In this document: positions 1 to 64,000 of the stretch, piece after piece
Position numbering within the stretch: the stretch's first letter is position 1
How the letters are laid out: each line of letters opens with the position of its first letter
DNA from: Komagataeibacter oboediens
GTDB taxonomy: Bacteria > Pseudomonadota > Alphaproteobacteria > Acetobacterales > Acetobacteraceae
Length of the DNA: 64,000 nt
Direction of reading: 5' to 3'
NCBI RefSeq assembly: GCF_003207815.1
Contig: NZ_NKTX01000002.1
Span: 124,001 to 188,000 of the forward strand
The notes under the pieces: generated by a model
Database searches by the model: none
Told to the model about the DNA's origin: nothing
Seen by the model: the letters and a program-made list of their open reading frames with translations, nothing else
Translations under genes and position numbers: made by a program

Positions 1-2
1 AT

Positions 3-440
3 GCGGGCATCCTGTCCACCCACCTGCATTCGGACGGGCAGTATGGCGACCTGCTGTATGTCGATGGCGCCACGGGGCAGCATGACAGGCCCGCCCATTT
101 GCGCATGCAGGGGCGCGATGTGTTCCGTCATGCGGTGGGCAAGCTATCCGCTTCGGTTGATGAGGCGCTGGCGGCGAATAACCTGAGCCATGCGGATGTG
201 AACTGGCTTGTGCCGCATCAGGCCAACCTGCGCATCATTGACGGCGTGGCGCGCAAGCTTGCGCTGCCGGCGGAACGGGTGGTGGTGACGGTGGACCGGC
301 ATGCCAATACATCGGCCGCATCCATTCCCCTGGCGCTGAACGAAGCCGTGCGGGACGGGCGCATACGTAAGGGTGACCTTGTGCTGATGGAAGCGCTGGG
401 TGGCGGACTGACATGGGGTTCGGCACTGGCGCGGCTGTAA
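3..440 (+). CDS. fabH: 3-oxoacyl-ACP synthase III (KAS III), C-terminal part
   Basis: The gene runs in from before the window; 145 C-terminal residues are visible, ending at a TAA. KAS III condenses acetyl-CoA with malonyl-ACP to start fatty acid synthesis in the cytoplasm. The visible part is the thiolase-fold C-terminal half. It carries the family's active-site histidine in VPHQAN and asparagine in NTSAAS, and ends with the typical [13 protein letters not shown] glycine-rich segment. The catalytic cysteine lies upstream and cannot be checked. The usual alphaproteobacterial order plsX-fabH-ihfA-merR fits the next two genes. Identification is firm; only completeness is open. Confidence 0.95.
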
Positions 441-539
441 TGTCGTTTCGGTACCACATTGAAATGGATGCGCAATAAACCGCCTGCGCACTGAATACAT
501 TCAATTGACGATGATGGCGCTCATGCATAACGTTTACGC

Positions 540-863
540 ATGAGCACCGTGACACGCGCCACTCTGGCAGAACAGATATATGATCAGGTCGGGCTGTCCC
601 GCCATGAATCCGCCGATATTCTGGAAGATATTCTGGAACGGATGGCACGGACACTTGAAACCGGCGATACCTTGAAAATAAGCGGGTTTGGCACGTTCTC
701 TGTCCGGCAGAAGGGGCAGCGCACGGGCCGTAACCCGAAAACAGGGGTGGAAGTGCCGATTCTTCCGCGTTCTGTTCTGGTGTTTCGCCCCAGCCAGCTG
801 CTTCGTGCCCATGTCAATGGACAGTCCGGTGGGGAAGGCCCGCCGGAAGGAGACGATGAATGA
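540..863 (+). CDS. ihfA: Integration host factor alpha subunit
   Basis: A 107-residue DNA-bending protein of the HU/IHF family. The alpha-type character shows in [10 protein letters not shown], in [20 protein letters not shown], which forms the beta-arm that inserts into the minor groove, and in the FRPSQ ending of the fold. The last 15 or so residues are an acidic, Gly/Pro-rich tail beyond the fold. IHF-alpha normally pairs with IHF-beta, which is not in this window. The stop codon overlaps the start of the MerR-like gene by ATGA, so the two are probably co-translated. Confidence 0.93.
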
Positions 864-1642
864 GCACGCAGCACGAAGCGCCAGCCGAAACCGTGTCAAC
901 GCAGGCCATGACGCAGCCGGATACGGACAGCCTGCCCATTTACGAGGTCGCGCGTGAACTCGGGCTGGCCCAGCATGTCATGCGCATGTGGGAATCCCGT
1001 TTCCCGCAGTTGCGTCCGCTGCGGGGGCAGGGTGGACGGCGGTACTATCGCCCGCATGATATCGCGGTGCTGCGGCGGATTGCCGACCTGCTGTATGTCC
1101 GTAAGCTGTCTGTTGCGCAGGCGCAGGCGGAACTGGGGCAGGACGCGGCCCTGGCTGCGGAACCTTCACCCGTGATCGATGCCGCACCCGCGGCCCCGGT
1201 CGCGCCGGAAGTCGCCCCTGCGCATGTCGCGGCAGAGATACCGGTCACGCCGGTTCCGCCGGTAGAGCAGGCACAGGGGGAAGAACCTGTCGCCGGAGAC
1301 ACCCCGGCGCAGCCGGAGCACGCGCCCCCGGCGACCATGACTGTCGAACAGGTCACGATTATCGAAGAAACTGTCGGGACCATACAGGTGCCGGACGCCG
1401 CTGCCCCGGTTCATGAAGTCTCGCAGGATACGGCACCGGTGGATGACGCGCCCCCGATCGCTGCTGCGTCCGAAGATGCTGCGATGTCGGATGACGATGC
1501 GACGGATGAAGACGAAATGCCGCTTGAGCAGATCGTCATGATCGAACTGGAACGCCTGCAGGGGGAAAACGCCATGCTGCGTGAAAGCCTGCGTGGCGTG
1601 CTGGTGGAACTGCAGGCCCTGCGTGAGATGGTGCCTGTCTGA
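860..1642 (+). CDS. MerR-family transcriptional regulator with long Ala/Pro-rich linker
   Basis: A 260-residue protein. Residues about 25-95 form a MerR-type winged helix: [10 protein letters not shown], then [11 protein letters not shown], then [17 protein letters not shown]. Residues about 100-215 are a low-complexity Ala/Pro/Val/Glu-rich linker. The C-terminal 40 residues are acidic and then strongly heptad-like ([18 protein letters not shown]), which suggests a coiled-coil dimerisation helix as in other MerR proteins. No effector-binding cysteines are visible. It overlaps ihfA by four bases, the common alphaproteobacterial arrangement. The target genes and ligand cannot be told from the sequence. 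Confidence 0.85.
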
Positions 1643-1715
1643 TTTATCCGGTTTTTTTCATTTTTGCGCATATCGTGGCTTGCCGTCCCCTAACTGGCCT
1701 GCTACACCCTGCGCA

Positions 1716-1815
1716 TCGCAGACAGGCGGGCAGTAGCGCAGCCTGGTAGCGCATCAGTCTGGGGGACTGGGGGTCGTGGGTTCGAATCCCGCCTGCCCGA
1801 TATCCCTGTCTGCGA
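1716..1815. repeat. Perfect 11-bp inverted repeat flanking tRNA-Pro
   Basis: The arms are tcgcagacagg at 1716-1726, abutting the first base of the tRNA, and cctgtctgcga at 1805-1815, four bases after the discriminator base. In the primary transcript they would extend the acceptor stem by 11 pairs with a small 3' bulge. This is seen directly; any processing role is inference. Confidence 0.7.
1727..1800 (+). tRNA. tRNA-Pro (anticodon GGG)
   Basis: A 74-nt cloverleaf. The acceptor stem pairs cgggcag with ctgcccg. The D-arm is gcgcagcctggtagcgc. The anticodon stem pairs tcagt with actgg around the loop ctggggg, giving anticodon GGG, which reads CCC and CCU. The T-arm contains ggttcgaatcc. The 3' CCA is not encoded. 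A terminator follows at 1846. Confidence 0.95.
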
Positions 1816-1845
1816 TAAAAAATTATGGGCGATCGCCACGATTGA

Positions 1846-1871
1846 AGCACCTGAAACCAGGTGCTTTTTTT
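1846..1871 (+). terminator. Rho-independent terminator after tRNA-Pro
   Basis: An 8-bp perfect stem agcacctg/caggtgct with an aaac loop is followed by seven T residues. It ends the tRNA-Pro transcript just before the convergent AI-2E-type gene. Confidence 0.85.
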
Positions 1872-1893
1872 GTATCTTCCGTTCGCCTGTGCG

Positions 1894-3042
1894 TCAGTAC
1901 CGTGCGCGGCTCCAGTTCAGCCACAGCATGTGCAGCACTGCCATGATGGCAGGCCCGACAAATAGTCCCAGCAGGTTCCAGCTTTCCGCGCCGCCCAGAA
2001 TGCCGGTCAGCACCCACAGGAAGGGAAGCTGGGTTGCTCCGCCAATCAGGGCAGGGCGCACCAGGTGGTCCGCCAGCAGGATCACGGCAATCCCGAACAG
2101 GATGATGGCAATGGCCGTCAGCACCGCCCCGGTATTGATCACCAGCATCAGGGCGACGGCGCTGATGGCGATCAGGGCGCAGAAGGGGATCATGGCCGCA
2201 ATGGCGGTTATCACGCCAAACAGGAAGGGGTGGGGCGCACCTGCGACCAGATAGGCAAGGCCCATCAGCATGCCTTCGCCAATTCCCACCAGTACCAGCC
2301 CCGATACCGAACCATGGACGGATGCGATAATCTGTAATGCAATCCGTTCGCCCCTTTTGCCAAAGGCGCGACGGGAGACGTTCAGGGACTGGCGGATGAC
2401 CGAATCCCCGTCCTTGAGCAGGAAAAACAGTGTCAGGATGGCAAAGGTGAACAGCAGCACCCGATGCAGCACCTGTGATCCAAGCTGCTGGGTGACCTTC
2501 ATGCTCTGCCCGATATTCATCGACCCGAGAAGGGCGGACACATCGGCAGGGTTTTTCAGGTGATCGTTCCACCATGCCTCGACTGTCTGCCGCCCATAGG
2601 GCAGGTGACTGACCCATGGCGGAAGGGGAATGCCCGAATGCCGCGCATCATTAAGCAACCTGAGCACGCTTTCTGCCTCGCGTCCCGCCTCAAGTCCGAA
2701 CAGGGCCAGTGGCCCCAGGAAAATAAGGGCGATCGCCAGCGTGAACACGACAGGCAGCAGCGTGCGGTGGGCACGCGAATGCCACCGCGTGCGGGCACGC
2801 ACATAAAGCGGCCATGACGCGATGGCGAATATGCAGCCCCAGATCAGCGATGGCAGGAACCCGCGTACGGTGTACAGCGCCAGCAGCACGAAAAACAGTG
2901 CCAGCCCCGCGCGCGCCATGCGCTGCGTGCGCTGGGTTGCGCTGAATGACCGGAAGGTTTGCATCGTGGATGCAGGATCCACGCGGCGGCCCGGCATGGG
3001 GGTGCCTGCCTGATCCTGATCCGCGTTGTAGGGATCCGTCAT
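1894..3042 (-). CDS. AI-2E family transporter (YdiK/PerM-type permease)
   Basis: A 382-residue inner-membrane protein with about seven to eight hydrophobic segments in the AI-2E transporter pattern. There is an N-terminal TM pair (ALFFVLLALYTVRGFLPSLI), a central soluble stretch, and a C-terminal TM cluster including MLMGLAYLVAG, GVITAIAAMIPFCALIAI and DHLVRPALIGG. The start was set at the ATG six bases after a GAGGA ribosome site; a second ATG six bases upstream would abut that site. Known members export autoinducer-2 or act as Na+/H+ antiporters, so the substrate here is unknown. It lies 46 bases after the peptidase on the same strand, probably as one unit. Confidence 0.85.
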   Translation of the reverse strand: MTDPYNADQDQAGTPMPGRRVDPASTMQTFRSFSATQRTQRMARAGLALFFVLLALYTVRGFLPSLIWGCIFAIASWPLYVRARTRWHSRAHRTLLPVVFTLAIALIFLGPLALFGLEAGREAESVLRLLNDARHSGIPLPPWVSHLPYGRQTVEAWWNDHLKNPADVSALLGSMNIGQSMKVTQQLGSQVLHRVLLFTFAILTLFFLLKDGDSVIRQSLNVSRRAFGKRGERIALQIIASVHGSVSGLVLVGIGEGMLMGLAYLVAGAPHPFLFGVITAIAAMIPFCALIAISAVALMLVINTGAVLTAIAIILFGIAVILLADHLVRPALIGGATQLPFLWVLTGILGGAESWNLLGLFVGPAIMAVLHMLWLNWSRARY

Positions 3043-3088
3043 GGTCATTCCTCTGGAAAACGGGCTCGTGTCAGCAAAGACATTAATC

Positions 3089-5170
3089 CTATGTCGGCGG
3101 CGTCGTTTCAACGGCCCATAGGGCAAAAGCGTGAATCAGGGCGGCTTCTTTCAGGGAATCGAACCGGCCTGTCGCCCCGCGGTGTCCTGCTTCCATGTTC
3201 GTGCGCAGCATGATGGGCCGGTCCGACCGGTTGTTATCCCGCAGGCGGGCAACCCATTTCGCCGGTTCCCAGTAGGTGACACGCGGATCGGTCAGGCCGC
3301 CCATGGCCAGGATGGCGGGATAGGCGCGGGGGGCCACCTGTTCATACGCGGCATAGCTGGCGATCAGGTCATAGGCATCCGCGTCTTCCAGCGGATTGCC
3401 CCATTCGGGCCATTCCGGCGGTGTCAGGGGCAGGGTGTCGTCGGACATGGTATTCAGTTCATCCACGAACGGTACTACCGCGACGATGCCTGCGAACAGG
3501 TCGGGCCGCATGTTGGCGATTGCGCCCATTACCATACCGCCAGCCGACCGGCCGTCCGCCACGATCCGGCCCGGCGCGCCGAAGCCCGCATCGGTCAGGG
3601 ATGTGGCACAGGCGATGAAATCGCTGAAGGTATTGGGCTTGTTGCGTCCCCGACCGCCCAGGAACCAGTTCCACCCCTTTTCCGACCCGCCGCGCACATG
3701 GGCAATGGCATAGAACCATCCCCGGTCCACAAGGCTGAGCACGCGGGTGGAGAAGACCGGGTCAATCGCGTGACCATATGATCCGTAACCATACAGCAGC
3801 AGCGGGGCGGAGCCGTCTATGGGGGTATCATGGCGCCCCAGCACGGTGACGGGCACCTGCTCGCCATCCGGCGCCTGCGCGCTCAGGCGCCAGCAGCGGT
3901 ACTGCGCCGGATCATGGCCCGAGGGAACGGACTGCTGCTTGAGCAGGCGGTCCGCGCACGTCATCATGTCCTGTGCATGCCACTGCCGTGGCGTGGTGGG
4001 GGACTGGTAAATATAGCGCAGTTCGGTCGTGTCGTATTCATAGCCGCCTGCGAATGTCAGGTCATAGGCGGCCTCATCCGGCTCCAGCGCATGGGTGTGG
4101 CCGTCAAGGTCGCGAATGACGATGCGCGTGTTCGCATCCCGTCGTTCCCGCCATGCAATATGGCCCGACCAGACCATGCAGTCAGTAATGTAGCGACCCG
4201 GTTCATGCCCGATCAGGTCACGCCAGTTCTCGCGCCCCGGCGCGCTGTCGGGCGTGGTCATGATCTTGAAGTCATATGCGCCATCGGCATTGGTCAGGAT
4301 GATGAAGTGGTCGCCCTGATGGTACAGTCCGTACATCAGCCCGGTCTGGCGCGGGGCAGCGCAGGCGGGTGCGGCCTTCGGGTCGTGGCCGGGAACCAGC
4401 CAGGATTCGGATGTATCGTGGTTGCCAGTGGAAATGATGATCCAGCCACCCGAACGCGTCGCGTCCACGCCCACGAAGAAACCTGGGTCAGGTTCTTCGT
4501 ATACCAGCGTATCCGTATCCTCCCCGATGCGGCGGCGATAGACCCGGGCCGGGCGGCCATGTTCATCCCGCCAGACCCAGAACAGGAAGCTGCTGTCGGG
4601 AGAAAAGACAAAGGCCCCGCTGCAGTTGTCCACGGGGGGCAGGGCGGTTGCGTCCGTACTGGCGAGGCGGCGGAGGTGGATGCGATAGATTTCGGACCCC
4701 TGCGTGTCCTCGGCATAGGCGAACAGGGCATGGTCGGGGCTGTGGCTGGTGGTGGCGACGGCGTAATAGTCATGACCGCTGGCCGCCGCGTTGACATCCA
4801 GCAGTACCTCTTCCGCCTGTGGCTGGCCCACGGGGTAGCGTGTGTAGACGGGATACTGCGCGCCAGGGGCATAGCCGGTCTGGTAGAAGAATGGCCCGTG
4901 GGGGACGGCGGGATAGGTATCGTCAGGCTGTATCCGGCCCTTCATTTCCGCTACAAGCTGTTCCTGCAGCGTGTCCGTGCCCGACAGGACGGACTGCGTA
5001 TAGGCGTTTTCCGCACGCAGGTGTTCGGCAATGTCAGGACGCAGCAAGGAGGGATCGCGCAGCACGTTCTGCCAGTTGTCGTCCTTCATCCACGCATATT
5101 CATCCTGACGCGTGCGGCCAAGCTGCGTGATGGTGCGGGGTATCTTGCGGGCAACGGGGGGAAGGGTCAT
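3089..5170 (-). CDS. ptrB: Oligopeptidase B-like serine peptidase (prolyl oligopeptidase family S9A)
   Basis: A 693-residue protein, close to the usual 680-710 of oligopeptidase B. It has an N-terminal beta-propeller region and a C-terminal alpha/beta-hydrolase domain from about residue 420. The catalytic triad is visible: Ser542 in GRSAGGM, Asp628 in TDPRV and His663 in EAGHRGATGRF. The family cleaves short peptides after basic residues, usually in the cytoplasm, and no signal peptide is seen. Neighbours on the same strand are a Nudix hydrolase 26 bases upstream and the AI-2E-type gene downstream. A prolyl endopeptidase specificity is possible, but the C-terminal motifs fit PtrB better. Confidence 0.9.
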   Translation of the reverse strand: MTLPPVARKIPRTITQLGRTRQDEYAWMKDDNWQNVLRDPSLLRPDIAEHLRAENAYTQSVLSGTDTLQEQLVAEMKGRIQPDDTYPAVPHGPFFYQTGYAPGAQYPVYTRYPVGQPQAEEVLLDVNAAASGHDYYAVATTSHSPDHALFAYAEDTQGSEIYRIHLRRLASTDATALPPVDNCSGAFVFSPDSSFLFWVWRDEHGRPARVYRRRIGEDTDTLVYEEPDPGFFVGVDATRSGGWIIISTGNHDTSESWLVPGHDPKAAPACAAPRQTGLMYGLYHQGDHFIILTNADGAYDFKIMTTPDSAPGRENWRDLIGHEPGRYITDCMVWSGHIAWRERRDANTRIVIRDLDGHTHALEPDEAAYDLTFAGGYEYDTTELRYIYQSPTTPRQWHAQDMMTCADRLLKQQSVPSGHDPAQYRCWRLSAQAPDGEQVPVTVLGRHDTPIDGSAPLLLYGYGSYGHAIDPVFSTRVLSLVDRGWFYAIAHVRGGSEKGWNWFLGGRGRNKPNTFSDFIACATSLTDAGFGAPGRIVADGRSAGGMVMGAIANMRPDLFAGIVAVVPFVDELNTMSDDTLPLTPPEWPEWGNPLEDADAYDLIASYAAYEQVAPRAYPAILAMGGLTDPRVTYWEPAKWVARLRDNNRSDRPIMLRTNMEAGHRGATGRFDSLKEAALIHAFALWAVETTPPT

Positions 5171-5196
5171 CGCATGGTCCTTGCGCGGGCGGTGGC

Positions 5197-6048
5197 TCAG
5201 TCGGGTTTCGGGGCGTGCCAGCCCGTCAGGCCGCGGCGCAGGCGCTGGCCTTCGGGGGTGGCAGGATCGATCATGCCCGTGCGCAGGAACAGGTCGATCA
5301 GCACAAGGTTCACGTTGAACTTGAACTCATCGGTATCGCGGACCAGCGCATAGGCCTCCTCCAGCGGGATCAGGCGGAATTCCTCCACCTCCCCATCGGC
5401 GGGGGTGGGGACGAAATTGGCTGGCAGTTCCAGTTCGAAACAGTGCAGCACGTCACGGCGCAGCCCCTCGGGCCGGTCCAGCGCGTAGCGGATGTCCGCC
5501 GTGGCACGGGCATGGGCCACCAGTTCGGGCGGCAGGCTGGCTTCCTCCGCCGCTTCCTTGATCAGGGCCTGTGCCGCCGTGTGGCCCGCCGGGATGCCGC
5601 CTGCAACCAGATGGTCCAGCTTGCCGGGGTCGAGGCGTTTGGTCATTGACCGCCGCGCGATCCACAGGTGCAGCCCATCAGGCCGCCGTACAAGTCCGTT
5701 AAGGTGCACGCCCGCCGCCATAAGGCCAAACAGCGGCAGCGCCCCGCGGTCAATGCGTGCCACGGGCGGCAGGGCCATGTCGGTCCAGACGTCAAACAGT
5801 TCGTGGTGGGAGCGGTAGGCACCTTCGCGGGCCATGGCCTCGCCCACCTGTTCCAGCCGGGCGGGGTCGGGCAGCGTGACGACGTGTCCCGCATGCGTCA
5901 TGCCATGGCGCAGCAGGACCGGCAGCAGGTCGGGCTGCACCCATCCGGCGGGCTGCGTGCCCAGCCGGAATTCCAGCCGCCCGCCGGGCAGCACCGCCGT
6001 GTTGCAGGCGGCGATATGACGAAAAAAACCATCGAGGTTACGTGACAT
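5197..6048 (-). CDS. Nudix hydrolase with N-terminal DUF4743-like domain
   Basis: A 283-residue protein. The first 120 or so residues match the domain found ahead of Nudix folds in thiamine-pyrophosphokinase-related hydrolases. The Nudix domain begins near residue 125 (GLVRRPDGLHLWIARRS). The Nudix box, KLDHLVAGGIPAG followed by KEAAEEASL, departs from the GX5EX7REUXEEXGU consensus: His replaces the first Glu, Lys the Arg, and Ser the Gly. The metal-binding EE pair remains. Members of this group are thought to clean up damaged thiamine diphosphate analogues; that role is inferred from family only. The start is the ATG of MSRN. Confidence 0.85.
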   Translation of the reverse strand: MSRNLDGFFRHIAACNTAVLPGGRLEFRLGTQPAGWVQPDLLPVLLRHGMTHAGHVVTLPDPARLEQVGEAMAREGAYRSHHELFDVWTDMALPPVARIDRGALPLFGLMAAGVHLNGLVRRPDGLHLWIARRSMTKRLDPGKLDHLVAGGIPAGHTAAQALIKEAAEEASLPPELVAHARATADIRYALDRPEGLRRDVLHCFELELPANFVPTPADGEVEEFRLIPLEEAYALVRDTDEFKFNVNLVLIDLFLRTGMIDPATPEGQRLRRGLTGWHAPKPD

Positions 6049-6159
6049 GATCCATCCCTGTCCTTCGGGCCATGGCTGGCATACCGGCTGCCCCATGGGC
6101 TGACAATCCTCCGGATGTCCCGCAATGGCGGGAGATATGGGTTGCAAAACCCGTAACGT

Positions 6160-8001
6160 ATGCCACATGGCGTTCATATGGCTGTTTCCGACAAGACCCG
6201 GCATGACCCGCCGGAACGTTCCGCCGCCGCGACCCTGCGCGGCCTTCTGCCCTATCTGTGGCCCCGGCATGACCCGCGCACACGCCTGCGGGTGGTGGGC
6301 GTATGCATCCTGCTGATCGCGGCCAAGGTCGCCACCATTGGCGTGCCCTATGCCTACAGCCGGGTGATCGACGCCCTGCAGCCTGCGGCGGGGCGGGCAG
6401 CCATGATGCCGCTGGTGCTGATCGTGGGGTACGGCCTGCTGCGCATGGCGGCGGCGGGACTGGGGGAACTGCGTGATGCGCTGTTTGCCCCGCTGCGCTA
6501 CCGCATAAGCCGGATCGCGGCCATGCGCAGCTTCACGCACATGCACCAGCTTTCGCTGCGTTTTCACCTCAACCGCCAGTCGGGTGGAGTGACGCGGGCG
6601 ATCGCACGCGGGACGGAAGCGATCGAGACCCTGCTGCGTGTGGGGGTGTTCAACGTGGCGCCGACCCTGATCGAGGCGTTGATGGTCATTGTCGTGATCT
6701 GGCGGCTGTTCGACTGGCGGTACGCGGTGGTGATGCTGGTGGCGGTGGCGGCGTACGTGCTGTTCACCATCAAGTTCACGTCGTGGCGGATCGGGCTGCG
6801 GCGCCAGATGAACGACATCAACAGCGAAGCAAGCTGGAAGGCGCTGGACAGCCTGCTGAATTACGAGACGGTCAAGTATTTCGGCAATGAGGAACACGAA
6901 CGCAGGCGCTACGAGGACGCCCAGCGACGCTACGAGACCGCTGCCGTCCGTACCCAGATCTCGCTCAACGGGCTCAATTTCGGACAGGCCGCGATCATCG
7001 CCACGGCCCTGATCATCGTCATGCTCATGGCCGGGCGAGATGTGGAGGCAGGGCGCATGACGGTGGGGCATTTCGTGCTGGTCAACACCTATCTCATGCA
7101 GCTTTACCTGCCGCTGAACTTCCTGGGCAGCGTGTATTCCTCGCTGCGCAATTCGCTGGTGGACCTTGAACACATGTTCGCCCTGATGGATGAACAGGCC
7201 GACATTACCGATGCCAGGGACGCGCTGGACCTGCCCGCGCGGCTGGATGAAGCACCTGCGGCCGACATCCGTTTCGAGGACGTGCATTTCAGCTACCGCC
7301 CCGACCGCGAGATCCTGCGCGGGATCAGCTTCCATGTCCCTGCGGGCCACAGGGTGGCCATTGTCGGGCCGACGGGGGCGGGCAAGTCCACGATCAGCCG
7401 CCTGCTGTTCCGGTTCTATGACGTGACATCGGGCCGGATCCTGATCGACGGGCATGACATACGTGATTATTCGCAGGCGGCCCTGCGCGGGGCCGTGGGC
7501 GTCGTGCCGCAGGACACCATCCTGTTCAATGATACGATCGGCTACAACATCGCCTATGGCCGCCTGGGCGCCACGCAGGCGGAGGTGGAGCAGGCGGCGA
7601 AACTGGCCTGCATCCATGATTTCATCATGACCCTGCCCGAAGGCTACGCCACCCGGGTGGGCGAACGCGGGCTGAAGCTGTCGGGGGGTGAAAAGCAGCG
7701 CGTGGCGATCGCGCGCACCATCCTGAAGAATCCTCGTGTCCTGCTGCTGGATGAGGCGACGAGCGCGCTCGATACCCGCACCGAGCAGGACATCCAGACC
7801 GCCCTGCATACGGTGGCCGCCAACCGCACGACCATCATCATCGCCCACCGGCTGTCCACCATTGTCGATGTGGATGAAATCCTTGTGATGGGGCAGGGGC
7901 GGATACTGGAGCGCGGTACCCACCGCGCCCTGCTGGAACGCGGCGGCCTGTATGCCGAAATGTGGGCGATACAGGCCGAGGAAGACGCCGCCGGGGCCTG
8001 A
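6160..8001 (+). CDS. Atm1/HMT1-type ABC exporter (fused permease and ATPase)
   Basis: A 613-residue half-transporter. The six-helix transmembrane domain spans about residues 40-330 and includes NYETVKYFGNE, a hallmark of the Atm1/ABCB7/HMT1 subgroup. The ATPase domain shows Walker A GPTGAGKST near residue 403, signature LSGGEKQR and Walker B VLLLDEATSALD, with the H-loop in IIIAHRLST. It would act as a homodimer in the inner membrane. Alphaproteobacterial members export glutathione-linked metals or sulfur species and support Fe-S homeostasis. The 5' end is uncertain: ATG at 6160 or 6178, neither with a good ribosome site. The gene is divergent from the Nudix gene. Confidence 0.88.
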   Translation: MPHGVHMAVSDKTRHDPPERSAAATLRGLLPYLWPRHDPRTRLRVVGVCILLIAAKVATIGVPYAYSRVIDALQPAAGRAAMMPLVLIVGYGLLRMAAAGLGELRDALFAPLRYRISRIAAMRSFTHMHQLSLRFHLNRQSGGVTRAIARGTEAIETLLRVGVFNVAPTLIEALMVIVVIWRLFDWRYAVVMLVAVAAYVLFTIKFTSWRIGLRRQMNDINSEASWKALDSLLNYETVKYFGNEEHERRRYEDAQRRYETAAVRTQISLNGLNFGQAAIIATALIIVMLMAGRDVEAGRMTVGHFVLVNTYLMQLYLPLNFLGSVYSSLRNSLVDLEHMFALMDEQADITDARDALDLPARLDEAPAADIRFEDVHFSYRPDREILRGISFHVPAGHRVAIVGPTGAGKSTISRLLFRFYDVTSGRILIDGHDIRDYSQAALRGAVGVVPQDTILFNDTIGYNIAYGRLGATQAEVEQAAKLACIHDFIMTLPEGYATRVGERGLKLSGGEKQRVAIARTILKNPRVLLLDEATSALDTRTEQDIQTALHTVAANRTTIIIAHRLSTIVDVDEILVMGQGRILERGTHRALLERGGLYAEMWAIQAEEDAAGA

Positions 8002-8100
8002 TCCGCCCCCACGCAATAATGGTGTGTGCATGCCCGTCCCGCACTGGTCAGCGGCGGCAAGGAAGTACATATCAGGAAGAACGCTAGAAGGAGCCGTGAC

Positions 8101-8367
8101 ATGACGGACACGAACAACCAGCCCCCCGAAGGGGACGCGATCCCCCCCGAACTGAGCCATTGCGGCGCGGTGGTGGACAAGGCCATCGAATACATGCTGG
8201 GTGAAAACCTGCCGCCGGTGGCCATTGCCTCCGCGCTGCTGGGCGGGTCACTGGGGCTGCTGTCGCGCACCATGGGGCGCGAGACCATGCAGGCCATGCT
8301 GGAAAACGCGCTGCACAGCGTGCAGGCGGGCGAACTGCACCCCGACCACGACCAGAAGGCAGGTTGA
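8101..8367 (+). CDS. Small conserved-looking protein of unknown function
   Basis: An 88-residue acidic protein starting at an ATG preceded by an AAGGAG ribosome site, about 100 bases after the ABC exporter. It has a hydrophilic N-terminus, a central Ala/Leu/Gly-rich segment (VAIASALLGGSLGLLSRTM) that could be an amphipathic or weakly membrane-associated helix, and a charged His/Asp-rich tail. I recognise no family. The good start signal, the matching base composition and the position between two plus-strand genes support it as real. Confidence 0.7.
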   Translation: MTDTNNQPPEGDAIPPELSHCGAVVDKAIEYMLGENLPPVAIASALLGGSLGLLSRTMGRETMQAMLENALHSVQAGELHPDHDQKAG

Positions 8368-8548
8368 GCCAGCAGGGGGAAAGTGGGGGCGAAAAGTCAC
8401 GCTTTGCCCCCCATGCCGGACAAAAAACGCCGAATCATGCTTATGCATCTTGACTGTTGGCGGTGGTTTGGCGATAAGCCGCGCCTAATCTAGACGATCC
8501 TTGCCGGGCATTTATGCCTCGGCCACAGCTATATCCGAGGATGATAAA

Positions 8549-8848
8549 ATGTCTCGCCGCTGCCAGATCACAGGCAAGGGCGTGCTGACGGGCAACAACG
8601 TCAGCCACGCCAACAACAAGTCCCGTCGCCGCTTCCTGCCCAACCTGCAGGAAACCTCCCTGCTGTCCGATATCCTCGGCACGGCGGTTCCCATGCGCAT
8701 GACCACCAACGGCATCCGCACGGTCGAGCACAATGGCGGCCTGGACTCGTTCCTGCTGTCCACCCCGAACCGCAAGCTGACGCCGGAAGCCCTGACGGTG
8801 AAGCGCCGCATCCTGCGCGTTCAGGAAAAGAAGGCCGCAGTCGCCTGA
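8549..8848 (+). CDS. rpmB: 50S ribosomal protein L28
   Basis: A 99-residue basic protein starting [20 protein letters not shown], the classic L28 N-terminus, followed by the [13 protein letters not shown] motif. It is part of the large ribosomal subunit. The start is preceded by a CGAGG ribosome site. It stands alone rather than with rpmG. A strong GC-rich hairpin follows at 8857. Confidence 0.96.
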
Positions 8849-8856
8849 TACGCGAC

Positions 8857-8897
8857 CGGGCCGTCCGCCGCCCCGCATGCGGGGTGGTGGCGGCCCG
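8857..8897 (+). terminator. GC-rich hairpin after rpmB
   Basis: A long inverted repeat of about 19 pairs with one bulge, from cgggccgtc to its complement around 8889-8897, with a tiny loop at gcatgc. No T-run follows, so it is either a Rho-assisted terminator or an mRNA-stabilising 3' end between rpmB and fusA. Confidence 0.6.
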
Positions 8898-9062
8898 TCT
8901 GTCGTAGATAAAGCCTGACTGAGGTCTGGTGCATTGTTCCGCTGTGCCGGTCTGCGTCGTCCATGTTGAAAGAGACTGAGGGCGGAAGCAGCTTACGGTT
9001 CCGGCAGGCGCGAAAGGGAAGGGTTCCCGTTCGCGCCCGTGTTGTCTTGTGGAGGTTCCCCC

Positions 9063-11150
9063 GTGTCCGCCAAGTCTGATCTGTCCCTGATTCGCAATAT
9101 CGGTATTACCGCGCACATCGATGCCGGCAAGACCACCACCACCGAGCGTATCCTGTACTACACCGGTGTGTCCCATAAGATCGGTGAGGTGCACGAGGGC
9201 AACACCACCACCGACTACATGGCGCAGGAGCGTGAGCGCGGCATCACGATCACCTCGGCTGCCGTGACGTGTGAGTGGGAAGGCCACCGCATCAACATCA
9301 TCGACACCCCGGGCCACATTGACTTCAACATCGAAGTCAACCGTTCGCTGCGTGTGCTCGATGGCGCGATCTTCATCATCGAAGGCGTGGCCGGCGTGCA
9401 GCCGCAGTCCGAGACCAACTGGCGTCTGGCTGACCGCTACAACGTGCCCCGCATCATCTTCATCAACAAGCTGGACCGTACCGGCGCCGACTTCTACTAC
9501 GCCTTCAGCACCCTGAAGGAGAAGCTGGACATCGTCGCGATCCCGCTGCAGCTGCCCATCGGCGCCGAAGAAAACTTCGTCGGTGTGGTCGACCTGATCG
9601 AGATGCGCGCCATCGTCTGGGAAGGTGGTGAGCTGGGTGCGAAGTTCCATTACGAGGAAATCCCCGACGACCTGAAGGAAAAGGCCGCCGAAGCGCGCCA
9701 GAACCTTCTGGACACCGCGCTGTCCGTTGATGACGCGGCGATGGAAGAATACTTCGACAAGGGCGACGTGGACGTTGCGACGCTGAAGCGCTGCATCAAG
9801 AAGGGCACCATCAAGGGTGATTTCCGTCCCGTGCTGTGCGGCACCGCGTTCAAGAACAAGGGCGTGCAGCCCCTGCTTGACGCCGTCATCGACTTCCTGC
9901 CCGCGCCGGACGACGTGGAAGGCATCCGCATCGCCCCGCCGGAAGATGAGGAAGTTGACGAAAACAAGCTGCCGATCATCCCGGTTGATCCGGATGGCAA
10001 GTTTGCCGGCCTGGCCTTCAAGATCATCAACGACAAGTATGGCACGCTGACCTTCGTGCGCGTCTATCGTGGCGTCCTGCGCACCGGTGACACCGTGCTG
10101 AACACCACGAAGGGCCACAAGGAACGTATCGGTCGTATCTTCCAGATGCACGCTGACAAGCGTGAGGAACTGAAGGAAGTGCACGCTGGTGACATCGCTG
10201 CCTTCGTGGGCCTGAAGGACACGCAGACGGGTGATACGCTGGCCGATTCGTCTGATCCGGTCGTGCTGGAACGCATGAGCTTCCCGATCCCGGTCATCGA
10301 CATCTCCGTCGAGCCGAAGACGAAGGATGCGGTCGAGAAGATGACGCTGGCGCTGCAGAAACTGTCCGGTGAAGATCCCTCGCTGCGTCTGAAGACCGAT
10401 CAGGAAACCGGCCAGACCATCCTGTCCGGCATGGGCGAACTGCACCTCGACATCATCATCGACCGCCTGCGTCGTGAATATGGCGTGGATGCGAACATCG
10501 GCGCGCCGCAGGTTGCGTATCGCGAAACCATCACCCAGGCGCACACCGAAACCTATACCCACAAGAAGCAGTCGGGTGGTTCGGGTCAGTTCGCCGAAGT
10601 GAAGATCGAGTTCGCGCCGGTCGAGCGTAACGAAGGCATCTCCTTCGAGAACAAGGTCGTCGGTGGTTCGGTGCCGAAGGAATACATTCCGGCGGTGGAC
10701 AAGGGTATTCAGGCGCAGGCTTCGACCGGCGTGCTGGCTGGCTTCCCCACGGTGGACTTCAAGTTCACGCTGCTGGACGGTAAGTACCATGACGTCGACT
10801 CCTCGGCGCTGGCGTTCGAAATCGCGGCAAAGGCCTGCTTCCGTGAAGGCATGAAGAAGGCCGGTCCGGTCATTCTCGAGCCGATCATGGATGTGGAAGT
10901 GACCACCCCGAACGATCATGTTGGTGACGTGGTGGGTGACCTCAACCGTCGTCGTGGCATGATCCAGAGCCAGGAAACCTCCGGTTCGACGGTCATGGTC
11001 CGTGCAATGGTGCCGCTGAAGGAAATGTTCGGCTACATCTCGCACCTGCGTTCGATGACCAAGGGCCGTGCATCCTTCACGATGCAGTTCCACCACTACG
11101 ATCCGGTGCCCCGCAACGTTGCGGAAGAGATCATGGCGAAGTCCGCCTGA
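9063..11150 (+). CDS. fusA: Elongation factor G
   Basis: A 695-residue translocation GTPase. G1 is [13 protein letters not shown], followed by the switch region [12 protein letters not shown]3 DTPGHIDF and G4 NKLD. Domain II starts near residue 300 and domain IV contains the conserved [11 protein letters not shown]. The GTG start was chosen over the upstream ATG at 9039 because TGGAGG lies seven bases before it and EF-G normally begins close to the [10 protein letters not shown] segment. Codon use is strongly biased, as in highly expressed genes. It is not next to rpsL, rpsG or tuf here, which is unusual for the canonical copy. A terminator follows. Confidence 0.96.
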
Positions 11151-11178
11151 TCTTTCTCGAAAGAGAGCATCAAAAGGA

Positions 11179-11212
11179 AACCGGCCTTCCGAAAGGGGGC
11201 CGGTTTTTTTTG
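11179..11212 (+). terminator. Rho-independent terminator of fusA
   Basis: An aaccggcc/ggccggtt stem around a short loop, followed by eight T residues, begins about 28 bases after the fusA stop. Confidence 0.9.
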
Positions 11213-11622
11213 TGCCTGCCCGCAGGAAGCAGAAAATATGCGGTTGGATGGTGTCGTCAGATGTATGTAAGGAAAGTCGGTGGCTCCATGGCATGCGCGC
11301 GTGTCGTTCAGCACGGTTTTTTTGTGTCGGACCGGAAGCCGGTAACTGCCCTGCGGGGCTGTAGATGACTCAATCTGATCGAACGTTCATGGACAGCCGA
11401 ACGGTTTCGGGCATTGCGGCGTGTCATGAACGGTGCTGACGTTTCCCGCAGTTATACGATGGCCGCGCTCTCCCGCAGCGGTGACGGACGATACGCAGAT
11501 GGCGTGAACGGGCAGGGGAACGGTTTCCGCTGCCTGACAGCAGTATTCCGCCAGATGGGTTCGTCGTTCAGGTGACGGATGGGGCCCGGCCCGTTCGGGT
11601 GATGTGGCGCCGGGAAAGACGA
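11213..11622. other. Convergent intergenic region, no gene recognised
   Basis: About 410 bases between the fusA terminator and the end of the minus-strand metallo-hydrolase. Short open frames exist on both strands, but none has a good ribosome site or a recognisable protein. A short T-run near 11320 follows only a weak stem. I see no known RNA gene here. Confidence 0.5.
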
Positions 11623-12495
11623 TCAGGCGATGATCTTCATCCACCTGTCCGCCAGATGGCGGACGCGGCCATCATGCTCCAGCTTTTCCAGATGGGCATG
11701 CAGGTTCAGTCGCGCTGCCCGGCGCAGGCCGGGACGCAGGTTGTGGTACATGCTGTCCACAATGTCATCCAGCGTGCGCGGTCCCACCGGCAGCAGCGCC
11801 AGGATGCTCTCTTCGCGTGCACGGCGGTGGGCGACCAGTCCCTCGATACAGGCTTTCACATGCGGTATCGCCGGGCCGTGCGCTGGCAGCAGCAGGTGGG
11901 CGTCGCGTTGCAACAGGTAGTCCATGCTGTCCAGGAACTGCTGGACCGACCCATGCGGGGCAGGGGGCATCATGGTGGTGGACCATCCCATGACATGGTC
12001 CCCGGTGAAGATGATGCCATCTGCCGTCTCCAGGCAGATGTGATCGCTGGCGTGCCCCGGCGTGTACAGCACCCTCAGTCCCGCAATTTCATCTTTGTCC
12101 CGCAGTCCGGTATCGGGGGTGAAGGCCGGTTCCGCGCTGGCATGAAAGCCGCAGACCGGAATGCCCAGCCGTGCCCCCAGCGGTCGCGCCCCTTCAAGGT
12201 GGTCACGATGGGTATGGGTCAGGATGATGTGGGTCACGGGACGATCCCCCGCAGCCGCCACCAGTGCGTCAAGATGGGCCGGGTCCGCGCTGCCGGGGTC
12301 AATGACCACGCACCCCCCGGCATGGTCCACCAGCCAGCTGTTGGTGCCATTACCGGTCATGGGGCCGGGATTGTTCGCCACGACCCGCCGTATGGCGGGG
12401 GTCTGGGCTAACGCCACGCCATAGGGCGGGGGCGGTTCACTGATCCGCCACCCGTTGCGCGACGTCCTGGGGGGATTAGCCAAAGGCGCCGACAT
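11623..12495 (-). CDS. MBL-fold metallo-hydrolase (LACTB2/RNase Z-like group)
   Basis: A 290-residue metallo-beta-lactamase-fold protein. The metal-binding motif is HTHRDHL near residue 95, with further ligands in GHASDHI and FTGDHV and a final histidine in LLPAHGP. The last 80 residues form a winged-helix-like tail (LDDIVDSMYHNL, AHLEKLEHDGRV), the layout of LACTB2-type hydrolases. The substrate is unknown: the group includes endoribonucleases and thioesterase-like enzymes. The start overlaps the end of the PEP carboxylase gene by 20 bases, so the two are co-transcribed. Confidence 0.88.
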   Translation of the reverse strand: MSAPLANPPRTSRNGWRISEPPPPYGVALAQTPAIRRVVANNPGPMTGNGTNSWLVDHAGGCVVIDPGSADPAHLDALVAAAGDRPVTHIILTHTHRDHLEGARPLGARLGIPVCGFHASAEPAFTPDTGLRDKDEIAGLRVLYTPGHASDHICLETADGIIFTGDHVMGWSTTMMPPAPHGSVQQFLDSMDYLLQRDAHLLLPAHGPAIPHVKACIEGLVAHRRAREESILALLPVGPRTLDDIVDSMYHNLRPGLRRAARLNLHAHLEKLEHDGRVRHLADRWMKIIA

Positions 12496-15280
12496 GGTGC
12501 ATCACCCCGGTGCTGATTTCGCGCACCATCTGGAACAGTCGCTGCATCGGCTCGAAAATCTCGGTATATTCGCGGTGATAGGTGCCTTCCTGCCGGGGGC
12601 CGTGCGGTTCATGGAAATCAAGGTCGAAGCTGCCGTCCGAACGGTAGGGGAAGATCTGTTCCAGTTCCGCCAGCACGCCGGGGATTTCCAGGCACAGCAC
12701 CTTCAGCGTCAGCACATCACGCGAAAACGCATGCCGGGGTGAGAAATAGGGCACGCGCGTGGACAGCATCCAGATCTGCTCGATGATCGCGATGCGGATG
12801 GCATGCAGCAGCAGTTCATCGGGCTGCATGCGCGGGGCATCCGGCCATGCGCGGCGCAGTGCGAGGTGATCGGACTGGATACGCCGGAACATGGCCTGCG
12901 TGCTGGCCCAGAAATCAAGGTTTTCCAGCCCGTGCATAAGCGACAGGCAGGCTTCCTGCCGGGCCGGGTCCTTCTGCGTGGTGGCGCGTTCCAGCCACAT
13001 ATCGGGGTCCAGCAGCCGGATGACACCACGCAGCACGCCGTGATCGGAATGGGCCAGCCCGTGGGCGGCAAAGTCCATGGCGCGACGGAAACGGGGGCTT
13101 TCAGCCAGATATTTCTCGAACGTTTCGGGATGGCGCGCCGCCGCCGTGCCCAGCCCCTGCAATGTGTTCGCGCACCATGCAAGCTGCTGCAGGATGGCGT
13201 TGTTGGGAATGGCGCGAAGCTGGCTGGGGTGCTTGATGCGGGTCACGGTCGATGCCGCGTCGCTCTGTCGCGCGGACGGGCGCGATCCGGTCTTGTCGAT
13301 CAGCGATGGCCCGAACGCGCCCAGAAGGGCAGCGTAGCCAGGGTCTTCCACCAGCCCGGTCATGCCATTGGCGATGGTGGCGAAGAAATCGGCCGAAAAA
13401 TCGGGTTCGTCATAAACCGGGTCGCGGTCCAGCGTGGTGGTGGCGAAGGCATGTTCGGCAATGATGCTGACGGTGGCATCCGCCAGTGTCTGCGTGCCGA
13501 ACAGAAGGTAGCCGTCCCCGCCCTGAAAGGCCGTTTCCTCGCGCATCTGGATCCCTGCACGGGTGAAGCGCGCGCGGGCATGCGGCGGGGAAAGGTAGTC
13601 GAAACGGTCCGCCAGCCGGTAGGGGTGCGCGCCACGGCCAATGCTTTCGCCGTGGGTGTCGAACAAGATGACCTCCACAAACGCCAGGTCCCACTTGCGC
13701 AGCAGGTCGCATACCTTGATGCGCAGCCGTTCGATCAGGTAGGTCGCGGCCAGCTGGCCCACATACCGCCCGGAGTCGGAAAAGCCGAACTGCAGGCTGA
13801 GCTTGCGCGTGCGCTGCAGGTAGGCGCGCCAGTGGGGGGAGCGCAGGGCCTCCTCCATGATCTGCTCGCCGTTTTCCAGTGCTTCCTGCGTCTCGAACAG
13901 GGGCGAGATCTCGATCATGTCCTCCACCCCGTACAACCGCGCCAGCCATAGCGCGGTCAGCAGGGTGTAGCCGGTCTCGGTCTCGGCAATCAGGAAGCGG
14001 ATGGGGCTGGTGCGGTCGATGTGGCGCAGGATCTGGCGCACCGTCATCATCAGCCGTCCCGCGCTGGCCTGTTCCATCAGCAGCGATCCGAAGTCGATCT
14101 CGATCGGGGTCACGGTTTCCAGCGCTTCGTTCATGCGGCTGATCAGCGCGCGGCGCTGGGCCGGGATGTCGGGGTTGTCGGTAATGCCCAGACGCTGGCG
14201 GGCGATGTTATGCAGCTGTGTCGCGTTCAGGCGCGTATGCGTATGCGCCGCCGACAGGCCATGCGCCATGAAGCCCGCGCGCGCCACGACCAGCGCCATC
14301 TTGTCATCAGGGGCGGCGGCGTCGATCGCTTCGCTGAAGGCGGCGTTCAGGTCGTTGGTGCTGGTCAGCGCATCGGCGCTGCGGGTGATCAGCACATCGG
14401 CAAAGCGGGACACCGCCTCGGGTTCCGGCCCGGTGGGGCAGGCGGCGATCTGGGCGGCCACGGTGTCCAGCGCGGTCTGGATGCGGGGCAGCAGGTCGTT
14501 GGCGCAGCTTGTCACGGGTTCGATCTGGTCATGCAGGCGGGCAAGCTGCATTTGCTTCATGCGCAGCCGCAGGCGCAGCGTGTCCCACCACCCGATATCG
14601 GTGCGCCCGTCGGTATCGTAGCCGACCCAACTGGTCATGATGATGGGACGCGGCGCCAGCGTGGCCCACAGCTGCGGCCAGTGGGTCCGCGCTTCGGACA
14701 GCAGGATGGTGTTCAGCCGGTCCAGCGCGTTGCGCCCGCGCAGGATGGCCTGCGTCGCCAGCGTGAACTCCTCATCCAGCGTGGGCGGTCCCACGCGGCG
14801 GTGGGTCAGGAAGGCGGGCACGTGCGCCGGGGCCGTGGCAGGATTGGCGGAGGCAAGGTCCGCCAGCGCCTCGTATACCGGGTTGGCCAGCGCGAATGTG
14901 GGGTGCGCGGTAAACACGGCGGCGAAGCGGCTGCGTTCGATCGCGGCGCGGAAGCGGGCGATGGGCACGGGGCTGTCATCGGGGTCCGGCTGTACGATGC
15001 GACGGGCGACGTCACGCATGCGCGTGGCCACCGCCCCGTCCTCGGGGCCGTCCAGATAGGCGGCGATATGGTGCGCGCGCCCGGCAAAGGCCCGGTCGCG
15101 CAGCAGGCGCACGATTTCCTCCACCGTGTCCATCGACAGGGTGCCACCGGCCATCTGCCGGCCGATCTGACGCGCCAGCGCCATGACCGGGCTGCCGGTT
15201 GCGGTCTCGTCATGGCTGGTAATCAGTCGCTCCGCCTGGTGCAGCAGGTCAGAGACAGTCCGCGCGGCGGCTTCGGTCAT
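12476..15280 (-). CDS. ppc: Phosphoenolpyruvate carboxylase family protein, divergent
   Basis: A 934-residue protein colinear with bacterial PEP carboxylase, which makes oxaloacetate from PEP and bicarbonate to refill the TCA cycle. TAHPT at residues 124-128 carries the essential histidine. SWVGYDTDGRTD (217-228) replaces the usual GSWxGGDRDGNP, and GFSDSGRYVG (499-508) replaces GYSDSAKDAG. Around residues 541-550, DTHGESIGRG stands where the family has HGRGGSIGRG, so a catalytic arginine position is altered. The protein ends in glycine as usual, but without the MRNTG ending. The overall fold is clear; normal activity is not assured. It is divergently transcribed from the DUF445 gene. Confidence 0.82.
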   Translation of the reverse strand: MTEAAARTVSDLLHQAERLITSHDETATGSPVMALARQIGRQMAGGTLSMDTVEEIVRLLRDRAFAGRAHHIAAYLDGPEDGAVATRMRDVARRIVQPDPDDSPVPIARFRAAIERSRFAAVFTAHPTFALANPVYEALADLASANPATAPAHVPAFLTHRRVGPPTLDEEFTLATQAILRGRNALDRLNTILLSEARTHWPQLWATLAPRPIIMTSWVGYDTDGRTDIGWWDTLRLRLRMKQMQLARLHDQIEPVTSCANDLLPRIQTALDTVAAQIAACPTGPEPEAVSRFADVLITRSADALTSTNDLNAAFSEAIDAAAPDDKMALVVARAGFMAHGLSAAHTHTRLNATQLHNIARQRLGITDNPDIPAQRRALISRMNEALETVTPIEIDFGSLLMEQASAGRLMMTVRQILRHIDRTSPIRFLIAETETGYTLLTALWLARLYGVEDMIEISPLFETQEALENGEQIMEEALRSPHWRAYLQRTRKLSLQFGFSDSGRYVGQLAATYLIERLRIKVCDLLRKWDLAFVEVILFDTHGESIGRGAHPYRLADRFDYLSPPHARARFTRAGIQMREETAFQGGDGYLLFGTQTLADATVSIIAEHAFATTTLDRDPVYDEPDFSADFFATIANGMTGLVEDPGYAALLGAFGPSLIDKTGSRPSARQSDAASTVTRIKHPSQLRAIPNNAILQQLAWCANTLQGLGTAAARHPETFEKYLAESPRFRRAMDFAAHGLAHSDHGVLRGVIRLLDPDMWLERATTQKDPARQEACLSLMHGLENLDFWASTQAMFRRIQSDHLALRRAWPDAPRMQPDELLLHAIRIAIIEQIWMLSTRVPYFSPRHAFSRDVLTLKVLCLEIPGVLAELEQIFPYRSDGSFDLDFHEPHGPRQEGTYHREYTEIFEPMQRLFQMVREISTGVMHHVGAFG

Positions 15281-15433
15281 CGTGTTGTCCTGTCATGAAA
15301 AAACGTCATGGTTTCCCCAAATCCCATGTTCGGCGGCGGGCCGCAATGTCCACCATGGCATATTCACGCCTATTTGGCGCGTTACACCGAGTGTTGCTTG
15401 GGCTGGAGGGGAGACAATGGTATCAAGGACTTC

Positions 15434-16729
15434 ATGAACGGTATTCCACAAACGGATCAGGACGCGCGGCGTACGCTGCAACGTCACAAGCGGTCTGCGA
15501 CCGGCCTGCTGGCAGTCATGGCGGGACTTACGGTCGCGGGGTACGCCCTGCCGCAGATGGGCTGGCTTGCGGAACGTCCGTGGCTGGAAATCCTGCGTTC
15601 GGGCACCAAGGCCGGGGTCGTGGGCGGCCTTGCCGACTGGTTTGCCGTGACCGCGCTGTTCCGCAGGCCCATGGGCCTGCCGATTCCGCATACCGCCATC
15701 CTGCCCGCGCAGAAGGAGCGCCTGGCGCAGGCGCTGGGGCGGTTCGTCTCGACCAACGTGTTCACGGAACAGGAAGTCGCGGCCGCGTTCAGCCGCATCG
15801 ACCTGCCCTCCATCATCGGCAACATACTGCAGGAGCCGGAGACGCTGGACATGGTCAACCGCGCCGTGCTGGGGTCCGTGCCGCACGTGCTGGACCGGCT
15901 GGAGGACGGGCGGGCCAGTTCCGCCATCGCCCGTCTGCTGCCGACCCTGCTGGGGGGGGAGGAAATCGCCCCCGTCGTGACTCGCAGCCTGCGTGCGATG
16001 GTGGAAGGGGACTGCCATCAGGAAGTGCTGTCATTCCTGCTGTCGCGGCTGAAAGAGGGGATCAAGGCCAAGGAACCCGCCCTGCGCATGATGATCGAGG
16101 AACGCGTGCGCGAACAGGGTGGTCGCGTACTGGGCTGGGCCATTGGCGGGTCGATCGCGACCAAGGTGCTTCTGGCGGCGGGACAGGAACTGGACCGGAT
16201 CGACCCGCAGAATTCAGAATTGCGTGAGGGATTCACCACGTGGGTCCGCACCGAGATCGACCGTATCGAGCAGGACCCCGTGCGCCGGCGCGAAATTACG
16301 GACGCCGTGATGGGCGTGCTGACGCACGACAGCGTGCGCGGATGGAGCAGCGACGTCTGGCGCCGCCTGCGTCGCCTGATCGAGGAGGACATGAGCAAGG
16401 GGGACACCGGGTGGCTGTCCTCGCTCGTGCGTGATGCGCTGCAGCGTCTGGCGGACCAGATGTATCATGACGCCAGCATGCGCAAACGGGTCGAGGATGG
16501 CGCGCGCGGCATGATCATGGGCAGCCTGCCCTTCCTGCGGGACCGCATGTCGCGTTTTATTTACTCGGTCGTGAATGGCTGGGATGCAGAAAGCCTGAGC
16601 GACCGCCTGGAACTGCGGGTTGGCAAGGATCTGCAGTATATCAGGCTGAATGGCACGCTGGTCGGGTTTCTGGCCGGGTGTGGGCTGTCCGTGCTATTAC
16701 AGCTGATATTCGGAACCGGGATCGGATAA
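15434..16729 (+). CDS. DUF445 family membrane protein (YjiN-like)
   Basis: A 431-residue protein. A TM helix near residues 23-42 (GLLAVMAGLTVAGYALPQM) is followed by the DUF445 core, GTKAGVVGGLADWFAVTALFR, a long helical region, and a C-terminal TM segment (LVGFLAGCGLSVLLQLIF). The family is widespread in alphaproteobacteria and probably sits in the inner membrane, but has no settled function. The start was set at MNGIPQTD, which gives the usual family length and has an AAGGA site close upstream; 42 further in-frame codons upstream look non-coding. It ends 122 bases before the SUF regulator. Confidence 0.85.
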   Translation: MNGIPQTDQDARRTLQRHKRSATGLLAVMAGLTVAGYALPQMGWLAERPWLEILRSGTKAGVVGGLADWFAVTALFRRPMGLPIPHTAILPAQKERLAQALGRFVSTNVFTEQEVAAAFSRIDLPSIIGNILQEPETLDMVNRAVLGSVPHVLDRLEDGRASSAIARLLPTLLGGEEIAPVVTRSLRAMVEGDCHQEVLSFLLSRLKEGIKAKEPALRMMIEERVREQGGRVLGWAIGGSIATKVLLAAGQELDRIDPQNSELREGFTTWVRTEIDRIEQDPVRRREITDAVMGVLTHDSVRGWSSDVWRRLRRLIEEDMSKGDTGWLSSLVRDALQRLADQMYHDASMRKRVEDGARGMIMGSLPFLRDRMSRFIYSVVNGWDAESLSDRLELRVGKDLQYIRLNGTLVGFLAGCGLSVLLQLIFGTGIG

Positions 16730-16755
16730 GGCATGACCGCAGGGTACGATTGGAC

Positions 16756-16807
16756 TTGACGACGCGCGGCTGGTAGCCCATCTGAAACTTCAGGAAACAG
16801 TACTGTT
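16756..16807 (+). promoter_or_regulatory. Candidate promoter and operator of the SUF operon
   Basis: A TTGACG hexamer at 16756 could be a -35 box, although the matching -10 is weak. Downstream lies a perfect 12-bp palindrome, aacagtactgtt (16796-16807). An inverted pair attggac/gtccaat (about 16749 and 16811) brackets the segment. Rrf2-type regulators bind short imperfect palindromes in their own promoters, so this is a plausible site for the regulator encoded just after it. This is inference from position and symmetry. Confidence 0.4.
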
Positions 16808-16851
16808 CCGGTCCAATTAGCCATGGCCACCGGAACGGACGGGAGAGCGGA

Positions 16852-17313
16852 ATGCTGAAACTGTCGAAACTGACCGATTATGCCGTCGTGGCTCTGGTCC
16901 GGCTGGGGCAGAAGAACGAGGTCACGACCTCGCCTGTCCTGTCGCGTTCGACGGGCATCCCCGAACCCACCGTGGCCAAGGTGCTCAAGATTCTGGCGAC
17001 ACAGGGCATCGTGACCTCGCAGCGCGGGGCGCGTGGCGGCTACAGGCTTGCCCACCCGCTGGAGGAAATCTCGATCGCATCCGTGATCCAGGCGATCGAC
17101 GGCCCCATATCGCTGACGACATGCGTGGATGGCGGGGATTGTGACGCCCGTTCCACCTGTGGCCTGGGTGGCCAGTGGGACATGGTCAACGCTGCCATCC
17201 GCAACGCCCTGTCCGCCATTACGCTGGCGGACATGAAAAACCATACAGTCATTGACAGACTGGGCGGCCTGCAGGCGCCGTCCATGCCCGGCGGGCCCGC
17301 GGCCACGGCCTGA
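16852..17313 (+). CDS. sufR: Rrf2-family regulator of the SUF system
   Basis: A 153-residue winged-helix regulator. It starts [19 protein letters not shown] and has a recognition region ([16 protein letters not shown]) and the wing [11 protein letters not shown]. Three cysteines in [16 protein letters not shown] (C-x5-C-x5-C) match the Fe-S ligands of the IscR/SUF-regulator branch. The protein most likely senses cluster status and controls the operon that follows 19 bases downstream. It is the first gene of a tight cluster that runs to sufA. Confidence 0.9.
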
Positions 17314-17332
17314 AACAGGGGAGGAAAGACAC

Positions 17333-18823
<1,491 letters not shown>

Positions 18824-18838
18824 CAGGGATTGAAAGAC

Positions 18839-19612
18839 GTGAGCAAGCAATTCGTAAGCATCAATGGCCTGTGCGCCCGTATTTCGGACGGGGAGACCCA
18901 CAAGGACATCCTCCGTGGCGTTGACCTGGAAATTCCCGCGGGCGAGGTGCACGCCATCATGGGGCCGAACGGTTCGGGCAAGTCCACCCTGTCCTACGTG
19001 CTGGCGGGGCGTGAGGATTATGAAGTGACCGCCGGTTCCGCCACCTTCAGGGGGCAGGACCTGCTGGCGCTGGAACCCGAAGAGCGCGCGGCCCTCGGCC
19101 TGTTCCTTGCGTTCCAGACACCGGTTGAACTGCCGGGTGTGAACAATGCCAACTTCCTGCGCACCGCCGTTAACGCCGTGCGCCGCGCGCGCGGGCAGGA
19201 GGAACTGGACGCCGTGGCCTTCCTCAAGGCCGTGCGCAAGGAGACGAAGCATCTGTCCATGTCGGACGAGATGCTCAAGCGCAACGTCAATGTCGGCTTT
19301 TCGGGCGGGGAGAAGAAGCGCAACGAAGTACTGCAGATGCGCATGCTCCAGCCGTCCTTCGCCATTCTGGACGAAACGGACAGCGGGCTGGACATCGATG
19401 CCCTGCGCATCGTGGCCGAAGGGGTGAACTCCCTGCGCTCCCCCGATTTCTCGGCGCTGGTCATCACCCATCACCAGCGGCTGCTGGATTATATCGTGCC
19501 CGACCGCATCCATGTCATGGCGAAGGGCCGGATCATCCACAGTGGTGGTCCCGAACTGGCCAAGCAGCTTGAGGCGCAGGGTTACGCCCAGTTCCTGTCG
19601 GAGGCGGCGTGA
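18839..19612 (+). CDS. sufC: SUF system ATPase SufC
   Basis: A 257-residue ABC-type ATPase that binds SufB and SufD and powers their rearrangement. Walker A is GPNGSGKST, the signature is FSGGEKKRNEVLQM, and the Walker B region is ILDETDSGLDIDAL, all typical of SufC. The GTG start is preferred because it lies about ten bases after an AGGGA site; an in-frame TTG three codons upstream would sit too close to that site. The stop overlaps the GTG start of sufD (GTGA). Confidence 0.95.
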   Translation: MSKQFVSINGLCARISDGETHKDILRGVDLEIPAGEVHAIMGPNGSGKSTLSYVLAGREDYEVTAGSATFRGQDLLALEPEERAALGLFLAFQTPVELPGVNNANFLRTAVNAVRRARGQEELDAVAFLKAVRKETKHLSMSDEMLKRNVNVGFSGGEKKRNEVLQMRMLQPSFAILDETDSGLDIDALRIVAEGVNSLRSPDFSALVITHHQRLLDYIVPDRIHVMAKGRIIHSGGPELAKQLEAQGYAQFLSEAA

Positions 19613-20883
19613 ACGCCATTGCACCGGTCGGGGTCAACGCTGCTGCCTTTCTCGACCGGGGTGACGTAAAGGCCAATGCACAGCGGCAGAAAGCCGCTGA
19701 TTTCCTGCGCCATGCCGGCCTGCCGCGTGCGGGGGTGGAAGCGTGGAAATACACATCCCTGCGCGCGCTGGCCGATGTGCCGTTCGCAGCCGCGCCGCAG
19801 GCGGTGGATGGCAGCGCCGTCGATACCCTGCTGGCGGAAGTCGAGACCATTTCCGGCCTTGGCGCGGCTGCCAGCCGTGTCGTGTTCGTGAACGGATATT
19901 TCGATGTCGGCCGGTCGCGACTGCCCACGGGCGTCAAGATTTCGACGCTGGCCGCAGGCACGCTGCCTGATGACGGGATCGACCCGGCGGGGGATGTCAC
20001 CACCGCGCTGAATACCGTCCTTGCGCGCGACGGGCTGGAACTGGTCGTGCCGGAAGGCGTGGATGCGGGCTGCCTGCTGCTGGTCAGCATCGGCATGACG
20101 CAGGAGGCCGCGCCGGTGTCCTTTCACCCGCGCCACCGCATTGTGGTGGAAACGGGGGGCAGGCTGGCGCTGCTGGATGCGTCGGTCGGTCGTGGGCAGT
20201 ATCTGCACAATCCGCTTTATGACATTGCCGTTGCGCAACAGGGTTACCTGTCGCACGCCCGCATCCAGGCGGAAGGCAAACAGGCGGTGCATCTGGCGGT
20301 CAGCCATGCCCGCGTTGCCGCGGGGGGCGTGTATGACAGCTTCACGCTCACGCTGGGGGCCAGCCTGTCACGGCATGAAGTCCATGCCGGACTGACGCAG
20401 GCGGGGGCCAGCGTGCATGTCAACGGCGCGCAGCTTCTGTCCGGCCACCAGCATGGCGACCTGACCAGCGTGATTACCCATGCCGCCCCGGACTGCGTAT
20501 CACGCCAGACGATCAAGAACGTCCTGTCCGATCAGGCGCGCGGGGTGTTTCAGGGCAAGATCCTTGTCGAGCGGATTGCCCAGAAGACCGATGGCTACCA
20601 GATGAACCAGGCGCTTCTGCTGTCTGACGGCGCGGAAATCGACGCGAAGCCGGAACTGGAAATCTACGCCGATGACGTGAAGTGCAGCCATGGCGCCACC
20701 GTTGGCGCGCTGGATGATGACCAGCTGTTCTATCTGCGTAGCCGTGGCATCCCGGATGCGACCGCGCGGTCCATCCTGATCCGCGCCTTCCTGCATGATG
20801 TCGTGGATCAGATTGATGACCAGCGGCTGAAGGACAGCCTGAACCTTGCCGTAGAGGCATGGTGGACGCGGGAGGTCGCATAA
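19609..20883 (+). CDS. sufD: Fe-S cluster assembly protein SufD
   Basis: A 424-residue SufD, partner of SufB in the SufBC2D complex. The beta-helix core and C-terminal helical domain are recognisable (LLSDGAEIDAKPELEIYADD, then KCSHGATVGALDDDQLFYLR and RGIPDATARSILIRAF). The conserved histidine in CSHGATVG is present. It begins with GTG overlapping the sufC stop, and its TAA overlaps the sufS ATG (TAATG). Translational coupling through the operon is therefore likely. Confidence 0.95.
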   Translation: MNAIAPVGVNAAAFLDRGDVKANAQRQKAADFLRHAGLPRAGVEAWKYTSLRALADVPFAAAPQAVDGSAVDTLLAEVETISGLGAAASRVVFVNGYFDVGRSRLPTGVKISTLAAGTLPDDGIDPAGDVTTALNTVLARDGLELVVPEGVDAGCLLLVSIGMTQEAAPVSFHPRHRIVVETGGRLALLDASVGRGQYLHNPLYDIAVAQQGYLSHARIQAEGKQAVHLAVSHARVAAGGVYDSFTLTLGASLSRHEVHAGLTQAGASVHVNGAQLLSGHQHGDLTSVITHAAPDCVSRQTIKNVLSDQARGVFQGKILVERIAQKTDGYQMNQALLLSDGAEIDAKPELEIYADDVKCSHGATVGALDDDQLFYLRSRGIPDATARSILIRAFLHDVVDQIDDQRLKDSLNLAVEAWWTREVA

Positions 20884-22133
20884 TGGACCAGACTGTCACC
20901 GGCCCCACGGATATCGCGGGCAGCCTGCGCCGGATCCGGGCCGATTTCCCGATCCTGTCGCAGAAGGTGCATGGCAAGGACCTTGTGTTTCTGGACAGTG
21001 CGGCTTCGGCGCAGAAGCCACGGCAGGTCATTGATGCCATGGCGGACACCATGCGCACCCAGTATGCCAATATCCACCGTGGCCTGTACTGGATGAGCGA
21101 ACGCACGACGGAAGCGTACGAAGCCGTTCGCGATCAGGTAGCGGCCTTTCTTGGCGCCGGTGCGCGGGAGGAAATCATTTTCACCCGCAACAGCACCGAG
21201 GCGATAAACCTTGTCGCCCATTCCTTCGGTTCGCTGCTGAAGCCGGGGCAGGTGGTGCTGGTGTCCGAAATGGAACACCATGCCAACCTCGTGCCGTGGC
21301 AGATGCTGCGGGACCGCACGGGTGTCGAACTGCGCGTGACGCCCATTACCGATGACGGCGCGCTGGATATGGACGCGCTGGAGCGCAACCTGTCCGACGG
21401 ACGGGTGGCGCTGGTGGCGATCACCCATATGTCCAATGTACTGGGCACGATCACCGATGCCCGCGCCATTGCCGACATGGCGCATGCAGCCGGGGCGAAG
21501 GTGCTGTTCGATGGCAGCCAGCTTGCCGTCCATCGCCGGGTGGACGTACGTGCACTGGATGCCGATTTCTATGTCGTGACCGGCCACAAGCTGTATGGTC
21601 CGACCGGCATTGGTGTGCTGTGGGCACGACGCGAGATCCTTGATGCCATGCCGCCTTTTCTTGGCGGCGGTGACATGATTTCCACCGTATCGTTCGAACG
21701 CTCGACATGGGCCAGTGTCCCGCACAAGTTCGAGGCAGGCACCCCCGCCATTATCGAGACCATTGGATTGGGTGCAGCCCTTGCCTATATCGAATCCATC
21801 GGCTTCGATGCGATTGGTGCGCACGAGGAAGCCCTGACGGCCCATGCGCTGAAGGCTCTGGGCAATGTCAGCGGACTGAAGGTGATCGGGACCGCGCCAG
21901 ACCGGGGCGGGGTGATTTCATTCACAATGGACGATGTCCATCCGCATGATATCGCCACCCTTCTGGACCGCAACGGGATCGCGGTGCGGGCCGGCCACCA
22001 TTGTGCCGAGCCGCTGATGCACAGGTTGGGGGTTACGGCCACGGCGCGTGCCAGCTTCGGTATTTACACCACGCCGGAGGAAATCGACTTCCTGGCCGCC
22101 ACGCTGGAACAGATCCGCGGCTTTTTTGTCTGA
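20883..22133 (+). CDS. sufS: Cysteine desulfurase SufS
   Basis: A 416-residue PLP enzyme of the group II cysteine desulfurases; it takes sulfur from cysteine as a persulfide for cluster assembly. The PLP lysine is Lys236 in VTGHKLYGP. The persulfide cysteine is Cys374 in RAGHHCAEP. The substrate region reads EMEHHANLVPWQ, the usual SufS form. The start codon overlaps the sufD stop by one base. The sulfur acceptor is probably the SufU-like protein encoded next, as no sufE is present here. Confidence 0.95.
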   Translation: MDQTVTGPTDIAGSLRRIRADFPILSQKVHGKDLVFLDSAASAQKPRQVIDAMADTMRTQYANIHRGLYWMSERTTEAYEAVRDQVAAFLGAGAREEIIFTRNSTEAINLVAHSFGSLLKPGQVVLVSEMEHHANLVPWQMLRDRTGVELRVTPITDDGALDMDALERNLSDGRVALVAITHMSNVLGTITDARAIADMAHAAGAKVLFDGSQLAVHRRVDVRALDADFYVVTGHKLYGPTGIGVLWARREILDAMPPFLGGGDMISTVSFERSTWASVPHKFEAGTPAIIETIGLGAALAYIESIGFDAIGAHEEALTAHALKALGNVSGLKVIGTAPDRGGVISFTMDDVHPHDIATLLDRNGIAVRAGHHCAEPLMHRLGVTATARASFGIYTTPEEIDFLAATLEQIRGFFV

Positions 22134-22147
22134 TGGCGTAAGTGGGC

Positions 22148-22576
22148 ATGGCGCAGGATGATCTGTATCGCACCGTAGTGCTGGAACGGGCCAGGACGCC
22201 GCGTTACGCTGGTCCACTGACAGGCGCGGACAGGCATGGGGAAGGATCAAACCCCCTGTGTGGTGACCGGGTGAAGCTGCAGGCCAGTGTCGATGCGCAG
22301 GGACGGATTGCGGCAGTACGGCATGAAACGCGGGGATGTGCGATCTGTGCAGCCTCTGCCGACCTCATGGCCGAACGGGTAACGGGGCAGAAGCCCGCGC
22401 ATGTCAGCCAGTTGCATGCCGAACTTGTGACGACCGTTGAAACAGGTATCGCCCCGGAGGGTTTGGGCGACCTTTCGGTTTTTGCGCCATTGCACCGGCA
22501 TCGCTCACGTATCCGCTGCGCGATGCTGCCGTGGTCGGCACTGATCGAGATGCTCAATGATGATAAAGACAGGTGA
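22148..22576 (+). CDS. sufU: SufU/NifU-like protein, sulfur acceptor or scaffold
   Basis: A 142-residue IscU-fold protein. The three conserved cysteines are in NPLCGDR, RGCAICAAS and RIRCAMLPW, and the SufU aspartate follows the first (CGD). IscU's histidine ahead of the last cysteine is absent, which fits SufU rather than IscU. In known systems SufU accepts sulfur from SufS. The ATG at 22148 was chosen; an in-frame GTG lies two codons upstream. The end overlaps the region just before the next start, so it belongs to the same operon. Confidence 0.85.
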   Translation: MAQDDLYRTVVLERARTPRYAGPLTGADRHGEGSNPLCGDRVKLQASVDAQGRIAAVRHETRGCAICAASADLMAERVTGQKPAHVSQLHAELVTTVETGIAPEGLGDLSVFAPLHRHRSRIRCAMLPWSALIEMLNDDKDR

Positions 22577-22583
22577 AGGTCTC

Positions 22584-23045
22584 ATGGACGAGAAAAATCA
22601 GGTAGAGCCTGCCATCGGCATGGCAGAGGGAGCCGGGCATTTCTCCCTTGAGGTCGAGGGAACGCCCACCCCGCACGCGGAACCCGTATCGACATGGACG
22701 CCGGACGGGGAAAAGCCCGCTGATCCCCCGAAGGATGCCAGCGTACCCGATGAGGAGACGGTCATCGCCGCAATCGCTACGGTGTATGACCCGGAAATTC
22801 CGGTCAATATCTACGAACTCGGCCTGATTTACGCCATCGACCTGCATGATGATGGATCGGTCAAGGTCGAGATGACGCTGACAGCCCCCAACTGCCCCAG
22901 TGCGCAGGAACTGCCCGCGCAGGTCAAGGAAGCAGTGGAAAAGATCGATACGGTTACCACCGCCACGGTTGAAATCGTGTGGGAGCCGCCATGGGACATG
23001 TCGCGCATGAGCGAAGATGCGCGTCTTGCCCTGAACATGTTCTGA
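22584..23045 (+). CDS. sufT: SUF-associated DUF59/MIP18 protein (SufT-like)
   Basis: A 153-residue protein with an unconserved acidic, Pro-rich N-terminal 55 residues. The DUF59 domain follows: DPEIPVNIYELGLIY, then TAPNCPSAQELP with the conserved cysteine, and the C-terminal EPPWDMSRMSEDARLAL. SufT proteins help mature Fe-S proteins, probably by aiding cluster carriage to targets. The start ATG has an AGGTGAAGG sequence just upstream. It sits seven bases after the sufU-like gene and 21 bases before the A-type carrier. Confidence 0.92.
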   Translation: MDEKNQVEPAIGMAEGAGHFSLEVEGTPTPHAEPVSTWTPDGEKPADPPKDASVPDEETVIAAIATVYDPEIPVNIYELGLIYAIDLHDDGSVKVEMTLTAPNCPSAQELPAQVKEAVEKIDTVTTATVEIVWEPPWDMSRMSEDARLALNMF

Positions 23046-23066
23046 ACCCAGCAAGGGGAACGTGCC

Positions 23067-23444
23067 ATGACTGAACAAAACGCCACGACCACAACTGCCG
23101 CGCCGCGCCGTGCCCTGCCGCCACTCATGACCCTGACGGACCGGGCGGCGCAGCGGCTGGAAAAACTGTACCAGACCAACCACGCCGGACACCTGCTGCG
23201 TATTGCCGTCTCGACCAAAGGCTGCTCGGGTCATGCCTATGACATGAGCTTTGTCGAGCAGGCCGGGCCGGGTGATGAAGTGGTGGTGGACAAGGGGGTG
23301 ACCCTGCTGGTGGACCGCAAGGCAACACTGTTCCTGATCGGGTCGGTCATGGACTATGAAGTCAAGCAGCTTGAGTCAGGTTTCACCTTCAGCAATCCCA
23401 ATGAAAAGGGGCGCTGCGGGTGTGGGGAAAGCTTCCACGTCTGA
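23067..23444 (+). CDS. sufA: A-type Fe-S carrier SufA/IscA-like
   Basis: A 125-residue HesB/IscA-fold carrier. The three cluster cysteines are present: one in KGCSGHAYDM and two in the C-terminal GRCGCGESF. The N-terminal 20 residues are a Thr/Ala-rich extension. It would receive clusters from SufBCD and pass them to target proteins. It is the last gene of the operon and is followed by a structured repeat at 23461. Confidence 0.94.
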   Translation: MTEQNATTTTAAPRRALPPLMTLTDRAAQRLEKLYQTNHAGHLLRIAVSTKGCSGHAYDMSFVEQAGPGDEVVVDKGVTLLVDRKATLFLIGSVMDYEVKQLESGFTFSNPNEKGRCGCGESFHV

Positions 23445-23460
23445 CGTATCGATGAACAGA

Positions 23461-23533
23461 CAGAAGTTTCTGGGTGCCGCTTTTTTGAAGGTGGCGTTCC
23501 CTGAAGCTTTCTGAAAACAGCTTCACCAAAACC
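23461..23533 (-). repeat. Dispersed structured intergenic repeat, copy A
   Basis: Read on the minus strand, this segment begins ggttttggtgaagct, contains the hairpin gaagct/agcttc, and continues to gcggcacccagaaactt. A second copy with the same order of blocks lies at 55607-55682 on the plus strand. It fills the convergent gap between sufA and the methyltransferase gene and may also act as a terminator. This is a comparison within the window; the family name is unknown to me. Confidence 0.75.
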
Positions 23534-23543
23534 TTTTGCAGGT

Positions 23544-24818
23544 TTACCGCCGGTTACGGCGGCTTGCCCCCGGCAGGGTCAGCACGCACACGGATTCGAC
23601 CTCTGCTGACCACAGAAACTGATCAATGACCGTGACACTGGCCAGACGGTAGCCTGCGTCACGTAATGGCGTCAGATCCCGCAGCATGGCCGCAGGGTTG
23701 CAGCTGACATAAATGACGCATGGCGGCCTGCCCGCCGCGATCTGGGCAATCTGCGCACCGGCCCCGGCATGGGGTGGGTCCAGTACCACTGCCGCAGCCT
23801 TGGCCAGGTCGGTCGCCATGACCGGCTGCCGGTTCAGGTCACGCAGCGCGGGCAGGACGCGCGTGCCGCCGCTGGCCTGCTTCAGGCAGGCAAGGGCCGC
23901 ACGATCACCGTCATAGGCATGGACCTTCGCGTGTTCAGCCAGTGAGAAGGAAAGCGTGCCACAACCTGCATATAATTCGATTATGCCCGCCTTCAGCCCC
24001 TTGCGTGGCAGACCCGCCAGAACGGCTGACTTGATAAAGGCCTCACCCGCCCGTGCGGGCTGCAGGAACGCACCCGGTGGTGGAACGACACGCACGTCAT
24101 CAAAATGATGGAAGACCGGGCCGGTCAGCGCCAGCGTTTCCGGTGGCCGTCCCTGCAGGGAAATGCGGGGGATGCCATGCTTTTTGCCAAACTGCGCCAG
24201 AATGCGCCGGTCGTTGGCGTCTGGCGTGCCGTCCATCGTAATCAGCAGGTCGGGGCCGCTATCCAGCAGGTTGATCTGGATGTCACCGCCTGCACGCACG
24301 GCCGGAAGCGAATGCAGCATGGCGCGCAGGGGGGGCAGCAGGGCAAACAGCGTGGGGTCGAGCAATGTGCATTCGCTCATGTCGACCACATCGCCACGGC
24401 GGCGATGCAGCCCCAGCACGATCTGCTTTTCGGCCCGGCGGAAGGCCAGATCGACCCGGCGCCTGCCATGCGGGCTGACCTGATGGGCCTGCAGGGCGGG
24501 AATGGGATCAAACCTCGCCCGTTGCAGGGTTTCGGTCACGCGACCGGTTTTCCATTCCAGCAGGGCAGGGAGCGCCATGTCCTGAAGCCGGCACCCGCCA
24601 CAGGCACCGAACAGATGGCAGGGGGCATCCACGCGGTCGGCACCGGGCACCACAATGCGATCAAGCGTGCCGTGCGTGCCATTTTGGGCCGCCAGCAGGA
24701 TTTCATCACCCGGTACCGTGCCGGGCACGAATATCCGTCCCTGTGGGGTCTGGGCCATGCCATCCCCATCATTGCCGAGTGCCACCACCCGGATGGCATT
24801 CGTCACCGCGTTCTCCAT
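23544..24818 (-). CDS. Class I SAM-dependent RNA uracil-5 methyltransferase (RlmD/TrmA family)
   Basis: A 424-residue protein. An N-terminal TRAM-like segment is followed by a likely 4Fe-4S site (CHLFGACGGC plus the cysteine in MSECTLL). The SAM-binding domain shows ELYAGCGTLSFSLAE, and the catalytic motif VSCNPAAMLRDL carries the nucleophilic cysteine. LDPPHAGAG is the DPPR-like motif. These features place it with RlmC/RlmD-type enzymes that methylate U in 23S rRNA. Which uridine is modified cannot be told. It lies 29 bases after the helicase gene on the same strand. Confidence 0.9.
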   Translation of the reverse strand: MENAVTNAIRVVALGNDGDGMAQTPQGRIFVPGTVPGDEILLAAQNGTHGTLDRIVVPGADRVDAPCHLFGACGGCRLQDMALPALLEWKTGRVTETLQRARFDPIPALQAHQVSPHGRRRVDLAFRRAEKQIVLGLHRRRGDVVDMSECTLLDPTLFALLPPLRAMLHSLPAVRAGGDIQINLLDSGPDLLITMDGTPDANDRRILAQFGKKHGIPRISLQGRPPETLALTGPVFHHFDDVRVVPPPGAFLQPARAGEAFIKSAVLAGLPRKGLKAGIIELYAGCGTLSFSLAEHAKVHAYDGDRAALACLKQASGGTRVLPALRDLNRQPVMATDLAKAAAVVLDPPHAGAGAQIAQIAAGRPPCVIYVSCNPAAMLRDLTPLRDAGYRLASVTVIDQFLWSAEVESVCVLTLPGASRRNRR

Positions 24819-24847
24819 TCCCTGTTTATCGCCTGCTGGCTGCGTGC

Positions 24848-26425
24848 CTATTCGTCCGCTGGGATGACGGACTTTTCCCGGCGCGGCAACTGCATGAAGG
24901 CCGGGACATCATTGCCAAAACCGGTAACCGGCTGGTCGGGGGCCGACGGCAGCAGCCCGGACTCGCGACGCGTGGAAGGCTGGGTGGCAGACGACCCTGC
25001 CGTGCCCCCCTGCGACCGGCGCGATTTGCGCGGTGCGGGCGCGTCCCCGGTCGTGGCCGTGGGGGCAGCCGGGGTTGCGGCAGGCGGCTCGGTTGCGGCG
25101 GCGGGTTTGCGGGTGGACTTGCGGCGGCCATTGCCCGTGCGGGGTTCTTCCGACCAGTCCAGCGTTTCCACGCCGGGGATTTCGATTCGGGGAATGGGCT
25201 TGCCCGTCAGTTTCTCGATTGCCATGACAAGTGCCTCCTCATCTGGCGTGGCCAGCGTGTAGGCATGGCCGGTGCGGCCCGCGCGACCGGTGCGGCCGAT
25301 TCGGTGGACGTAATCCTCGGCATGGAACGGCACGTCGAAATTGAACACATGCGACAGGCCGCCAATGTCGATTCCGCGCGCTGCGATATCGGAACAGACC
25401 AGGATCTTCAGTTCGCCACTCTTGAACGCCTCAAGTGTCGAAAATCGCAGCGACTGGGCGAGGTCGCCATGCAGCGGGCCTGCCGAAAATCCATGCTTGA
25501 CCAAGGATTTGCACAGTACATCGACATCGCGCTTGCGGTTGCAGAACACGATGGCGTTCTGCATGTCCGACGCACGCAGCAGCTTGCGCAGTGCGCGGCG
25601 CTTTTCCTTGGCGTCGACAATGGCCAGCCCCGTCTCGATCGTCGAGGCGACGGAGGAGGGGCGGCTGACCGTGATTTCCTTGGGGTTGCGCAGGAACATG
25701 TCCGCAAGCCTGCGGATTTCCGGCGCCATGGTGGCGGAAAAGAACATGGTCTGCCGCAGCGGCGACAGCATGGCCACGATCTTCTCGATATCGGGGATGA
25801 AGCCCATGTCCAGCATGCGGTCCGCTTCATCGATCACCAGCAGCCGGGTCTGGGTCAGCAGCAGGCCGCCGCGTTCAAACAGGTCGATCAGCCGCCCCGG
25901 GGTGGCGATCAGCACGTCAACGCCACGGTTCAGCACTTCCTTCTGTTCCGCCATGCTTTCGCCGCCGATCAGCAGCGCATGGGTCAGCTTGAGGTGCTTG
26001 CCGTAATTGACGAAATTTTCCGCGACCTGCAGTGCCAGTTCACGCGTCGGCTCAAGGATGAGCGAACGCGGCATCCGTGCGCGTGCCCGCGACCCCGACA
26101 GAATTTCCAGCATGGGCAGGGTAAAGGACGCGGTCTTGCCGGTCCCGGTCTGCGCAACGCCAAGGACGTCGCGGCCCATCAGCACATACGGAATGGCCTG
26201 CGCCTGGATGGGGGTGGGATGACGGTATCCCATCTCATCAATGGCCTGCTGGATGGGCTCGGACAGGCCGAGTTCCGAAAACAGGGGCTGTGCTTCCTGT
26301 TCCGCGGTATCTGCAGGTGCGGGGGTGTCAGTAGGGGCGACCCCGTCCGTGCTGGCGGCGGGGGCTGGGGCTGCCGCCTTCTTTGCGGAGCGGGCCGGGG
26401 CGGAGGACGTTTTTTTGGCGCTCAA
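24848..26425 (-). CDS. DEAD-box RNA helicase (RhlE-like), low-complexity ends
   Basis: A 525-residue helicase. The Ala/Pro-rich N-terminus (about 55 residues) is followed by the Q motif (YRHPTPIQAQAIP), Walker [34 protein letters not shown] and HRIGRTGRAGRTG. The C-terminal 120 residues are basic and Ala/Pro/Thr-rich, a likely RNA-binding tail. No ATG lies between the far upstream in-frame ATG at 26599 and the core, so I placed the start at a TTG four bases after GAGAG, giving an SAKK-rich N-terminus. Such helicases remodel ribosomal or mRNA structure, often under cold stress. Confidence 0.88.
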   Translation of the reverse strand: MSAKKTSSAPARSAKKAAAPAPAASTDGVAPTDTPAPADTAEQEAQPLFSELGLSEPIQQAIDEMGYRHPTPIQAQAIPYVLMGRDVLGVAQTGTGKTASFTLPMLEILSGSRARARMPRSLILEPTRELALQVAENFVNYGKHLKLTHALLIGGESMAEQKEVLNRGVDVLIATPGRLIDLFERGGLLLTQTRLLVIDEADRMLDMGFIPDIEKIVAMLSPLRQTMFFSATMAPEIRRLADMFLRNPKEITVSRPSSVASTIETGLAIVDAKEKRRALRKLLRASDMQNAIVFCNRKRDVDVLCKSLVKHGFSAGPLHGDLAQSLRFSTLEAFKSGELKILVCSDIAARGIDIGGLSHVFNFDVPFHAEDYVHRIGRTGRAGRTGHAYTLATPDEEALVMAIEKLTGKPIPRIEIPGVETLDWSEEPRTGNGRRKSTRKPAAATEPPAATPAAPTATTGDAPAPRKSRRSQGGTAGSSATQPSTRRESGLLPSAPDQPVTGFGNDVPAFMQLPRREKSVIPADE

Positions 26426-26636
26426 ATTACTCTCGAACGTATCAGCAGATGAATATGGCCCCGTCCGATTGCCACCGTGTCGCGCTGTATCAGGCTGCCG
26501 TCCCTGATGTACCTGCAGCAATGCAGGGAAGGGGAGTGCGGCATGTCGGGGTTGGAAACCCTGATGTGCCACATTCCCCGTGCCTACCCATATTTGCAAC
26601 GGAAATCAAGGGGACGTGAGGGGTTTCTCCCTGATT

Positions 26637-27089
26637 TCAGAATGGATGGGCCAGGCAGCCACAGATGATGGTCAGCACGCCGATGCCGGTGTTGAGCATG
26701 ACCAGCGAGCGGATCGAGTCGAACGTGCCCTGCTGCGGGCGCAGTGCCCGGCGCGCCTTCTGGTAGGGGCCGAAATAGATACGGGCGAATATGCCCGCCA
26801 TGATCAGCCCGAACAGCTGCATGAGGTTGATCGGCCATGGCACCACCGCAAACCCGCCATCGTGATAAATCAGGAGCCACCCCGTAATCAGCACCGTCGG
26901 CATGGTATGCCATACGATACGGAAGAAGCGGCCGAGCGTCTGCAGGTGGACGGAGGCGCGCTGCGTTCCGTCCAGCAGGCCGAGGCTGGGCTTGAGCACG
27001 AAGGCCGCATAGATCATGCCGCCAACCCAGGCCGCCATGCCGGTTATGTGGAGTGCGAGCACAAGGCTCCAGACTATGGAATAGGACAT
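26637..27089 (-). CDS. CopD-family integral membrane protein
   Basis: A 150-residue protein with four hydrophobic helices. The first (LVLALHITGMAAWVGGMIY) carries the conserved histidine and W-x-GG of the CopD domain. A second histidine stands in FRIVWHTMP. Members are linked to copper transfer or haem-related redox steps, and the function here is not fixed. The start has an excellent GGAGG site. It is divergent from the NAD(P)HX repair gene. The 211-base gap to the helicase start downstream shows no gene. Confidence 0.85.
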   Translation of the reverse strand: MSYSIVWSLVLALHITGMAAWVGGMIYAAFVLKPSLGLLDGTQRASVHLQTLGRFFRIVWHTMPTVLITGWLLIYHDGGFAVVPWPINLMQLFGLIMAGIFARIYFGPYQKARRALRPQQGTFDSIRSLVMLNTGIGVLTIICGCLAHPF

Positions 27090-27230
27090 GACGCCTCCTT
27101 GCGGGGGTAGATGGATAAAGAAAGAACAATCCGTGCCACGGGACAGGATCCGGAATGCTTGTTTCCCCATTCCTGTATCATGCGCAAGGCCACTCACGCA
27201 GCCAAAGTTGCCGAAAGGGGTAAGGACATC

Positions 27231-28691
27231 ATGACCATGGATGAAACAGCACATATGGCCGCACGCCACCTGCTGCTGCCCACGCCCGATGAAATGGGGC
27301 ACATCGATGCCGCCGCCGCGCGCCATGTGCCGGTCGCGACGCTTATGGAAAACGCGGGCCGGGCCGTGGCCCGCGCCATCCGCCGGCACATGCGCCCATG
27401 CCGCGTGTTGGTGCTGTGTGGTCCGGGCAACAACGGTGGTGACGGGTATGTGACCGCGCGCAGGCTGGCGGAGGAAGGGTGGCCGGTCTCGGTTGCGGCC
27501 ATGGCGCCTCCGCATCCCGGCGGGGACGCGGCTGCCGCGGCCGCGTTGTGGCGTGGGCCGGTCGTGGCGTTCACGCCTGAGAATGCCGCCCGCTTCGATC
27601 TGGTGGTCGATGCGGTTTTCGGCGCGGGGCTGAGCCGGGATATCGGCCCGGACGTGGCCTGCGTGCTGAAGGCTGCCCCCCGTGTGGTGGCGATCGACAT
27701 GCCAACGGGCGTGGACGGCGCGACCGGCGCGGTCCGGGGATACGCGCCCCAGGTGGAGATGACGGTCACGTTCTGCAGGCTCAAGCCGGGGCACCTGCTG
27801 CTGCCCGGCCATACGCTGTGTGGCCGGACCATGCTGGCGGATATCGGCATTGGGGAGGACGCGGTGGCGTCGGTGCCGATTCGCACCTGGCATAACGCGC
27901 CGGGCCTGTGGCGCACGCCCGCCTGTGGGCCGACCAGTTACAAATACAGCCGCGGCGTTGTCAGTATATGTGGCGGGCGCGAAATGCCCGGTGCGGCCCG
28001 GCTGTCGGCGGCGGGTGCGCGGGCGGCGGGCGCGGGGCTGGTGCGGCTGGCCGTGGGTGACGGTGCGGAGGTCTACCGCATGACCGCGCCGCCGGGGCTG
28101 ATCGTGGATTCCGGCGCGCTGGACGTGCTGCTGCAGGATTCGCGCAGGCATGTATGGGTCTGCGGTCCCGGCCTGTCGGTGGATGAGGTGGCGGCGACCT
28201 TCCCCGCGCTGGTGCGTGCGGGCCGCGACGTGATCGCCGACGCCGGGGCGTTCACCATGGCGGCAGGCCAGCCCGATCGGCTGAAGGGGGCAGCCATCAT
28301 CACCCCGCATATCGGTGAGTTCTCGCGCGTGTTCGGCAAGCCCGGCGCGGACCGTGTGGCGGCGGCACGGCAGGCAGCGGTGCGCACGGGGGCCGTTGCC
28401 GTCATGAAGGGGCCGGACACCATCATCGCCAGTCCCGACGGGCGTGTGGCGATCAACAGCCACGCCACCCCCATGCTGGGCACGGCAGGGTCGGGCGATA
28501 CGCTGACGGGAATCATCGCGGCCCTGCTGGCGGCGGGCATGCCACGCTGGGATGCGGCCTGCGCAGGGGTGTGGATGCATGGCGATGCCGCCCTGCATGC
28601 CGGGGAATGGCCGATCGCCGAGGATTTTGACCGCCACCTGGGCGCGGCACGGGCACGGGCGGAGGCTGCCGCGCAAAAAGTTTTCGGCTGA
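27231..28691 (+). CDS. nnr: Bifunctional NAD(P)H-hydrate epimerase / ADP-dependent dehydratase
   Basis: A 486-residue fusion that repairs hydrated NADH and NADPH. The N-terminal YjeF_N epimerase domain (about 15-220) shows LCGPGNNGGDGYVTARRL and DAVFGAGL. The C-terminal ribokinase-like dehydratase domain shows VWVCGPGL, TPHIGEFSRVFG and GTAGSGDTLTGIIAALL. The ATG at 27231 follows a GGGGTAAGG site; upstream in-frame ATGs lack one. The enzyme is cytosolic and needs ADP for the dehydratase step. Length is normal for the fused bacterial form. Confidence 0.95.
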   Translation: MTMDETAHMAARHLLLPTPDEMGHIDAAAARHVPVATLMENAGRAVARAIRRHMRPCRVLVLCGPGNNGGDGYVTARRLAEEGWPVSVAAMAPPHPGGDAAAAAALWRGPVVAFTPENAARFDLVVDAVFGAGLSRDIGPDVACVLKAAPRVVAIDMPTGVDGATGAVRGYAPQVEMTVTFCRLKPGHLLLPGHTLCGRTMLADIGIGEDAVASVPIRTWHNAPGLWRTPACGPTSYKYSRGVVSICGGREMPGAARLSAAGARAAGAGLVRLAVGDGAEVYRMTAPPGLIVDSGALDVLLQDSRRHVWVCGPGLSVDEVAATFPALVRAGRDVIADAGAFTMAAGQPDRLKGAAIITPHIGEFSRVFGKPGADRVAAARQAAVRTGAVAVMKGPDTIIASPDGRVAINSHATPMLGTAGSGDTLTGIIAALLAAGMPRWDAACAGVWMHGDAALHAGEWPIAEDFDRHLGAARARAEAAAQKVFG

Positions 28692-28771
28692 AAACGCCAT
28701 TCGGGCCGCGTGGGATATTGCCCCATGGCCAATGGTGCGCTAAAGCCCCGCGCTTACAGCCTGGGCACAGT

Positions 28772-28856
<85 letters not shown>

Positions 28857-28951
28857 AGATGCCGGCAAGTCGCGTTATGCGAGCAGACGTGGTGGCCAGA
28901 CCGGCCTATTGCGTTCTTTGACACGTTCTGACCGAGAGGATGGCCTGGCAG

Positions 28952-30289
28952 ATGCAGGTTACTGAAACGCTTTCCGATGGCCTGAAGCGCGGGTTCACCG
29001 TTACGGTGCCTGCTGCGGAAATCGAGAGCAAGCGCACCGCGCGCCTGAAAGAAGTTGGACAGTCCATGAAGCTGCCGGGCTTCCGCCCCGGGAAGGTGCC
29101 GATGAGCATCCTTCAGCAGCGTTTTGGCGAATCTGTTCAGGGCGAGGTCCTGGAGCAGGTTGTCAGCGAAGCAACCCGCACCCTGCTGGATGAGCGCGGC
29201 CTGCGCCCGGCCATGCAGCCCAAGGTTGACCTGGTTTCCGGCAGCGAGCCGGGCAGCAAGGAAGACCTGAAGTTCACGGTCGAATTCGAGGTCCTGCCCG
29301 AAATCACCATCCCCGACCTGTCCGACCTGTCGCTCGTGCGCCTCAAGTCCGAGGTGAACGCCGAGACCGTGGACAAGGCGCTGAATGAAATCGCAAGCCG
29401 CCAGCGTGAGTTCGAGAAGGTTGAGGAAGACCGTCCCGCCGCCACCGGCGACGTGGCCGTGGTCGACTTCGTGGGCAAGGTCGACGGTACGGCGTTCGAA
29501 GGCGGTTCCGCCGATGACGTGAGTGTCGAACTGGGCGGCGCGGGCTTCATTCCCGGTTTCGCCGAGCAGATCGAAGGCATGAAGGTCGGTGACGAAAAGG
29601 TGATCACCGTGACCTTCCCCGCCGATTACGGCGCGGAACACCTTGCGGGCAAGGAAGCCACCTTCGACATCAAGCTCAAGGAACTCCGCCGTCCGGTCGA
29701 GGCCAAGATTGATGATGAACTGGCCAAGAAGCTCGGCTTCGACGGGCTGGAACAGGTGCGTGAACTGATCAGCAAGCAGGTTGGTCAGGAATACGAACAG
29801 TTGTCCCGCCTGCGCCTGAAGCGCGAACTGCTGGACAAGCTGGCTGAAAAGACCGATTTCGAAGCCCCTCCAGGCATGGTCGATGCCGAGTTCTCCCAGA
29901 TCTGGAACCGCATCGAGGAAGACCGCAAGGCCGGTCGCCTGGATGAGGAAGACAAGGACAAGGACGAGGACACGCTGCGCGCCGACTATCGCAAGATTGC
30001 CGAACGCCGCGTGAAGCTGGGCCTTCTGCTGGCGGAAATCGGTCGCGTGAACAACATCACCGTGACGCAGGAAGAAATCGTGCACGCGGTTCGCGCCGAA
30101 GCCTCGCGCTATCCCGGTCAGGAACAGGCCGTGTTCGAGTACTTCTCCAAGAACCCGCAGGCTGTTGATGGCCTGCGTGGCCCGATCTTCGAAAACAAGG
30201 TCATCGACTACATTGTCGAGCTGGCGAAGGTCGAGGACAAGGACGTGACGCCGGAAGAACTGGCCGAAATGCCGGAAGCTGACGTCTGA
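28952..30289 (+). CDS. tig: Trigger factor, ribosome-associated chaperone
   Basis: A 445-residue chaperone and prolyl isomerase. The N-terminal ribosome-binding domain carries GFRPGKVP, a close variant of the usual signature. An FKBP-type domain follows (about 160-245: VVDFVGKVDGTAFEGGSADD, PADYGAEHLAGKEATF), and then the helical C-terminal arms. The start was set at MQVTETLSDG, the usual alphaproteobacterial N-terminus; an ATG four codons upstream directly abuts GAGAGG and is a possible alternative. It heads the tig-clpP-clpX-lon block. Confidence 0.95.
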   Translation: MQVTETLSDGLKRGFTVTVPAAEIESKRTARLKEVGQSMKLPGFRPGKVPMSILQQRFGESVQGEVLEQVVSEATRTLLDERGLRPAMQPKVDLVSGSEPGSKEDLKFTVEFEVLPEITIPDLSDLSLVRLKSEVNAETVDKALNEIASRQREFEKVEEDRPAATGDVAVVDFVGKVDGTAFEGGSADDVSVELGGAGFIPGFAEQIEGMKVGDEKVITVTFPADYGAEHLAGKEATFDIKLKELRRPVEAKIDDELAKKLGFDGLEQVRELISKQVGQEYEQLSRLRLKRELLDKLAEKTDFEAPPGMVDAEFSQIWNRIEEDRKAGRLDEEDKDKDEDTLRADYRKIAERRVKLGLLLAEIGRVNNITVTQEEIVHAVRAEASRYPGQEQAVFEYFSKNPQAVDGLRGPIFENKVIDYIVELAKVEDKDVTPEELAEMPEADV

Positions 30290-30311
30290 TCCGCTTTCGC
30301 GGCATAGATGG

Positions 30312-30353
30312 CGCATACGGCGCGCGGAAGGGGACTTCCGTGCGCCGTATGTG
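30312..30353 (+). terminator. Long hairpin after trigger factor gene
   Basis: A near-perfect inverted repeat with arms catacggcgcgcggaa and ttccgtgcgccgtatg (one G-U pair) lies 25 bases after the tig stop, around a ggggac loop. The following T-run is weak. It probably ends or partly ends tig transcription before clpP. Confidence 0.6.
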
Positions 30354-30547
30354 TTTGCGGACAGGTGAGTACGCACAGTTTGTCACCCCCGTTCATGGCA
30401 AAATGACGCGGGTGGGGTGGTATCTGGCGTGTTTGTCTCTATTTTGTCATAAGTAACCGGGAAGGGTCCGGCTGCGTCCGTGCTGTCCGCGCATCATTTG
30501 CCGCCAGCCGTGCGCGGGGTGGGCCCTTGCTTTTCAGGATCGGGAAT

Positions 30548-31189
30548 ATGGCTATGAGGGATCGGGATCCCGTAGAGATCTTCAATAACGCTCTGGTGCC
30601 CATGGTGGTGGAGCAGACCTCCCGCGGGGAACGGGCATTCGACATCTATTCCCGCCTTCTGCAGGAACGGATCATCTTTCTGACCGGGCCTGTCTATGAT
30701 CAGGTTTCAGCCCTTGTGTCGGCGCAGCTGCTTTATCTGGAAAGCGTGAACCCGACCAAGGAAATCTCGTTCTACATCAACAGCCCGGGTGGCGTGGTGT
30801 CGGCGGGGCTGGCGATTTATGACACCATGCAGTACATCCGCTGCCCCGTCAGCACCGTGTGCATCGGGCAGGCCGCGTCCATGGGGTCGCTGCTGCTGGC
30901 CGGTGGGGAAAAGGGACGACGATTCGCGCTCCCGAACTCCCGCGTCATGGTGCATCAGCCCTCTGGCGGTGCGCAGGGACAGGCCAGCGACATCGAAATC
31001 CAGGCGCAGGAAATCCTGACCATCCGCAAGCGCCTGAACGAGATCTACAAGGAGCATACCGGCCGCACGCTTGAGGAAATCGAGCAGAAGCTGGAACGCG
31101 ACAGCTACATGTCGGCGGAAGAAGCGCAGGCATTCGGGATTGTGGATGAAGTGGTCCGTCGTAACGTTGCATCAAAACCTGCGGAGTAA
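30548..31189 (+). CDS. clpP: ATP-dependent Clp protease proteolytic subunit
   Basis: A 213-residue serine protease that forms two stacked heptamer rings. The catalytic triad is Ser111 in [10 protein letters not shown], His136 in MVHQPSGG and Asp185 in ERDSYMS. The N-terminal propeptide is short. The ATG at 30548 was chosen because the mature-like [18 protein letters not shown] follows directly and AGGA lies upstream. It partners with ClpX encoded next and probably also with ClpA elsewhere. Confidence 0.97.
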
Positions 31190-31198
31190 TCTGCATAA

Positions 31199-31276
31199 GG
31201 AAGCGCGCATACGGGCGCGCTTCCTGCCACTGTGGGTGAAAATCACCTGCGGTGTGCCGGGGCGGTACCACCCGGC
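31199..31276 (+). promoter_or_regulatory. Cluster of hairpins between clpP and clpX
   Basis: Three stem-loops follow in series: a perfect 10-bp ggaagcgcgc/gcgcgcttcc stem (31199-31224), a small ggtga/tcacc stem near 31236, and gccggg/cccggc (31256-31276). None has a T-run. They may protect the clpP mRNA end or tune clpX expression; that is inference. Confidence 0.5.
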
Positions 31277-31320
31277 CGCAAGGTATGGAGAAGTTCCCCC
31301 GCGTGGGAATAGGAGCGGTT

Positions 31321-32580
31321 ATGAATAACAAATCCGGCGATTCCAAAAATACGCTTTACTGCTCGTTCTGCGGCAAGTCGCAGCACGAGGTCCGCAAACT
31401 GATCGCCGGTCCCACCGTGTTCATTTGCGATGAATGCGTCGAATTGTGCATGGATATCATCCGTGAGGAACACAAGACGCATCTGGTCAAATCGCGCGAT
31501 GGCGTGCCGACACCGCGGGAAATCTGCAAGATCCTGGATGACTATGTCATTGGCCAGGCCCATGCGAAGAAGGTGCTGTCGGTCGCGGTGCATAACCACT
31601 ACAAGCGCCTGGCCCACGCCCAGAAGAACAATGATGTCGAGATCGCAAAATCCAACATCATGCTGATCGGGCCGACCGGTTCGGGCAAGACGCTGCTGGC
31701 GCAGACGCTGGCCCGTATTCTTGACGTACCTTTTACCATGGCTGACGCAACAACCCTGACCGAAGCCGGCTACGTGGGCGAGGATGTGGAAAACATCATC
31801 CTCAAGCTGCTGCAGGCCGCGGATTACAACGTGGAAAAGGCGCAGCGCGGCATTGTCTACATTGATGAGATCGACAAGATTTCGCGCAAGTCGGACAATC
31901 CCTCCATCACCCGCGACGTCAGTGGCGAAGGCGTGCAGCAGGCGCTGCTGAAGATCATGGAAGGCACCGTTGCATCAGTGCCGCCGCAGGGCGGGCGCAA
32001 GCATCCGCAGCAGGAATTTTTGCAGGTCGATACCACCAACATGCTGTTCATCTGCGGTGGTGCGTTTGCCGGGCTGGACAAGATCATCAGCGCGCGTGGC
32101 AAGGGGTCGGGCATCGGCTTCGGCGCGGATGTGCAGTCGCCGGACGAACGCCGCATGGGTGCCGTGCTGCGCGATGTGGAGCCCGAGGACCTGCTGAAAT
32201 TCGGCCTGATACCGGAATTCATCGGCCGTCTGCCCGTTGTCGCGACGCTGGAGGATCTGGATGAGGCAGCCCTGATCGAGATCCTGACCAAGCCCAAGAA
32301 CGCGCTGGTCAAGCAGTATGCCCGTCTGTTCCAGATGGAAGACGTGCAGCTGACCTTTACCGAGGACGCCCTGCGCCAGGTGGCCCAGCGTGCCATTGCG
32401 CGGAGGACGGGGGCACGTGGCCTGCGCGCCATTCTGGAAAGCATCCTGCTGTCGACCATGTTCGAGCTTCCCGGCCTGAAAAATGTCGAGGAAATCGTGG
32501 TCAACAAGGAAGTGGCCGAAGGCAAGGCGCAGCCTGTCTATGTGTATGGGAAAAACGAGCCCGCCGAACAGTCTGCCTGA
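31321..32580 (+). CDS. clpX: ATP-dependent Clp protease ATP-binding subunit ClpX
   Basis: A 419-residue AAA+ unfoldase. The N-terminal zinc-binding domain has CSFCGKSQ and CDECVELC. The AAA+ module shows Walker [16 protein letters not shown], Walker [12 protein letters not shown], the pore loop [11 protein letters not shown] and the [15 protein letters not shown] segment. It feeds substrates to ClpP. The start was set at MNNKSGDSK, six bases after AGGAG; upstream in-frame ATGs give a non-conserved extension. Confidence 0.97.
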
Positions 32581-32743
32581 CGGCAGGGCCGGTTTTCGCC
32601 GAAATGCCATCACCGGACTTGTGATGATGGCGCGTCGTGACAACATGAAGTGAAGTTGTCGCATATGCGGCGCGACGGATGGGCAGGCCGCAATGTTCGG
32701 GTGCCCATCCGGGATCGTCCATACAGGAGGTCAAAAAAACAAC

Positions 32744-35233
32744 ATGTCTGAAATTGACAGGCTGAACCCCGTGCCCGAGGGGACGGAAACGACGGATAAC
32801 AACATGGTAGCCAATCCGCCCGTGGCCAAGCACGAAACGGAAGAAACAACCAGCGCACACGACACGATCGCCGTGCTGCCGCTGCGCGATATCGTTGTTT
32901 TCCCGCATATGATCGTGCCGCTGTTCGTGGGACGTGAAAAATCCGTGCGTGCGCTGGAAGCCGTGACCCGCAGCGACAAGCAGATCCTGCTGGTCGCGCA
33001 GAAGAATGCGGCGCAGGATGACCCCGCGCCCGACGACATCTATCGCTATGGCACCGTGTCCACCATCCTGCAGTTGCTCAAGCTGCCCGATGGCACGGTC
33101 AAGGTGCTGGTCGAAGGTGGCCGCCGCGCCCACATTACCGCCCTGCATGAGGTTGACGGCCATTTCGAGGCCGAGATCGAGGACGTGCCGGAGCAGGAAA
33201 CCGATGGCAAGGAAGCCGAGGCCATCGGCCGCACGCTGATCGGTCAGTTCGAGCAGTATATCAAGCTGAACAAGAAGATCGCGCCAGAGGTGCTGGTCTC
33301 TCTTAACCAGATTGATGACCTGTCGAAGCTGGCGGATACCATTGCCAGCCATCTGAACCTGAAGATTCCCGAAAAGCAGGAAATCCTCGAGATCCAGGAC
33401 GTGAATGCGCGTCTGGAGCGGGTTTTCGCGCATATGGAAGCCGAAATCGGCGTACTGCAGGTGGAAAAGCGTATCCGTAACCGCGTGAAGCGGCAGATGG
33501 AAAAGACGCAGCGCGAGTACTACCTGAACGAGCAGCTCAAGGCGATCCAGAAGGAACTGGGCGAAGGCGAGGACGGCAAGGACGAGACCGCCGAGCTTGA
33601 GGAAAAGATCGCCAAGACCAAGCTGAGCAAGGAAGCGCGCGAGAAGGCTGTGGCCGAGCTGAAGAAGCTGCGGAGCATGAGCCCGATGTCCGCTGAATCG
33701 ACGGTGGTGCGCAATTATCTCGACTGGATTCTGGGCATCCCGTGGAAAAAGCGCTCCAAGGTGCGCCATGACCTGTCCGAAGCCCAGAAGGTGCTGGATA
33801 CCGATCATTATGGTCTGGAGAAGGTTAAGGAACGCATCATCGAATATCTGGCGGTGCAGAGTCGCGCGCAGAAGCTGAAGGGGCCGATCCTGTGTCTGGT
33901 GGGACCGCCCGGCGTAGGCAAGACCTCGCTGGCCAAGTCCATTGCCAAGGCGACGGGGCGTCAGTATGTCCGCATGTCGTTGGGCGGCATGCGCGACGAA
34001 GCCGAAATCCGCGGCCACCGTCGAACCTATATCGGTTCCATGCCCGGCAAGATCATTCAGGGGATGAAGAAGGCCAAGACCTCGAATCCGCTGTTCCTGC
34101 TTGATGAAATCGACAAGCTCGGTGCCGACTGGCGTGGTGATCCGTCTTCAGCGCTGCTGGAAGTGCTGGACCCGGAACAGAATTCAACTTTTGGTGATCA
34201 TTATCTGGAGGTCGATTACGACCTGTCGGATGTGATGTTCATCACCACGGCCAACAGCCTGAACATGCCCCAGCCTTTGCTGGACCGCATGGAGATCATC
34301 CGTCTGTCCGGTTACACGGAAGATGAAAAGGTCGAGATCGCCAAGCGTCACCTGCTGTCCAAGCAGACGGCGGCGAATAATCTGAAGCCGGGCGAATGGT
34401 CGGTGACCGATGATGCGCTGCGGGAACTGATTCGCAGCTACACCCGTGAAGCGGGCGTGCGTAACCTGGAGCGCGAGATCGCGACCCTGGCGCGCAAGGC
34501 CGTGACGGAAATCGTGACGGGCAAGGCCAAGACCGTGGAAATCACGGCTGAGAACCTTGAGAAATACGCAGGCGTGAAGCGTTTCCGCCATGGCGAGACC
34601 GAGTCGGAAGACATGGTCGGAGTCGTGACCGGGCTGGCATGGACCGAGGTGGGAGGAGAGATCCTGACCATCGAAAGTGTGATGGTGCCCGGCAAGGGGA
34701 ACATCAAGCTGACCGGCAAGCTGGGCGATGTGATGAAGGAAAGCGTCGCGGCGGCGCTGTCCTATGTCCGCAGTCGCGCCGTGACCTTTGGCATCAGCCC
34801 CGACCTGTTTGAAAAGCGTGACCTGCACGTGCATGTGCCCGAAGGGGCCACGCCCAAGGATGGCCCTTCGGCCGGTATCGCCATGGCGACATCCATCGTC
34901 AGCGTCATGACGGGCATTCCCGTGCGCCGTGACGTGGGCATGACGGGGGAAATCACCCTGCGCGGGCGTGTGCTGCCAATCGGTGGCCTGAAGGAGAAGC
35001 TGCTGGCGGCCCACCGGGCGGGGCTGACCACCATCTTCATCCCCAAGGATAACGAGAAGGACCTGGTGGACATTCCCGAAGTCGTGACCAGGGCGCTGAC
35101 CATCCTTCCGGTCTCGCATGTGGATGAGGTGATCGGGCAGGCGCTGGTCCGCAAGCCCGAACCGATCGAGTGGACGGAACCGGTAACTTCCGGCGCCACG
35201 GAAGGCACGGCAGCCCCCGCGCTGACGCATTAG
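32744..35233 (+). CDS. lon: ATP-dependent protease Lon (LonA type)
   Basis: An 829-residue LonA. The substrate-binding N domain starts near residue 40 (TIAVLPLRDIVVFPHMIVPL) after a Thr/Glu-rich leader. The AAA+ part shows GPPGVGKTSLAKSIA and FLLDEIDKLG. The protease part has the Ser709/Lys752 dyad (GPSAGIAMA and GGLKEKLLAAHR). The AGGAGG site lies 13 bases before the ATG, a longer spacing than usual. The 163-base clpX-lon gap carries a small gacaac/gttgtc stem near 32640. Lon degrades misfolded and regulatory proteins and normally responds to heat shock. Confidence 0.97.
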   Translation: MSEIDRLNPVPEGTETTDNNMVANPPVAKHETEETTSAHDTIAVLPLRDIVVFPHMIVPLFVGREKSVRALEAVTRSDKQILLVAQKNAAQDDPAPDDIYRYGTVSTILQLLKLPDGTVKVLVEGGRRAHITALHEVDGHFEAEIEDVPEQETDGKEAEAIGRTLIGQFEQYIKLNKKIAPEVLVSLNQIDDLSKLADTIASHLNLKIPEKQEILEIQDVNARLERVFAHMEAEIGVLQVEKRIRNRVKRQMEKTQREYYLNEQLKAIQKELGEGEDGKDETAELEEKIAKTKLSKEAREKAVAELKKLRSMSPMSAESTVVRNYLDWILGIPWKKRSKVRHDLSEAQKVLDTDHYGLEKVKERIIEYLAVQSRAQKLKGPILCLVGPPGVGKTSLAKSIAKATGRQYVRMSLGGMRDEAEIRGHRRTYIGSMPGKIIQGMKKAKTSNPLFLLDEIDKLGADWRGDPSSALLEVLDPEQNSTFGDHYLEVDYDLSDVMFITTANSLNMPQPLLDRMEIIRLSGYTEDEKVEIAKRHLLSKQTAANNLKPGEWSVTDDALRELIRSYTREAGVRNLEREIATLARKAVTEIVTGKAKTVEITAENLEKYAGVKRFRHGETESEDMVGVVTGLAWTEVGGEILTIESVMVPGKGNIKLTGKLGDVMKESVAAALSYVRSRAVTFGISPDLFEKRDLHVHVPEGATPKDGPSAGIAMATSIVSVMTGIPVRRDVGMTGEITLRGRVLPIGGLKEKLLAAHRAGLTTIFIPKDNEKDLVDIPEVVTRALTILPVSHVDEVIGQALVRKPEPIEWTEPVTSGATEGTAAPALTH

Positions 35234-35312
35234 TCAGGGCGCGCAGGGTCGCAAAAATGTCATGATGGGGGGGAATGACGGAATTTCTCTGTCATTCCCC
35301 GAATTCTGTCGG

Positions 35313-35340
35313 TTGACGTGAGAAAAAACAGCGGCATAGT
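35313..35340 (+). promoter_or_regulatory. Candidate sigma70-type promoter of hupB
   Basis: TTGACG (35313-35318) is separated by 16 bases from CATAGT (35335-35340), which matches the -10 consensus at four of six positions. It lies about 70 bases before the HU start in an otherwise non-coding stretch, giving hupB a promoter of its own. Confidence 0.5.
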
Positions 35341-35406
35341 GCGTGCAGAAATGCGGCGCGACTTTTGAATGATTGCGTAGGCGCACAGTACAAAGAAAGG
35401 CGTAAA

Positions 35407-35694
35407 ATGGAGAAGCCACTTAACAAGCAGGAACTCGTCGCTGCGGTAGCCGAGGAAGCCGATCTGGCCAAGGCAAAGGCTGGCGAAGTGGTTGATGCGG
35501 TTTTCGGTGCGATCGAAAAGGCGCTGGCAAGCAAGCAGGAAGTCCGTCTGGTTGGTTTTGGTACGTTCGTGACCGCCACCCGCAAGGCGGCCAAGGGGCG
35601 CAACCCCCGCACGGGTGAGCCGCTGGACATTCCGGCTTCCACGTCCGTGCGTTTCAAGCCGGGCAAGAACCTGAAGGAAGCCGTCAGCAAGTAA
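35407..35694 (+). CDS. hupB: DNA-binding protein HU
   Basis: A 95-residue HU-type nucleoid protein. It starts MEKPLNKQELVAAVAEEADL and shows the core VRLVGFGTFVTATRKAAKGRNP and the arm-closing FKPGKNLKEAV. HU packs and bends DNA without sequence preference. Its place after lon is standard in proteobacteria. An AAAGG site precedes the ATG and a strong terminator follows. Confidence 0.95.
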   Translation: MEKPLNKQELVAAVAEEADLAKAKAGEVVDAVFGAIEKALASKQEVRLVGFGTFVTATRKAAKGRNPRTGEPLDIPASTSVRFKPGKNLKEAVSK

Positions 35695-35720
35695 GGCTGG
35701 CTGTTTTTTCCGGACAAAAA

Positions 35721-35759
35721 AAGAAGGGGCAATCCATTTTTTGGGTTGCCCCTTTTTTT
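35721..35759 (+). terminator. Rho-independent terminator of hupB
   Basis: A nine-pair aaggggcaa/ttgcccctt stem with a T-rich loop is followed by a run of seven T residues. A-rich sequence precedes the stem, so it may work on both strands. Confidence 0.9.
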
Positions 35760-35780
35760 GCAATCGCTTAGTAGGGTCGC

Positions 35781-35855
35781 GGGCGATTAGCTTAGCGGTA
35801 GAGCATCTCGTTTACACCGAGAGGGTCGGCGGTTCGATCCCGTCATCGCCCACCA
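35781..35855 (+). tRNA. tRNA-Val (anticodon TAC)
   Basis: A 75-nt cloverleaf with acceptor stem gggcgat/atcgccc, anticodon arm ctcgt-ttacacc-gag-type with TAC in the loop, T-arm ggttcgatcc and an encoded CCA. It is the first of a tRNA pair between hupB and the nuo operon. Confidence 0.95.
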
Positions 35856-35887
35856 TATGTTTCCATGCCTGTGGGAACATGCACCAC

Positions 35888-35964
<77 letters not shown>

Positions 35965-35992
35965 TTACGGCACAATTTATCATATCCCTACC

Positions 35993-36024
35993 ACGCCAGA
36001 CGCAGCCGCGCTGGCGTTTTTTTT
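35993..36024 (+). terminator. Rho-independent terminator of the tRNA-Val/tRNA-Asp transcript
   Basis: Arms acgccag and ctggcgt with an inner GC-rich loop are followed by eight T residues. Confidence 0.88.
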
Positions 36025-36250
36025 GTGCCCGTTTCCTACACGGAAAAATGACAACAACAATTCGTGCCATTAAAGTAATGATCACGTGATGTTGACGTAA
36101 ATGCCCTGGAACATGTCCTCACAGTAATGTTCACCCAAGAACACGGTTAAGTAACTGTTCCCTGCACCATGTTGGGTCTAGCATCCTGAAAGCCAGAGAT
36201 AAGTCGATAAAGACACCCGGTGGCGTATTAACAGGTTGGGAACACGGAAG
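36025..36250 (+). promoter_or_regulatory. nuo operon leader and promoter region
   Basis: This is 226 non-coding bases before nuoA. A perfect 10-bp palindrome atcacgtgat (36081-36090) directly precedes a TTGACG hexamer (36092-36097), which could be a -35 box with an overlapping operator. No convincing -10 was found at 16-18 bases, so the promoter call is tentative. I see no riboswitch-like fold. Confidence 0.35.
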
Positions 36251-36616
36251 ATGCATTCCGTTATCGCTGATTATTTGCCCGTACTTATATTCGGTTGCAT
36301 TGCAGTGGTGATCGCAGGGGCGATGCTGGGCAGTTCGCTGCTGTTTGGGCACCAGAAGCCCTACGCCGAGAAAACGTCCGCATATGAATGTGGTTTCGAG
36401 GCATTCGACAATGCACGTCATCGTTTTGACGTGCGGTTCTACCTGGTCGCGATCCTGTTCATCATTTTCGACCTGGAGGTCGCATTCCTCTTCCCGTGGG
36501 CTGTCAGCCTGTCACGGATCGGGTGGTTCGGGTTCGCGTCCATGATGGGCTTCCTGGGCGTTCTGGTGGTTGGCTTCATCTATGAATGGAGCAAGGGCGC
36601 GCTGGACTGGGATTGA
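36251..36616 (+). CDS. nuoA: NADH-quinone oxidoreductase subunit A
   Basis: A 121-residue membrane subunit of complex I with three TM helices. The conserved loop motifs are [20 protein letters not shown] and [14 protein letters not shown]. It lies next to the quinone-binding region together with NuoH and NuoJ. The ATG at 36251 gives the usual length; an in-frame TTG five codons upstream is the alternative. It is the first gene of the nuo operon. Confidence 0.96.
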
Positions 36617-36639
36617 ACATGACAAGGGGAGGCGCGCCA

Positions 36640-37221
36640 ATGGGCACCAACGATACATCCGGGCCGGACCGGCCCGCGGACAGCATTGCATGGAACCGCG
36701 AAATGCTGCCGCCGGGACCGCAGCAGGATGCGGTGATCAAGGGCATTACCGGTGAAATCACCGAAAAGGGCTTTGTAGTCGCAAGTCTGGACAAGCTGGT
36801 GAACTGGGGCCGCACCGGCAGCCTGTGGCCCATGTCCTTCGGGCTGGCATGCTGCGCGGTGGAAATGATCCATGCCTATATGCCGCGTTACGACCTGGAT
36901 CGCATGGGCATCATCCCGCGTGGGTCGCCGCGCCAGTCGGACGTGATGATCGTCGCCGGCACGCTGACCAACAAGATGGCGCCCGCCCTGCGCCGGGTAT
37001 ACGACCAGATGGCCGAGCCGCGCTGGGTCATCTCCATGGGGTCATGCGCCAATGGTGGCGGGTATTACCATTATTCCTATTCAGTGGTGCGCGGGTGCGA
37101 CCGCATCGTGCCGGTGGATGTATATGTCCCCGGCTGCCCCCCCACGGCAGAGGCGCTGATTTACGGCATTCTGCAACTGCAGAAGAAAATTCGCAGGACA
37201 GGGACAATCCGCCGTGGCTGA
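36640..37221 (+). CDS. nuoB: NADH-quinone oxidoreductase subunit B
   Basis: A 193-residue peripheral-arm subunit carrying cluster N2, the last electron donor to quinone. The ligand motifs are [18 protein letters not shown] and [10 protein letters not shown]. The ATG at 36640 was chosen because a GGGGAGG site lies eight bases upstream; an ATG seven codons earlier is less likely. The end overlaps the nuoC GTG start by eight bases. Confidence 0.96.
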
Positions 37222-37888
37222 TCCCGCAAACACTCCCCCCGTTGCCGTGGCCGGACCGCGCGCCGTGTCAGGCCCGCTGGGCGCCATTGCCTTTCGCCTG
37301 TCCACGGCCGTGCCGGGCATCATCTCGGCAGGGATCGAGAAGGGCGAACTGGTGGTACGCACCACGCGGCATCGTCTGCTCGATCTCATGACCATGCTGC
37401 GTGATGATCCGCGTTATGCCTGCCAGCAGGTCATGGATATCTGCGGCGTGGACTTTCCCGACCGGGCCGAACGGTTCGACGTGGTCTACAACCTGCTGTC
37501 CGTTACCCATAACCACCGCATCCGCGTGATCGTGACGACGGATGAAACATCTCCCGTGCCGTCCGTCCACCAGCTGTGGCCTGCGGCCACATGGTGGGAA
37601 CGCGAATGCTACGACCTGTTCGGCGTGCTGTTTACCGATCAGCCGGACCTGCGACGCATCCTGACCGATTACGGTTTTGAAGGGCATCCGCTGCGCAAGG
37701 ATTTCCCGCTGACCGGTTATGTCGAGCTTCGCTACGACGAGGACCGGCGGCAGGTGGTCTATGAGCCGGTCGATCTGGTGCAGGATTTCCGCAATTTCGA
37801 TTTCGAATCCCCATGGGAAGGCATCTTGACCCTGCCGGGTGACGAAAAGGCGCATGCCGACCGCCAGGACATGAAACGACAGGGATAG
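37214..37888 (+). CDS. nuoC: NADH-quinone oxidoreductase subunit C
   Basis: A 224-residue 30-kDa-type subunit, separate from NuoD as in alphaproteobacteria and mitochondria. The family signature [20 protein letters not shown] is followed by [12 protein letters not shown]. It starts with GTG inside the end of nuoB, which suggests translational coupling. It forms part of the connecting module of the peripheral arm. Confidence 0.96.
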
Positions 37889-37895
37889 GCGACAG

Positions 37896-39152
37896 ATGAG
37901 CGACGTAACCCTTCGTAGTGATACGGATATCCCCGACAGCCTTCTGCCCGAAGATACGGATGGAGAGGTGAAGCGCCATGTGGTGGAAATTGATTCTCAC
38001 GCACTGAATTTCGGGCCACAGCATCCATCCGCCCACGGCGTGCTGCGGCTGGTGCTGGAAATGGAGGGCGAGGTCGTCGCCCGGGCCATTCCGCATGTCG
38101 GCCTGCTGCATCGCGGCACGGAAAAGCTGATCGAATACAAGACGTATCCCAAGGCGCTGCCGTATTTCGATCGCCTCGATTACGTCTCGCCGATGTGCGA
38201 GGAGCAGGCCTTCGCGCTGGCAGTAGAAAAGCTGCTGAATATCGAGGCCCCGGAACGCGCCAAGTGGATACGGGTCATGTTTGCCGAGATCACGCGGATC
38301 CTGAATCATATCCTCAATCTGACCTCCTTCGGGCTGGACTGCGGCGCGCTGACGCCCGCGTTGTGGGGATATGAGGAACGCGAAAAGCTGATCGAGTTCT
38401 ATGAAGCCGCATCCGGCGCGCGGTTCCATGCCAATTACGTCCGCCCCGGTGGCGTGGCGCGTGACCTGCCTGCCGGGCTGGAGGAGCGCATTGCCGACTG
38501 GGCGCGTACCTTCCCCAAATGGATTGACGACCTTGAATCGCTGCTGACCAGCAACCGCATCTGGAAACAGCGCACGGTGGGCATTGGCGTCTTCACCACC
38601 GAACAGGCCCTGGCCTGGGGCTTCAGCGGTCCGTGCCTGCGTGCCTCGGGCGTGCCGTGGGACCTGCGCCGCAGCCAGCCCTATGACAATTACGACAAGG
38701 TCGAGTTCAACGTGCCCGTGGGCCGTCAGGGCGACTGTTACGACCGTTACCTCATCCGCGTGGCGGAGATGCGCGAAAGCGTGCGCATCATCAACCAGTG
38801 CCTTGAACAGATCCGCCCCGGCCCGGTGAAGGTGCGTGACCACAAGATCACGCCGCCGCCGCGCCGCGAAATGAAGCGGTCGATGGAAGCACTGATCCAT
38901 CACTTCAAGCTGTTTACCGAAGGCTATCACGTCCCGCCGGGCGCCACCTACACCGTGACCGAAACCCCCAAGGGCGAGTTCGGCGTGTATCTGGTGGCCG
39001 ATGGCAGCAACCGGCCGTATCGCTGCAAGATCCGGCCCACGGGTTTTTCCCATCTCCAGGCAATCGACGAGATGTCGCGCCGGCACATGCTGGCGGATGC
39101 CGTGGCCATTATCGGGTCGCTCGACCTGGTATTTGGTGAGATTGACAGGTGA
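37896..39152 (+). CDS. nuoD: NADH-quinone oxidoreductase subunit D
   Basis: A 418-residue 49-kDa-type subunit that forms the quinone pocket with NuoB. Typical motifs are [34 protein letters not shown] and [20 protein letters not shown]. The C-terminus ends in the conserved [12 protein letters not shown]. The start has a GGGATAGG site. Canonical in length and sequence. Confidence 0.97.
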
Positions 39153-39157
39153 CCGAC

Positions 39158-39808
39158 ATGTCCGTCCAGCCCAGCGCGCCCGAAGGCGCGGAACCGACCC
39201 GGTTCGAATTTGATTCCGAGAGCGAACAGCAGATCGCGACCATCCTTGCCAAGTATCCGCCTGAACGCAAGGCAAGCGGCGTGCTGCCGCTGCTGTATGT
39301 CGTGCAGAAGCAGATGGGCCGCCAGACCGGCAGCGCATGGATCCCCCGCGTGGCCATGGATGTGGTGGCCGCGCGGCTGGAAATGGCCCCGATCCGTGTT
39401 TACGAGGTCGCGACCTTCTACCTCATGTTCAATACGAAGCCGATCGGCCGGTACCACCTGCAGGTCTGCACCACCACGTCGTGCTGGCTGCGCGGGTCGG
39501 ATGACGTGACGGCGGCGTGCAAGGCGGCAACGGGCATCCGGGCGTTTGGAGAGACCAGCGCCGACGGCCTGTTCACCCTGACGGAGGTCGAATGCCTTGG
39601 CGCCTGCGCCAACGCCCCGATCCTGCAGGTTGATGATGATTATTACGAGGATCTGGATGGCCCGCGCACGGAAGAACTGATCGAGGCGCTGAAACGTGGT
39701 GAACGCCCCACGCCCGGCCCCACCATCGATCGTCTGAACTCCGCCCCCGCCGGTGGGCGCAGGGTGCTGGTGGATGACGCGACGCACAAGCCGCAGGGGC
39801 AGGGGTAA
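39158..39808 (+). CDS. nuoE: NADH-quinone oxidoreductase subunit E
   Basis: A 216-residue 24-kDa-type subunit with the 2Fe-2S cluster N1a. The cysteine motifs are [11 protein letters not shown] and [10 protein letters not shown]. The ATG at 39158 is eight bases after ACAGG; the GTG at 39149, overlapping the nuoD stop, is an alternative. The last 45 residues are a loose Pro/Gly-rich tail. It works with NuoF in the NADH-oxidising module. Confidence 0.95.
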
Positions 39809-39813
39809 GGATC

Positions 39814-41139
39814 ATGCTGCAGGACAAGGACCGCATCTTCACCAACCTGTATGGCCAGAATGACTGGCGGCTGGCTGGCGCCCGTGCCCGTGGCGACTGG
39901 AACGGTACGGCCGACATACTGGCGCGCGGGCCGGACGCCATCATTGCCGAGATGAAGGCATCCGGCCTGCGTGGGCGCGGGGGGGCCGGTTTCCCCACCG
40001 GGGTCAAATGGTCGTTCATGCCCAAGAAGAATGACGGCCGGCCGCATTACCTCGTCATCAATGGCGATGAGTCGGAACCGGGGACCTGCAAGGACCGCGA
40101 AATCCTGCGCCACGACCCGCACAAGCTGGTGGAAAGCGCGCTGATCGCATCCTTCGCCATGGGCGCGCATGCGGCCTACATCTACATCCGTGGTGAGTTC
40201 TATAACGAGGCCATGCACCTTCAGCACGCCATTGACGAGGCGTATGAAGCCGGCCTGATCGGAAAGAACGCCTGCGGGTCGGGCTGGGATTTCGACTTCT
40301 ACATCCATCGCGGTGCCGGTGCCTACATATGCGGCGAGGAAACCGCCCTGCTGGAAAGCCTGGAGGGCAAGAAGGGCCAGCCGCGCATGAAGCCGCCTTT
40401 CCCGGCGGCGATGGGTCTGTATGGCTGCCCCACCACGGTCAACAATGTCGAAAGCATTGCCGTTTCCGCCACCATCCTGCGGCGGGGGGCGGCATGGTTT
40501 TCGGGGCTGGGGCGGCCCAACAACGCAGGCACCAAGCTTATGGCCATATCGGGCCACGTCAACACGCCGTGCGTGTTTGAAGAAGAGCTGGGCGTCCCCA
40601 TGAAGGATCTGATCGAAAAGCATGGCGGCGGTGTGCGGGGCGGGTGGGACAACCTGCTGGCGGTCATCCCCGGTGGCTGTTCGGTGCCCATGCTGCCGCG
40701 CGATGTGTGCGACACCGTTCTGATGGATTACGACAGCCTGCGCGCCGAAGGCTCCGGCCTTGGCACCGGCTGCATGATCGTGATGGACAAATCCACCGAC
40801 ATCATCGCGGCGATCGCCCGGTTCTCGAAATTCTTCAAACATGAAAGCTGTGGCCAGTGCACGCCGTGCCGCGAGGGCACGGGATGGATGATGCGTATCA
40901 TGGAACGCATGGTCGAAGGTCGCGCCGAGATCGAGGAAATCGACATGCTCGAACAGGTCACCCGGCAGGTAGAGGGACACACCATCTGCGCACTGGGTGA
41001 TGCGGCGGCATGGCCGATACAGGGGCTGATCCGCCGGTTCCGTCCGGTCATGGAAGAACGCATCCATGCCTACAAGGCCGCCCATGGCGGCACGCGGCCC
41101 GTGCAGGTGCCTGCGGGCCTGGTTGAAGCTGCGGAGTAG
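39814..41139 (+). CDS. nuoF: NADH-quinone oxidoreductase subunit F
   Basis: A 441-residue 51-kDa-type subunit that binds NADH, FMN and cluster N3. The nucleotide-binding region shows [18 protein letters not shown] and [20 protein letters not shown]. The N3 ligands are in [12 protein letters not shown], with a further cysteine in [15 protein letters not shown] site precedes the ATG. Canonical. Confidence 0.97.
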
Positions 41140-41144
41140 GAACA

Positions 41145-43211
41145 GTGGTAAAAGTAACCGTTGACGGTCTTCCGGTCGAAGTGCCCGCAGGTTCCTCCGC
41201 CCTTCAGGCGTGCGAGGCGGCGGGTAAGGAAATCCCGCGTTTCTGTTATCATGAACGCCTGTCGGTGGCGGGGAACTGCCGGATGTGCCTGGTCGAGGTA
41301 TCGGGCGGGCGCAAGCCGGTAGCGTCCTGCGGCTTCCCCATCGGGGAGGGGATGCATATCTTCACCGATACCGAAGTCGTGCGCCGCGCCCGCCGCGCGG
41401 TGATGGAATTCCTGCTGATCAACCACCCGCTGGACTGTCCCATCTGTGACCAGGGCGGTGAATGCGACCTGCAGGATCAGGCATTCGGCTATGGCGCGGA
41501 CCATTCCCGCTACCGTGAAAACAAGCGGGCGGTGACCGACAAATATCTCGGCCCGCTGGTCAAGACGGTCATGACGCGCTGCATCCAGTGCACGCGCTGC
41601 ATCCGGTTTTCGACCGAAATCGCGGGCGTGCCCGAACTGGGCGGGGTTTCGCGCGGTGAAAACCTGGAAATCACCAATTATGTTGAAAAGGCCCTGACAT
41701 CCGAACTGTCGGGCAACCTGATTGACATCTGCCCCGTGGGCGCACTGACATCGCAGCCCTACGCCTTTACCGCCCGGTCATGGGAACTCAGGCGCACGGA
41801 CTCGATCGATGTCTGTGACGCGGTGGGAACCAATATCGTCATGCATGCCCGTGGGGCGGCGGTGCTGCGCATCGTGCCGCGCATCAATGACGAGGTGAAC
41901 GAGGAATGGCTGTCGGACAAGGGCCGGTTCGTGGTCGATGGCTTCCGCCGCCGTCGCCTTGACCGGCCATGGGGGCGGGTGGACGGCAGGCTCCAGCCCG
42001 CAAGCTGGCAGGATGCCTTTTCCACCATCGCCACGCGGCTGAAAAACGTACCGGGGGAGCGCATTGGCGCGATCGCGGGCGACATGTGCGATGCCGAAAG
42101 CATGATGGCGCTGAAGGATCTTATGGAAACACTGGGGTCCAGCAATATCGACTGCCGTCAGGACGGGGCGAAATACGATACGTCGCGCCGCGACTTCTAT
42201 ACGTTCAACAGCGGCATTACCGGCATCGAGGATGCGGACGCGCTGCTGATCGTAGGCACCATTCCGCGGCAGGAAGCCCCGGTGCTGAATGCCCGCATCC
42301 GCAAGCGCTTCCTTGCTGCCGGACGGGGTGGCTTTCCCATCGCCATGATCGGCGCGCCCAATGCCGACCCGACCTATGCTGCCACGGTCCTGGGCGAGGG
42401 GCCGGACACGCTGGCGAAGCTGGCCGCAGGTGAACTGCCGTTCGCCGATGTGCTGAAAAACGCGAAAAACCCCATGGTCATTGTCGGTCACGGCGCACTG
42501 ACCCGCCCCGATGGACAGGCAATTGCAAAGGCATGCTGGGACCTGGCGGTGCAGGTGGGGGCGATCACCGCCGGCTGGCACGGCTTCAATGTCCTGCATA
42601 CGGCCGCCAGCCGGGTTGCGGGACTGGACCTTGGCCTTGTCCCCGGAACCGGGGGGCGTGACGTGGCCGGCATGCTGGATGGCGGGGTGGATGTGCTGTG
42701 GCTGCTGGGCGCGGATGAATTCGCGACCGACCGTATCGGCCCGGAAACATTTGTCATCTATCAGGGACATCATGGCGACGCGGGGGCCGCGCGGGCGGAT
42801 GTGATCCTGCCCGGCACGCTGTATGCCGAAAAGCCGGGGACCTACACCAATACCGAAGGGCGGGTGCAGGAAGCCTTCCGTGCCATCATGCCGCCCGGTG
42901 ACGCGCGGGAAGACTGGCGCATCCTGCGGGCGTTTTCCGAAGTGGCGGGACGCAAGCTGCCCTATGACACGCTGGAGGCCCTGCGTGCACGCATGGCGCG
43001 GGCCAATCCCGTATTCGGGCAACCGGCGTGGGTGCGCCACGGCACGACAGACACCACCGCGCCACAGGCGGGGCCGGTGTCCGTGTCCAGCGACCCGTTC
43101 CGCCCGGTCATTGCCGATTATTACCTGACCCATGCCGTGTGTCGCGCCAGTCCCACCATGGAAACCTGTTCGGGGATTTACGTGCATCCCGCAATCGAGG
43201 CGGCGGAGTAG
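41145..43211 (+). CDS. nuoG: NADH-quinone oxidoreductase subunit G
   Basis: A 688-residue 75-kDa-type subunit. The N-terminal ferredoxin-like part carries N1b ([20 protein letters not shown]). Next come the N5 histidine/cysteine region ([15 protein letters not shown]) and N4 ([12 protein letters not shown]). The molybdopterin-enzyme-like C-terminal domain follows, without the N7 cysteines, as in mitochondria. It starts with GTG six bases after the nuoF stop. It links the NADH module to the connecting module. Confidence 0.96.
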
Positions 43212-43216
43212 GCAAG

Positions 43217-44239
43217 ATGGCAGATTTCTTCTTTCACACCACGCCTGGCCAGCTTCTGCTGATCGTGCTGGAAACGCTGGCGGTGCTGGTGCCGCTGCTG
43301 CTGGGGGTTGCGTACCTGACACTGGCCGAACGCAAGGTGATGGCCGCCATGCAGTTGCGCAAGGGGCCGAACGTGAACGGTCCGTTCGGCGTGCTGCAGG
43401 CCTTTGCCGACGCGATCAAGATGCTGACGAAGGAAACGGTGATCCCGTCGGGTGCGAACAGGATGCTGTTCCTGTTCGCGCCATTCCTGACGTTTTCGCT
43501 GGCCATGGTGGCGTGGGCGGTAATCCCGACGGGTAACGGGCTGGCTATCGCCAACATCAATGTGGGCGTGCTGTACCTGCTCGCGATTTCCTCGCTGGGT
43601 GTTTACGGCATCCTGATCGCGGGGTGGGCGTCCAACTCAAAATACGCCTTCCTTGGCGGCCTGCGCTCTGCCGCGCAGATGGTGTCGTATGAAGTATCCA
43701 TCGGGCTGGTGATCGTGTCGGTCCTGCTGGCGGTGGGTAGCCTCAATCTCAATGACATTGTGCTGGCGCAGCGCAATGTGTGGTTCTGCCTGCCCATGTT
43801 CCCGATGTTCATCGTGTTTTTCATCTCGGCCCTGGCCGAGACCAACCGCGCGCCATTTGACCTGCCGGAAGGCGAAAGCGAACTGGTGGCAGGCTTCTTC
43901 GTCGAATATTCCGCACTGGCGTTTGGCCTGTTCTTCCTGGGGGAATACGCGAACATGTTCCTTATGTCGGGCATGGTCAGCATCCTGTTCCTGGGGGGAT
44001 GGCTGCCGCCGCTGGGGATCGCGCCCTTTACGTGGATACCGGGGCCGCTGTGGCTGATCGCGAAGATCCTGTTCTGCCTGTTCGTGTTCATCTGGGTGCG
44101 CGCGACATTTCCCCGCTATCGCTATGACCAGCTCATGCGGCTGGGGTGGAAGGTATTCCTGCCGTTCTCGCTGGCGTGGATGGTGCTGAGCGCGGGGTTC
44201 CTGATGGTAACGGGCCTTCTGCCCGGAGGAGCAGGCTGA
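43217..44239 (+). CDS. nuoH: NADH-quinone oxidoreductase subunit H
   Basis: A 340-residue membrane subunit with eight TM helices that forms most of the quinone tunnel. Conserved stretches are [39 protein letters not shown] and [20 protein letters not shown]. The ATG lies five bases after the nuoG stop. The stop overlaps the nuoI ATG by one base (TGATG). Confidence 0.96.
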
Positions 44240-44727
44240 TGGGTACCTTAAGCAAAGCCGCCCGGTCCATGCTTCTGTCCGAACTGGTGACGGGCATGAG
44301 CGTGACACTGAAGGCGTTTTTCAAGCCGAAGGCCACGATCAATTACCCTTATGAAAAGGGCGTGCTGTCACCGCGTTTCCGTGGCGAACACGCGCTGCGC
44401 CGTTACCCCAACGGGGAGGAGCGCTGCATTGCGTGCAAGCTGTGCGAGGCGACATGTCCCGCCGAAGCCATCACCATCGAGGCCGAACCGCGTGATGACG
44501 GCTCGCGCCGGACCACGCGTTACGACATTGACATGACCAAGTGCATCTATTGCGGCCTGTGCGAGGAAGCCTGCCCGGTCGATGCGATTGTCGAAGGCCC
44601 GAATTATGAGTTCGCGACCGAAACGCGCGAAGAACTTATGTACAACAAGGACAAGCTCCTGGCCAATGGCGACCGCTGGGAAAGCGTTCTCGCCCGCAGG
44701 CTCGAGCTTGATGCCCCGTACCGCTGA
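44239..44727 (+). CDS. nuoI: NADH-quinone oxidoreductase subunit I
   Basis: A 162-residue ferredoxin-like subunit carrying clusters N6a and N6b. The two motifs are [12 protein letters not shown] and [12 protein letters not shown]. The N-terminal helix anchors it to the membrane. Translation is probably coupled to nuoH through the TGATG overlap. A 78-base gap follows before nuoJ and holds the small upstream ORF described separately. Confidence 0.96.
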
Positions 44728-44785
44728 CACCGCACGGCGGATGCGGCGCAGGCCGCCCCCGCCATGCCAGCAGGAGGAAACATCC

Positions 44786-44809
44786 ATGCGGCAGGAAGCT
44801 CACCCATGA
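44786..44809 (+). CDS. Seven-codon upstream ORF coupled to nuoJ
   Basis: The ATG lies eight bases after a perfect AGGAGG (44772-44777). The frame reads seven codons (MRQEAHP) and stops at a TGA that overlaps the nuoJ ATG as ATGA. The site is stronger than nuoJ's own GGAAG. Ribosomes ending here could restart on nuoJ. It may be a remnant of a misplaced start rather than a real peptide. Confidence 0.35.
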   Translation: MRQEAHP

Positions 44810-45579
44810 TGACCCAGATTGTCTTTTACGTCTTTGCGGCGGTGCTGGTCCTGTCCGCCACCATGGTGGTGTGCGCGCGCAACCCCGTGCATTCGGTGCT
44901 GTTCCTGATCCTTGCGTTCTTCAACGCGGCGGGGCTGTTCCTGATTGCGGGGGCCGAATTCCTCGCCATGACGCTGGTGATTGTCTATGTCGGCGCCGTC
45001 GCGGTGCTGTTCCTGTTCGTGGTCATGATGCTGGATGTCAATTTCGCGCAGATGCGTGAGGGCGTGCAGCGCTATGCGCCCATTGGCGGCGTGGTTGGCG
45101 GCGTGCTGCTGGTTGAACTGATCATGGCGTTCACCCACTGGCGGGTGGCCTCCAACATAGGTCAGATCAGACACCTTGTCCCGTCCTCGCCCGAGCGCAC
45201 CAATACCGCGGCACTGGGGGACGTGCTGTACACTCATTACATCTTCCTGTTCCAGTCCTGCGCGCTGGTGCTGCTGGTGGCCATGATCGGCGCGATCGTG
45301 CTGACGCTGCGTGACCGGCCCACCGGACGCCGGCAGGACATCGACCGACAGCACGACCGCACGCCGGCCGACAGTCTGGAAATGCTGCAGGTTCCGCTGG
45401 GCGCGGGGGTGGCGGCGCAGGGCGGTTTCCTGCGCCCGCACACGTCATATGACGTGGCGTCGGTGCCCGGCAGCTATGGCACCGAAGCGTGGCGTGAACA
45501 GGGAGAGGAAGAAGAAACACAGACCGCGCTGGTGATCATTCCCCCCGCGGCAGGTACGAAAGGACAGGACGATGCATAG
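44806..45579 (+). CDS. nuoJ: NADH-quinone oxidoreductase subunit J, long C-terminal tail
   Basis: A 257-residue membrane subunit; typical NuoJ has about 180-210. The N-terminal 165 residues hold five TM helices, including [19 protein letters not shown], the pi-bulge helix region of the family. From about residue 170 there is a hydrophilic tail of some 85 residues, rich in charged residues and including [11 protein letters not shown]. Two adjacent ATGs are possible (44806, 44809). The last eight bases overlap nuoK. Confidence 0.94.
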
Positions 45580-45895
45580 CGCGATTGAGGGCATTGGCCT
45601 GGCGCCATACCTGAGCATTGGCGCGATCCTGCTGGTGCTGGGCGTGTTCGGTATTTTCGTGAACCGAAAGAACGTCATCATCATCCTGATGTCGATCGAA
45701 CTGATCCTGCTGTCGGCCAACATCAATTTCGTGGCGTTTTCAGCTGCCACCGGCGACCTGTCGGGGCAGGTGATGACGCTGTTCGTACTGACCATCGCGG
45801 CGGCGGAATCCGCCATCGGGCTGGCCATTGTCACGGTCTATTTCCGTAATCGCGGCTCGATCGAAGTCGATGATATCACGATGATGAAGGGGTAA
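45572..45895 (+). CDS. nuoK: NADH-quinone oxidoreductase subunit K
   Basis: A 107-residue, three-TM subunit, homologous to MrpC. The signature [20 protein letters not shown] carries the conserved membrane glutamate, and [17 protein letters not shown] carries the second. These residues take part in proton transfer. It starts within the end of nuoJ and ends five bases before nuoL. Confidence 0.96.
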
Positions 45896-45900
45896 GGGAA

Positions 45901-47838
45901 ATGCAGACGGCATCCTTCCTTTTTGAAGTGGCGGTGTTCGCGCCCCTGATCGGCTTCCTGGTGGCGGGCTGTTTCGGGCACCTCATGGGTGATAACGCGG
46001 CGCGGTTCACCACCATTGCGCTCATGACCTGCGCAGCACTGTCGGCCATTGGCGTGCTGGGGTTCGAGATGGGCGACGTGGGCACGTTTGTCGTGCCCGT
46101 GGCCGACTGGATCCATGCCGCCGGCTTCCGGGCCGACTGGCAGCTGCGCATGGACATGCTGTCGGTCAGCGTGGTGGCCATGGTCACGGTGGTGTCCCTG
46201 CTGGTGCATGTGTACAGCGTGGGCTACATGGCGCATGAGGCGCGGCCGGTGTACCGCTTCTTTTCCTACCTGTCGCTGTTCACGTTCGCGATGCTCATGC
46301 TGGTGACATCGGACAACCTGCTGCAGCTGTTCTTCGGCTGGGAAGGGGTAGGCCTGGCGAGTTACCTGCTGATTGGCTACTGGTATGACCGGCCATCGGC
46401 CTGTGCCGCCGCCATCAAGGCGTTCGTGGTCAACCGCGTGGCGGACCTGTTCTTCCTTGTCGGTATCTCGCTGGTCTTCATCCGGCTGGGCAGCGTGTCG
46501 TATGACGATATTTTCGCCGCCATCCCCTACCATGTGAATGATACGTTCGTGCTGTTTGGCACGCATCCGCTGTTTGAAGTCATCGCGACGCTGCTGTTCA
46601 TCGGGGCCATGGGCAAGTCGGCGCAGCTGTTCCTGCATACGTGGCTGCCCGATGCGATGGAGGGGCCGACCCCGGTCTCCGCCCTGATCCACGCGGCGAC
46701 CATGGTGACGGCGGGCATCTTCCTTATGGTGCGCATGTCGCCGCTGGTCAGCCTTGCACCCGTCACGCGCGACCTGATCGTGCTGGTGGGCGGCACTACA
46801 AGCTTCTTTGCCGCAACCGTGGGGCTGGTCCAGCCTGACATCAAGCGCACCATTGCCTATTCCACCTGTTCGCAGCTTGGCTACATGTTCGTGGCCGTTG
46901 GCGTGGGGGCGTATCAGGCGTCAATGTTCCACCTGACCACGCATGCGTTCTTCAAGGCGCTTCTGTTCCTTGGCGCGGGCTGCGTGATCCATGCCGTGCA
47001 TGATGAGCAGGACATGTTCCGCATGGGCGGGCTGTGGCGGAAGATCCCCTTCACCTATGCTGCCATGTGGATTGGCAGCCTTGCGCTGGCGGGTATCTTT
47101 CCGTTCGCCGGGTACTGGTCGAAGGATGCGATCCTCGAGGCCGCATGGATGTCGGACAGCGGCATGGCCCATTATGGCTGGGTCATGGGGTGTGTGACCG
47201 CATTCCTGACCGCGCTGTATAGCTGGCGCCTGATCTTCCTTGTGTTCCACGGCACGCCACGGGATGCGCACCTGCATGACGGCGCGCATGAAAGCCCGGC
47301 ATCCATGCTGGTGCCGGTGGGGCTGCTGTCGGTTGGCGCGGTGGTTGCGGGCGTGGTGCTGGCGCCATTCTATATCGGTAGCCATCAGGCCGCGTTCTGG
47401 AATGGGGCGATTGCCGCCATTCCCGGCCATGACGTGATTGAACGCCTTGAACAGACGCCCGGCTTCATCGCGCTGGTGCCGACATTCGCCGCCGTATTCG
47501 GCATTGTCGTGGCCTATGTCTGCTATATCGCAAGCCCCGGCATTCCAGCGGCTCTCGCACGCAGCCTGCGTCCGCTTTACCTGTTCCTGCTGAACAAATG
47601 GTATTTCGACGAACTGTATGACGTGGCCATCATCCGTCCCTATCGCGCGATTGCGCGCCTGTTGTGGAAGGGCGTGGATGAGGACGTGGTCGAGGGCATA
47701 CCCGAAGGGCTGGCCCGCCTGACCGCAGGCAGCGCGGGGCAGGCCGTGCGCATCCAGACCGGGTCCATGGCCGTCTATGCCTTTTCCATGCTGATCGGGC
47801 TGGTGGTACTGCTGACCACCATGCTGTTCTTCCGCTAA
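45901..47838 (+). CDS. nuoL: NADH-quinone oxidoreductase subunit L
   Basis: A 645-residue antiporter-like subunit, the distal proton channel of complex I. Conserved parts are LFFGWEGVGLASYLLIGYWY, KSAQLFLHTWLPDAMEGPTP and the C-terminal NKWYFDELYDV, diagnostic for NuoL rather than NuoM. A lateral-helix region follows at the end. The frame is full length, so it is not a fusion that has absorbed NuoM. The next gene, 26 bases on, is nuoN. Confidence 0.97.
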   Translation: MQTASFLFEVAVFAPLIGFLVAGCFGHLMGDNAARFTTIALMTCAALSAIGVLGFEMGDVGTFVVPVADWIHAAGFRADWQLRMDMLSVSVVAMVTVVSLLVHVYSVGYMAHEARPVYRFFSYLSLFTFAMLMLVTSDNLLQLFFGWEGVGLASYLLIGYWYDRPSACAAAIKAFVVNRVADLFFLVGISLVFIRLGSVSYDDIFAAIPYHVNDTFVLFGTHPLFEVIATLLFIGAMGKSAQLFLHTWLPDAMEGPTPVSALIHAATMVTAGIFLMVRMSPLVSLAPVTRDLIVLVGGTTSFFAATVGLVQPDIKRTIAYSTCSQLGYMFVAVGVGAYQASMFHLTTHAFFKALLFLGAGCVIHAVHDEQDMFRMGGLWRKIPFTYAAMWIGSLALAGIFPFAGYWSKDAILEAAWMSDSGMAHYGWVMGCVTAFLTALYSWRLIFLVFHGTPRDAHLHDGAHESPASMLVPVGLLSVGAVVAGVVLAPFYIGSHQAAFWNGAIAAIPGHDVIERLEQTPGFIALVPTFAAVFGIVVAYVCYIASPGIPAALARSLRPLYLFLLNKWYFDELYDVAIIRPYRAIARLLWKGVDEDVVEGIPEGLARLTAGSAGQAVRIQTGSMAVYAFSMLIGLVVLLTTMLFFR

Positions 47839-47864
47839 CCCCAGGGACGTCAGGGCCAATACCA

Positions 47865-49289
47865 ATGAACTGGACACTTGCGCTGCCTGAAATCGTGCTG
47901 GCCCTGTCGGGGCTGGTCATCCTGCTTGCCGGGGTGATGCAACGGCGCGGGCAGGCCTTCTTCTCCTGTGCGATGATGACGCTGCTGGCCCTGGTGGTTA
48001 CCGGCATCCTTGTCGTGTTTTCGCCCGATGGCACCGGCTACAGCCATATCTTCATCAATGACGGCTTTGCCCGTTTCATGAAGGTGCTGAGCCTGACGGG
48101 GGCTGCGCTGTCGGTTGTGCTGAGCGTGGGATATGCGCGGGAAATGGAAATCGACAAGTTCGAATTTCCGGTCCTGATCCTGTTTTCCACGCTGGGCACG
48201 ATGATCATGGCGTCCTCGGGCAACCTCATGACGCTGTTTGTCGGGCTGGAACTGTCCTCGCTGTCCATCTATATCCTGTGCGCCTTCGCGCGTGACCGGG
48301 TGACGGCGGCAGAGGCAGGGCTGAAGTATTTCGTGCTGGGGTCGCTGGCGTCGGGGCTGCTGCTGTATGGCATCTCGCTGGCGTACGGCTTTGCCGGGAC
48401 GATGGAATATGCGGGCCTGCAGCAGGCGGTGCGCGGCAGCGCGGTGCTGCCGGCGGGGCTTATGGTGGGGATCGTGTTCGTGCTGGTGGGGCTGTGTTTC
48501 AAGCTGTCCATGGTGCCGTTCCATATGTGGACGCCCGATGTGTACCAGGGCGCGCCCACGTCGGTCACCGCGTATATGGCCGGTGCGCCCAAGATCGCGG
48601 CCTTTGCCGTGCTGCTGCGTGTCATGGCCGGGCCCTTTGGCAGCATGACGCCGCAGTGGCAGCTGCTGATCGAGGTCGTGTCCGCCGCTTCCATGGTGTT
48701 CGGCTCGCTTGCGGCCATTCCGCAGGGAAACATCAAGCGGCTGATGGCGTATTCCTCCATCGGGCATATGGGCTACGCCATGATCGGCATGGCGGCGGGC
48801 ACGGCGGAGGGCACGCGTGGCACGCTGGTCTATCTGGTGACCTACCTGTTCATGAATGTCGGCGCGTTCGCGGGTATTGTCGCCATGCGCCGCAGGGGGC
48901 GGGCGGTCAGCCAGATCAGCGACCTGTCCGGCCTGGGCCGTACCGACCCGGGCATGGCGCTGGCCATGGCGGTGTTCATGTTCTCCATGGCGGGGGCGCC
49001 GCCGCTGGCGGGGTTCTTTGGCAAGCTCATGGTGTTCTATGCCGCGATCAACGCGCATCTTTACGCGCTGGCGGCAATTGGTATCGTCAGCAGCGTGATC
49101 GGGGCGTATTACTATATCCGGATCGTCAAGATCATGTTTTTCGATGCCGCTGCCCCGGCGCTGGACCGCTCGCCTGTTTCCGTCTCCTTCGTATCGGTGG
49201 GAATGGGGCTGGTGACCACGTTCTTCGTGGTGGGGCTTGGTCCTGTCGCGACAGCAGCACAGGCGGCGGCGAGCGCACTGTTCAGGTAA
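47865..49289 (+). CDS. nuoN: NADH-quinone oxidoreductase subunit N
   Basis: A 474-residue antiporter-like subunit with about 14 TM helices. It begins WTLALPEIVLALSGLVILLA, typical for NuoN. Further motifs are LFVGLELSSLSIYILCAF, KLSMVPFHMWTPDVYQGAPT and AYSSIGHMGYAMIGM. NuoM would have a different N-terminus and a longer chain, so the gene following nuoL is N and not M. It ends three bases before birA. Confidence 0.95.
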   Translation: MNWTLALPEIVLALSGLVILLAGVMQRRGQAFFSCAMMTLLALVVTGILVVFSPDGTGYSHIFINDGFARFMKVLSLTGAALSVVLSVGYAREMEIDKFEFPVLILFSTLGTMIMASSGNLMTLFVGLELSSLSIYILCAFARDRVTAAEAGLKYFVLGSLASGLLLYGISLAYGFAGTMEYAGLQQAVRGSAVLPAGLMVGIVFVLVGLCFKLSMVPFHMWTPDVYQGAPTSVTAYMAGAPKIAAFAVLLRVMAGPFGSMTPQWQLLIEVVSAASMVFGSLAAIPQGNIKRLMAYSSIGHMGYAMIGMAAGTAEGTRGTLVYLVTYLFMNVGAFAGIVAMRRRGRAVSQISDLSGLGRTDPGMALAMAVFMFSMAGAPPLAGFFGKLMVFYAAINAHLYALAAIGIVSSVIGAYYYIRIVKIMFFDAAAPALDRSPVSVSFVSVGMGLVTTFFVVGLGPVATAAQAAASALFR

Positions 49290-49292
49290 CGC

Positions 49293-50087
49293 ATGACCCA
49301 GCCCGCCATCTGCCCCTCCGTCGTGTCCATACCCCGTGGCAATGGGGGGGCATGGCGGATGGAGGTGCATGACAGGCTGGGATCGACATCCGACCTGTGC
49401 AAGAACCGGCTTGATGCAGGGCAGGGGGAGGACGGTCTCGCCATCCTGGCGCTGAAACAGACGGCGGGACGGGGCAGCCGGGGACGGGAATGGCATGATC
49501 CCGGTGGCAACCTGGCCCTGTCCATCATGCTGGTGGGACCCGGGGCGGTGGTGCCGGTGGGGCTGTGGCCGTTCATCGCCGGTCTGGCGCTGCATGACGC
49601 CATGGCAGGTTATGTTCCCCCGGGTCACGCGCTGGAACTGAAATGGCCCAATGACCTGCTGCTGGATGGCCGGAAGATGGCCGGTATCCTGATCGAGACC
49701 GGAACGGAAGGCGGCGTGTCATGGCAGGTGATCGGCATTGGTGCGAACCTGCGTGGCAGGCCTGATATCGCCGGCCGCGCGCTGTCCTGCCTGGCGGATT
49801 GCGGGGGAGACGTGCCTGCGGCGCCCGAGATGGCGCGCGCCCTGCTGCACCATCTTGACCTGTGGCTGGCGCGGTATGGCGCGCATGGCTTTGACGCCAT
49901 ACGCGCGGCCTGGCTGGAACGTGGGCACGCGATTGGCACCCCCATCCGGGTTGCGGCGGGAAACCAGCAGTTTACCGGCACGTTTGCAGGACTGGAGGAT
50001 GACGGTATCCTGCTGCTGCGTACGTCCGCGGGTGTGCGGCGCGTGGTGACGGGCGAGGTGCTGCTGGCCCCGGTGAACCGAGAATAA
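49293..50087 (+). CDS. birA: Biotin-[acetyl-CoA-carboxylase] ligase, class I
   Basis: A 264-residue biotin protein ligase. The biotinyl-AMP loop is GRGSRGREWHDPGGNLALS and the core motif is KWPNDLLLDGRKMAGILIE, followed by VIGIGANLRG. The C-terminal SH3-like domain is present (GTFAGLEDDGILLLRT). There is no N-terminal DNA-binding domain, so it cannot act as a repressor as in E. coli. It starts three bases after nuoN, the usual alphaproteobacterial order. Confidence 0.95.
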   Translation: MTQPAICPSVVSIPRGNGGAWRMEVHDRLGSTSDLCKNRLDAGQGEDGLAILALKQTAGRGSRGREWHDPGGNLALSIMLVGPGAVVPVGLWPFIAGLALHDAMAGYVPPGHALELKWPNDLLLDGRKMAGILIETGTEGGVSWQVIGIGANLRGRPDIAGRALSCLADCGGDVPAAPEMARALLHHLDLWLARYGAHGFDAIRAAWLERGHAIGTPIRVAAGNQQFTGTFAGLEDDGILLLRTSAGVRRVVTGEVLLAPVNRE

Positions 50088-50370
50088 TCGGCCCGGATCA
50101 AGGAAAGAGATTTAAGTTGGCGGGATTACATGATAATCCCGTGCAGGATTTTATGGCGAAAGGTGTCGAGCGCCGTCCCCCATCCGGGCCGGGGGATGCG
50201 CTGCTCCACCCGCGCCAGCAGGGCAGGCGGACCGGCGGCATGCTGGCGCCAGACAGGATTTTGGCCCCGACCGGGCTGACAGCAGGGCACGCAGATCGGC
50301 ACGGAACAGGCGTTCCGGGCCCATTTTTCAAACGCATCTGAAACAATGGTAACTGACACAGGATTTATTG
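50088..50370. other. birA-rnj intergenic region with two hairpins
   Basis: This is 283 bases without a recognisable gene. A perfect eight-pair stem cgggatta/taatcccg lies at 50121-50141, and a second stem joins agcgc and tcccc to their complements at 50169-50202. Neither has a T-run. In many alphaproteobacteria coaX (type III pantothenate kinase) lies at this position; I see no intact copy or clear fragment of it. The segment may be the leader of the RNase J message. Confidence 0.5.
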
Positions 50371-52014
50371 ATGAATGATATGACAGGCGTTTCATTCCTT
50401 CCGTTGGGCGGAACAGGCGAAATCGGCATGAACCTCAACCTGTACCGGCAGGGTGAGACATGGCTGGCGGTGGATTGTGGCATCGGCTTCAGCGGCAATG
50501 ATACGCCGGAGGCGGAGATCATCCTGCCTGATCCGGTTTTCATTGCCGAACGCAGGGACAGGCTGGCCGGTCTGGTCGTCACCCATGCGCATGAAGACCA
50601 TCTGGGCGCCATTGCCCATCTATGGCCGCAGCTTGGCTGCCCGGTCTATGTCACCCCGTTTGCCGCTGCCGTGCTGCGCCGCAAGCTGGGGGAGGCGGGC
50701 CTGCTGCAGCAGGTGCCCATCCATGTGGTGGCGCCCGGCAGCGCCTTTACGGTCGGGCCGTTTGACCTGCGTTTCGTCTCGGTCACGCATTCAGTGCCGG
50801 AATCACAGTCGCTGGTGCTGCGCACGCCGCAGGGCATCATTGTCCATACCGGTGACTGGAAGATCGATCCCGACCCGCAGGTCGGCCCCCCCACCGATCT
50901 TGAAACCTTCGCCGAACTGGGGCGCGAGGGCGTGCTGGCCATGGTGTGCGACAGCACCAATGTCCGTACCGAAGGTCCGTCCGCGTCCGAAGCCGACGTG
51001 CGGCGCGAGATGACGCGCCTCATCGCCTCGCTCGAGGGGCGGATTGCGGTCACCTGTTTCGCCAGTAACGTCGCCCGCGTGGAAACGCTGGCCATGGCGG
51101 CAAAGGCTGCTGGCCGCCGCGTTGCAGTGGTCGGGCGCAGCCTGCGCAACCTGGAGGTCGCGGCGCGCGAATGCGGTTACCTGTCGGACGTGCCGCATTT
51201 CCTGTCGGAACAGGACGCCAACTCCATCCCCGACAACCAGATCCTGCTGATCGTGACCGGCAGCCAGGGCGAACCCCGTTCGGCCCTGTCGCGCATCGCG
51301 GCTGACACCCACCCCAACATCGCGCTGGGTGAGGGGGACACGGTCATCTACAGCAGCCGCATGATCCCGGGGAACGAGCAGGCGGTGATCCAGGTGCAGG
51401 ACAGCCTGACCCGGCGTGGCGTGCATGTCATTACCGACAAGGACCACCTTGTGCACGTATCGGGCCATGCCACGGGTGGCGACGTGCGCAAGCTGTATGA
51501 TCTTGTGCGTCCGCGCTTCCTGATCCCGGTGCATGGCGAATGGCGTCACCTGACCGCCAATGCCGCCATTGCGCAGGAACTGAATATCGAACCCGTGCTG
51601 CTGGAAGACGGGGATATCCTCGACATCCGTGCCGACGGGGTCGAAATTGGCGATACTGCGCCCACCGGGCGGCTGGTGCTGGATGGCGGGCGTATCCTGC
51701 CCATGAATGGTGGCGTGCTGTCGGCACGGCGCCGGATGCTGTTCAACGGCATGGTGATGGGCAGCTTCGCGGTGGATGATGAAGGCTACCTGATCGGGGA
51801 TCCGAAGGTCAGCGCGCCGGGCCTGCTGGATGCTGACGACCCCGAGACGCAGCGCGTGACCGAGGAATTCGGCAATGCGCTGGATGAAATCCCCGATGAA
51901 CTGCGTGAAAACGACGCCACCTTCCGCGAAGCGGCCAAGACCGCCCTGCGCCGCGCACTGGGCCGCAAGCTGCAGAAGCGCCCGCTGGTGGATGTCCACC
52001 TGCTGCGGGTGTAA
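50371..52014 (+). CDS. rnj: Ribonuclease J
   Basis: A 547-residue metallo-beta-lactamase/beta-CASP nuclease. The metal site shows THAHEDHLGAIAH and IVHTGDWKID, with MVCDSTNV following. Beta-CASP motifs include GSQGEP, YSSRMIPGNE and HVSGHA, and IPVHGEWRHL is the final histidine motif. The C-terminal domain is complete. The enzyme matures and degrades RNA by 5' exo- and endonuclease action. The ATG at 50371 was used; an in-frame TTG lies just before it. A strong terminator follows. Confidence 0.95.
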   Translation: MNDMTGVSFLPLGGTGEIGMNLNLYRQGETWLAVDCGIGFSGNDTPEAEIILPDPVFIAERRDRLAGLVVTHAHEDHLGAIAHLWPQLGCPVYVTPFAAAVLRRKLGEAGLLQQVPIHVVAPGSAFTVGPFDLRFVSVTHSVPESQSLVLRTPQGIIVHTGDWKIDPDPQVGPPTDLETFAELGREGVLAMVCDSTNVRTEGPSASEADVRREMTRLIASLEGRIAVTCFASNVARVETLAMAAKAAGRRVAVVGRSLRNLEVAARECGYLSDVPHFLSEQDANSIPDNQILLIVTGSQGEPRSALSRIAADTHPNIALGEGDTVIYSSRMIPGNEQAVIQVQDSLTRRGVHVITDKDHLVHVSGHATGGDVRKLYDLVRPRFLIPVHGEWRHLTANAAIAQELNIEPVLLEDGDILDIRADGVEIGDTAPTGRLVLDGGRILPMNGGVLSARRRMLFNGMVMGSFAVDDEGYLIGDPKVSAPGLLDADDPETQRVTEEFGNALDEIPDELRENDATFREAAKTALRRALGRKLQKRPLVDVHLLRV

Positions 52015-52044
52015 GGGGCTGCGGGCAGGGGCCGCAAATGATTA

Positions 52045-52083
52045 TGGCAGGGAACGGACGGGCCGTTTCCTGCCATTTTTTTT
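52045..52083 (+). terminator. Rho-independent terminator of rnj
   Basis: A 12-pair stem with arms ggcagggaacgg and ccgtttcctgcc (one G-U pair) and a five-base loop is followed by eight T residues. Confidence 0.92.
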
Positions 52084-52323
52084 GGTACGTTTTCCCTAAA
52101 CCCGGCGTTTTTCTGTGCAACCAGATTTGCCTGCGCAGCTTACGCCCCGGACGTCGCTGCCGCCATGCCCCCTCACGCGGATGTTTTCGCTTCGGGGGGC
52201 TTTGTCCATCACGCTTCGGTGTGGCGCGGGGAGGGGACACGCACATGCCCCATTCCACGGGCGTTGTGATTGGTTTAGGGTCCGCAGCATTATCGGTTCT
52301 CATACTTCAAGGTTCATACGGAT
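52084..52323 (+). other. Leader region before proS
   Basis: About 240 bases between the rnj terminator and proS. It must hold the promoter of the proS-lol group, but no clear -35/-10 pair stands out. An ATG at 52245 has a GGGGAGGGG site upstream, but its frame soon runs into proS in another phase. I see no T-box-like or other known RNA element. Confidence 0.4.
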
Positions 52324-53646
52324 ATGCGTCTGTCCCGCAGTTTTCTGCCGACCCTCAAGGAAAATCCGGCCGAGGCCCAGATCACGTCCCACCGGCTCAT
52401 GCTGCGTGCGGGCATGATTCGCCAGACCGCGGCAGGTATCTATGCCTGGCTGCCGGTGGGCCTGCGGGTGCTGCGCAACATTGCGAACATCGTGCGCCAC
52501 GAGCAGGACGCCGTGGGCGCGCAGGAACTGCTGATGCCCACCATGCAGTCAGCCGACCTGTGGAAGCGCTCGGGCCGGTATGACGCCTATGGCCCGGAAA
52601 TGCTGCGCATCCGTGACCGCCATGAACGCGACATGCTGTTCGGTCCGACCAATGAGGAAATGATAACCGACCTGTTCGGTCAGGCGGTCAAGTCCTACAA
52701 GGAACTGCCGCAGGTTCTGTACCAGATCCAGTGGAAGTTCCGTGACGAGGTCCGCCCCCGTTTCGGCGTGATGCGTGGGCGTGAGTTCTACATGAAGGAC
52801 GCCTACAGCTTCGACCTTGATCACGACTCTGCCGTCGATACCTATCGCCGCATGATGCTGGCCTACCTGCGCACGTTCCAGCGCCTTGGCGTCCGCGCGA
52901 TTCCCATGCGGGCCGATACCGGGCCGATCGGTGGCGAACTGAGCCACGAATTCCTGATCCTGGCCCCCACGGGGGAAAGCGGCGTGTTCTTCGACAGCGC
53001 GCTGGAGGACCAGGACTGGCTGGGTGAAAACGTGGATGTGACCAGCCGGGACTCGCTTGAGAAGTTCTTCACCGGCATGACCGCGTTCTATGCCGCGACG
53101 GACGAAATGCATGATGCGGATGCATGGGCAAAGGTGCCCGCCGAACGCCAGCGCGAGGGGCGCGGCATCGAGGTCGGGCATATCTTCAACTTCGGGCGCA
53201 AGTATACCGAGTCCATGGATATTGCCGTAAGTGGTCCCGACGGCGCACCGCTGTATCCGGAAATGGGGTCGTACGGCATCGGCGTCTCGCGCCTTGTCGC
53301 GGCGATCATCGAGGCCAGCCATGATGATAACGGCATCATCTGGCCGGCATCCGTCGCCCCCTTCCGGGCCGTCATCATCAACCTGAAGAATGGTGATGCG
53401 CAGTGCGACGCCATCTGTGAAAAGTTGTACGCGGCAGCCCCTGACGACCTGCTGTATGATGACCGCGCCGAGCGCGCGGGCGCGAAGTTTGCCGATGCCG
53501 ACCTGCTGGGCCATCCGTTGCAGCTGATTGTCGGCCCGCGCGGGGCGAAGGATGGCAAGGTGGAAGTCAAGGACCGCCGCACGGGTGAACGCACGGAGGA
53601 AACGGTGGACGCTGCACTGGCCCTTATCGCGAAAATCCGCACCTGA
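52324..53646 (+). CDS. proS: Prolyl-tRNA synthetase, short alphaproteobacterial type
   Basis: A 440-residue class II synthetase lacking the roughly 180-residue editing insertion of E. coli ProRS, as is usual in alphaproteobacteria. Motif 1 region: [20 protein letters not shown]. Motif 2: [20 protein letters not shown]. Motif 3: [16 protein letters not shown]. The C-terminal anticodon-binding domain starts near residue 345. The stop overlaps the start of the lolC/E-like gene by one base. Confidence 0.96.
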
Positions 53647-54890
53647 TGTTTGGTCCCTTCGAGCGGATGGTCGCCGGGCGGTACCTGCATGCCCGGCGGG
53701 GGGAGCGGTTCGTGTCCGTCATCGCGATCTTCTCGCTTGTGGGGATTGCGCTGGGTGTTGCTACGCTGATCATCGTCATGTCGGTCATGAACGGGTTCAA
53801 GGCCGACCTGCTGGGGCGGATTCTCGGGCTGAATGGCGATCTCAGCGTATTCGGCGTCACGCGCACCATCAGCGATTATGATGATGTGGCGGCCCGGGTG
53901 CGCAGGGTGCCCGGTGTCGTATCGGCGGCCCCGCTGGTTGAATCGCAGGTGCTGCTCAATTCCGGCAGCTACAATGCCGGCGGGCTGGTGCGCGGCATGA
54001 CGCAGGCCGATTTGCTGGGGCTGCATGAAATCAGCGACAATCTTGTGGCGGGGGCCCTGGATGATTTTGGCGGGGATGACACCATCATCGTCGGTACCAC
54101 GCTGGCTGAACGCGCAGGGCTGACGGTTGGCGGCAGGCTGACGCTAGTCTCCCCCCAGGGGGCGGCGACGGCGTTTGGCACCATGCCCCGCGTGCGCGCC
54201 TATCGCGTGGTGGCCATATTCGACGCGGGCGTGAATGACTACAACGCCAGCTATGTCTTCCTGCCACTGCATGCCGCACAGGTGTATTTCCAGATGCCGG
54301 GGCAGGTGACGCAGGTGCAGATCATGACCCGGGACGCGGAAAACGTGATTCCGGTCCGTCAGGCGATCGAGAAAGCCATGGATGGCAACGTGCGCGTGAT
54401 GGACTGGACACAGACCAACAATGCCTTCTTCGGCGCGGTACAGGTGGAACAGAACGTGATGTTCCTGATCCTGACGTTGATCATCCTTGTCGCGGCCTTC
54501 AACGTGATTTCGTCGCTGATCATGATGGTCAAGGACAAGAGCGCAGATATCGCCGTGCTGCGCACGCTGGGGGCGACACGTGGGGCAATCATGCGCATCT
54601 TCCTCATGTGCGGGGCATCCGTGGGGGTGACGGGCACGTTCGCCGGTACGGGGCTTGGCATCGTGTTCTGCATGAATATCGAACATATCCGCCAGCTTCT
54701 GCAGCGGATTACCGGCACCAACCTTTTCAATCCCGAGGTCTATTACCTTGAACACCTGCCATCCAAACTGATCTGGTCGCAGGTGATCGAGGTGATCGCG
54801 ATGGCGTTGGTGCTGTCGCTGCTGGCGACGCTGTACCCGTCATGGCGGGCGGCGAAGACGGACCCGGTGGAGGCCCTGCGCCATGAGTGA
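53646..54890 (+). CDS. lolC: Lipoprotein-releasing ABC transporter permease (LolC/LolE family)
   Basis: A 414-residue inner-membrane protein. An N-terminal TM helix ([20 protein letters not shown]) is followed by a large periplasmic domain and three C-terminal TM helices in the FtsX-like pattern ([20 protein letters not shown]). It also shows [20 protein letters not shown], typical of LolC/E. Only one permease gene is present, as in many alphaproteobacteria, so it may form a homodimer with LolD. Overlaps with proS and lolD suggest an operon. Confidence 0.93.
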
Positions 54891-55593
54891 CGTCCTGAGT
54901 GTGGATGCCGCCCCCCTGCGTATGGACGGCGTGGCGCGCCGGTATGTCAGCGGGGAGGAAACGCTGGATGTGCTGCGTGGCGCTGACCTGACGCTGCACC
55001 CCGGTGAAATCGTGGCCCTGGTGGCGCCATCGGGCACGGGCAAGTCCACGCTGCTGCATCTGGCGGGACTGCTGGAGCACCCGGATGCGGGCTGCGTCAT
55101 GGTGGCGGGGCAGGACACGGGCGCGCTGACGGATGCCCGGCGCACCGAAATCCGGCGTGACCGGATCGGGTTCGTGTACCAGTTCCATCACCTGCTGGCT
55201 GAATTTAGTGCCCGCGAAAACGTCATGCTGCCGCAGATGATCGCGGGTGTTGCGCGCAAGGCGGCGCGTGCGCGGGCCGATGAACTGCTGGGCCTGTTCG
55301 GGCTGGGGCACCGGCTGGATCACCTGCCGGGCAAGCTGTCGGGGGGCGAGAAGCAGCGCGTGGCCATTGCCCGTGCGCTGGCCAACCGCCCGCATGTCCT
55401 GCTGGCGGATGAACCGACGGGTAATCTGGACGTGCATACGTCTGATGCAGTGTTTGACGCGCTGCTGGAAACCGTGTGGGCCCATGGGGTCGCTGCCCTG
55501 ATCGCGACCCATAACATGGACCTCGCCCGCCGCATGGACCGGATCGTGACCCTGCGGGACGGGCTGGTTGTGCCTGTCGTTCCCGCTGCCTGA
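54883..55593 (+). CDS. lolD: Lipoprotein-releasing system ATPase LolD
   Basis: A 236-residue ABC ATPase. Walker A is [15 protein letters not shown], the signature is [15 protein letters not shown] and Walker B is [12 protein letters not shown]. It provides energy to extract lipoproteins from the inner membrane for transfer to LolA. The start lies eight bases inside the end of the permease gene. A copy of the dispersed repeat follows 13 bases after the stop. Confidence 0.94.
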
Positions 55594-55606
55594 AAAGCCG
55601 TAAAGG

Positions 55607-55682
55607 GGTTTTGGTGAAGCTTCTTCAAAAAGCTTCAGAGAATATTGCTTTTTTGAAAAAAGGCGGCGCCCGGAAACTTTTA
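55607..55682 (+). repeat. Dispersed structured intergenic repeat, copy B
   Basis: It begins ggttttggtgaagctt, holds the perfect hairpin gaagctt/aagcttc, then an A/T-rich centre, and ends aggcggcgcccggaaactttt. The block order matches copy A at 23461-23533, which is in the opposite orientation. It sits just after lolD and may work as a terminator or REP-like element. Confidence 0.75.
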
Positions 55683-55760
55683 TCATTTTCAGGGGGAGGC
55701 AGGTCACGCCCCGCGCATGGGGGCGTGCGAATCAGATGCGGTGTGGGGTAGGATGCGGCC

Positions 55761-58700
55761 ATGTCCCATGCCGATTTCGTTCACCTGCGTGTCCATTCCG
55801 CCTATTCCCTCAGCCAGGGGGCCATCCGCGTGCCCGAACTGGTGGCGCTGGCGCATGACATGCGCATGCCCGCCGTCGCCATTACGGATACGGGCAATAT
55901 GTTCGGCGCGCTGGAGTTTTCGCAATATTGCGGCAAGAAGGGCGTGCAGCCCATCATCGGCTGCCAGATCGGCCTGCCGTCGCGCAGTGACAAGCCCGGC
56001 AGCCCGGCGGAGCCCGTCGTCCTGCTGGCGCGCAATGCGGAAGGGCTGGCCAACCTGCAGTTCCTGTCCTCCTCGGGGTTCCTGCAGCACGAAACGGATG
56101 AACCGACCGTGCCGGTGGAACTGCTGTGCGAACGCGCGGGCGGGCTGTTCCTGCTGACGGGCGGCAGCCGGGGGCCATTATTCCACATGCTGGCCGAGGG
56201 GCAGGAGAGGGAGGCCGCGCGCCTCATGGACCGCCTGCATGAAGCCTATGGCAGCCATATGGCGGTGGAACTGCACCGCCATGGACAGGCGGCGGAACGC
56301 GCGGTGGAACCAGGCATGATCGCCATGGCCGACCGCATGGGACTGCCGCTGGTGGCCACCAATGAATGTTTTTTTCCGAAACCGGATATGTACGAGGCGC
56401 ATGATGCGCTGCTGTGTATTGCGCAGGGCCGCACCATGGCCGAACGCGACCGCTGGCGGGTGACGCCCGAACACTGGTTCAAGCCGCCGGAGGTCATGCG
56501 CGAACTGTTCGCCGACCTGCCCGAAGCATGCGACAACACGCTGGATATCGCGCGCTGCTGCGCCATTGCGGTGGAAACGCGCAAGCCCCTGCTGCCGGTC
56601 TGCCCCAAGGTGGAAGAAGGACAGACCGAAGAGCAGACATTGCGGCATATGGCGGTGACCGGCCTGAAGAACCGCCTGTCGCGCATGACTGTCGATGACG
56701 AAACGCGCACGAAATACGAAGAGCGCCTGGCATTCGAACTCGACATCATCGCCCAGATGGGCTTCCCCGGTTATTTCATGATCGTGGCCGACTTCATCCA
56801 GTGGGCCAAGGCGCACGACATTCCCGTGGGACCGGGGCGTGGGTCGGGGGCCGGGTCGCTGGCGGCATGGGCGCTGACCATTACCGATATCGACCCCATT
56901 CCCTTCAACCTGCTGTTCGAACGCTTCCTCAACCCCGAACGTGTGTCGATGCCTGACTTCGACATCGACTTCTGCCAGGACCGGCGTGATGAGGTCATCC
57001 GCTACGTCCGCAATGAATATGGTCCCGACCGCGTGGCCCAGATCATCACGTTCGGTAAGCTGCAGGCGCGCGCGGCGGTGCGTGACGTGGGGCGCGTGCT
57101 GGGCCTGCCGTTTGGCATGGTCAACCGCGTGGCGGAGCTGATTCCCAACAATCCCGCCCAGCCGGTGACGCTGAAGCAGGCGATCGAGGGCGAGCCGCGC
57201 CTGCAGGAAATGCGCGACGAGGACGAGGCCATCCGCCGCCTGCTGGAAATCGGCCAGCAGCTGGAAGGCCTGTTCCGCCACGCCAGCACCCACGCGGCCG
57301 GCGTGGTGATTGGCGACCGCGAACTGGTGGAACTGGTGCCGCTGTACCGCGACCCCAAGAGTGACATGCTGGTCACGCAGTACAACATGAAGTTCGTGGA
57401 GCAGGCGGGGCTGGTCAAATTCGACTTCCTCGGCCTGACCACGCTGACCATCCTGCAACGCGCGGTGCAGTTCCTGCATGGCATGGGGATCGAGGTTGAC
57501 CTGTCGGCCCTGCCGCTGGATGACGAACTGACCTACGACATGCTGGCGCGTGGTGATACGGGGGGCGTGTTCCAGTTTGAAGGCGCGGGCATGCGCGACG
57601 TGCTCAAGCAGATGCGCCCGACCCGGCTGGAGGACCTGATCGCCGCCGTGGCGCTGTACCGTCCCGGCCCCATGGCCAACATTCCCGATTACTGCCGGCG
57701 CAAGCATGGCGAGCCGTGGGAGCCACCGCACGAGGAGATCCGCGATATCCTCGAAGAGACCTACGGCATCATGGTCTATCAGGAACAGGTCATGCAGATC
57801 GCCCAGAAAATGGCGGGCTACAGCCTGGGCGGGGCCGACCTGCTGCGGCGCGCCATGGGCAAGAAGATCCGCGCGGAAATGGACCGCCAGCGCGTGATCT
57901 TTACCGAAGGGGCGATGAAGCGCGGCATCGAGCGCGAAAAGGCCGCCGAGGTATTCGACCTCATGGCCAAGTTCGCCGATTACGGGTTCAACAAATCCCA
58001 TGCTGCCGCCTACGCTCTGGTGTCGTACCAGACAGCGTGGATGAAGGCGAACCACCCGGTTGCCTTCATTGCCGCGTGCATGTCCCTTGCGCGTGAAAAG
58101 ACCGACAAGCTGGCGGGGCTGCGGCAGGAAGCGGACAGGCTGGGCATTCCGCTGCTGCCGCCCGACATCAATGCTTCCGGCGCGGATTTCACGGTGGAAA
58201 AAATGCCCGACGGCCAGACCTATGGCATCCGCTACGCGCTGGCGGCGGTCAAGAAGGTGGGGCTGAGCGCCATGCAGTCGCTGGTGGCGGTGCGTGGTGA
58301 CAGGCCATTCAGGGATCTGGAGGATCTGGCCGCGCGTCTTGACCCCCGGCAGGTCAACAAGATGCAGCTGGAAAACCTGGCCCGCGCGGGGGCGTTCGAT
58401 ACCATCTTGCCCAACCGTGCGCAGGCCTGCGGGGCGGCGGAAACCGTCATGCGGCGCGCGCAGGCCAATGCACAGGAAGCGGCCAGCGGCCAGATCGGCC
58501 TGTTTGGCGGTGGCGGCAGCGCACCGGCCCAGCGTGAACCGCTGCGCCTGCCGCGCTGCGCCGACTGGCCTGAATTCGAACGGCTGAACATGGAAGCGGA
58601 CGCCATCGGCTTCCATCTGACAGGGCATCCGCTGGATTCCTATGGTCCGCTCATGCGTAGGTTGGGCGCGGTCAGGGCCACGGGGCTGGAGGCGGCGGCA

Positions 58701-59195
58701 CAGGCGGGCATCGGCCGCGTCAAGATCGCGGGCTGCGTGGTGGACCGAAAGGAACGCCCCACACGCACGGGCAACAAGATGGCGTGGGTGCGCCTGTCCG
58801 ATGCATCTGGCGGGTGCGAGATCACGTTCTTTTCCGAAGTGCTGTCGCGGTCGCGCGAAATCCTGGTGGCGGGCAATGCGGTGGTTGTCTCGGCGGATCT
58901 GAAGATGGATGGCGAAGCACTGCGCATCACCGCGTCCGACGTGATGGAACTGGAACAGGCGGCGGCGGAAGCGGCGGCCGAACTGCGCATATGGTTCGAC
59001 CGGGCGGATGCGCTGGAACCGATCCGTGACGTGCTGCAGGGCAATGGCAACGGGCGGGGGCGGGTGATCCTGCTACCATCGGTTGCGGAAACGCGCGACG
59101 TGGAACTGACGCTGGCCGAACGCTACCGTGTGACGCCACGTGTGGCGCAGATGATCAAGGCCATCGAAGGCGTGGGTAAAGTGGAACAGTTCTAG
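55761..59195 (+). CDS. dnaE: DNA polymerase III alpha subunit
   Basis: A 1144-residue replicative polymerase of the DnaE1 type. The N-terminal PHP domain starts FVHLRVHSAYSLSQGAIR. The palm shows GPGRGSGAGSLAAWAL and the catalytic aspartates of PDFDIDF (Asp399, Asp401, Asp403). The third catalytic region is in KFDFLGLTTLTIL. The tail has a helix-hairpin-helix part and an OB-fold (RVKIAGCVVDRKERPTR). It works in the holoenzyme with the clamp and epsilon subunit. The ATG lies seven bases after GGAT. The lol-dnaE order is common in alphaproteobacteria. Confidence 0.97.
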   Translation: MSHADFVHLRVHSAYSLSQGAIRVPELVALAHDMRMPAVAITDTGNMFGALEFSQYCGKKGVQPIIGCQIGLPSRSDKPGSPAEPVVLLARNAEGLANLQFLSSSGFLQHETDEPTVPVELLCERAGGLFLLTGGSRGPLFHMLAEGQEREAARLMDRLHEAYGSHMAVELHRHGQAAERAVEPGMIAMADRMGLPLVATNECFFPKPDMYEAHDALLCIAQGRTMAERDRWRVTPEHWFKPPEVMRELFADLPEACDNTLDIARCCAIAVETRKPLLPVCPKVEEGQTEEQTLRHMAVTGLKNRLSRMTVDDETRTKYEERLAFELDIIAQMGFPGYFMIVADFIQWAKAHDIPVGPGRGSGAGSLAAWALTITDIDPIPFNLLFERFLNPERVSMPDFDIDFCQDRRDEVIRYVRNEYGPDRVAQIITFGKLQARAAVRDVGRVLGLPFGMVNRVAELIPNNPAQPVTLKQAIEGEPRLQEMRDEDEAIRRLLEIGQQLEGLFRHASTHAAGVVIGDRELVELVPLYRDPKSDMLVTQYNMKFVEQAGLVKFDFLGLTTLTILQRAVQFLHGMGIEVDLSALPLDDELTYDMLARGDTGGVFQFEGAGMRDVLKQMRPTRLEDLIAAVALYRPGPMANIPDYCRRKHGEPWEPPHEEIRDILEETYGIMVYQEQVMQIAQKMAGYSLGGADLLRRAMGKKIRAEMDRQRVIFTEGAMKRGIEREKAAEVFDLMAKFADYGFNKSHAAAYALVSYQTAWMKANHPVAFIAACMSLAREKTDKLAGLRQEADRLGIPLLPPDINASGADFTVEKMPDGQTYGIRYALAAVKKVGLSAMQSLVAVRGDRPFRDLEDLAARLDPRQVNKMQLENLARAGAFDTILPNRAQACGAAETVMRRAQANAQEAASGQIGLFGGGGSAPAQREPLRLPRCADWPEFERLNMEADAIGFHLTGHPLDSYGPLMRRLGAVRATGLEAAAQAGIGRVKIAGCVVDRKERPTRTGNKMAWVRLSDASGGCEITFFSEVLSRSREILVAGNAVVVSADLKMDGEALRITASDVMELEQAAAEAAAELRIWFDRADALEPIRDVLQGNGNGRGRVILLPSVAETRDVELTLAERYRVTPRVAQMIKAIEGVGKVEQF

Positions 59196-59240
59196 GCCCG
59201 TAGCCAAAGCGCGGGCAGGGATGTCATGAACCTTGCATGT

Positions 59241-59281
59241 GCGGGGCTGCGGTGTCATACGCAACCCCTGCCTGTTTTTTT
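59241..59281 (+). terminator. Terminator-like hairpin between dnaE and metX
   Basis: A gcgggg/cccctgc stem (one G-U pair) and an inner tgcg/cgca stem are followed by seven T residues. It ends only 33 bases before the metX ATG. It could end the dnaE transcript. Since a metX promoter would hardly fit after it, it could also be an attenuator in the metX leader. Confidence 0.7.
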
Positions 59282-59314
59282 CATTGTCCCTGTCGACGCA
59301 ATGCCGGATACAGA

Positions 59315-60484
59315 ATGGACCAGACCAATCCCGCTACCACCCTGTCGCACCAGCACGTTACCTTTCCCGACGGATTGCAGCTGGACTGTGGCTTCCACCT
59401 TGCCCCGGTGGACGTGGCGTACCGCACCTATGGCACCCTGTCGCCCGCGCGTGACAATGCGGTCCTTGTCTGCCATGCGCTGACGGGCGACCAGTACGTG
59501 GCCGACCCCCATCCCCTGACGGGCAAGCCCGGATGGTGGGGGCGCATGGTCGGGCCGGGGCTGCCGATTGATACCGACCGTTTTTTCGTCATCTGCGTGA
59601 ATGTCCTGGGCGGCTGCATGGGCACGACCGGTCCGCGCAGCCTGCGCGTGCGCGAAGACGGCACGGAAGAGCCATGGGGCACGGATTTTCCCGCCATCAC
59701 CATCCGCGACATGGTGCGTGCGCAGCATCTTCTGATCGAACATATGGGCATTGACCGCCTGCTGGCGGTGGTGGGCGGGTCCATGGGCGGCATGCAGGTG
59801 CTGGAATGGTGCGCGACCTATCCGCAGAAGGTGTTCGCGGCCATGCCCATCGCGACATCGCCCTTCCATTCGGCGCAGAACATCGCGTTCAACGAGGTCA
59901 GCCGTCAGGCCATATTCGCCGACCCGCAATGGCATGGCGGCCGCTACTGGGAATGTAACGAGATCCCGGCCCGGGGGCTGGCGGTGGCGCGCATGATGGC
60001 GCACATCACCTACCTGTCCGAAGCGGCGCTGACGCGCAAGTTCGGCCGCCGCGTGCGCACGTCGCCCGGACGGGGGACGGCAGGGGGACCTGGCGCGCTG
60101 TTTGGCGAGATGTTCGAGGTGGAAAGCTACCTTCGGCATCAGGGATCGACGTTCGTGCGGCGGTTTGACGCCAATTCCTACCTGACCATAACGCGCGCGA
60201 TGGATTATTTCGATCTTGGCGCCGAGCATGACGGCGACATGTCGCGTCCGTTCAGGGGAACGCGCACGCGGTTCTGCATCATCTCGTTTTCGTCCGACTG
60301 GCTGTTCCCCACCTCGCAGGCGCGGCTTCTGGCGCGGGCACTTAATCAGGTCGCGGCAAACGTGTCCTTTGTCGAGATCGATAGCGACAAGGGGCATGAT
60401 GCCTTCCTGCTTGATGAACCTGATTTTGACCGGACGATCCGCGGCTTCCTGTGCGGGGCTGCCGAACATGCGGGGATTGGCTGA
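59315..60484 (+). CDS. metX: Homoserine O-acetyltransferase
   Basis: A 389-residue alpha/beta-hydrolase-fold enzyme that activates homoserine for methionine synthesis. The catalytic triad is Ser156 in GGSMGGMQ, Asp328 in [10 protein letters not shown] and His361 in DSDKGHDAF. The start at MDQTNPAT gives the usual length; the 26 in-frame codons upstream run through the terminator hairpin and are not coding. metW follows two bases after the stop, the standard MetX-MetW pair. Acyl donor choice (acetyl versus succinyl) cannot be settled by eye. Confidence 0.94.
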
Positions 60485-60486
60485 CC

Positions 60487-61104
60487 ATGCGGCTTGACCA
60501 GCGCCTGATCGCAGGCATGATCCGTCCCCGAACCCGCGTGCTGGATGTGGGCAGCGGTGACGGTGCGCTGCTGGATTACCTGTTCCGCAACAGCGGGTGT
60601 GACGCGCGCGGGATCGAGATCGACATGCGCGAGGTTACGCGCTCGGTCGCCCATGGCCTGCCGGTCATGCATGGTGATGCGGACCATGACCTTGTCCATT
60701 ATCCCGATAATGCGTTCGATTACGTGGTATTGCAGCGCACCCTGCAGGCGGTCGAGCGCCCGCGTGAGGTGCTGCGCCAGATGCTGCGCATCGGGCGGTA
60801 CGCCATCGTGTCGTTTCCCAATTTCGGCCACTGGCGCCTGCGCCTGCAGCTTCTGCTGCGCGGGCGCATGCCCATGACCAGCGTGTGGAGCACGCCGTGG
60901 TACGACACGCCCAACATCCACCCGTGCACGATCCTCGACTTTTTGACGCTGTGTCGCGATGAGGGCTATGTTGTCCAGCAGTGGATGGCCGTTGATGAAG
61001 ACGGCGAGCGCGCACCGTGGCGGCGTTCGATCCGGCTGGCCAACCTGTTCGGGGAGCAGGCGCTGTTTCTGTTGCGGCGCAAGGACACCACCCCCCGGAA
61101 ATAA
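60487..61104 (+). CDS. metW: Methionine biosynthesis protein MetW
   Basis: A 205-residue SAM-methyltransferase-fold protein. It starts MRLDQRLIAGMI and has the motif VLDVGSGDGALLDYL, then FPNFGHWRLRLQLLLRGRMP, both typical of MetW. It is nearly always encoded next to metX and is needed for, or stabilises, MetX activity; its own reaction is not established. It starts two bases after metX, so the two form one unit. Confidence 0.94.
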   Translation: MRLDQRLIAGMIRPRTRVLDVGSGDGALLDYLFRNSGCDARGIEIDMREVTRSVAHGLPVMHGDADHDLVHYPDNAFDYVVLQRTLQAVERPREVLRQMLRIGRYAIVSFPNFGHWRLRLQLLLRGRMPMTSVWSTPWYDTPNIHPCTILDFLTLCRDEGYVVQQWMAVDEDGERAPWRRSIRLANLFGEQALFLLRRKDTTPRK

Positions 61105-61130
61105 AGTCGCCACGGTGGGGAGAAGTGATA

Positions 61131-61742
61131 GTGGATACTCTTGAGGCCATCCGGACCCGGCGCGCCATCCGCGCGTATGACCCGACGCATGAGATCAGTC
61201 CGGCGGACCTGCACGAACTGCTGTCGGCTGCCCGCCATGCCCCTTCGGCGTTTAATATCCAGCACTGCCGTTTCGTGGTGGTGAAGGACCCGGCCCTGCG
61301 TCGTGAACTGCGCAAGGTGGCGTGGGACCAGCCGGATGTGACCGATGCCTCCGCCCTGATCGTGATCTGTGCCGACCGTGATGCGTGGAAGAAGGATCCG
61401 GCCCGTTATTTCGATGGCGCGCCCGATGACGTGAAGCAGCGCATGGCCGACATGATCCGGGGCTATTACGACGGTCGCGAATGGGTCCAGCAGGACGAAA
61501 CCATGCGCAGTGCGGGGCTTGCGGCGCAGACCCTCATGCTGGCCGCGACGGCCAGGGGGTACCAGTCCTGTCCCATGGACGGGTTTGATTATGATGCGGT
61601 CGGCCGGCTGATCAACCTGCCCGCCGACCATGTGGTGGCGATGTTTGTCGTCATTGGCAAAGGCACGGAACAGGCCCCGCCGCGCGTGGGCAGGCTGCCC
61701 GATGCCGAGGTCATCCTGACCGACCGCTTTCCCCCGGCCTGA
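61131..61742 (+). CDS. Nitroreductase family protein
   Basis: A 203-residue FMN-dependent oxidoreductase of the nitroreductase fold. The N-terminal motif RTRRAIRAYDPTHEIS is followed by AARHAPSAFNIQHCRFVVV, which forms the flavin site. The central part LAAQTLMLAATARGYQSCPM matches the second flavin-contact region. The GTG start lies eight bases after GGGGAG; another GTG two codons earlier is too close. The true substrate is unknown, since the family reduces many nitro and quinone compounds. It lies 26 bases after metW. Confidence 0.88.
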   Translation: MDTLEAIRTRRAIRAYDPTHEISPADLHELLSAARHAPSAFNIQHCRFVVVKDPALRRELRKVAWDQPDVTDASALIVICADRDAWKKDPARYFDGAPDDVKQRMADMIRGYYDGREWVQQDETMRSAGLAAQTLMLAATARGYQSCPMDGFDYDAVGRLINLPADHVVAMFVVIGKGTEQAPPRVGRLPDAEVILTDRFPPA

Positions 61743-61788
61743 ACCGGGGGCGTCCCGCATGGCGGGACAAAAAGGGGAGGAAGTCTGC

Positions 61789-61872
61789 ATGAAAAAGCTT
61801 GCGGTCCTTCCTGCAACCCTATACAGCCTCACGCTTGGGAACAGACCGCGCCTGTTCCCTGTGCTGGTTTGA
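61789..61872 (+). CDS. Possible 27-residue leader peptide
   Basis: A short frame starting MKKLAVLPATLYSL, with GGGGAGG ten bases upstream, ends in TGA at 61870. The N-terminus is basic and then hydrophobic. It lies in the 335-base gap between the nitroreductase and the second helicase, in the probable leader of the latter. No homologue is known to me. A perfect gtcccgc/gcgggac hairpin sits just before it (61752-61768). Confidence 0.3.
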   Translation: MKKLAVLPATLYSLTLGNRPRLFPVLV

Positions 61873-62077
61873 TTGCACGTGTCCTTGACGCGGGGGACAC
61901 GATACAGAAGCAGACTGGACCGGCCTTTATCCCTTACATGATATCCTTGCGACGACAGACCGAGTGCCCCCGTGCATACAAGGGCCGGTGTCGGGTATGT
62001 CTATCAGTTCGCCATCCGGGCATGCAGGTTCCTGTACGCCCCGCGGCCCTGTTTTTTCGCGCCAGGAGGCGCCATTC

Positions 62078-63418
62078 ATGACAACGTTTGCCGATCTTCA
62101 TCTTGCAGAGCCGCTGCTGCGGGCACTGGACGAGGAAGGCTACGCCACGCCCACCCCCATTCAGGCTGGCGCCATTCCCTATCTGCTGGAAGGGCGTGAC
62201 CTGCTGGGGCTGGCACAGACCGGAACAGGCAAGACCGCGGCTTTCGCGCTGCCGATCCTTGACCGGCTTTTCCGCGAAAAGGGCCGTGCCCACCCCAAGG
62301 GCGCGCGCGCGCTGGTGCTGGCGCCGACCCGCGAACTGGCTTCCCAGATCGGGGAAAGCTTCGCATCCTACGCCCGCCACATGCGCTTCAGCCATGCCGT
62401 CGTATTCGGCGGCGTAGGTCAGGGACGCCAGATCGAGGCCCTGCGCCGTGGCGTGGACGTGCTGGTTGCCGCCCCCGGCCGCCTGCTGGACCTGATGGGA
62501 CAGGGGCACGTCGACCTGTCCGGGCTTGAGGTACTGGTGCTGGACGAAGCCGACCGCATGCTGGACATGGGCTTCGTGCGCGATATCCGCAAGATTGTCG
62601 CGGCCCTGCCGACCGACCGGCAGACGCTGCTGTTTTCGGCAACAATGCCCAAGACCATTTCCGATCTGGCGCATGGCCTGCTGCGTGATCCCGCCACGGT
62701 GCAGGTCACCCCGCCATCCAGCACGGTGGACCGTATCCGCCAGGCCGTGATGTTTGTCGATACCGGCAACAAGCGCGAGGCGCTGAAGCTGCTGGTTGAT
62801 TCGCCCAAGGTCGAACGCGCCGTGGTCTTCACGCTGATGAAGCATGAAGCCAACAAGGTGGCGGCCTTCCTGAACGAACACGGGATCACGGCCGAAGCCA
62901 TTCATGGCAACAAGTCGCAGGGTGCGCGTGAACGTGCCATGTCCGGGTTCCGGTCGGGCAACGTCAAGGTGCTGGTGGCGACCGATATCGCCGCCCGTGG
63001 CATTGACGTGGATGACGTGACCCACGTGTTCAATTACGACCTGCCCAACGTGCCCGAAAGCTATGTGCACCGCATTGGCCGCACGGCGCGTGCCGGGCGT
63101 GAAGGCTGGGCCGTTTCCTTGTGTGATGCGGAACAGCGGGCGTGGCTGCGCGATATTGAAAAGAATATCGGCAAGAAGATCCCGGTCGTGTCCGAACATC
63201 CCTACCATTCGGAAGGGGCCGAAAACTCCACCATGCGTCCGCCCGTGCTGGGCGGCGGGGGTGGCCGTGGCCGCGGGGGCGGCGGTGGCCGTTCCGGTGG
63301 CGGACGCCCCGGTGGCGGTAGTCGCCCGGCGGGTGGTGGCCGTCCGCCCGGTGGTGGTCGTGGCGGCCGTCCCGGCGGCGGTGGCCGCCCGGGCGGTGCA
63401 TCGCGCCGCGCGGTCTGA
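62078..63418 (+). CDS. DEAD-box RNA helicase (RhlE-like) with Gly/Arg-rich tail
   Basis: A 446-residue helicase. It shows the Q motif [13 protein letters not shown], Walker [42 protein letters not shown] and [13 protein letters not shown]. The last 70 residues are an almost pure Gly/Arg/Pro tail with RGG repeats, a typical RNA-binding extension. The ATG has an AGGAGG site. The 5' leader is long, as in cold-induced helicases, though no known thermosensor is recognised. It is one of two DEAD-box genes in the window. Confidence 0.92.
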
Positions 63419-63457
63419 CCATACGCGGCGGTTCCGCCCGGTGTGATGATATGGGAA

Positions 63458-63491
63458 AGGCATCCGGTCCATGTGACCGGGTGCCTTTTTT
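63458..63491 (+). terminator. Rho-independent terminator of the helicase gene
   Basis: A 12-pair stem with arms aggcatccggtc and gaccgggtgcct (one G-U pair) and a five-base loop is followed by six T residues. Confidence 0.92.
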
Positions 63492-63853
63492 ACGTTTTAT
63501 CAGCGGGGCAGGGCAGTGCAGGTAGCTTTTGCCGAGTAATCCGGTCGCGATGATTTATCATGCAATGTATATTCATGATTTGTATCCATGCCGATATTAT
63601 GCACGCGGGACGAGATTTATTTCGGGTGGGCGGTATTCAAAAATAAATCTGCATTTCACATAAGACCTTGCGGTTCCGACAGTGCGTCATTTATTGTTCC
63701 TTCCCATTGAGAAATCCACGGGAAAGAGACACTTTTTTCAGCGGAACCATTTACCATAGAAAACAAGATCATACGTGGCGCAGTACCATGCCGGCGCCTG
63801 CAGGGCATGGTATATCGGCAGGTTTTTATTCAGGTCAGTCTGGTTGTAAAATT
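63492..63853. other. AT-richer intergenic region
   Basis: About 360 bases with visibly lower GC than the rest of the window and no open frame that looks coding. It includes short inverted repeats such as atcatg/catgat near 63557-63579. It probably holds the promoter of the gene starting at 63854. No insertion sequence ends or tRNA remnants are seen. Confidence 0.45.
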
Positions 63854-64000
63854 ATGCTAAGGGAATTGTGGCTGAAGTCGGGCGGTCAGGCGTTCATGGC
63901 CACGCCGCGCGGGTTGAACTGGCTTATCCTCTTCCTGTCGGCAGGGGGGGCGTTCCTCTGCCTGTCCATTGGCAACATTACCCTTGATCCGGGGCAGCAG
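63854..64000 (+). CDS. N-terminal part of an unidentified membrane protein
   Basis: A frame of 49 codons open to the window end, starting MLRELWLKSGGQAF, with an internal ATG at 63896 as an alternative start. One clear hydrophobic helix (GLNWLILFLSAGGAFLCLSI) is followed by NITLDPGQQ. A cytoplasmic N-terminus, one TM helix and an exported domain would fit a membrane-fusion (HlyD-type) adaptor, but this is a guess from topology only. No clear ribosome site is seen. Confidence 0.45.
   Translation, partial: MLRELWLKSGGQAFMATPRGLNWLILFLSAGGAFLCLSIGNITLDPGQQ

Follow-up and report, generated by a model that had tools for sequence, protein, structure and literature searches.

A passage on Acetobacter pasteurianus lists the complex I genes of this species as nuoA-nuoN (APT_01737-APT_01725) together with a separate nuoM (APT_00690) (PMC5158111). 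In a proteomics paper on the same species, NuoM bears the number 1610, far from the 3342-3354 of the operon subunits (PMC10742644), and by our reading of that passage the gene numbers imply a detached nuoM. Two kinds of nuo operon, one of them possibly obtained through horizontal transfer, are described for acetic acid bacteria in a passage on Asaia, where the tree was built on nuoHIJKLN and nuoM was omitted (PMC4596401). Nuo subunits are mentioned as plasmid-borne in K. saccharivorans in an excerpt of PMC12361115, and an operon with nuoCD and nuoM is mentioned for G. diazotrophicus in an excerpt of PMC9368920; as nuoCD is fused, the operon in that excerpt would be of the E. coli-like kind. 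For NuoM of E. coli itself, residues K265 and E407 are named in a passage of PMC9271201.

Here, we analyzed a stretch of 64,000 nucleotides from Komagataeibacter oboediens (NZ_NKTX01000002.1, positions 124,001 to 188,000; hereafter the window), in which nuoL is followed directly by nuoN. We are highly confident that this locus encodes the ordinary alphaproteobacterial complex I of Komagataeibacter, from which nuoM has been relocated, most simply once, and that the complex most likely assembles normally with three pumps.

Results

The nuo genes of the window lie on the forward strand. Eleven consecutive open reading frames at 36236..45895 match NCBIfam models in the order nuoA-B-C-D-E-F-G-H-I-J-K, the order given in the sequence-only reading. 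Start codons are those of the ORF list, and for several frames, including nuoB, nuoH and nuoI, this start lies well upstream of the model match; the NuoA match is below its curated cut-off (104.4 vs 155 bits). These genes are followed by nuoL (45901..47838, +), which codes for a full-length protein of 645 amino acids (TIGR01974, 777.9 bits; NF005141, 773.9 bits; both above cut-off), and by nuoN (47865..49289, +), which codes for a full-length protein of 474 amino acids (NF004440, 593.8 bits, above cut-off). As the sequence-only reading had also noticed, NuoL is complete and contains the stretch YFDELYD, and nuoL and nuoN are arranged head to tail with 26 bp between them (47839..47864, +). Both the open reading frames and the NCBIfam matches confirm that nuoM is absent from this junction, which is its place in most relatives, and the canonical order with nuoM between nuoL and nuoN is thus not found in the window. 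Directly 3' of nuoN lies a gene for a birA-like biotin ligase (49293..50087, +; TIGR00121, 134.4 bits), which does not belong to complex I and bounds the nuo genes on this side. Among the 14 core subunits of complex I, the 13 other than NuoM are all encoded here, NuoA by way of its match below the cut-off.

Three explanations had been offered for the missing gene from the sequence alone: that nuoM lies elsewhere in the genome, that the complex has only two antiporter-like subunits, or that about 1.5 kb were lost in the assembly. The first is the one that held. A genome-wide search with PF00361 (Proton_antipo_M) gave seven matches, namely nuoL and nuoN of the window, an L, M and N set on contig C177, a weak match on contig C201 and a full-length single gene on contig C99. 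The C99 gene is located outside the window on the reverse strand (G000:C99:31343-32884, corresponding to L008:7343-8884), and its product of 513 amino acids passes the NuoM models NF004499 (593.6 bits, cut-off 585) and TIGR01972 (553.7 bits, cut-off 263.8). With this full-length NuoM, the set of 14 core subunits is present in the genome. The C201 match (G000:C201:56919-57155, L007) reaches 19.5 bits, which is below the cut-off, and falls within an open frame of 599 amino acids.

The detached nuoM is found 133 bp downstream of mutL, reads in the same direction and is convergent with the gene for topoisomerase IV subunit B. A scan for sigma-70-like promoters around nuoM found 0, against 0.6 expected by chance. 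The proximity to mutL was surveyed at 41 loci, which comprised our own, 28 from named genomes and 12 from further Acetobacteraceae. At 34 of these, the best mutL alignment stops 104-174 positions ahead of the nuoM match and has the same direction. mutL lies about 2 kb from nuoM at two further loci (L055 and L056), and partial mutL alignments are found 0.9 to 3 kb away at L057, L090 and L095 and 7.2 kb away at L091. At L099, mutL is absent from the stretch that was read and is located on another contig of the same genome (G117). The window's genome thus has the split arrangement that combines the nuoL-nuoN junction with a detached nuoM, in most cases close to mutL.

Contig C177, which is 39 kb long, encodes another complex I, of the E. 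coli-like kind, with its own consecutive L, M and N (L009, G000:C177:16001-36000, at about 4951-18541). It is likewise an NADH-quinone oxidoreductase, and its NuoM has NF004498 as its best model, compared to NF004499 for the detached protein. We infer that it belongs to the possibly horizontally gained one of the two nuo kinds described in the Asaia paper. G. diazotrophicus, for which an E. coli-like operon was mentioned above, also has a detached NuoM (L057). Since the genome holds this second L-M-N set, the set could in principle supply NuoM to the complex of the window. At a threshold of E <= 1e-40 for PF00361 matches, a second set is present in 12 of 19 genus genomes and absent from the other seven, all 19 of which have L, N and the detached M. 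In those seven only three matches (L, N and M) are found, so that the detached gene is their sole NuoM. The split operon thus exists without any second set, and the detached NuoM clusters with Acetobacteraceae NuoM in the tree, which rules out a supply from C177 as a general explanation and makes it extremely improbable here.

To what extent the arrangement is shared was determined in several samples. A scan of named genomes with the detached NuoM protein as query recovers close relatives only; its 28 loci belong to Komagataeibacter, Novacetimonas, Gluconacetobacter and one Acetobacter. The nearest of them are from Komagataeibacter, in agreement with the Acetobacteraceae suggested in the sequence-only reading. 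In the family sample, NuoL and NuoM both exceed the thresholds in 107 of 120 Acetobacteraceae genomes; nuoM directly follows every nuoL in 88 of the 107, 13 are split and six are undecided at contig ends. A class sample of 142 Alphaproteobacteria genomes, from which two Acetobacteraceae were omitted, contains 112 with both genes, and nuoM adjoins nuoL in 111 of these; the remaining one (G183) is interrupted by a contig end. The contig ends were checked for seven apparent splits (G019, G050, G065, G069, G105 and G114 in the family and G183 outside it). In six, the nuoL match reaches to within 111 bases of the contig end. In G105, 515 bases of contig remain after nuoL, and an incomplete nuoM opens another contig. 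As the contigs break there, all seven were scored as undecided and not as split. Two class genomes, G138 and G234, have a NuoL but no NuoM over the threshold, and are uninformative because only 649 and 2 bases of contig, respectively, remain 3' of nuoL. The opposite, NuoM without a NuoL over the threshold, is seen in G155 and G181 of the class and in G007 and G098 of the family. Outside the family, one alphaproteobacterial genome has a second NuoM without an adjacent NuoL over the threshold (G194:C40:14238-15674), along with a joined set on contig C77.

The junction itself was read in 30 split genomes, the 13 of the family set, which include the window, and a further 17 from the genus. In 30 of 30, nuoN lies directly 3' of nuoL, with gaps of -1 to 70 bp (starts placed by script). 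These comparisons bear on the suggestion that about 1.5 kb with nuoM were dropped at the junction. Such a loss is conceivable in a draft assembly, and this one comprises 278 contigs. However, the junction lies inside a contig of 215,613 bases and recurs with the same layout in all 30 split genomes, and is therefore no assembly fault. In addition, nuoM exists elsewhere, and in five genus genomes (G060, G123, G130, G131 and G135) nuoL and the detached nuoM are both found on a single contig of 2.9-3.5 Mb. We therefore reject an assembly loss, the probability of which is next to nil.

The origin of the detached gene was addressed with trees of NuoM and of NuoL+NuoN, which contain the same 48 rows, among them 16 split rows of the 30 available, and which come from quick searches with SH-aLRT support only. 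In both trees the 16 split rows form one clade with a support of 100 inside the Acetobacteraceae, and a constraint that grouped the joined NuoM rows of the family without the split ones was rejected (p-AU 2e-5). Branch lengths were compared on one fixed NuoL+NuoN topology, a choice that can lengthen NuoM branches. Scaled to the remainder of the tree, the stem of the split clade measures 0.066 in NuoM, 0.027 in NuoL and 0.009 in NuoN, a ratio at the relocation of about 2.4 between NuoM and NuoL and of 7.5 between NuoM and NuoN. The NuoL stem is itself raised over that of NuoN, which could reflect joint change of neighbours. Within the split clade NuoM evolves somewhat faster (0.589 vs 0.403 for NuoL and 0.381 for NuoN), and 32 columns are fixed differently in the detached and the joined NuoM proteins. 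NuoM thus seems to have changed fast at the time of the move, which a brief spell as a spare duplicate would explain, and given the long stem branch some functional change of NuoM may have occurred then.

The same long stem, if not inflated by the choice of topology, and the same 32 columns could also mean that the gene next to mutL is a diverged copy or a foreign gene, which took over before the operon copy vanished. The NuoM tree speaks against this, as it places the detached gene inside the Acetobacteraceae. Together with the p-AU of 2e-5 this placement makes a donor from outside the family unlikely, although long branches can mislead, and a foreign source is thus not supported. A duplicate that arose within the lineage is conceivable, but it would function in the same way. 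Overall, we regard a diverged copy or foreign gene as an unlikely origin, and favor the relocation of the operon's own nuoM.

The detached nuoM is under purifying selection, with a dN/dS of about 0.08. Median values for 171 non-independent pairs from the 19 genus genomes are 0.084 for nuoM, 0.075 for nuoN and 0.121 for nuoL. The four charged residues of the NuoM pump line, Glu, Lys, Lys and Glu, are conserved in all 58 detached rows, representing 43 distinct sequences, and in 66 of 66 joined rows. They were located by motif and by alignment to the solved structure 8qby, and not by direct alignment to the E. coli protein.

These observations are relevant to the idea of a complex with only two pumps, L and N, in which the distant NuoM-like protein has another job. 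L and N do stand alone in the operon, and the branch that leads to the split clade is longer in NuoM than in NuoL or NuoN. Yet the distant protein exceeds the NuoM cut-offs and has the pump residues, its gene is selected about as strongly as nuoN, and all 30 split genomes examined combine the operon with a conserved, full-length nuoM. Proteomic ratios quoted in a passage on A. pasteurianus point in the same direction: 0.62/0.33/2.16/1.78 for NuoM, 0.33/0.20/2.54/2.40 for NuoC and 0.93/0.31/2.22/2.12 for NuoN (PMC10742644). In this related genus NuoM tracks the operon subunits in direction, which supports its expression and either joint control or joint stability. With a NuoM found on C99, we reject a two-pump complex and consider it highly improbable.

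We also searched 15 genomes of relatives that lack the split operon, eight sampled family genomes whose sole complex I is joined and E. coli-like and seven more without any NuoM match. When about 1.5 kb were read on each side of mutL in these genomes, a nuoM was found near mutL in 0 of 15. In a MutL tree, the 15 together with G029 and G116 form one group with a support of 100, which is placed among the split genomes. The forks that put this group inside the split rows have a support of 87, the starred branches do not force the placement, and a constraint holding the split rows together was not rejected (p-AU 0.12). The split operon and the distant nuoM are thus absent together, in about one group, and these sequences suggest a likely joint loss of operon and nuoM in these relatives. 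The relocation reading does not depend on such a joint loss. G029 and G116 are small genomes with a joined L-M-N set (L080 and L081), whose L, M and N share only 35-46% identity with whichever of the two kinds found here matches better, and their complex I is perhaps a third, separately gained kind.

Discussion

We propose that an ancestor of the core acetic acid bacteria moved nuoM out of the operon, most simply in a single event; the gene now lies 3' of mutL and reads in the same direction. Thirteen subunits would be supplied by the operon of the window and NuoM by the distant gene, and together they would most likely form a normal complex, with the three antiporter-like subunits in the order N-M-L. 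On this basis we expect the distant NuoM of this species to be expressed and incorporated into the complex, and pumping to be normal.

A location outside the operon might also mean that the supply of the central pump subunit is set independently, and that certain conditions, such as strong periplasmic oxidation or acid stress, lead to forms of complex I with fewer working pumps. We consider this very unlikely; if it were true, such a shift would have left its mark in the fast change that NuoM, and to a lesser degree NuoL, underwent at the relocation. Under the relocation reading, a defective or two-pump complex I should not be assigned to such genomes by annotation pipelines or in metabolic models. 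It looks as if a core respiratory gene was relocated once across a whole bacterial group, and this relocation could be used to ask how assembly copes with one subunit made elsewhere in the genome.

Among openly licensed papers we found none that discusses the relocation itself, which is weak evidence of absence. What is already in print, in the passage on A. pasteurianus, is a detached nuoM in a relative, given without comment. Its detachment in one clade, the site next to mutL through most of that clade and the coincident fast change of NuoM were not found described in the open-licence literature. In that passage the layout is the same as here, an operon without nuoM and nuoM elsewhere, but it concerns a different genus, and the passage lists the genes without mention of mutL or of an origin (PMC5158111).

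Compared to solved complexes, the detached NuoM has its best relative in 8qby_M, an alphaproteobacterial NuoM (436 bits over residues 12-494), and the alignment shows the same pump residues in both proteins. 8qby_M is presumably from Paracoccus denitrificans. The difference lies in the position of the gene, as nuoM adjoins nuoL in 111 of the 112 sampled Alphaproteobacteria outside the Acetobacteraceae, whereas here it is found next to mutL; apart from this relocation, the complex appears to be an ordinary one.
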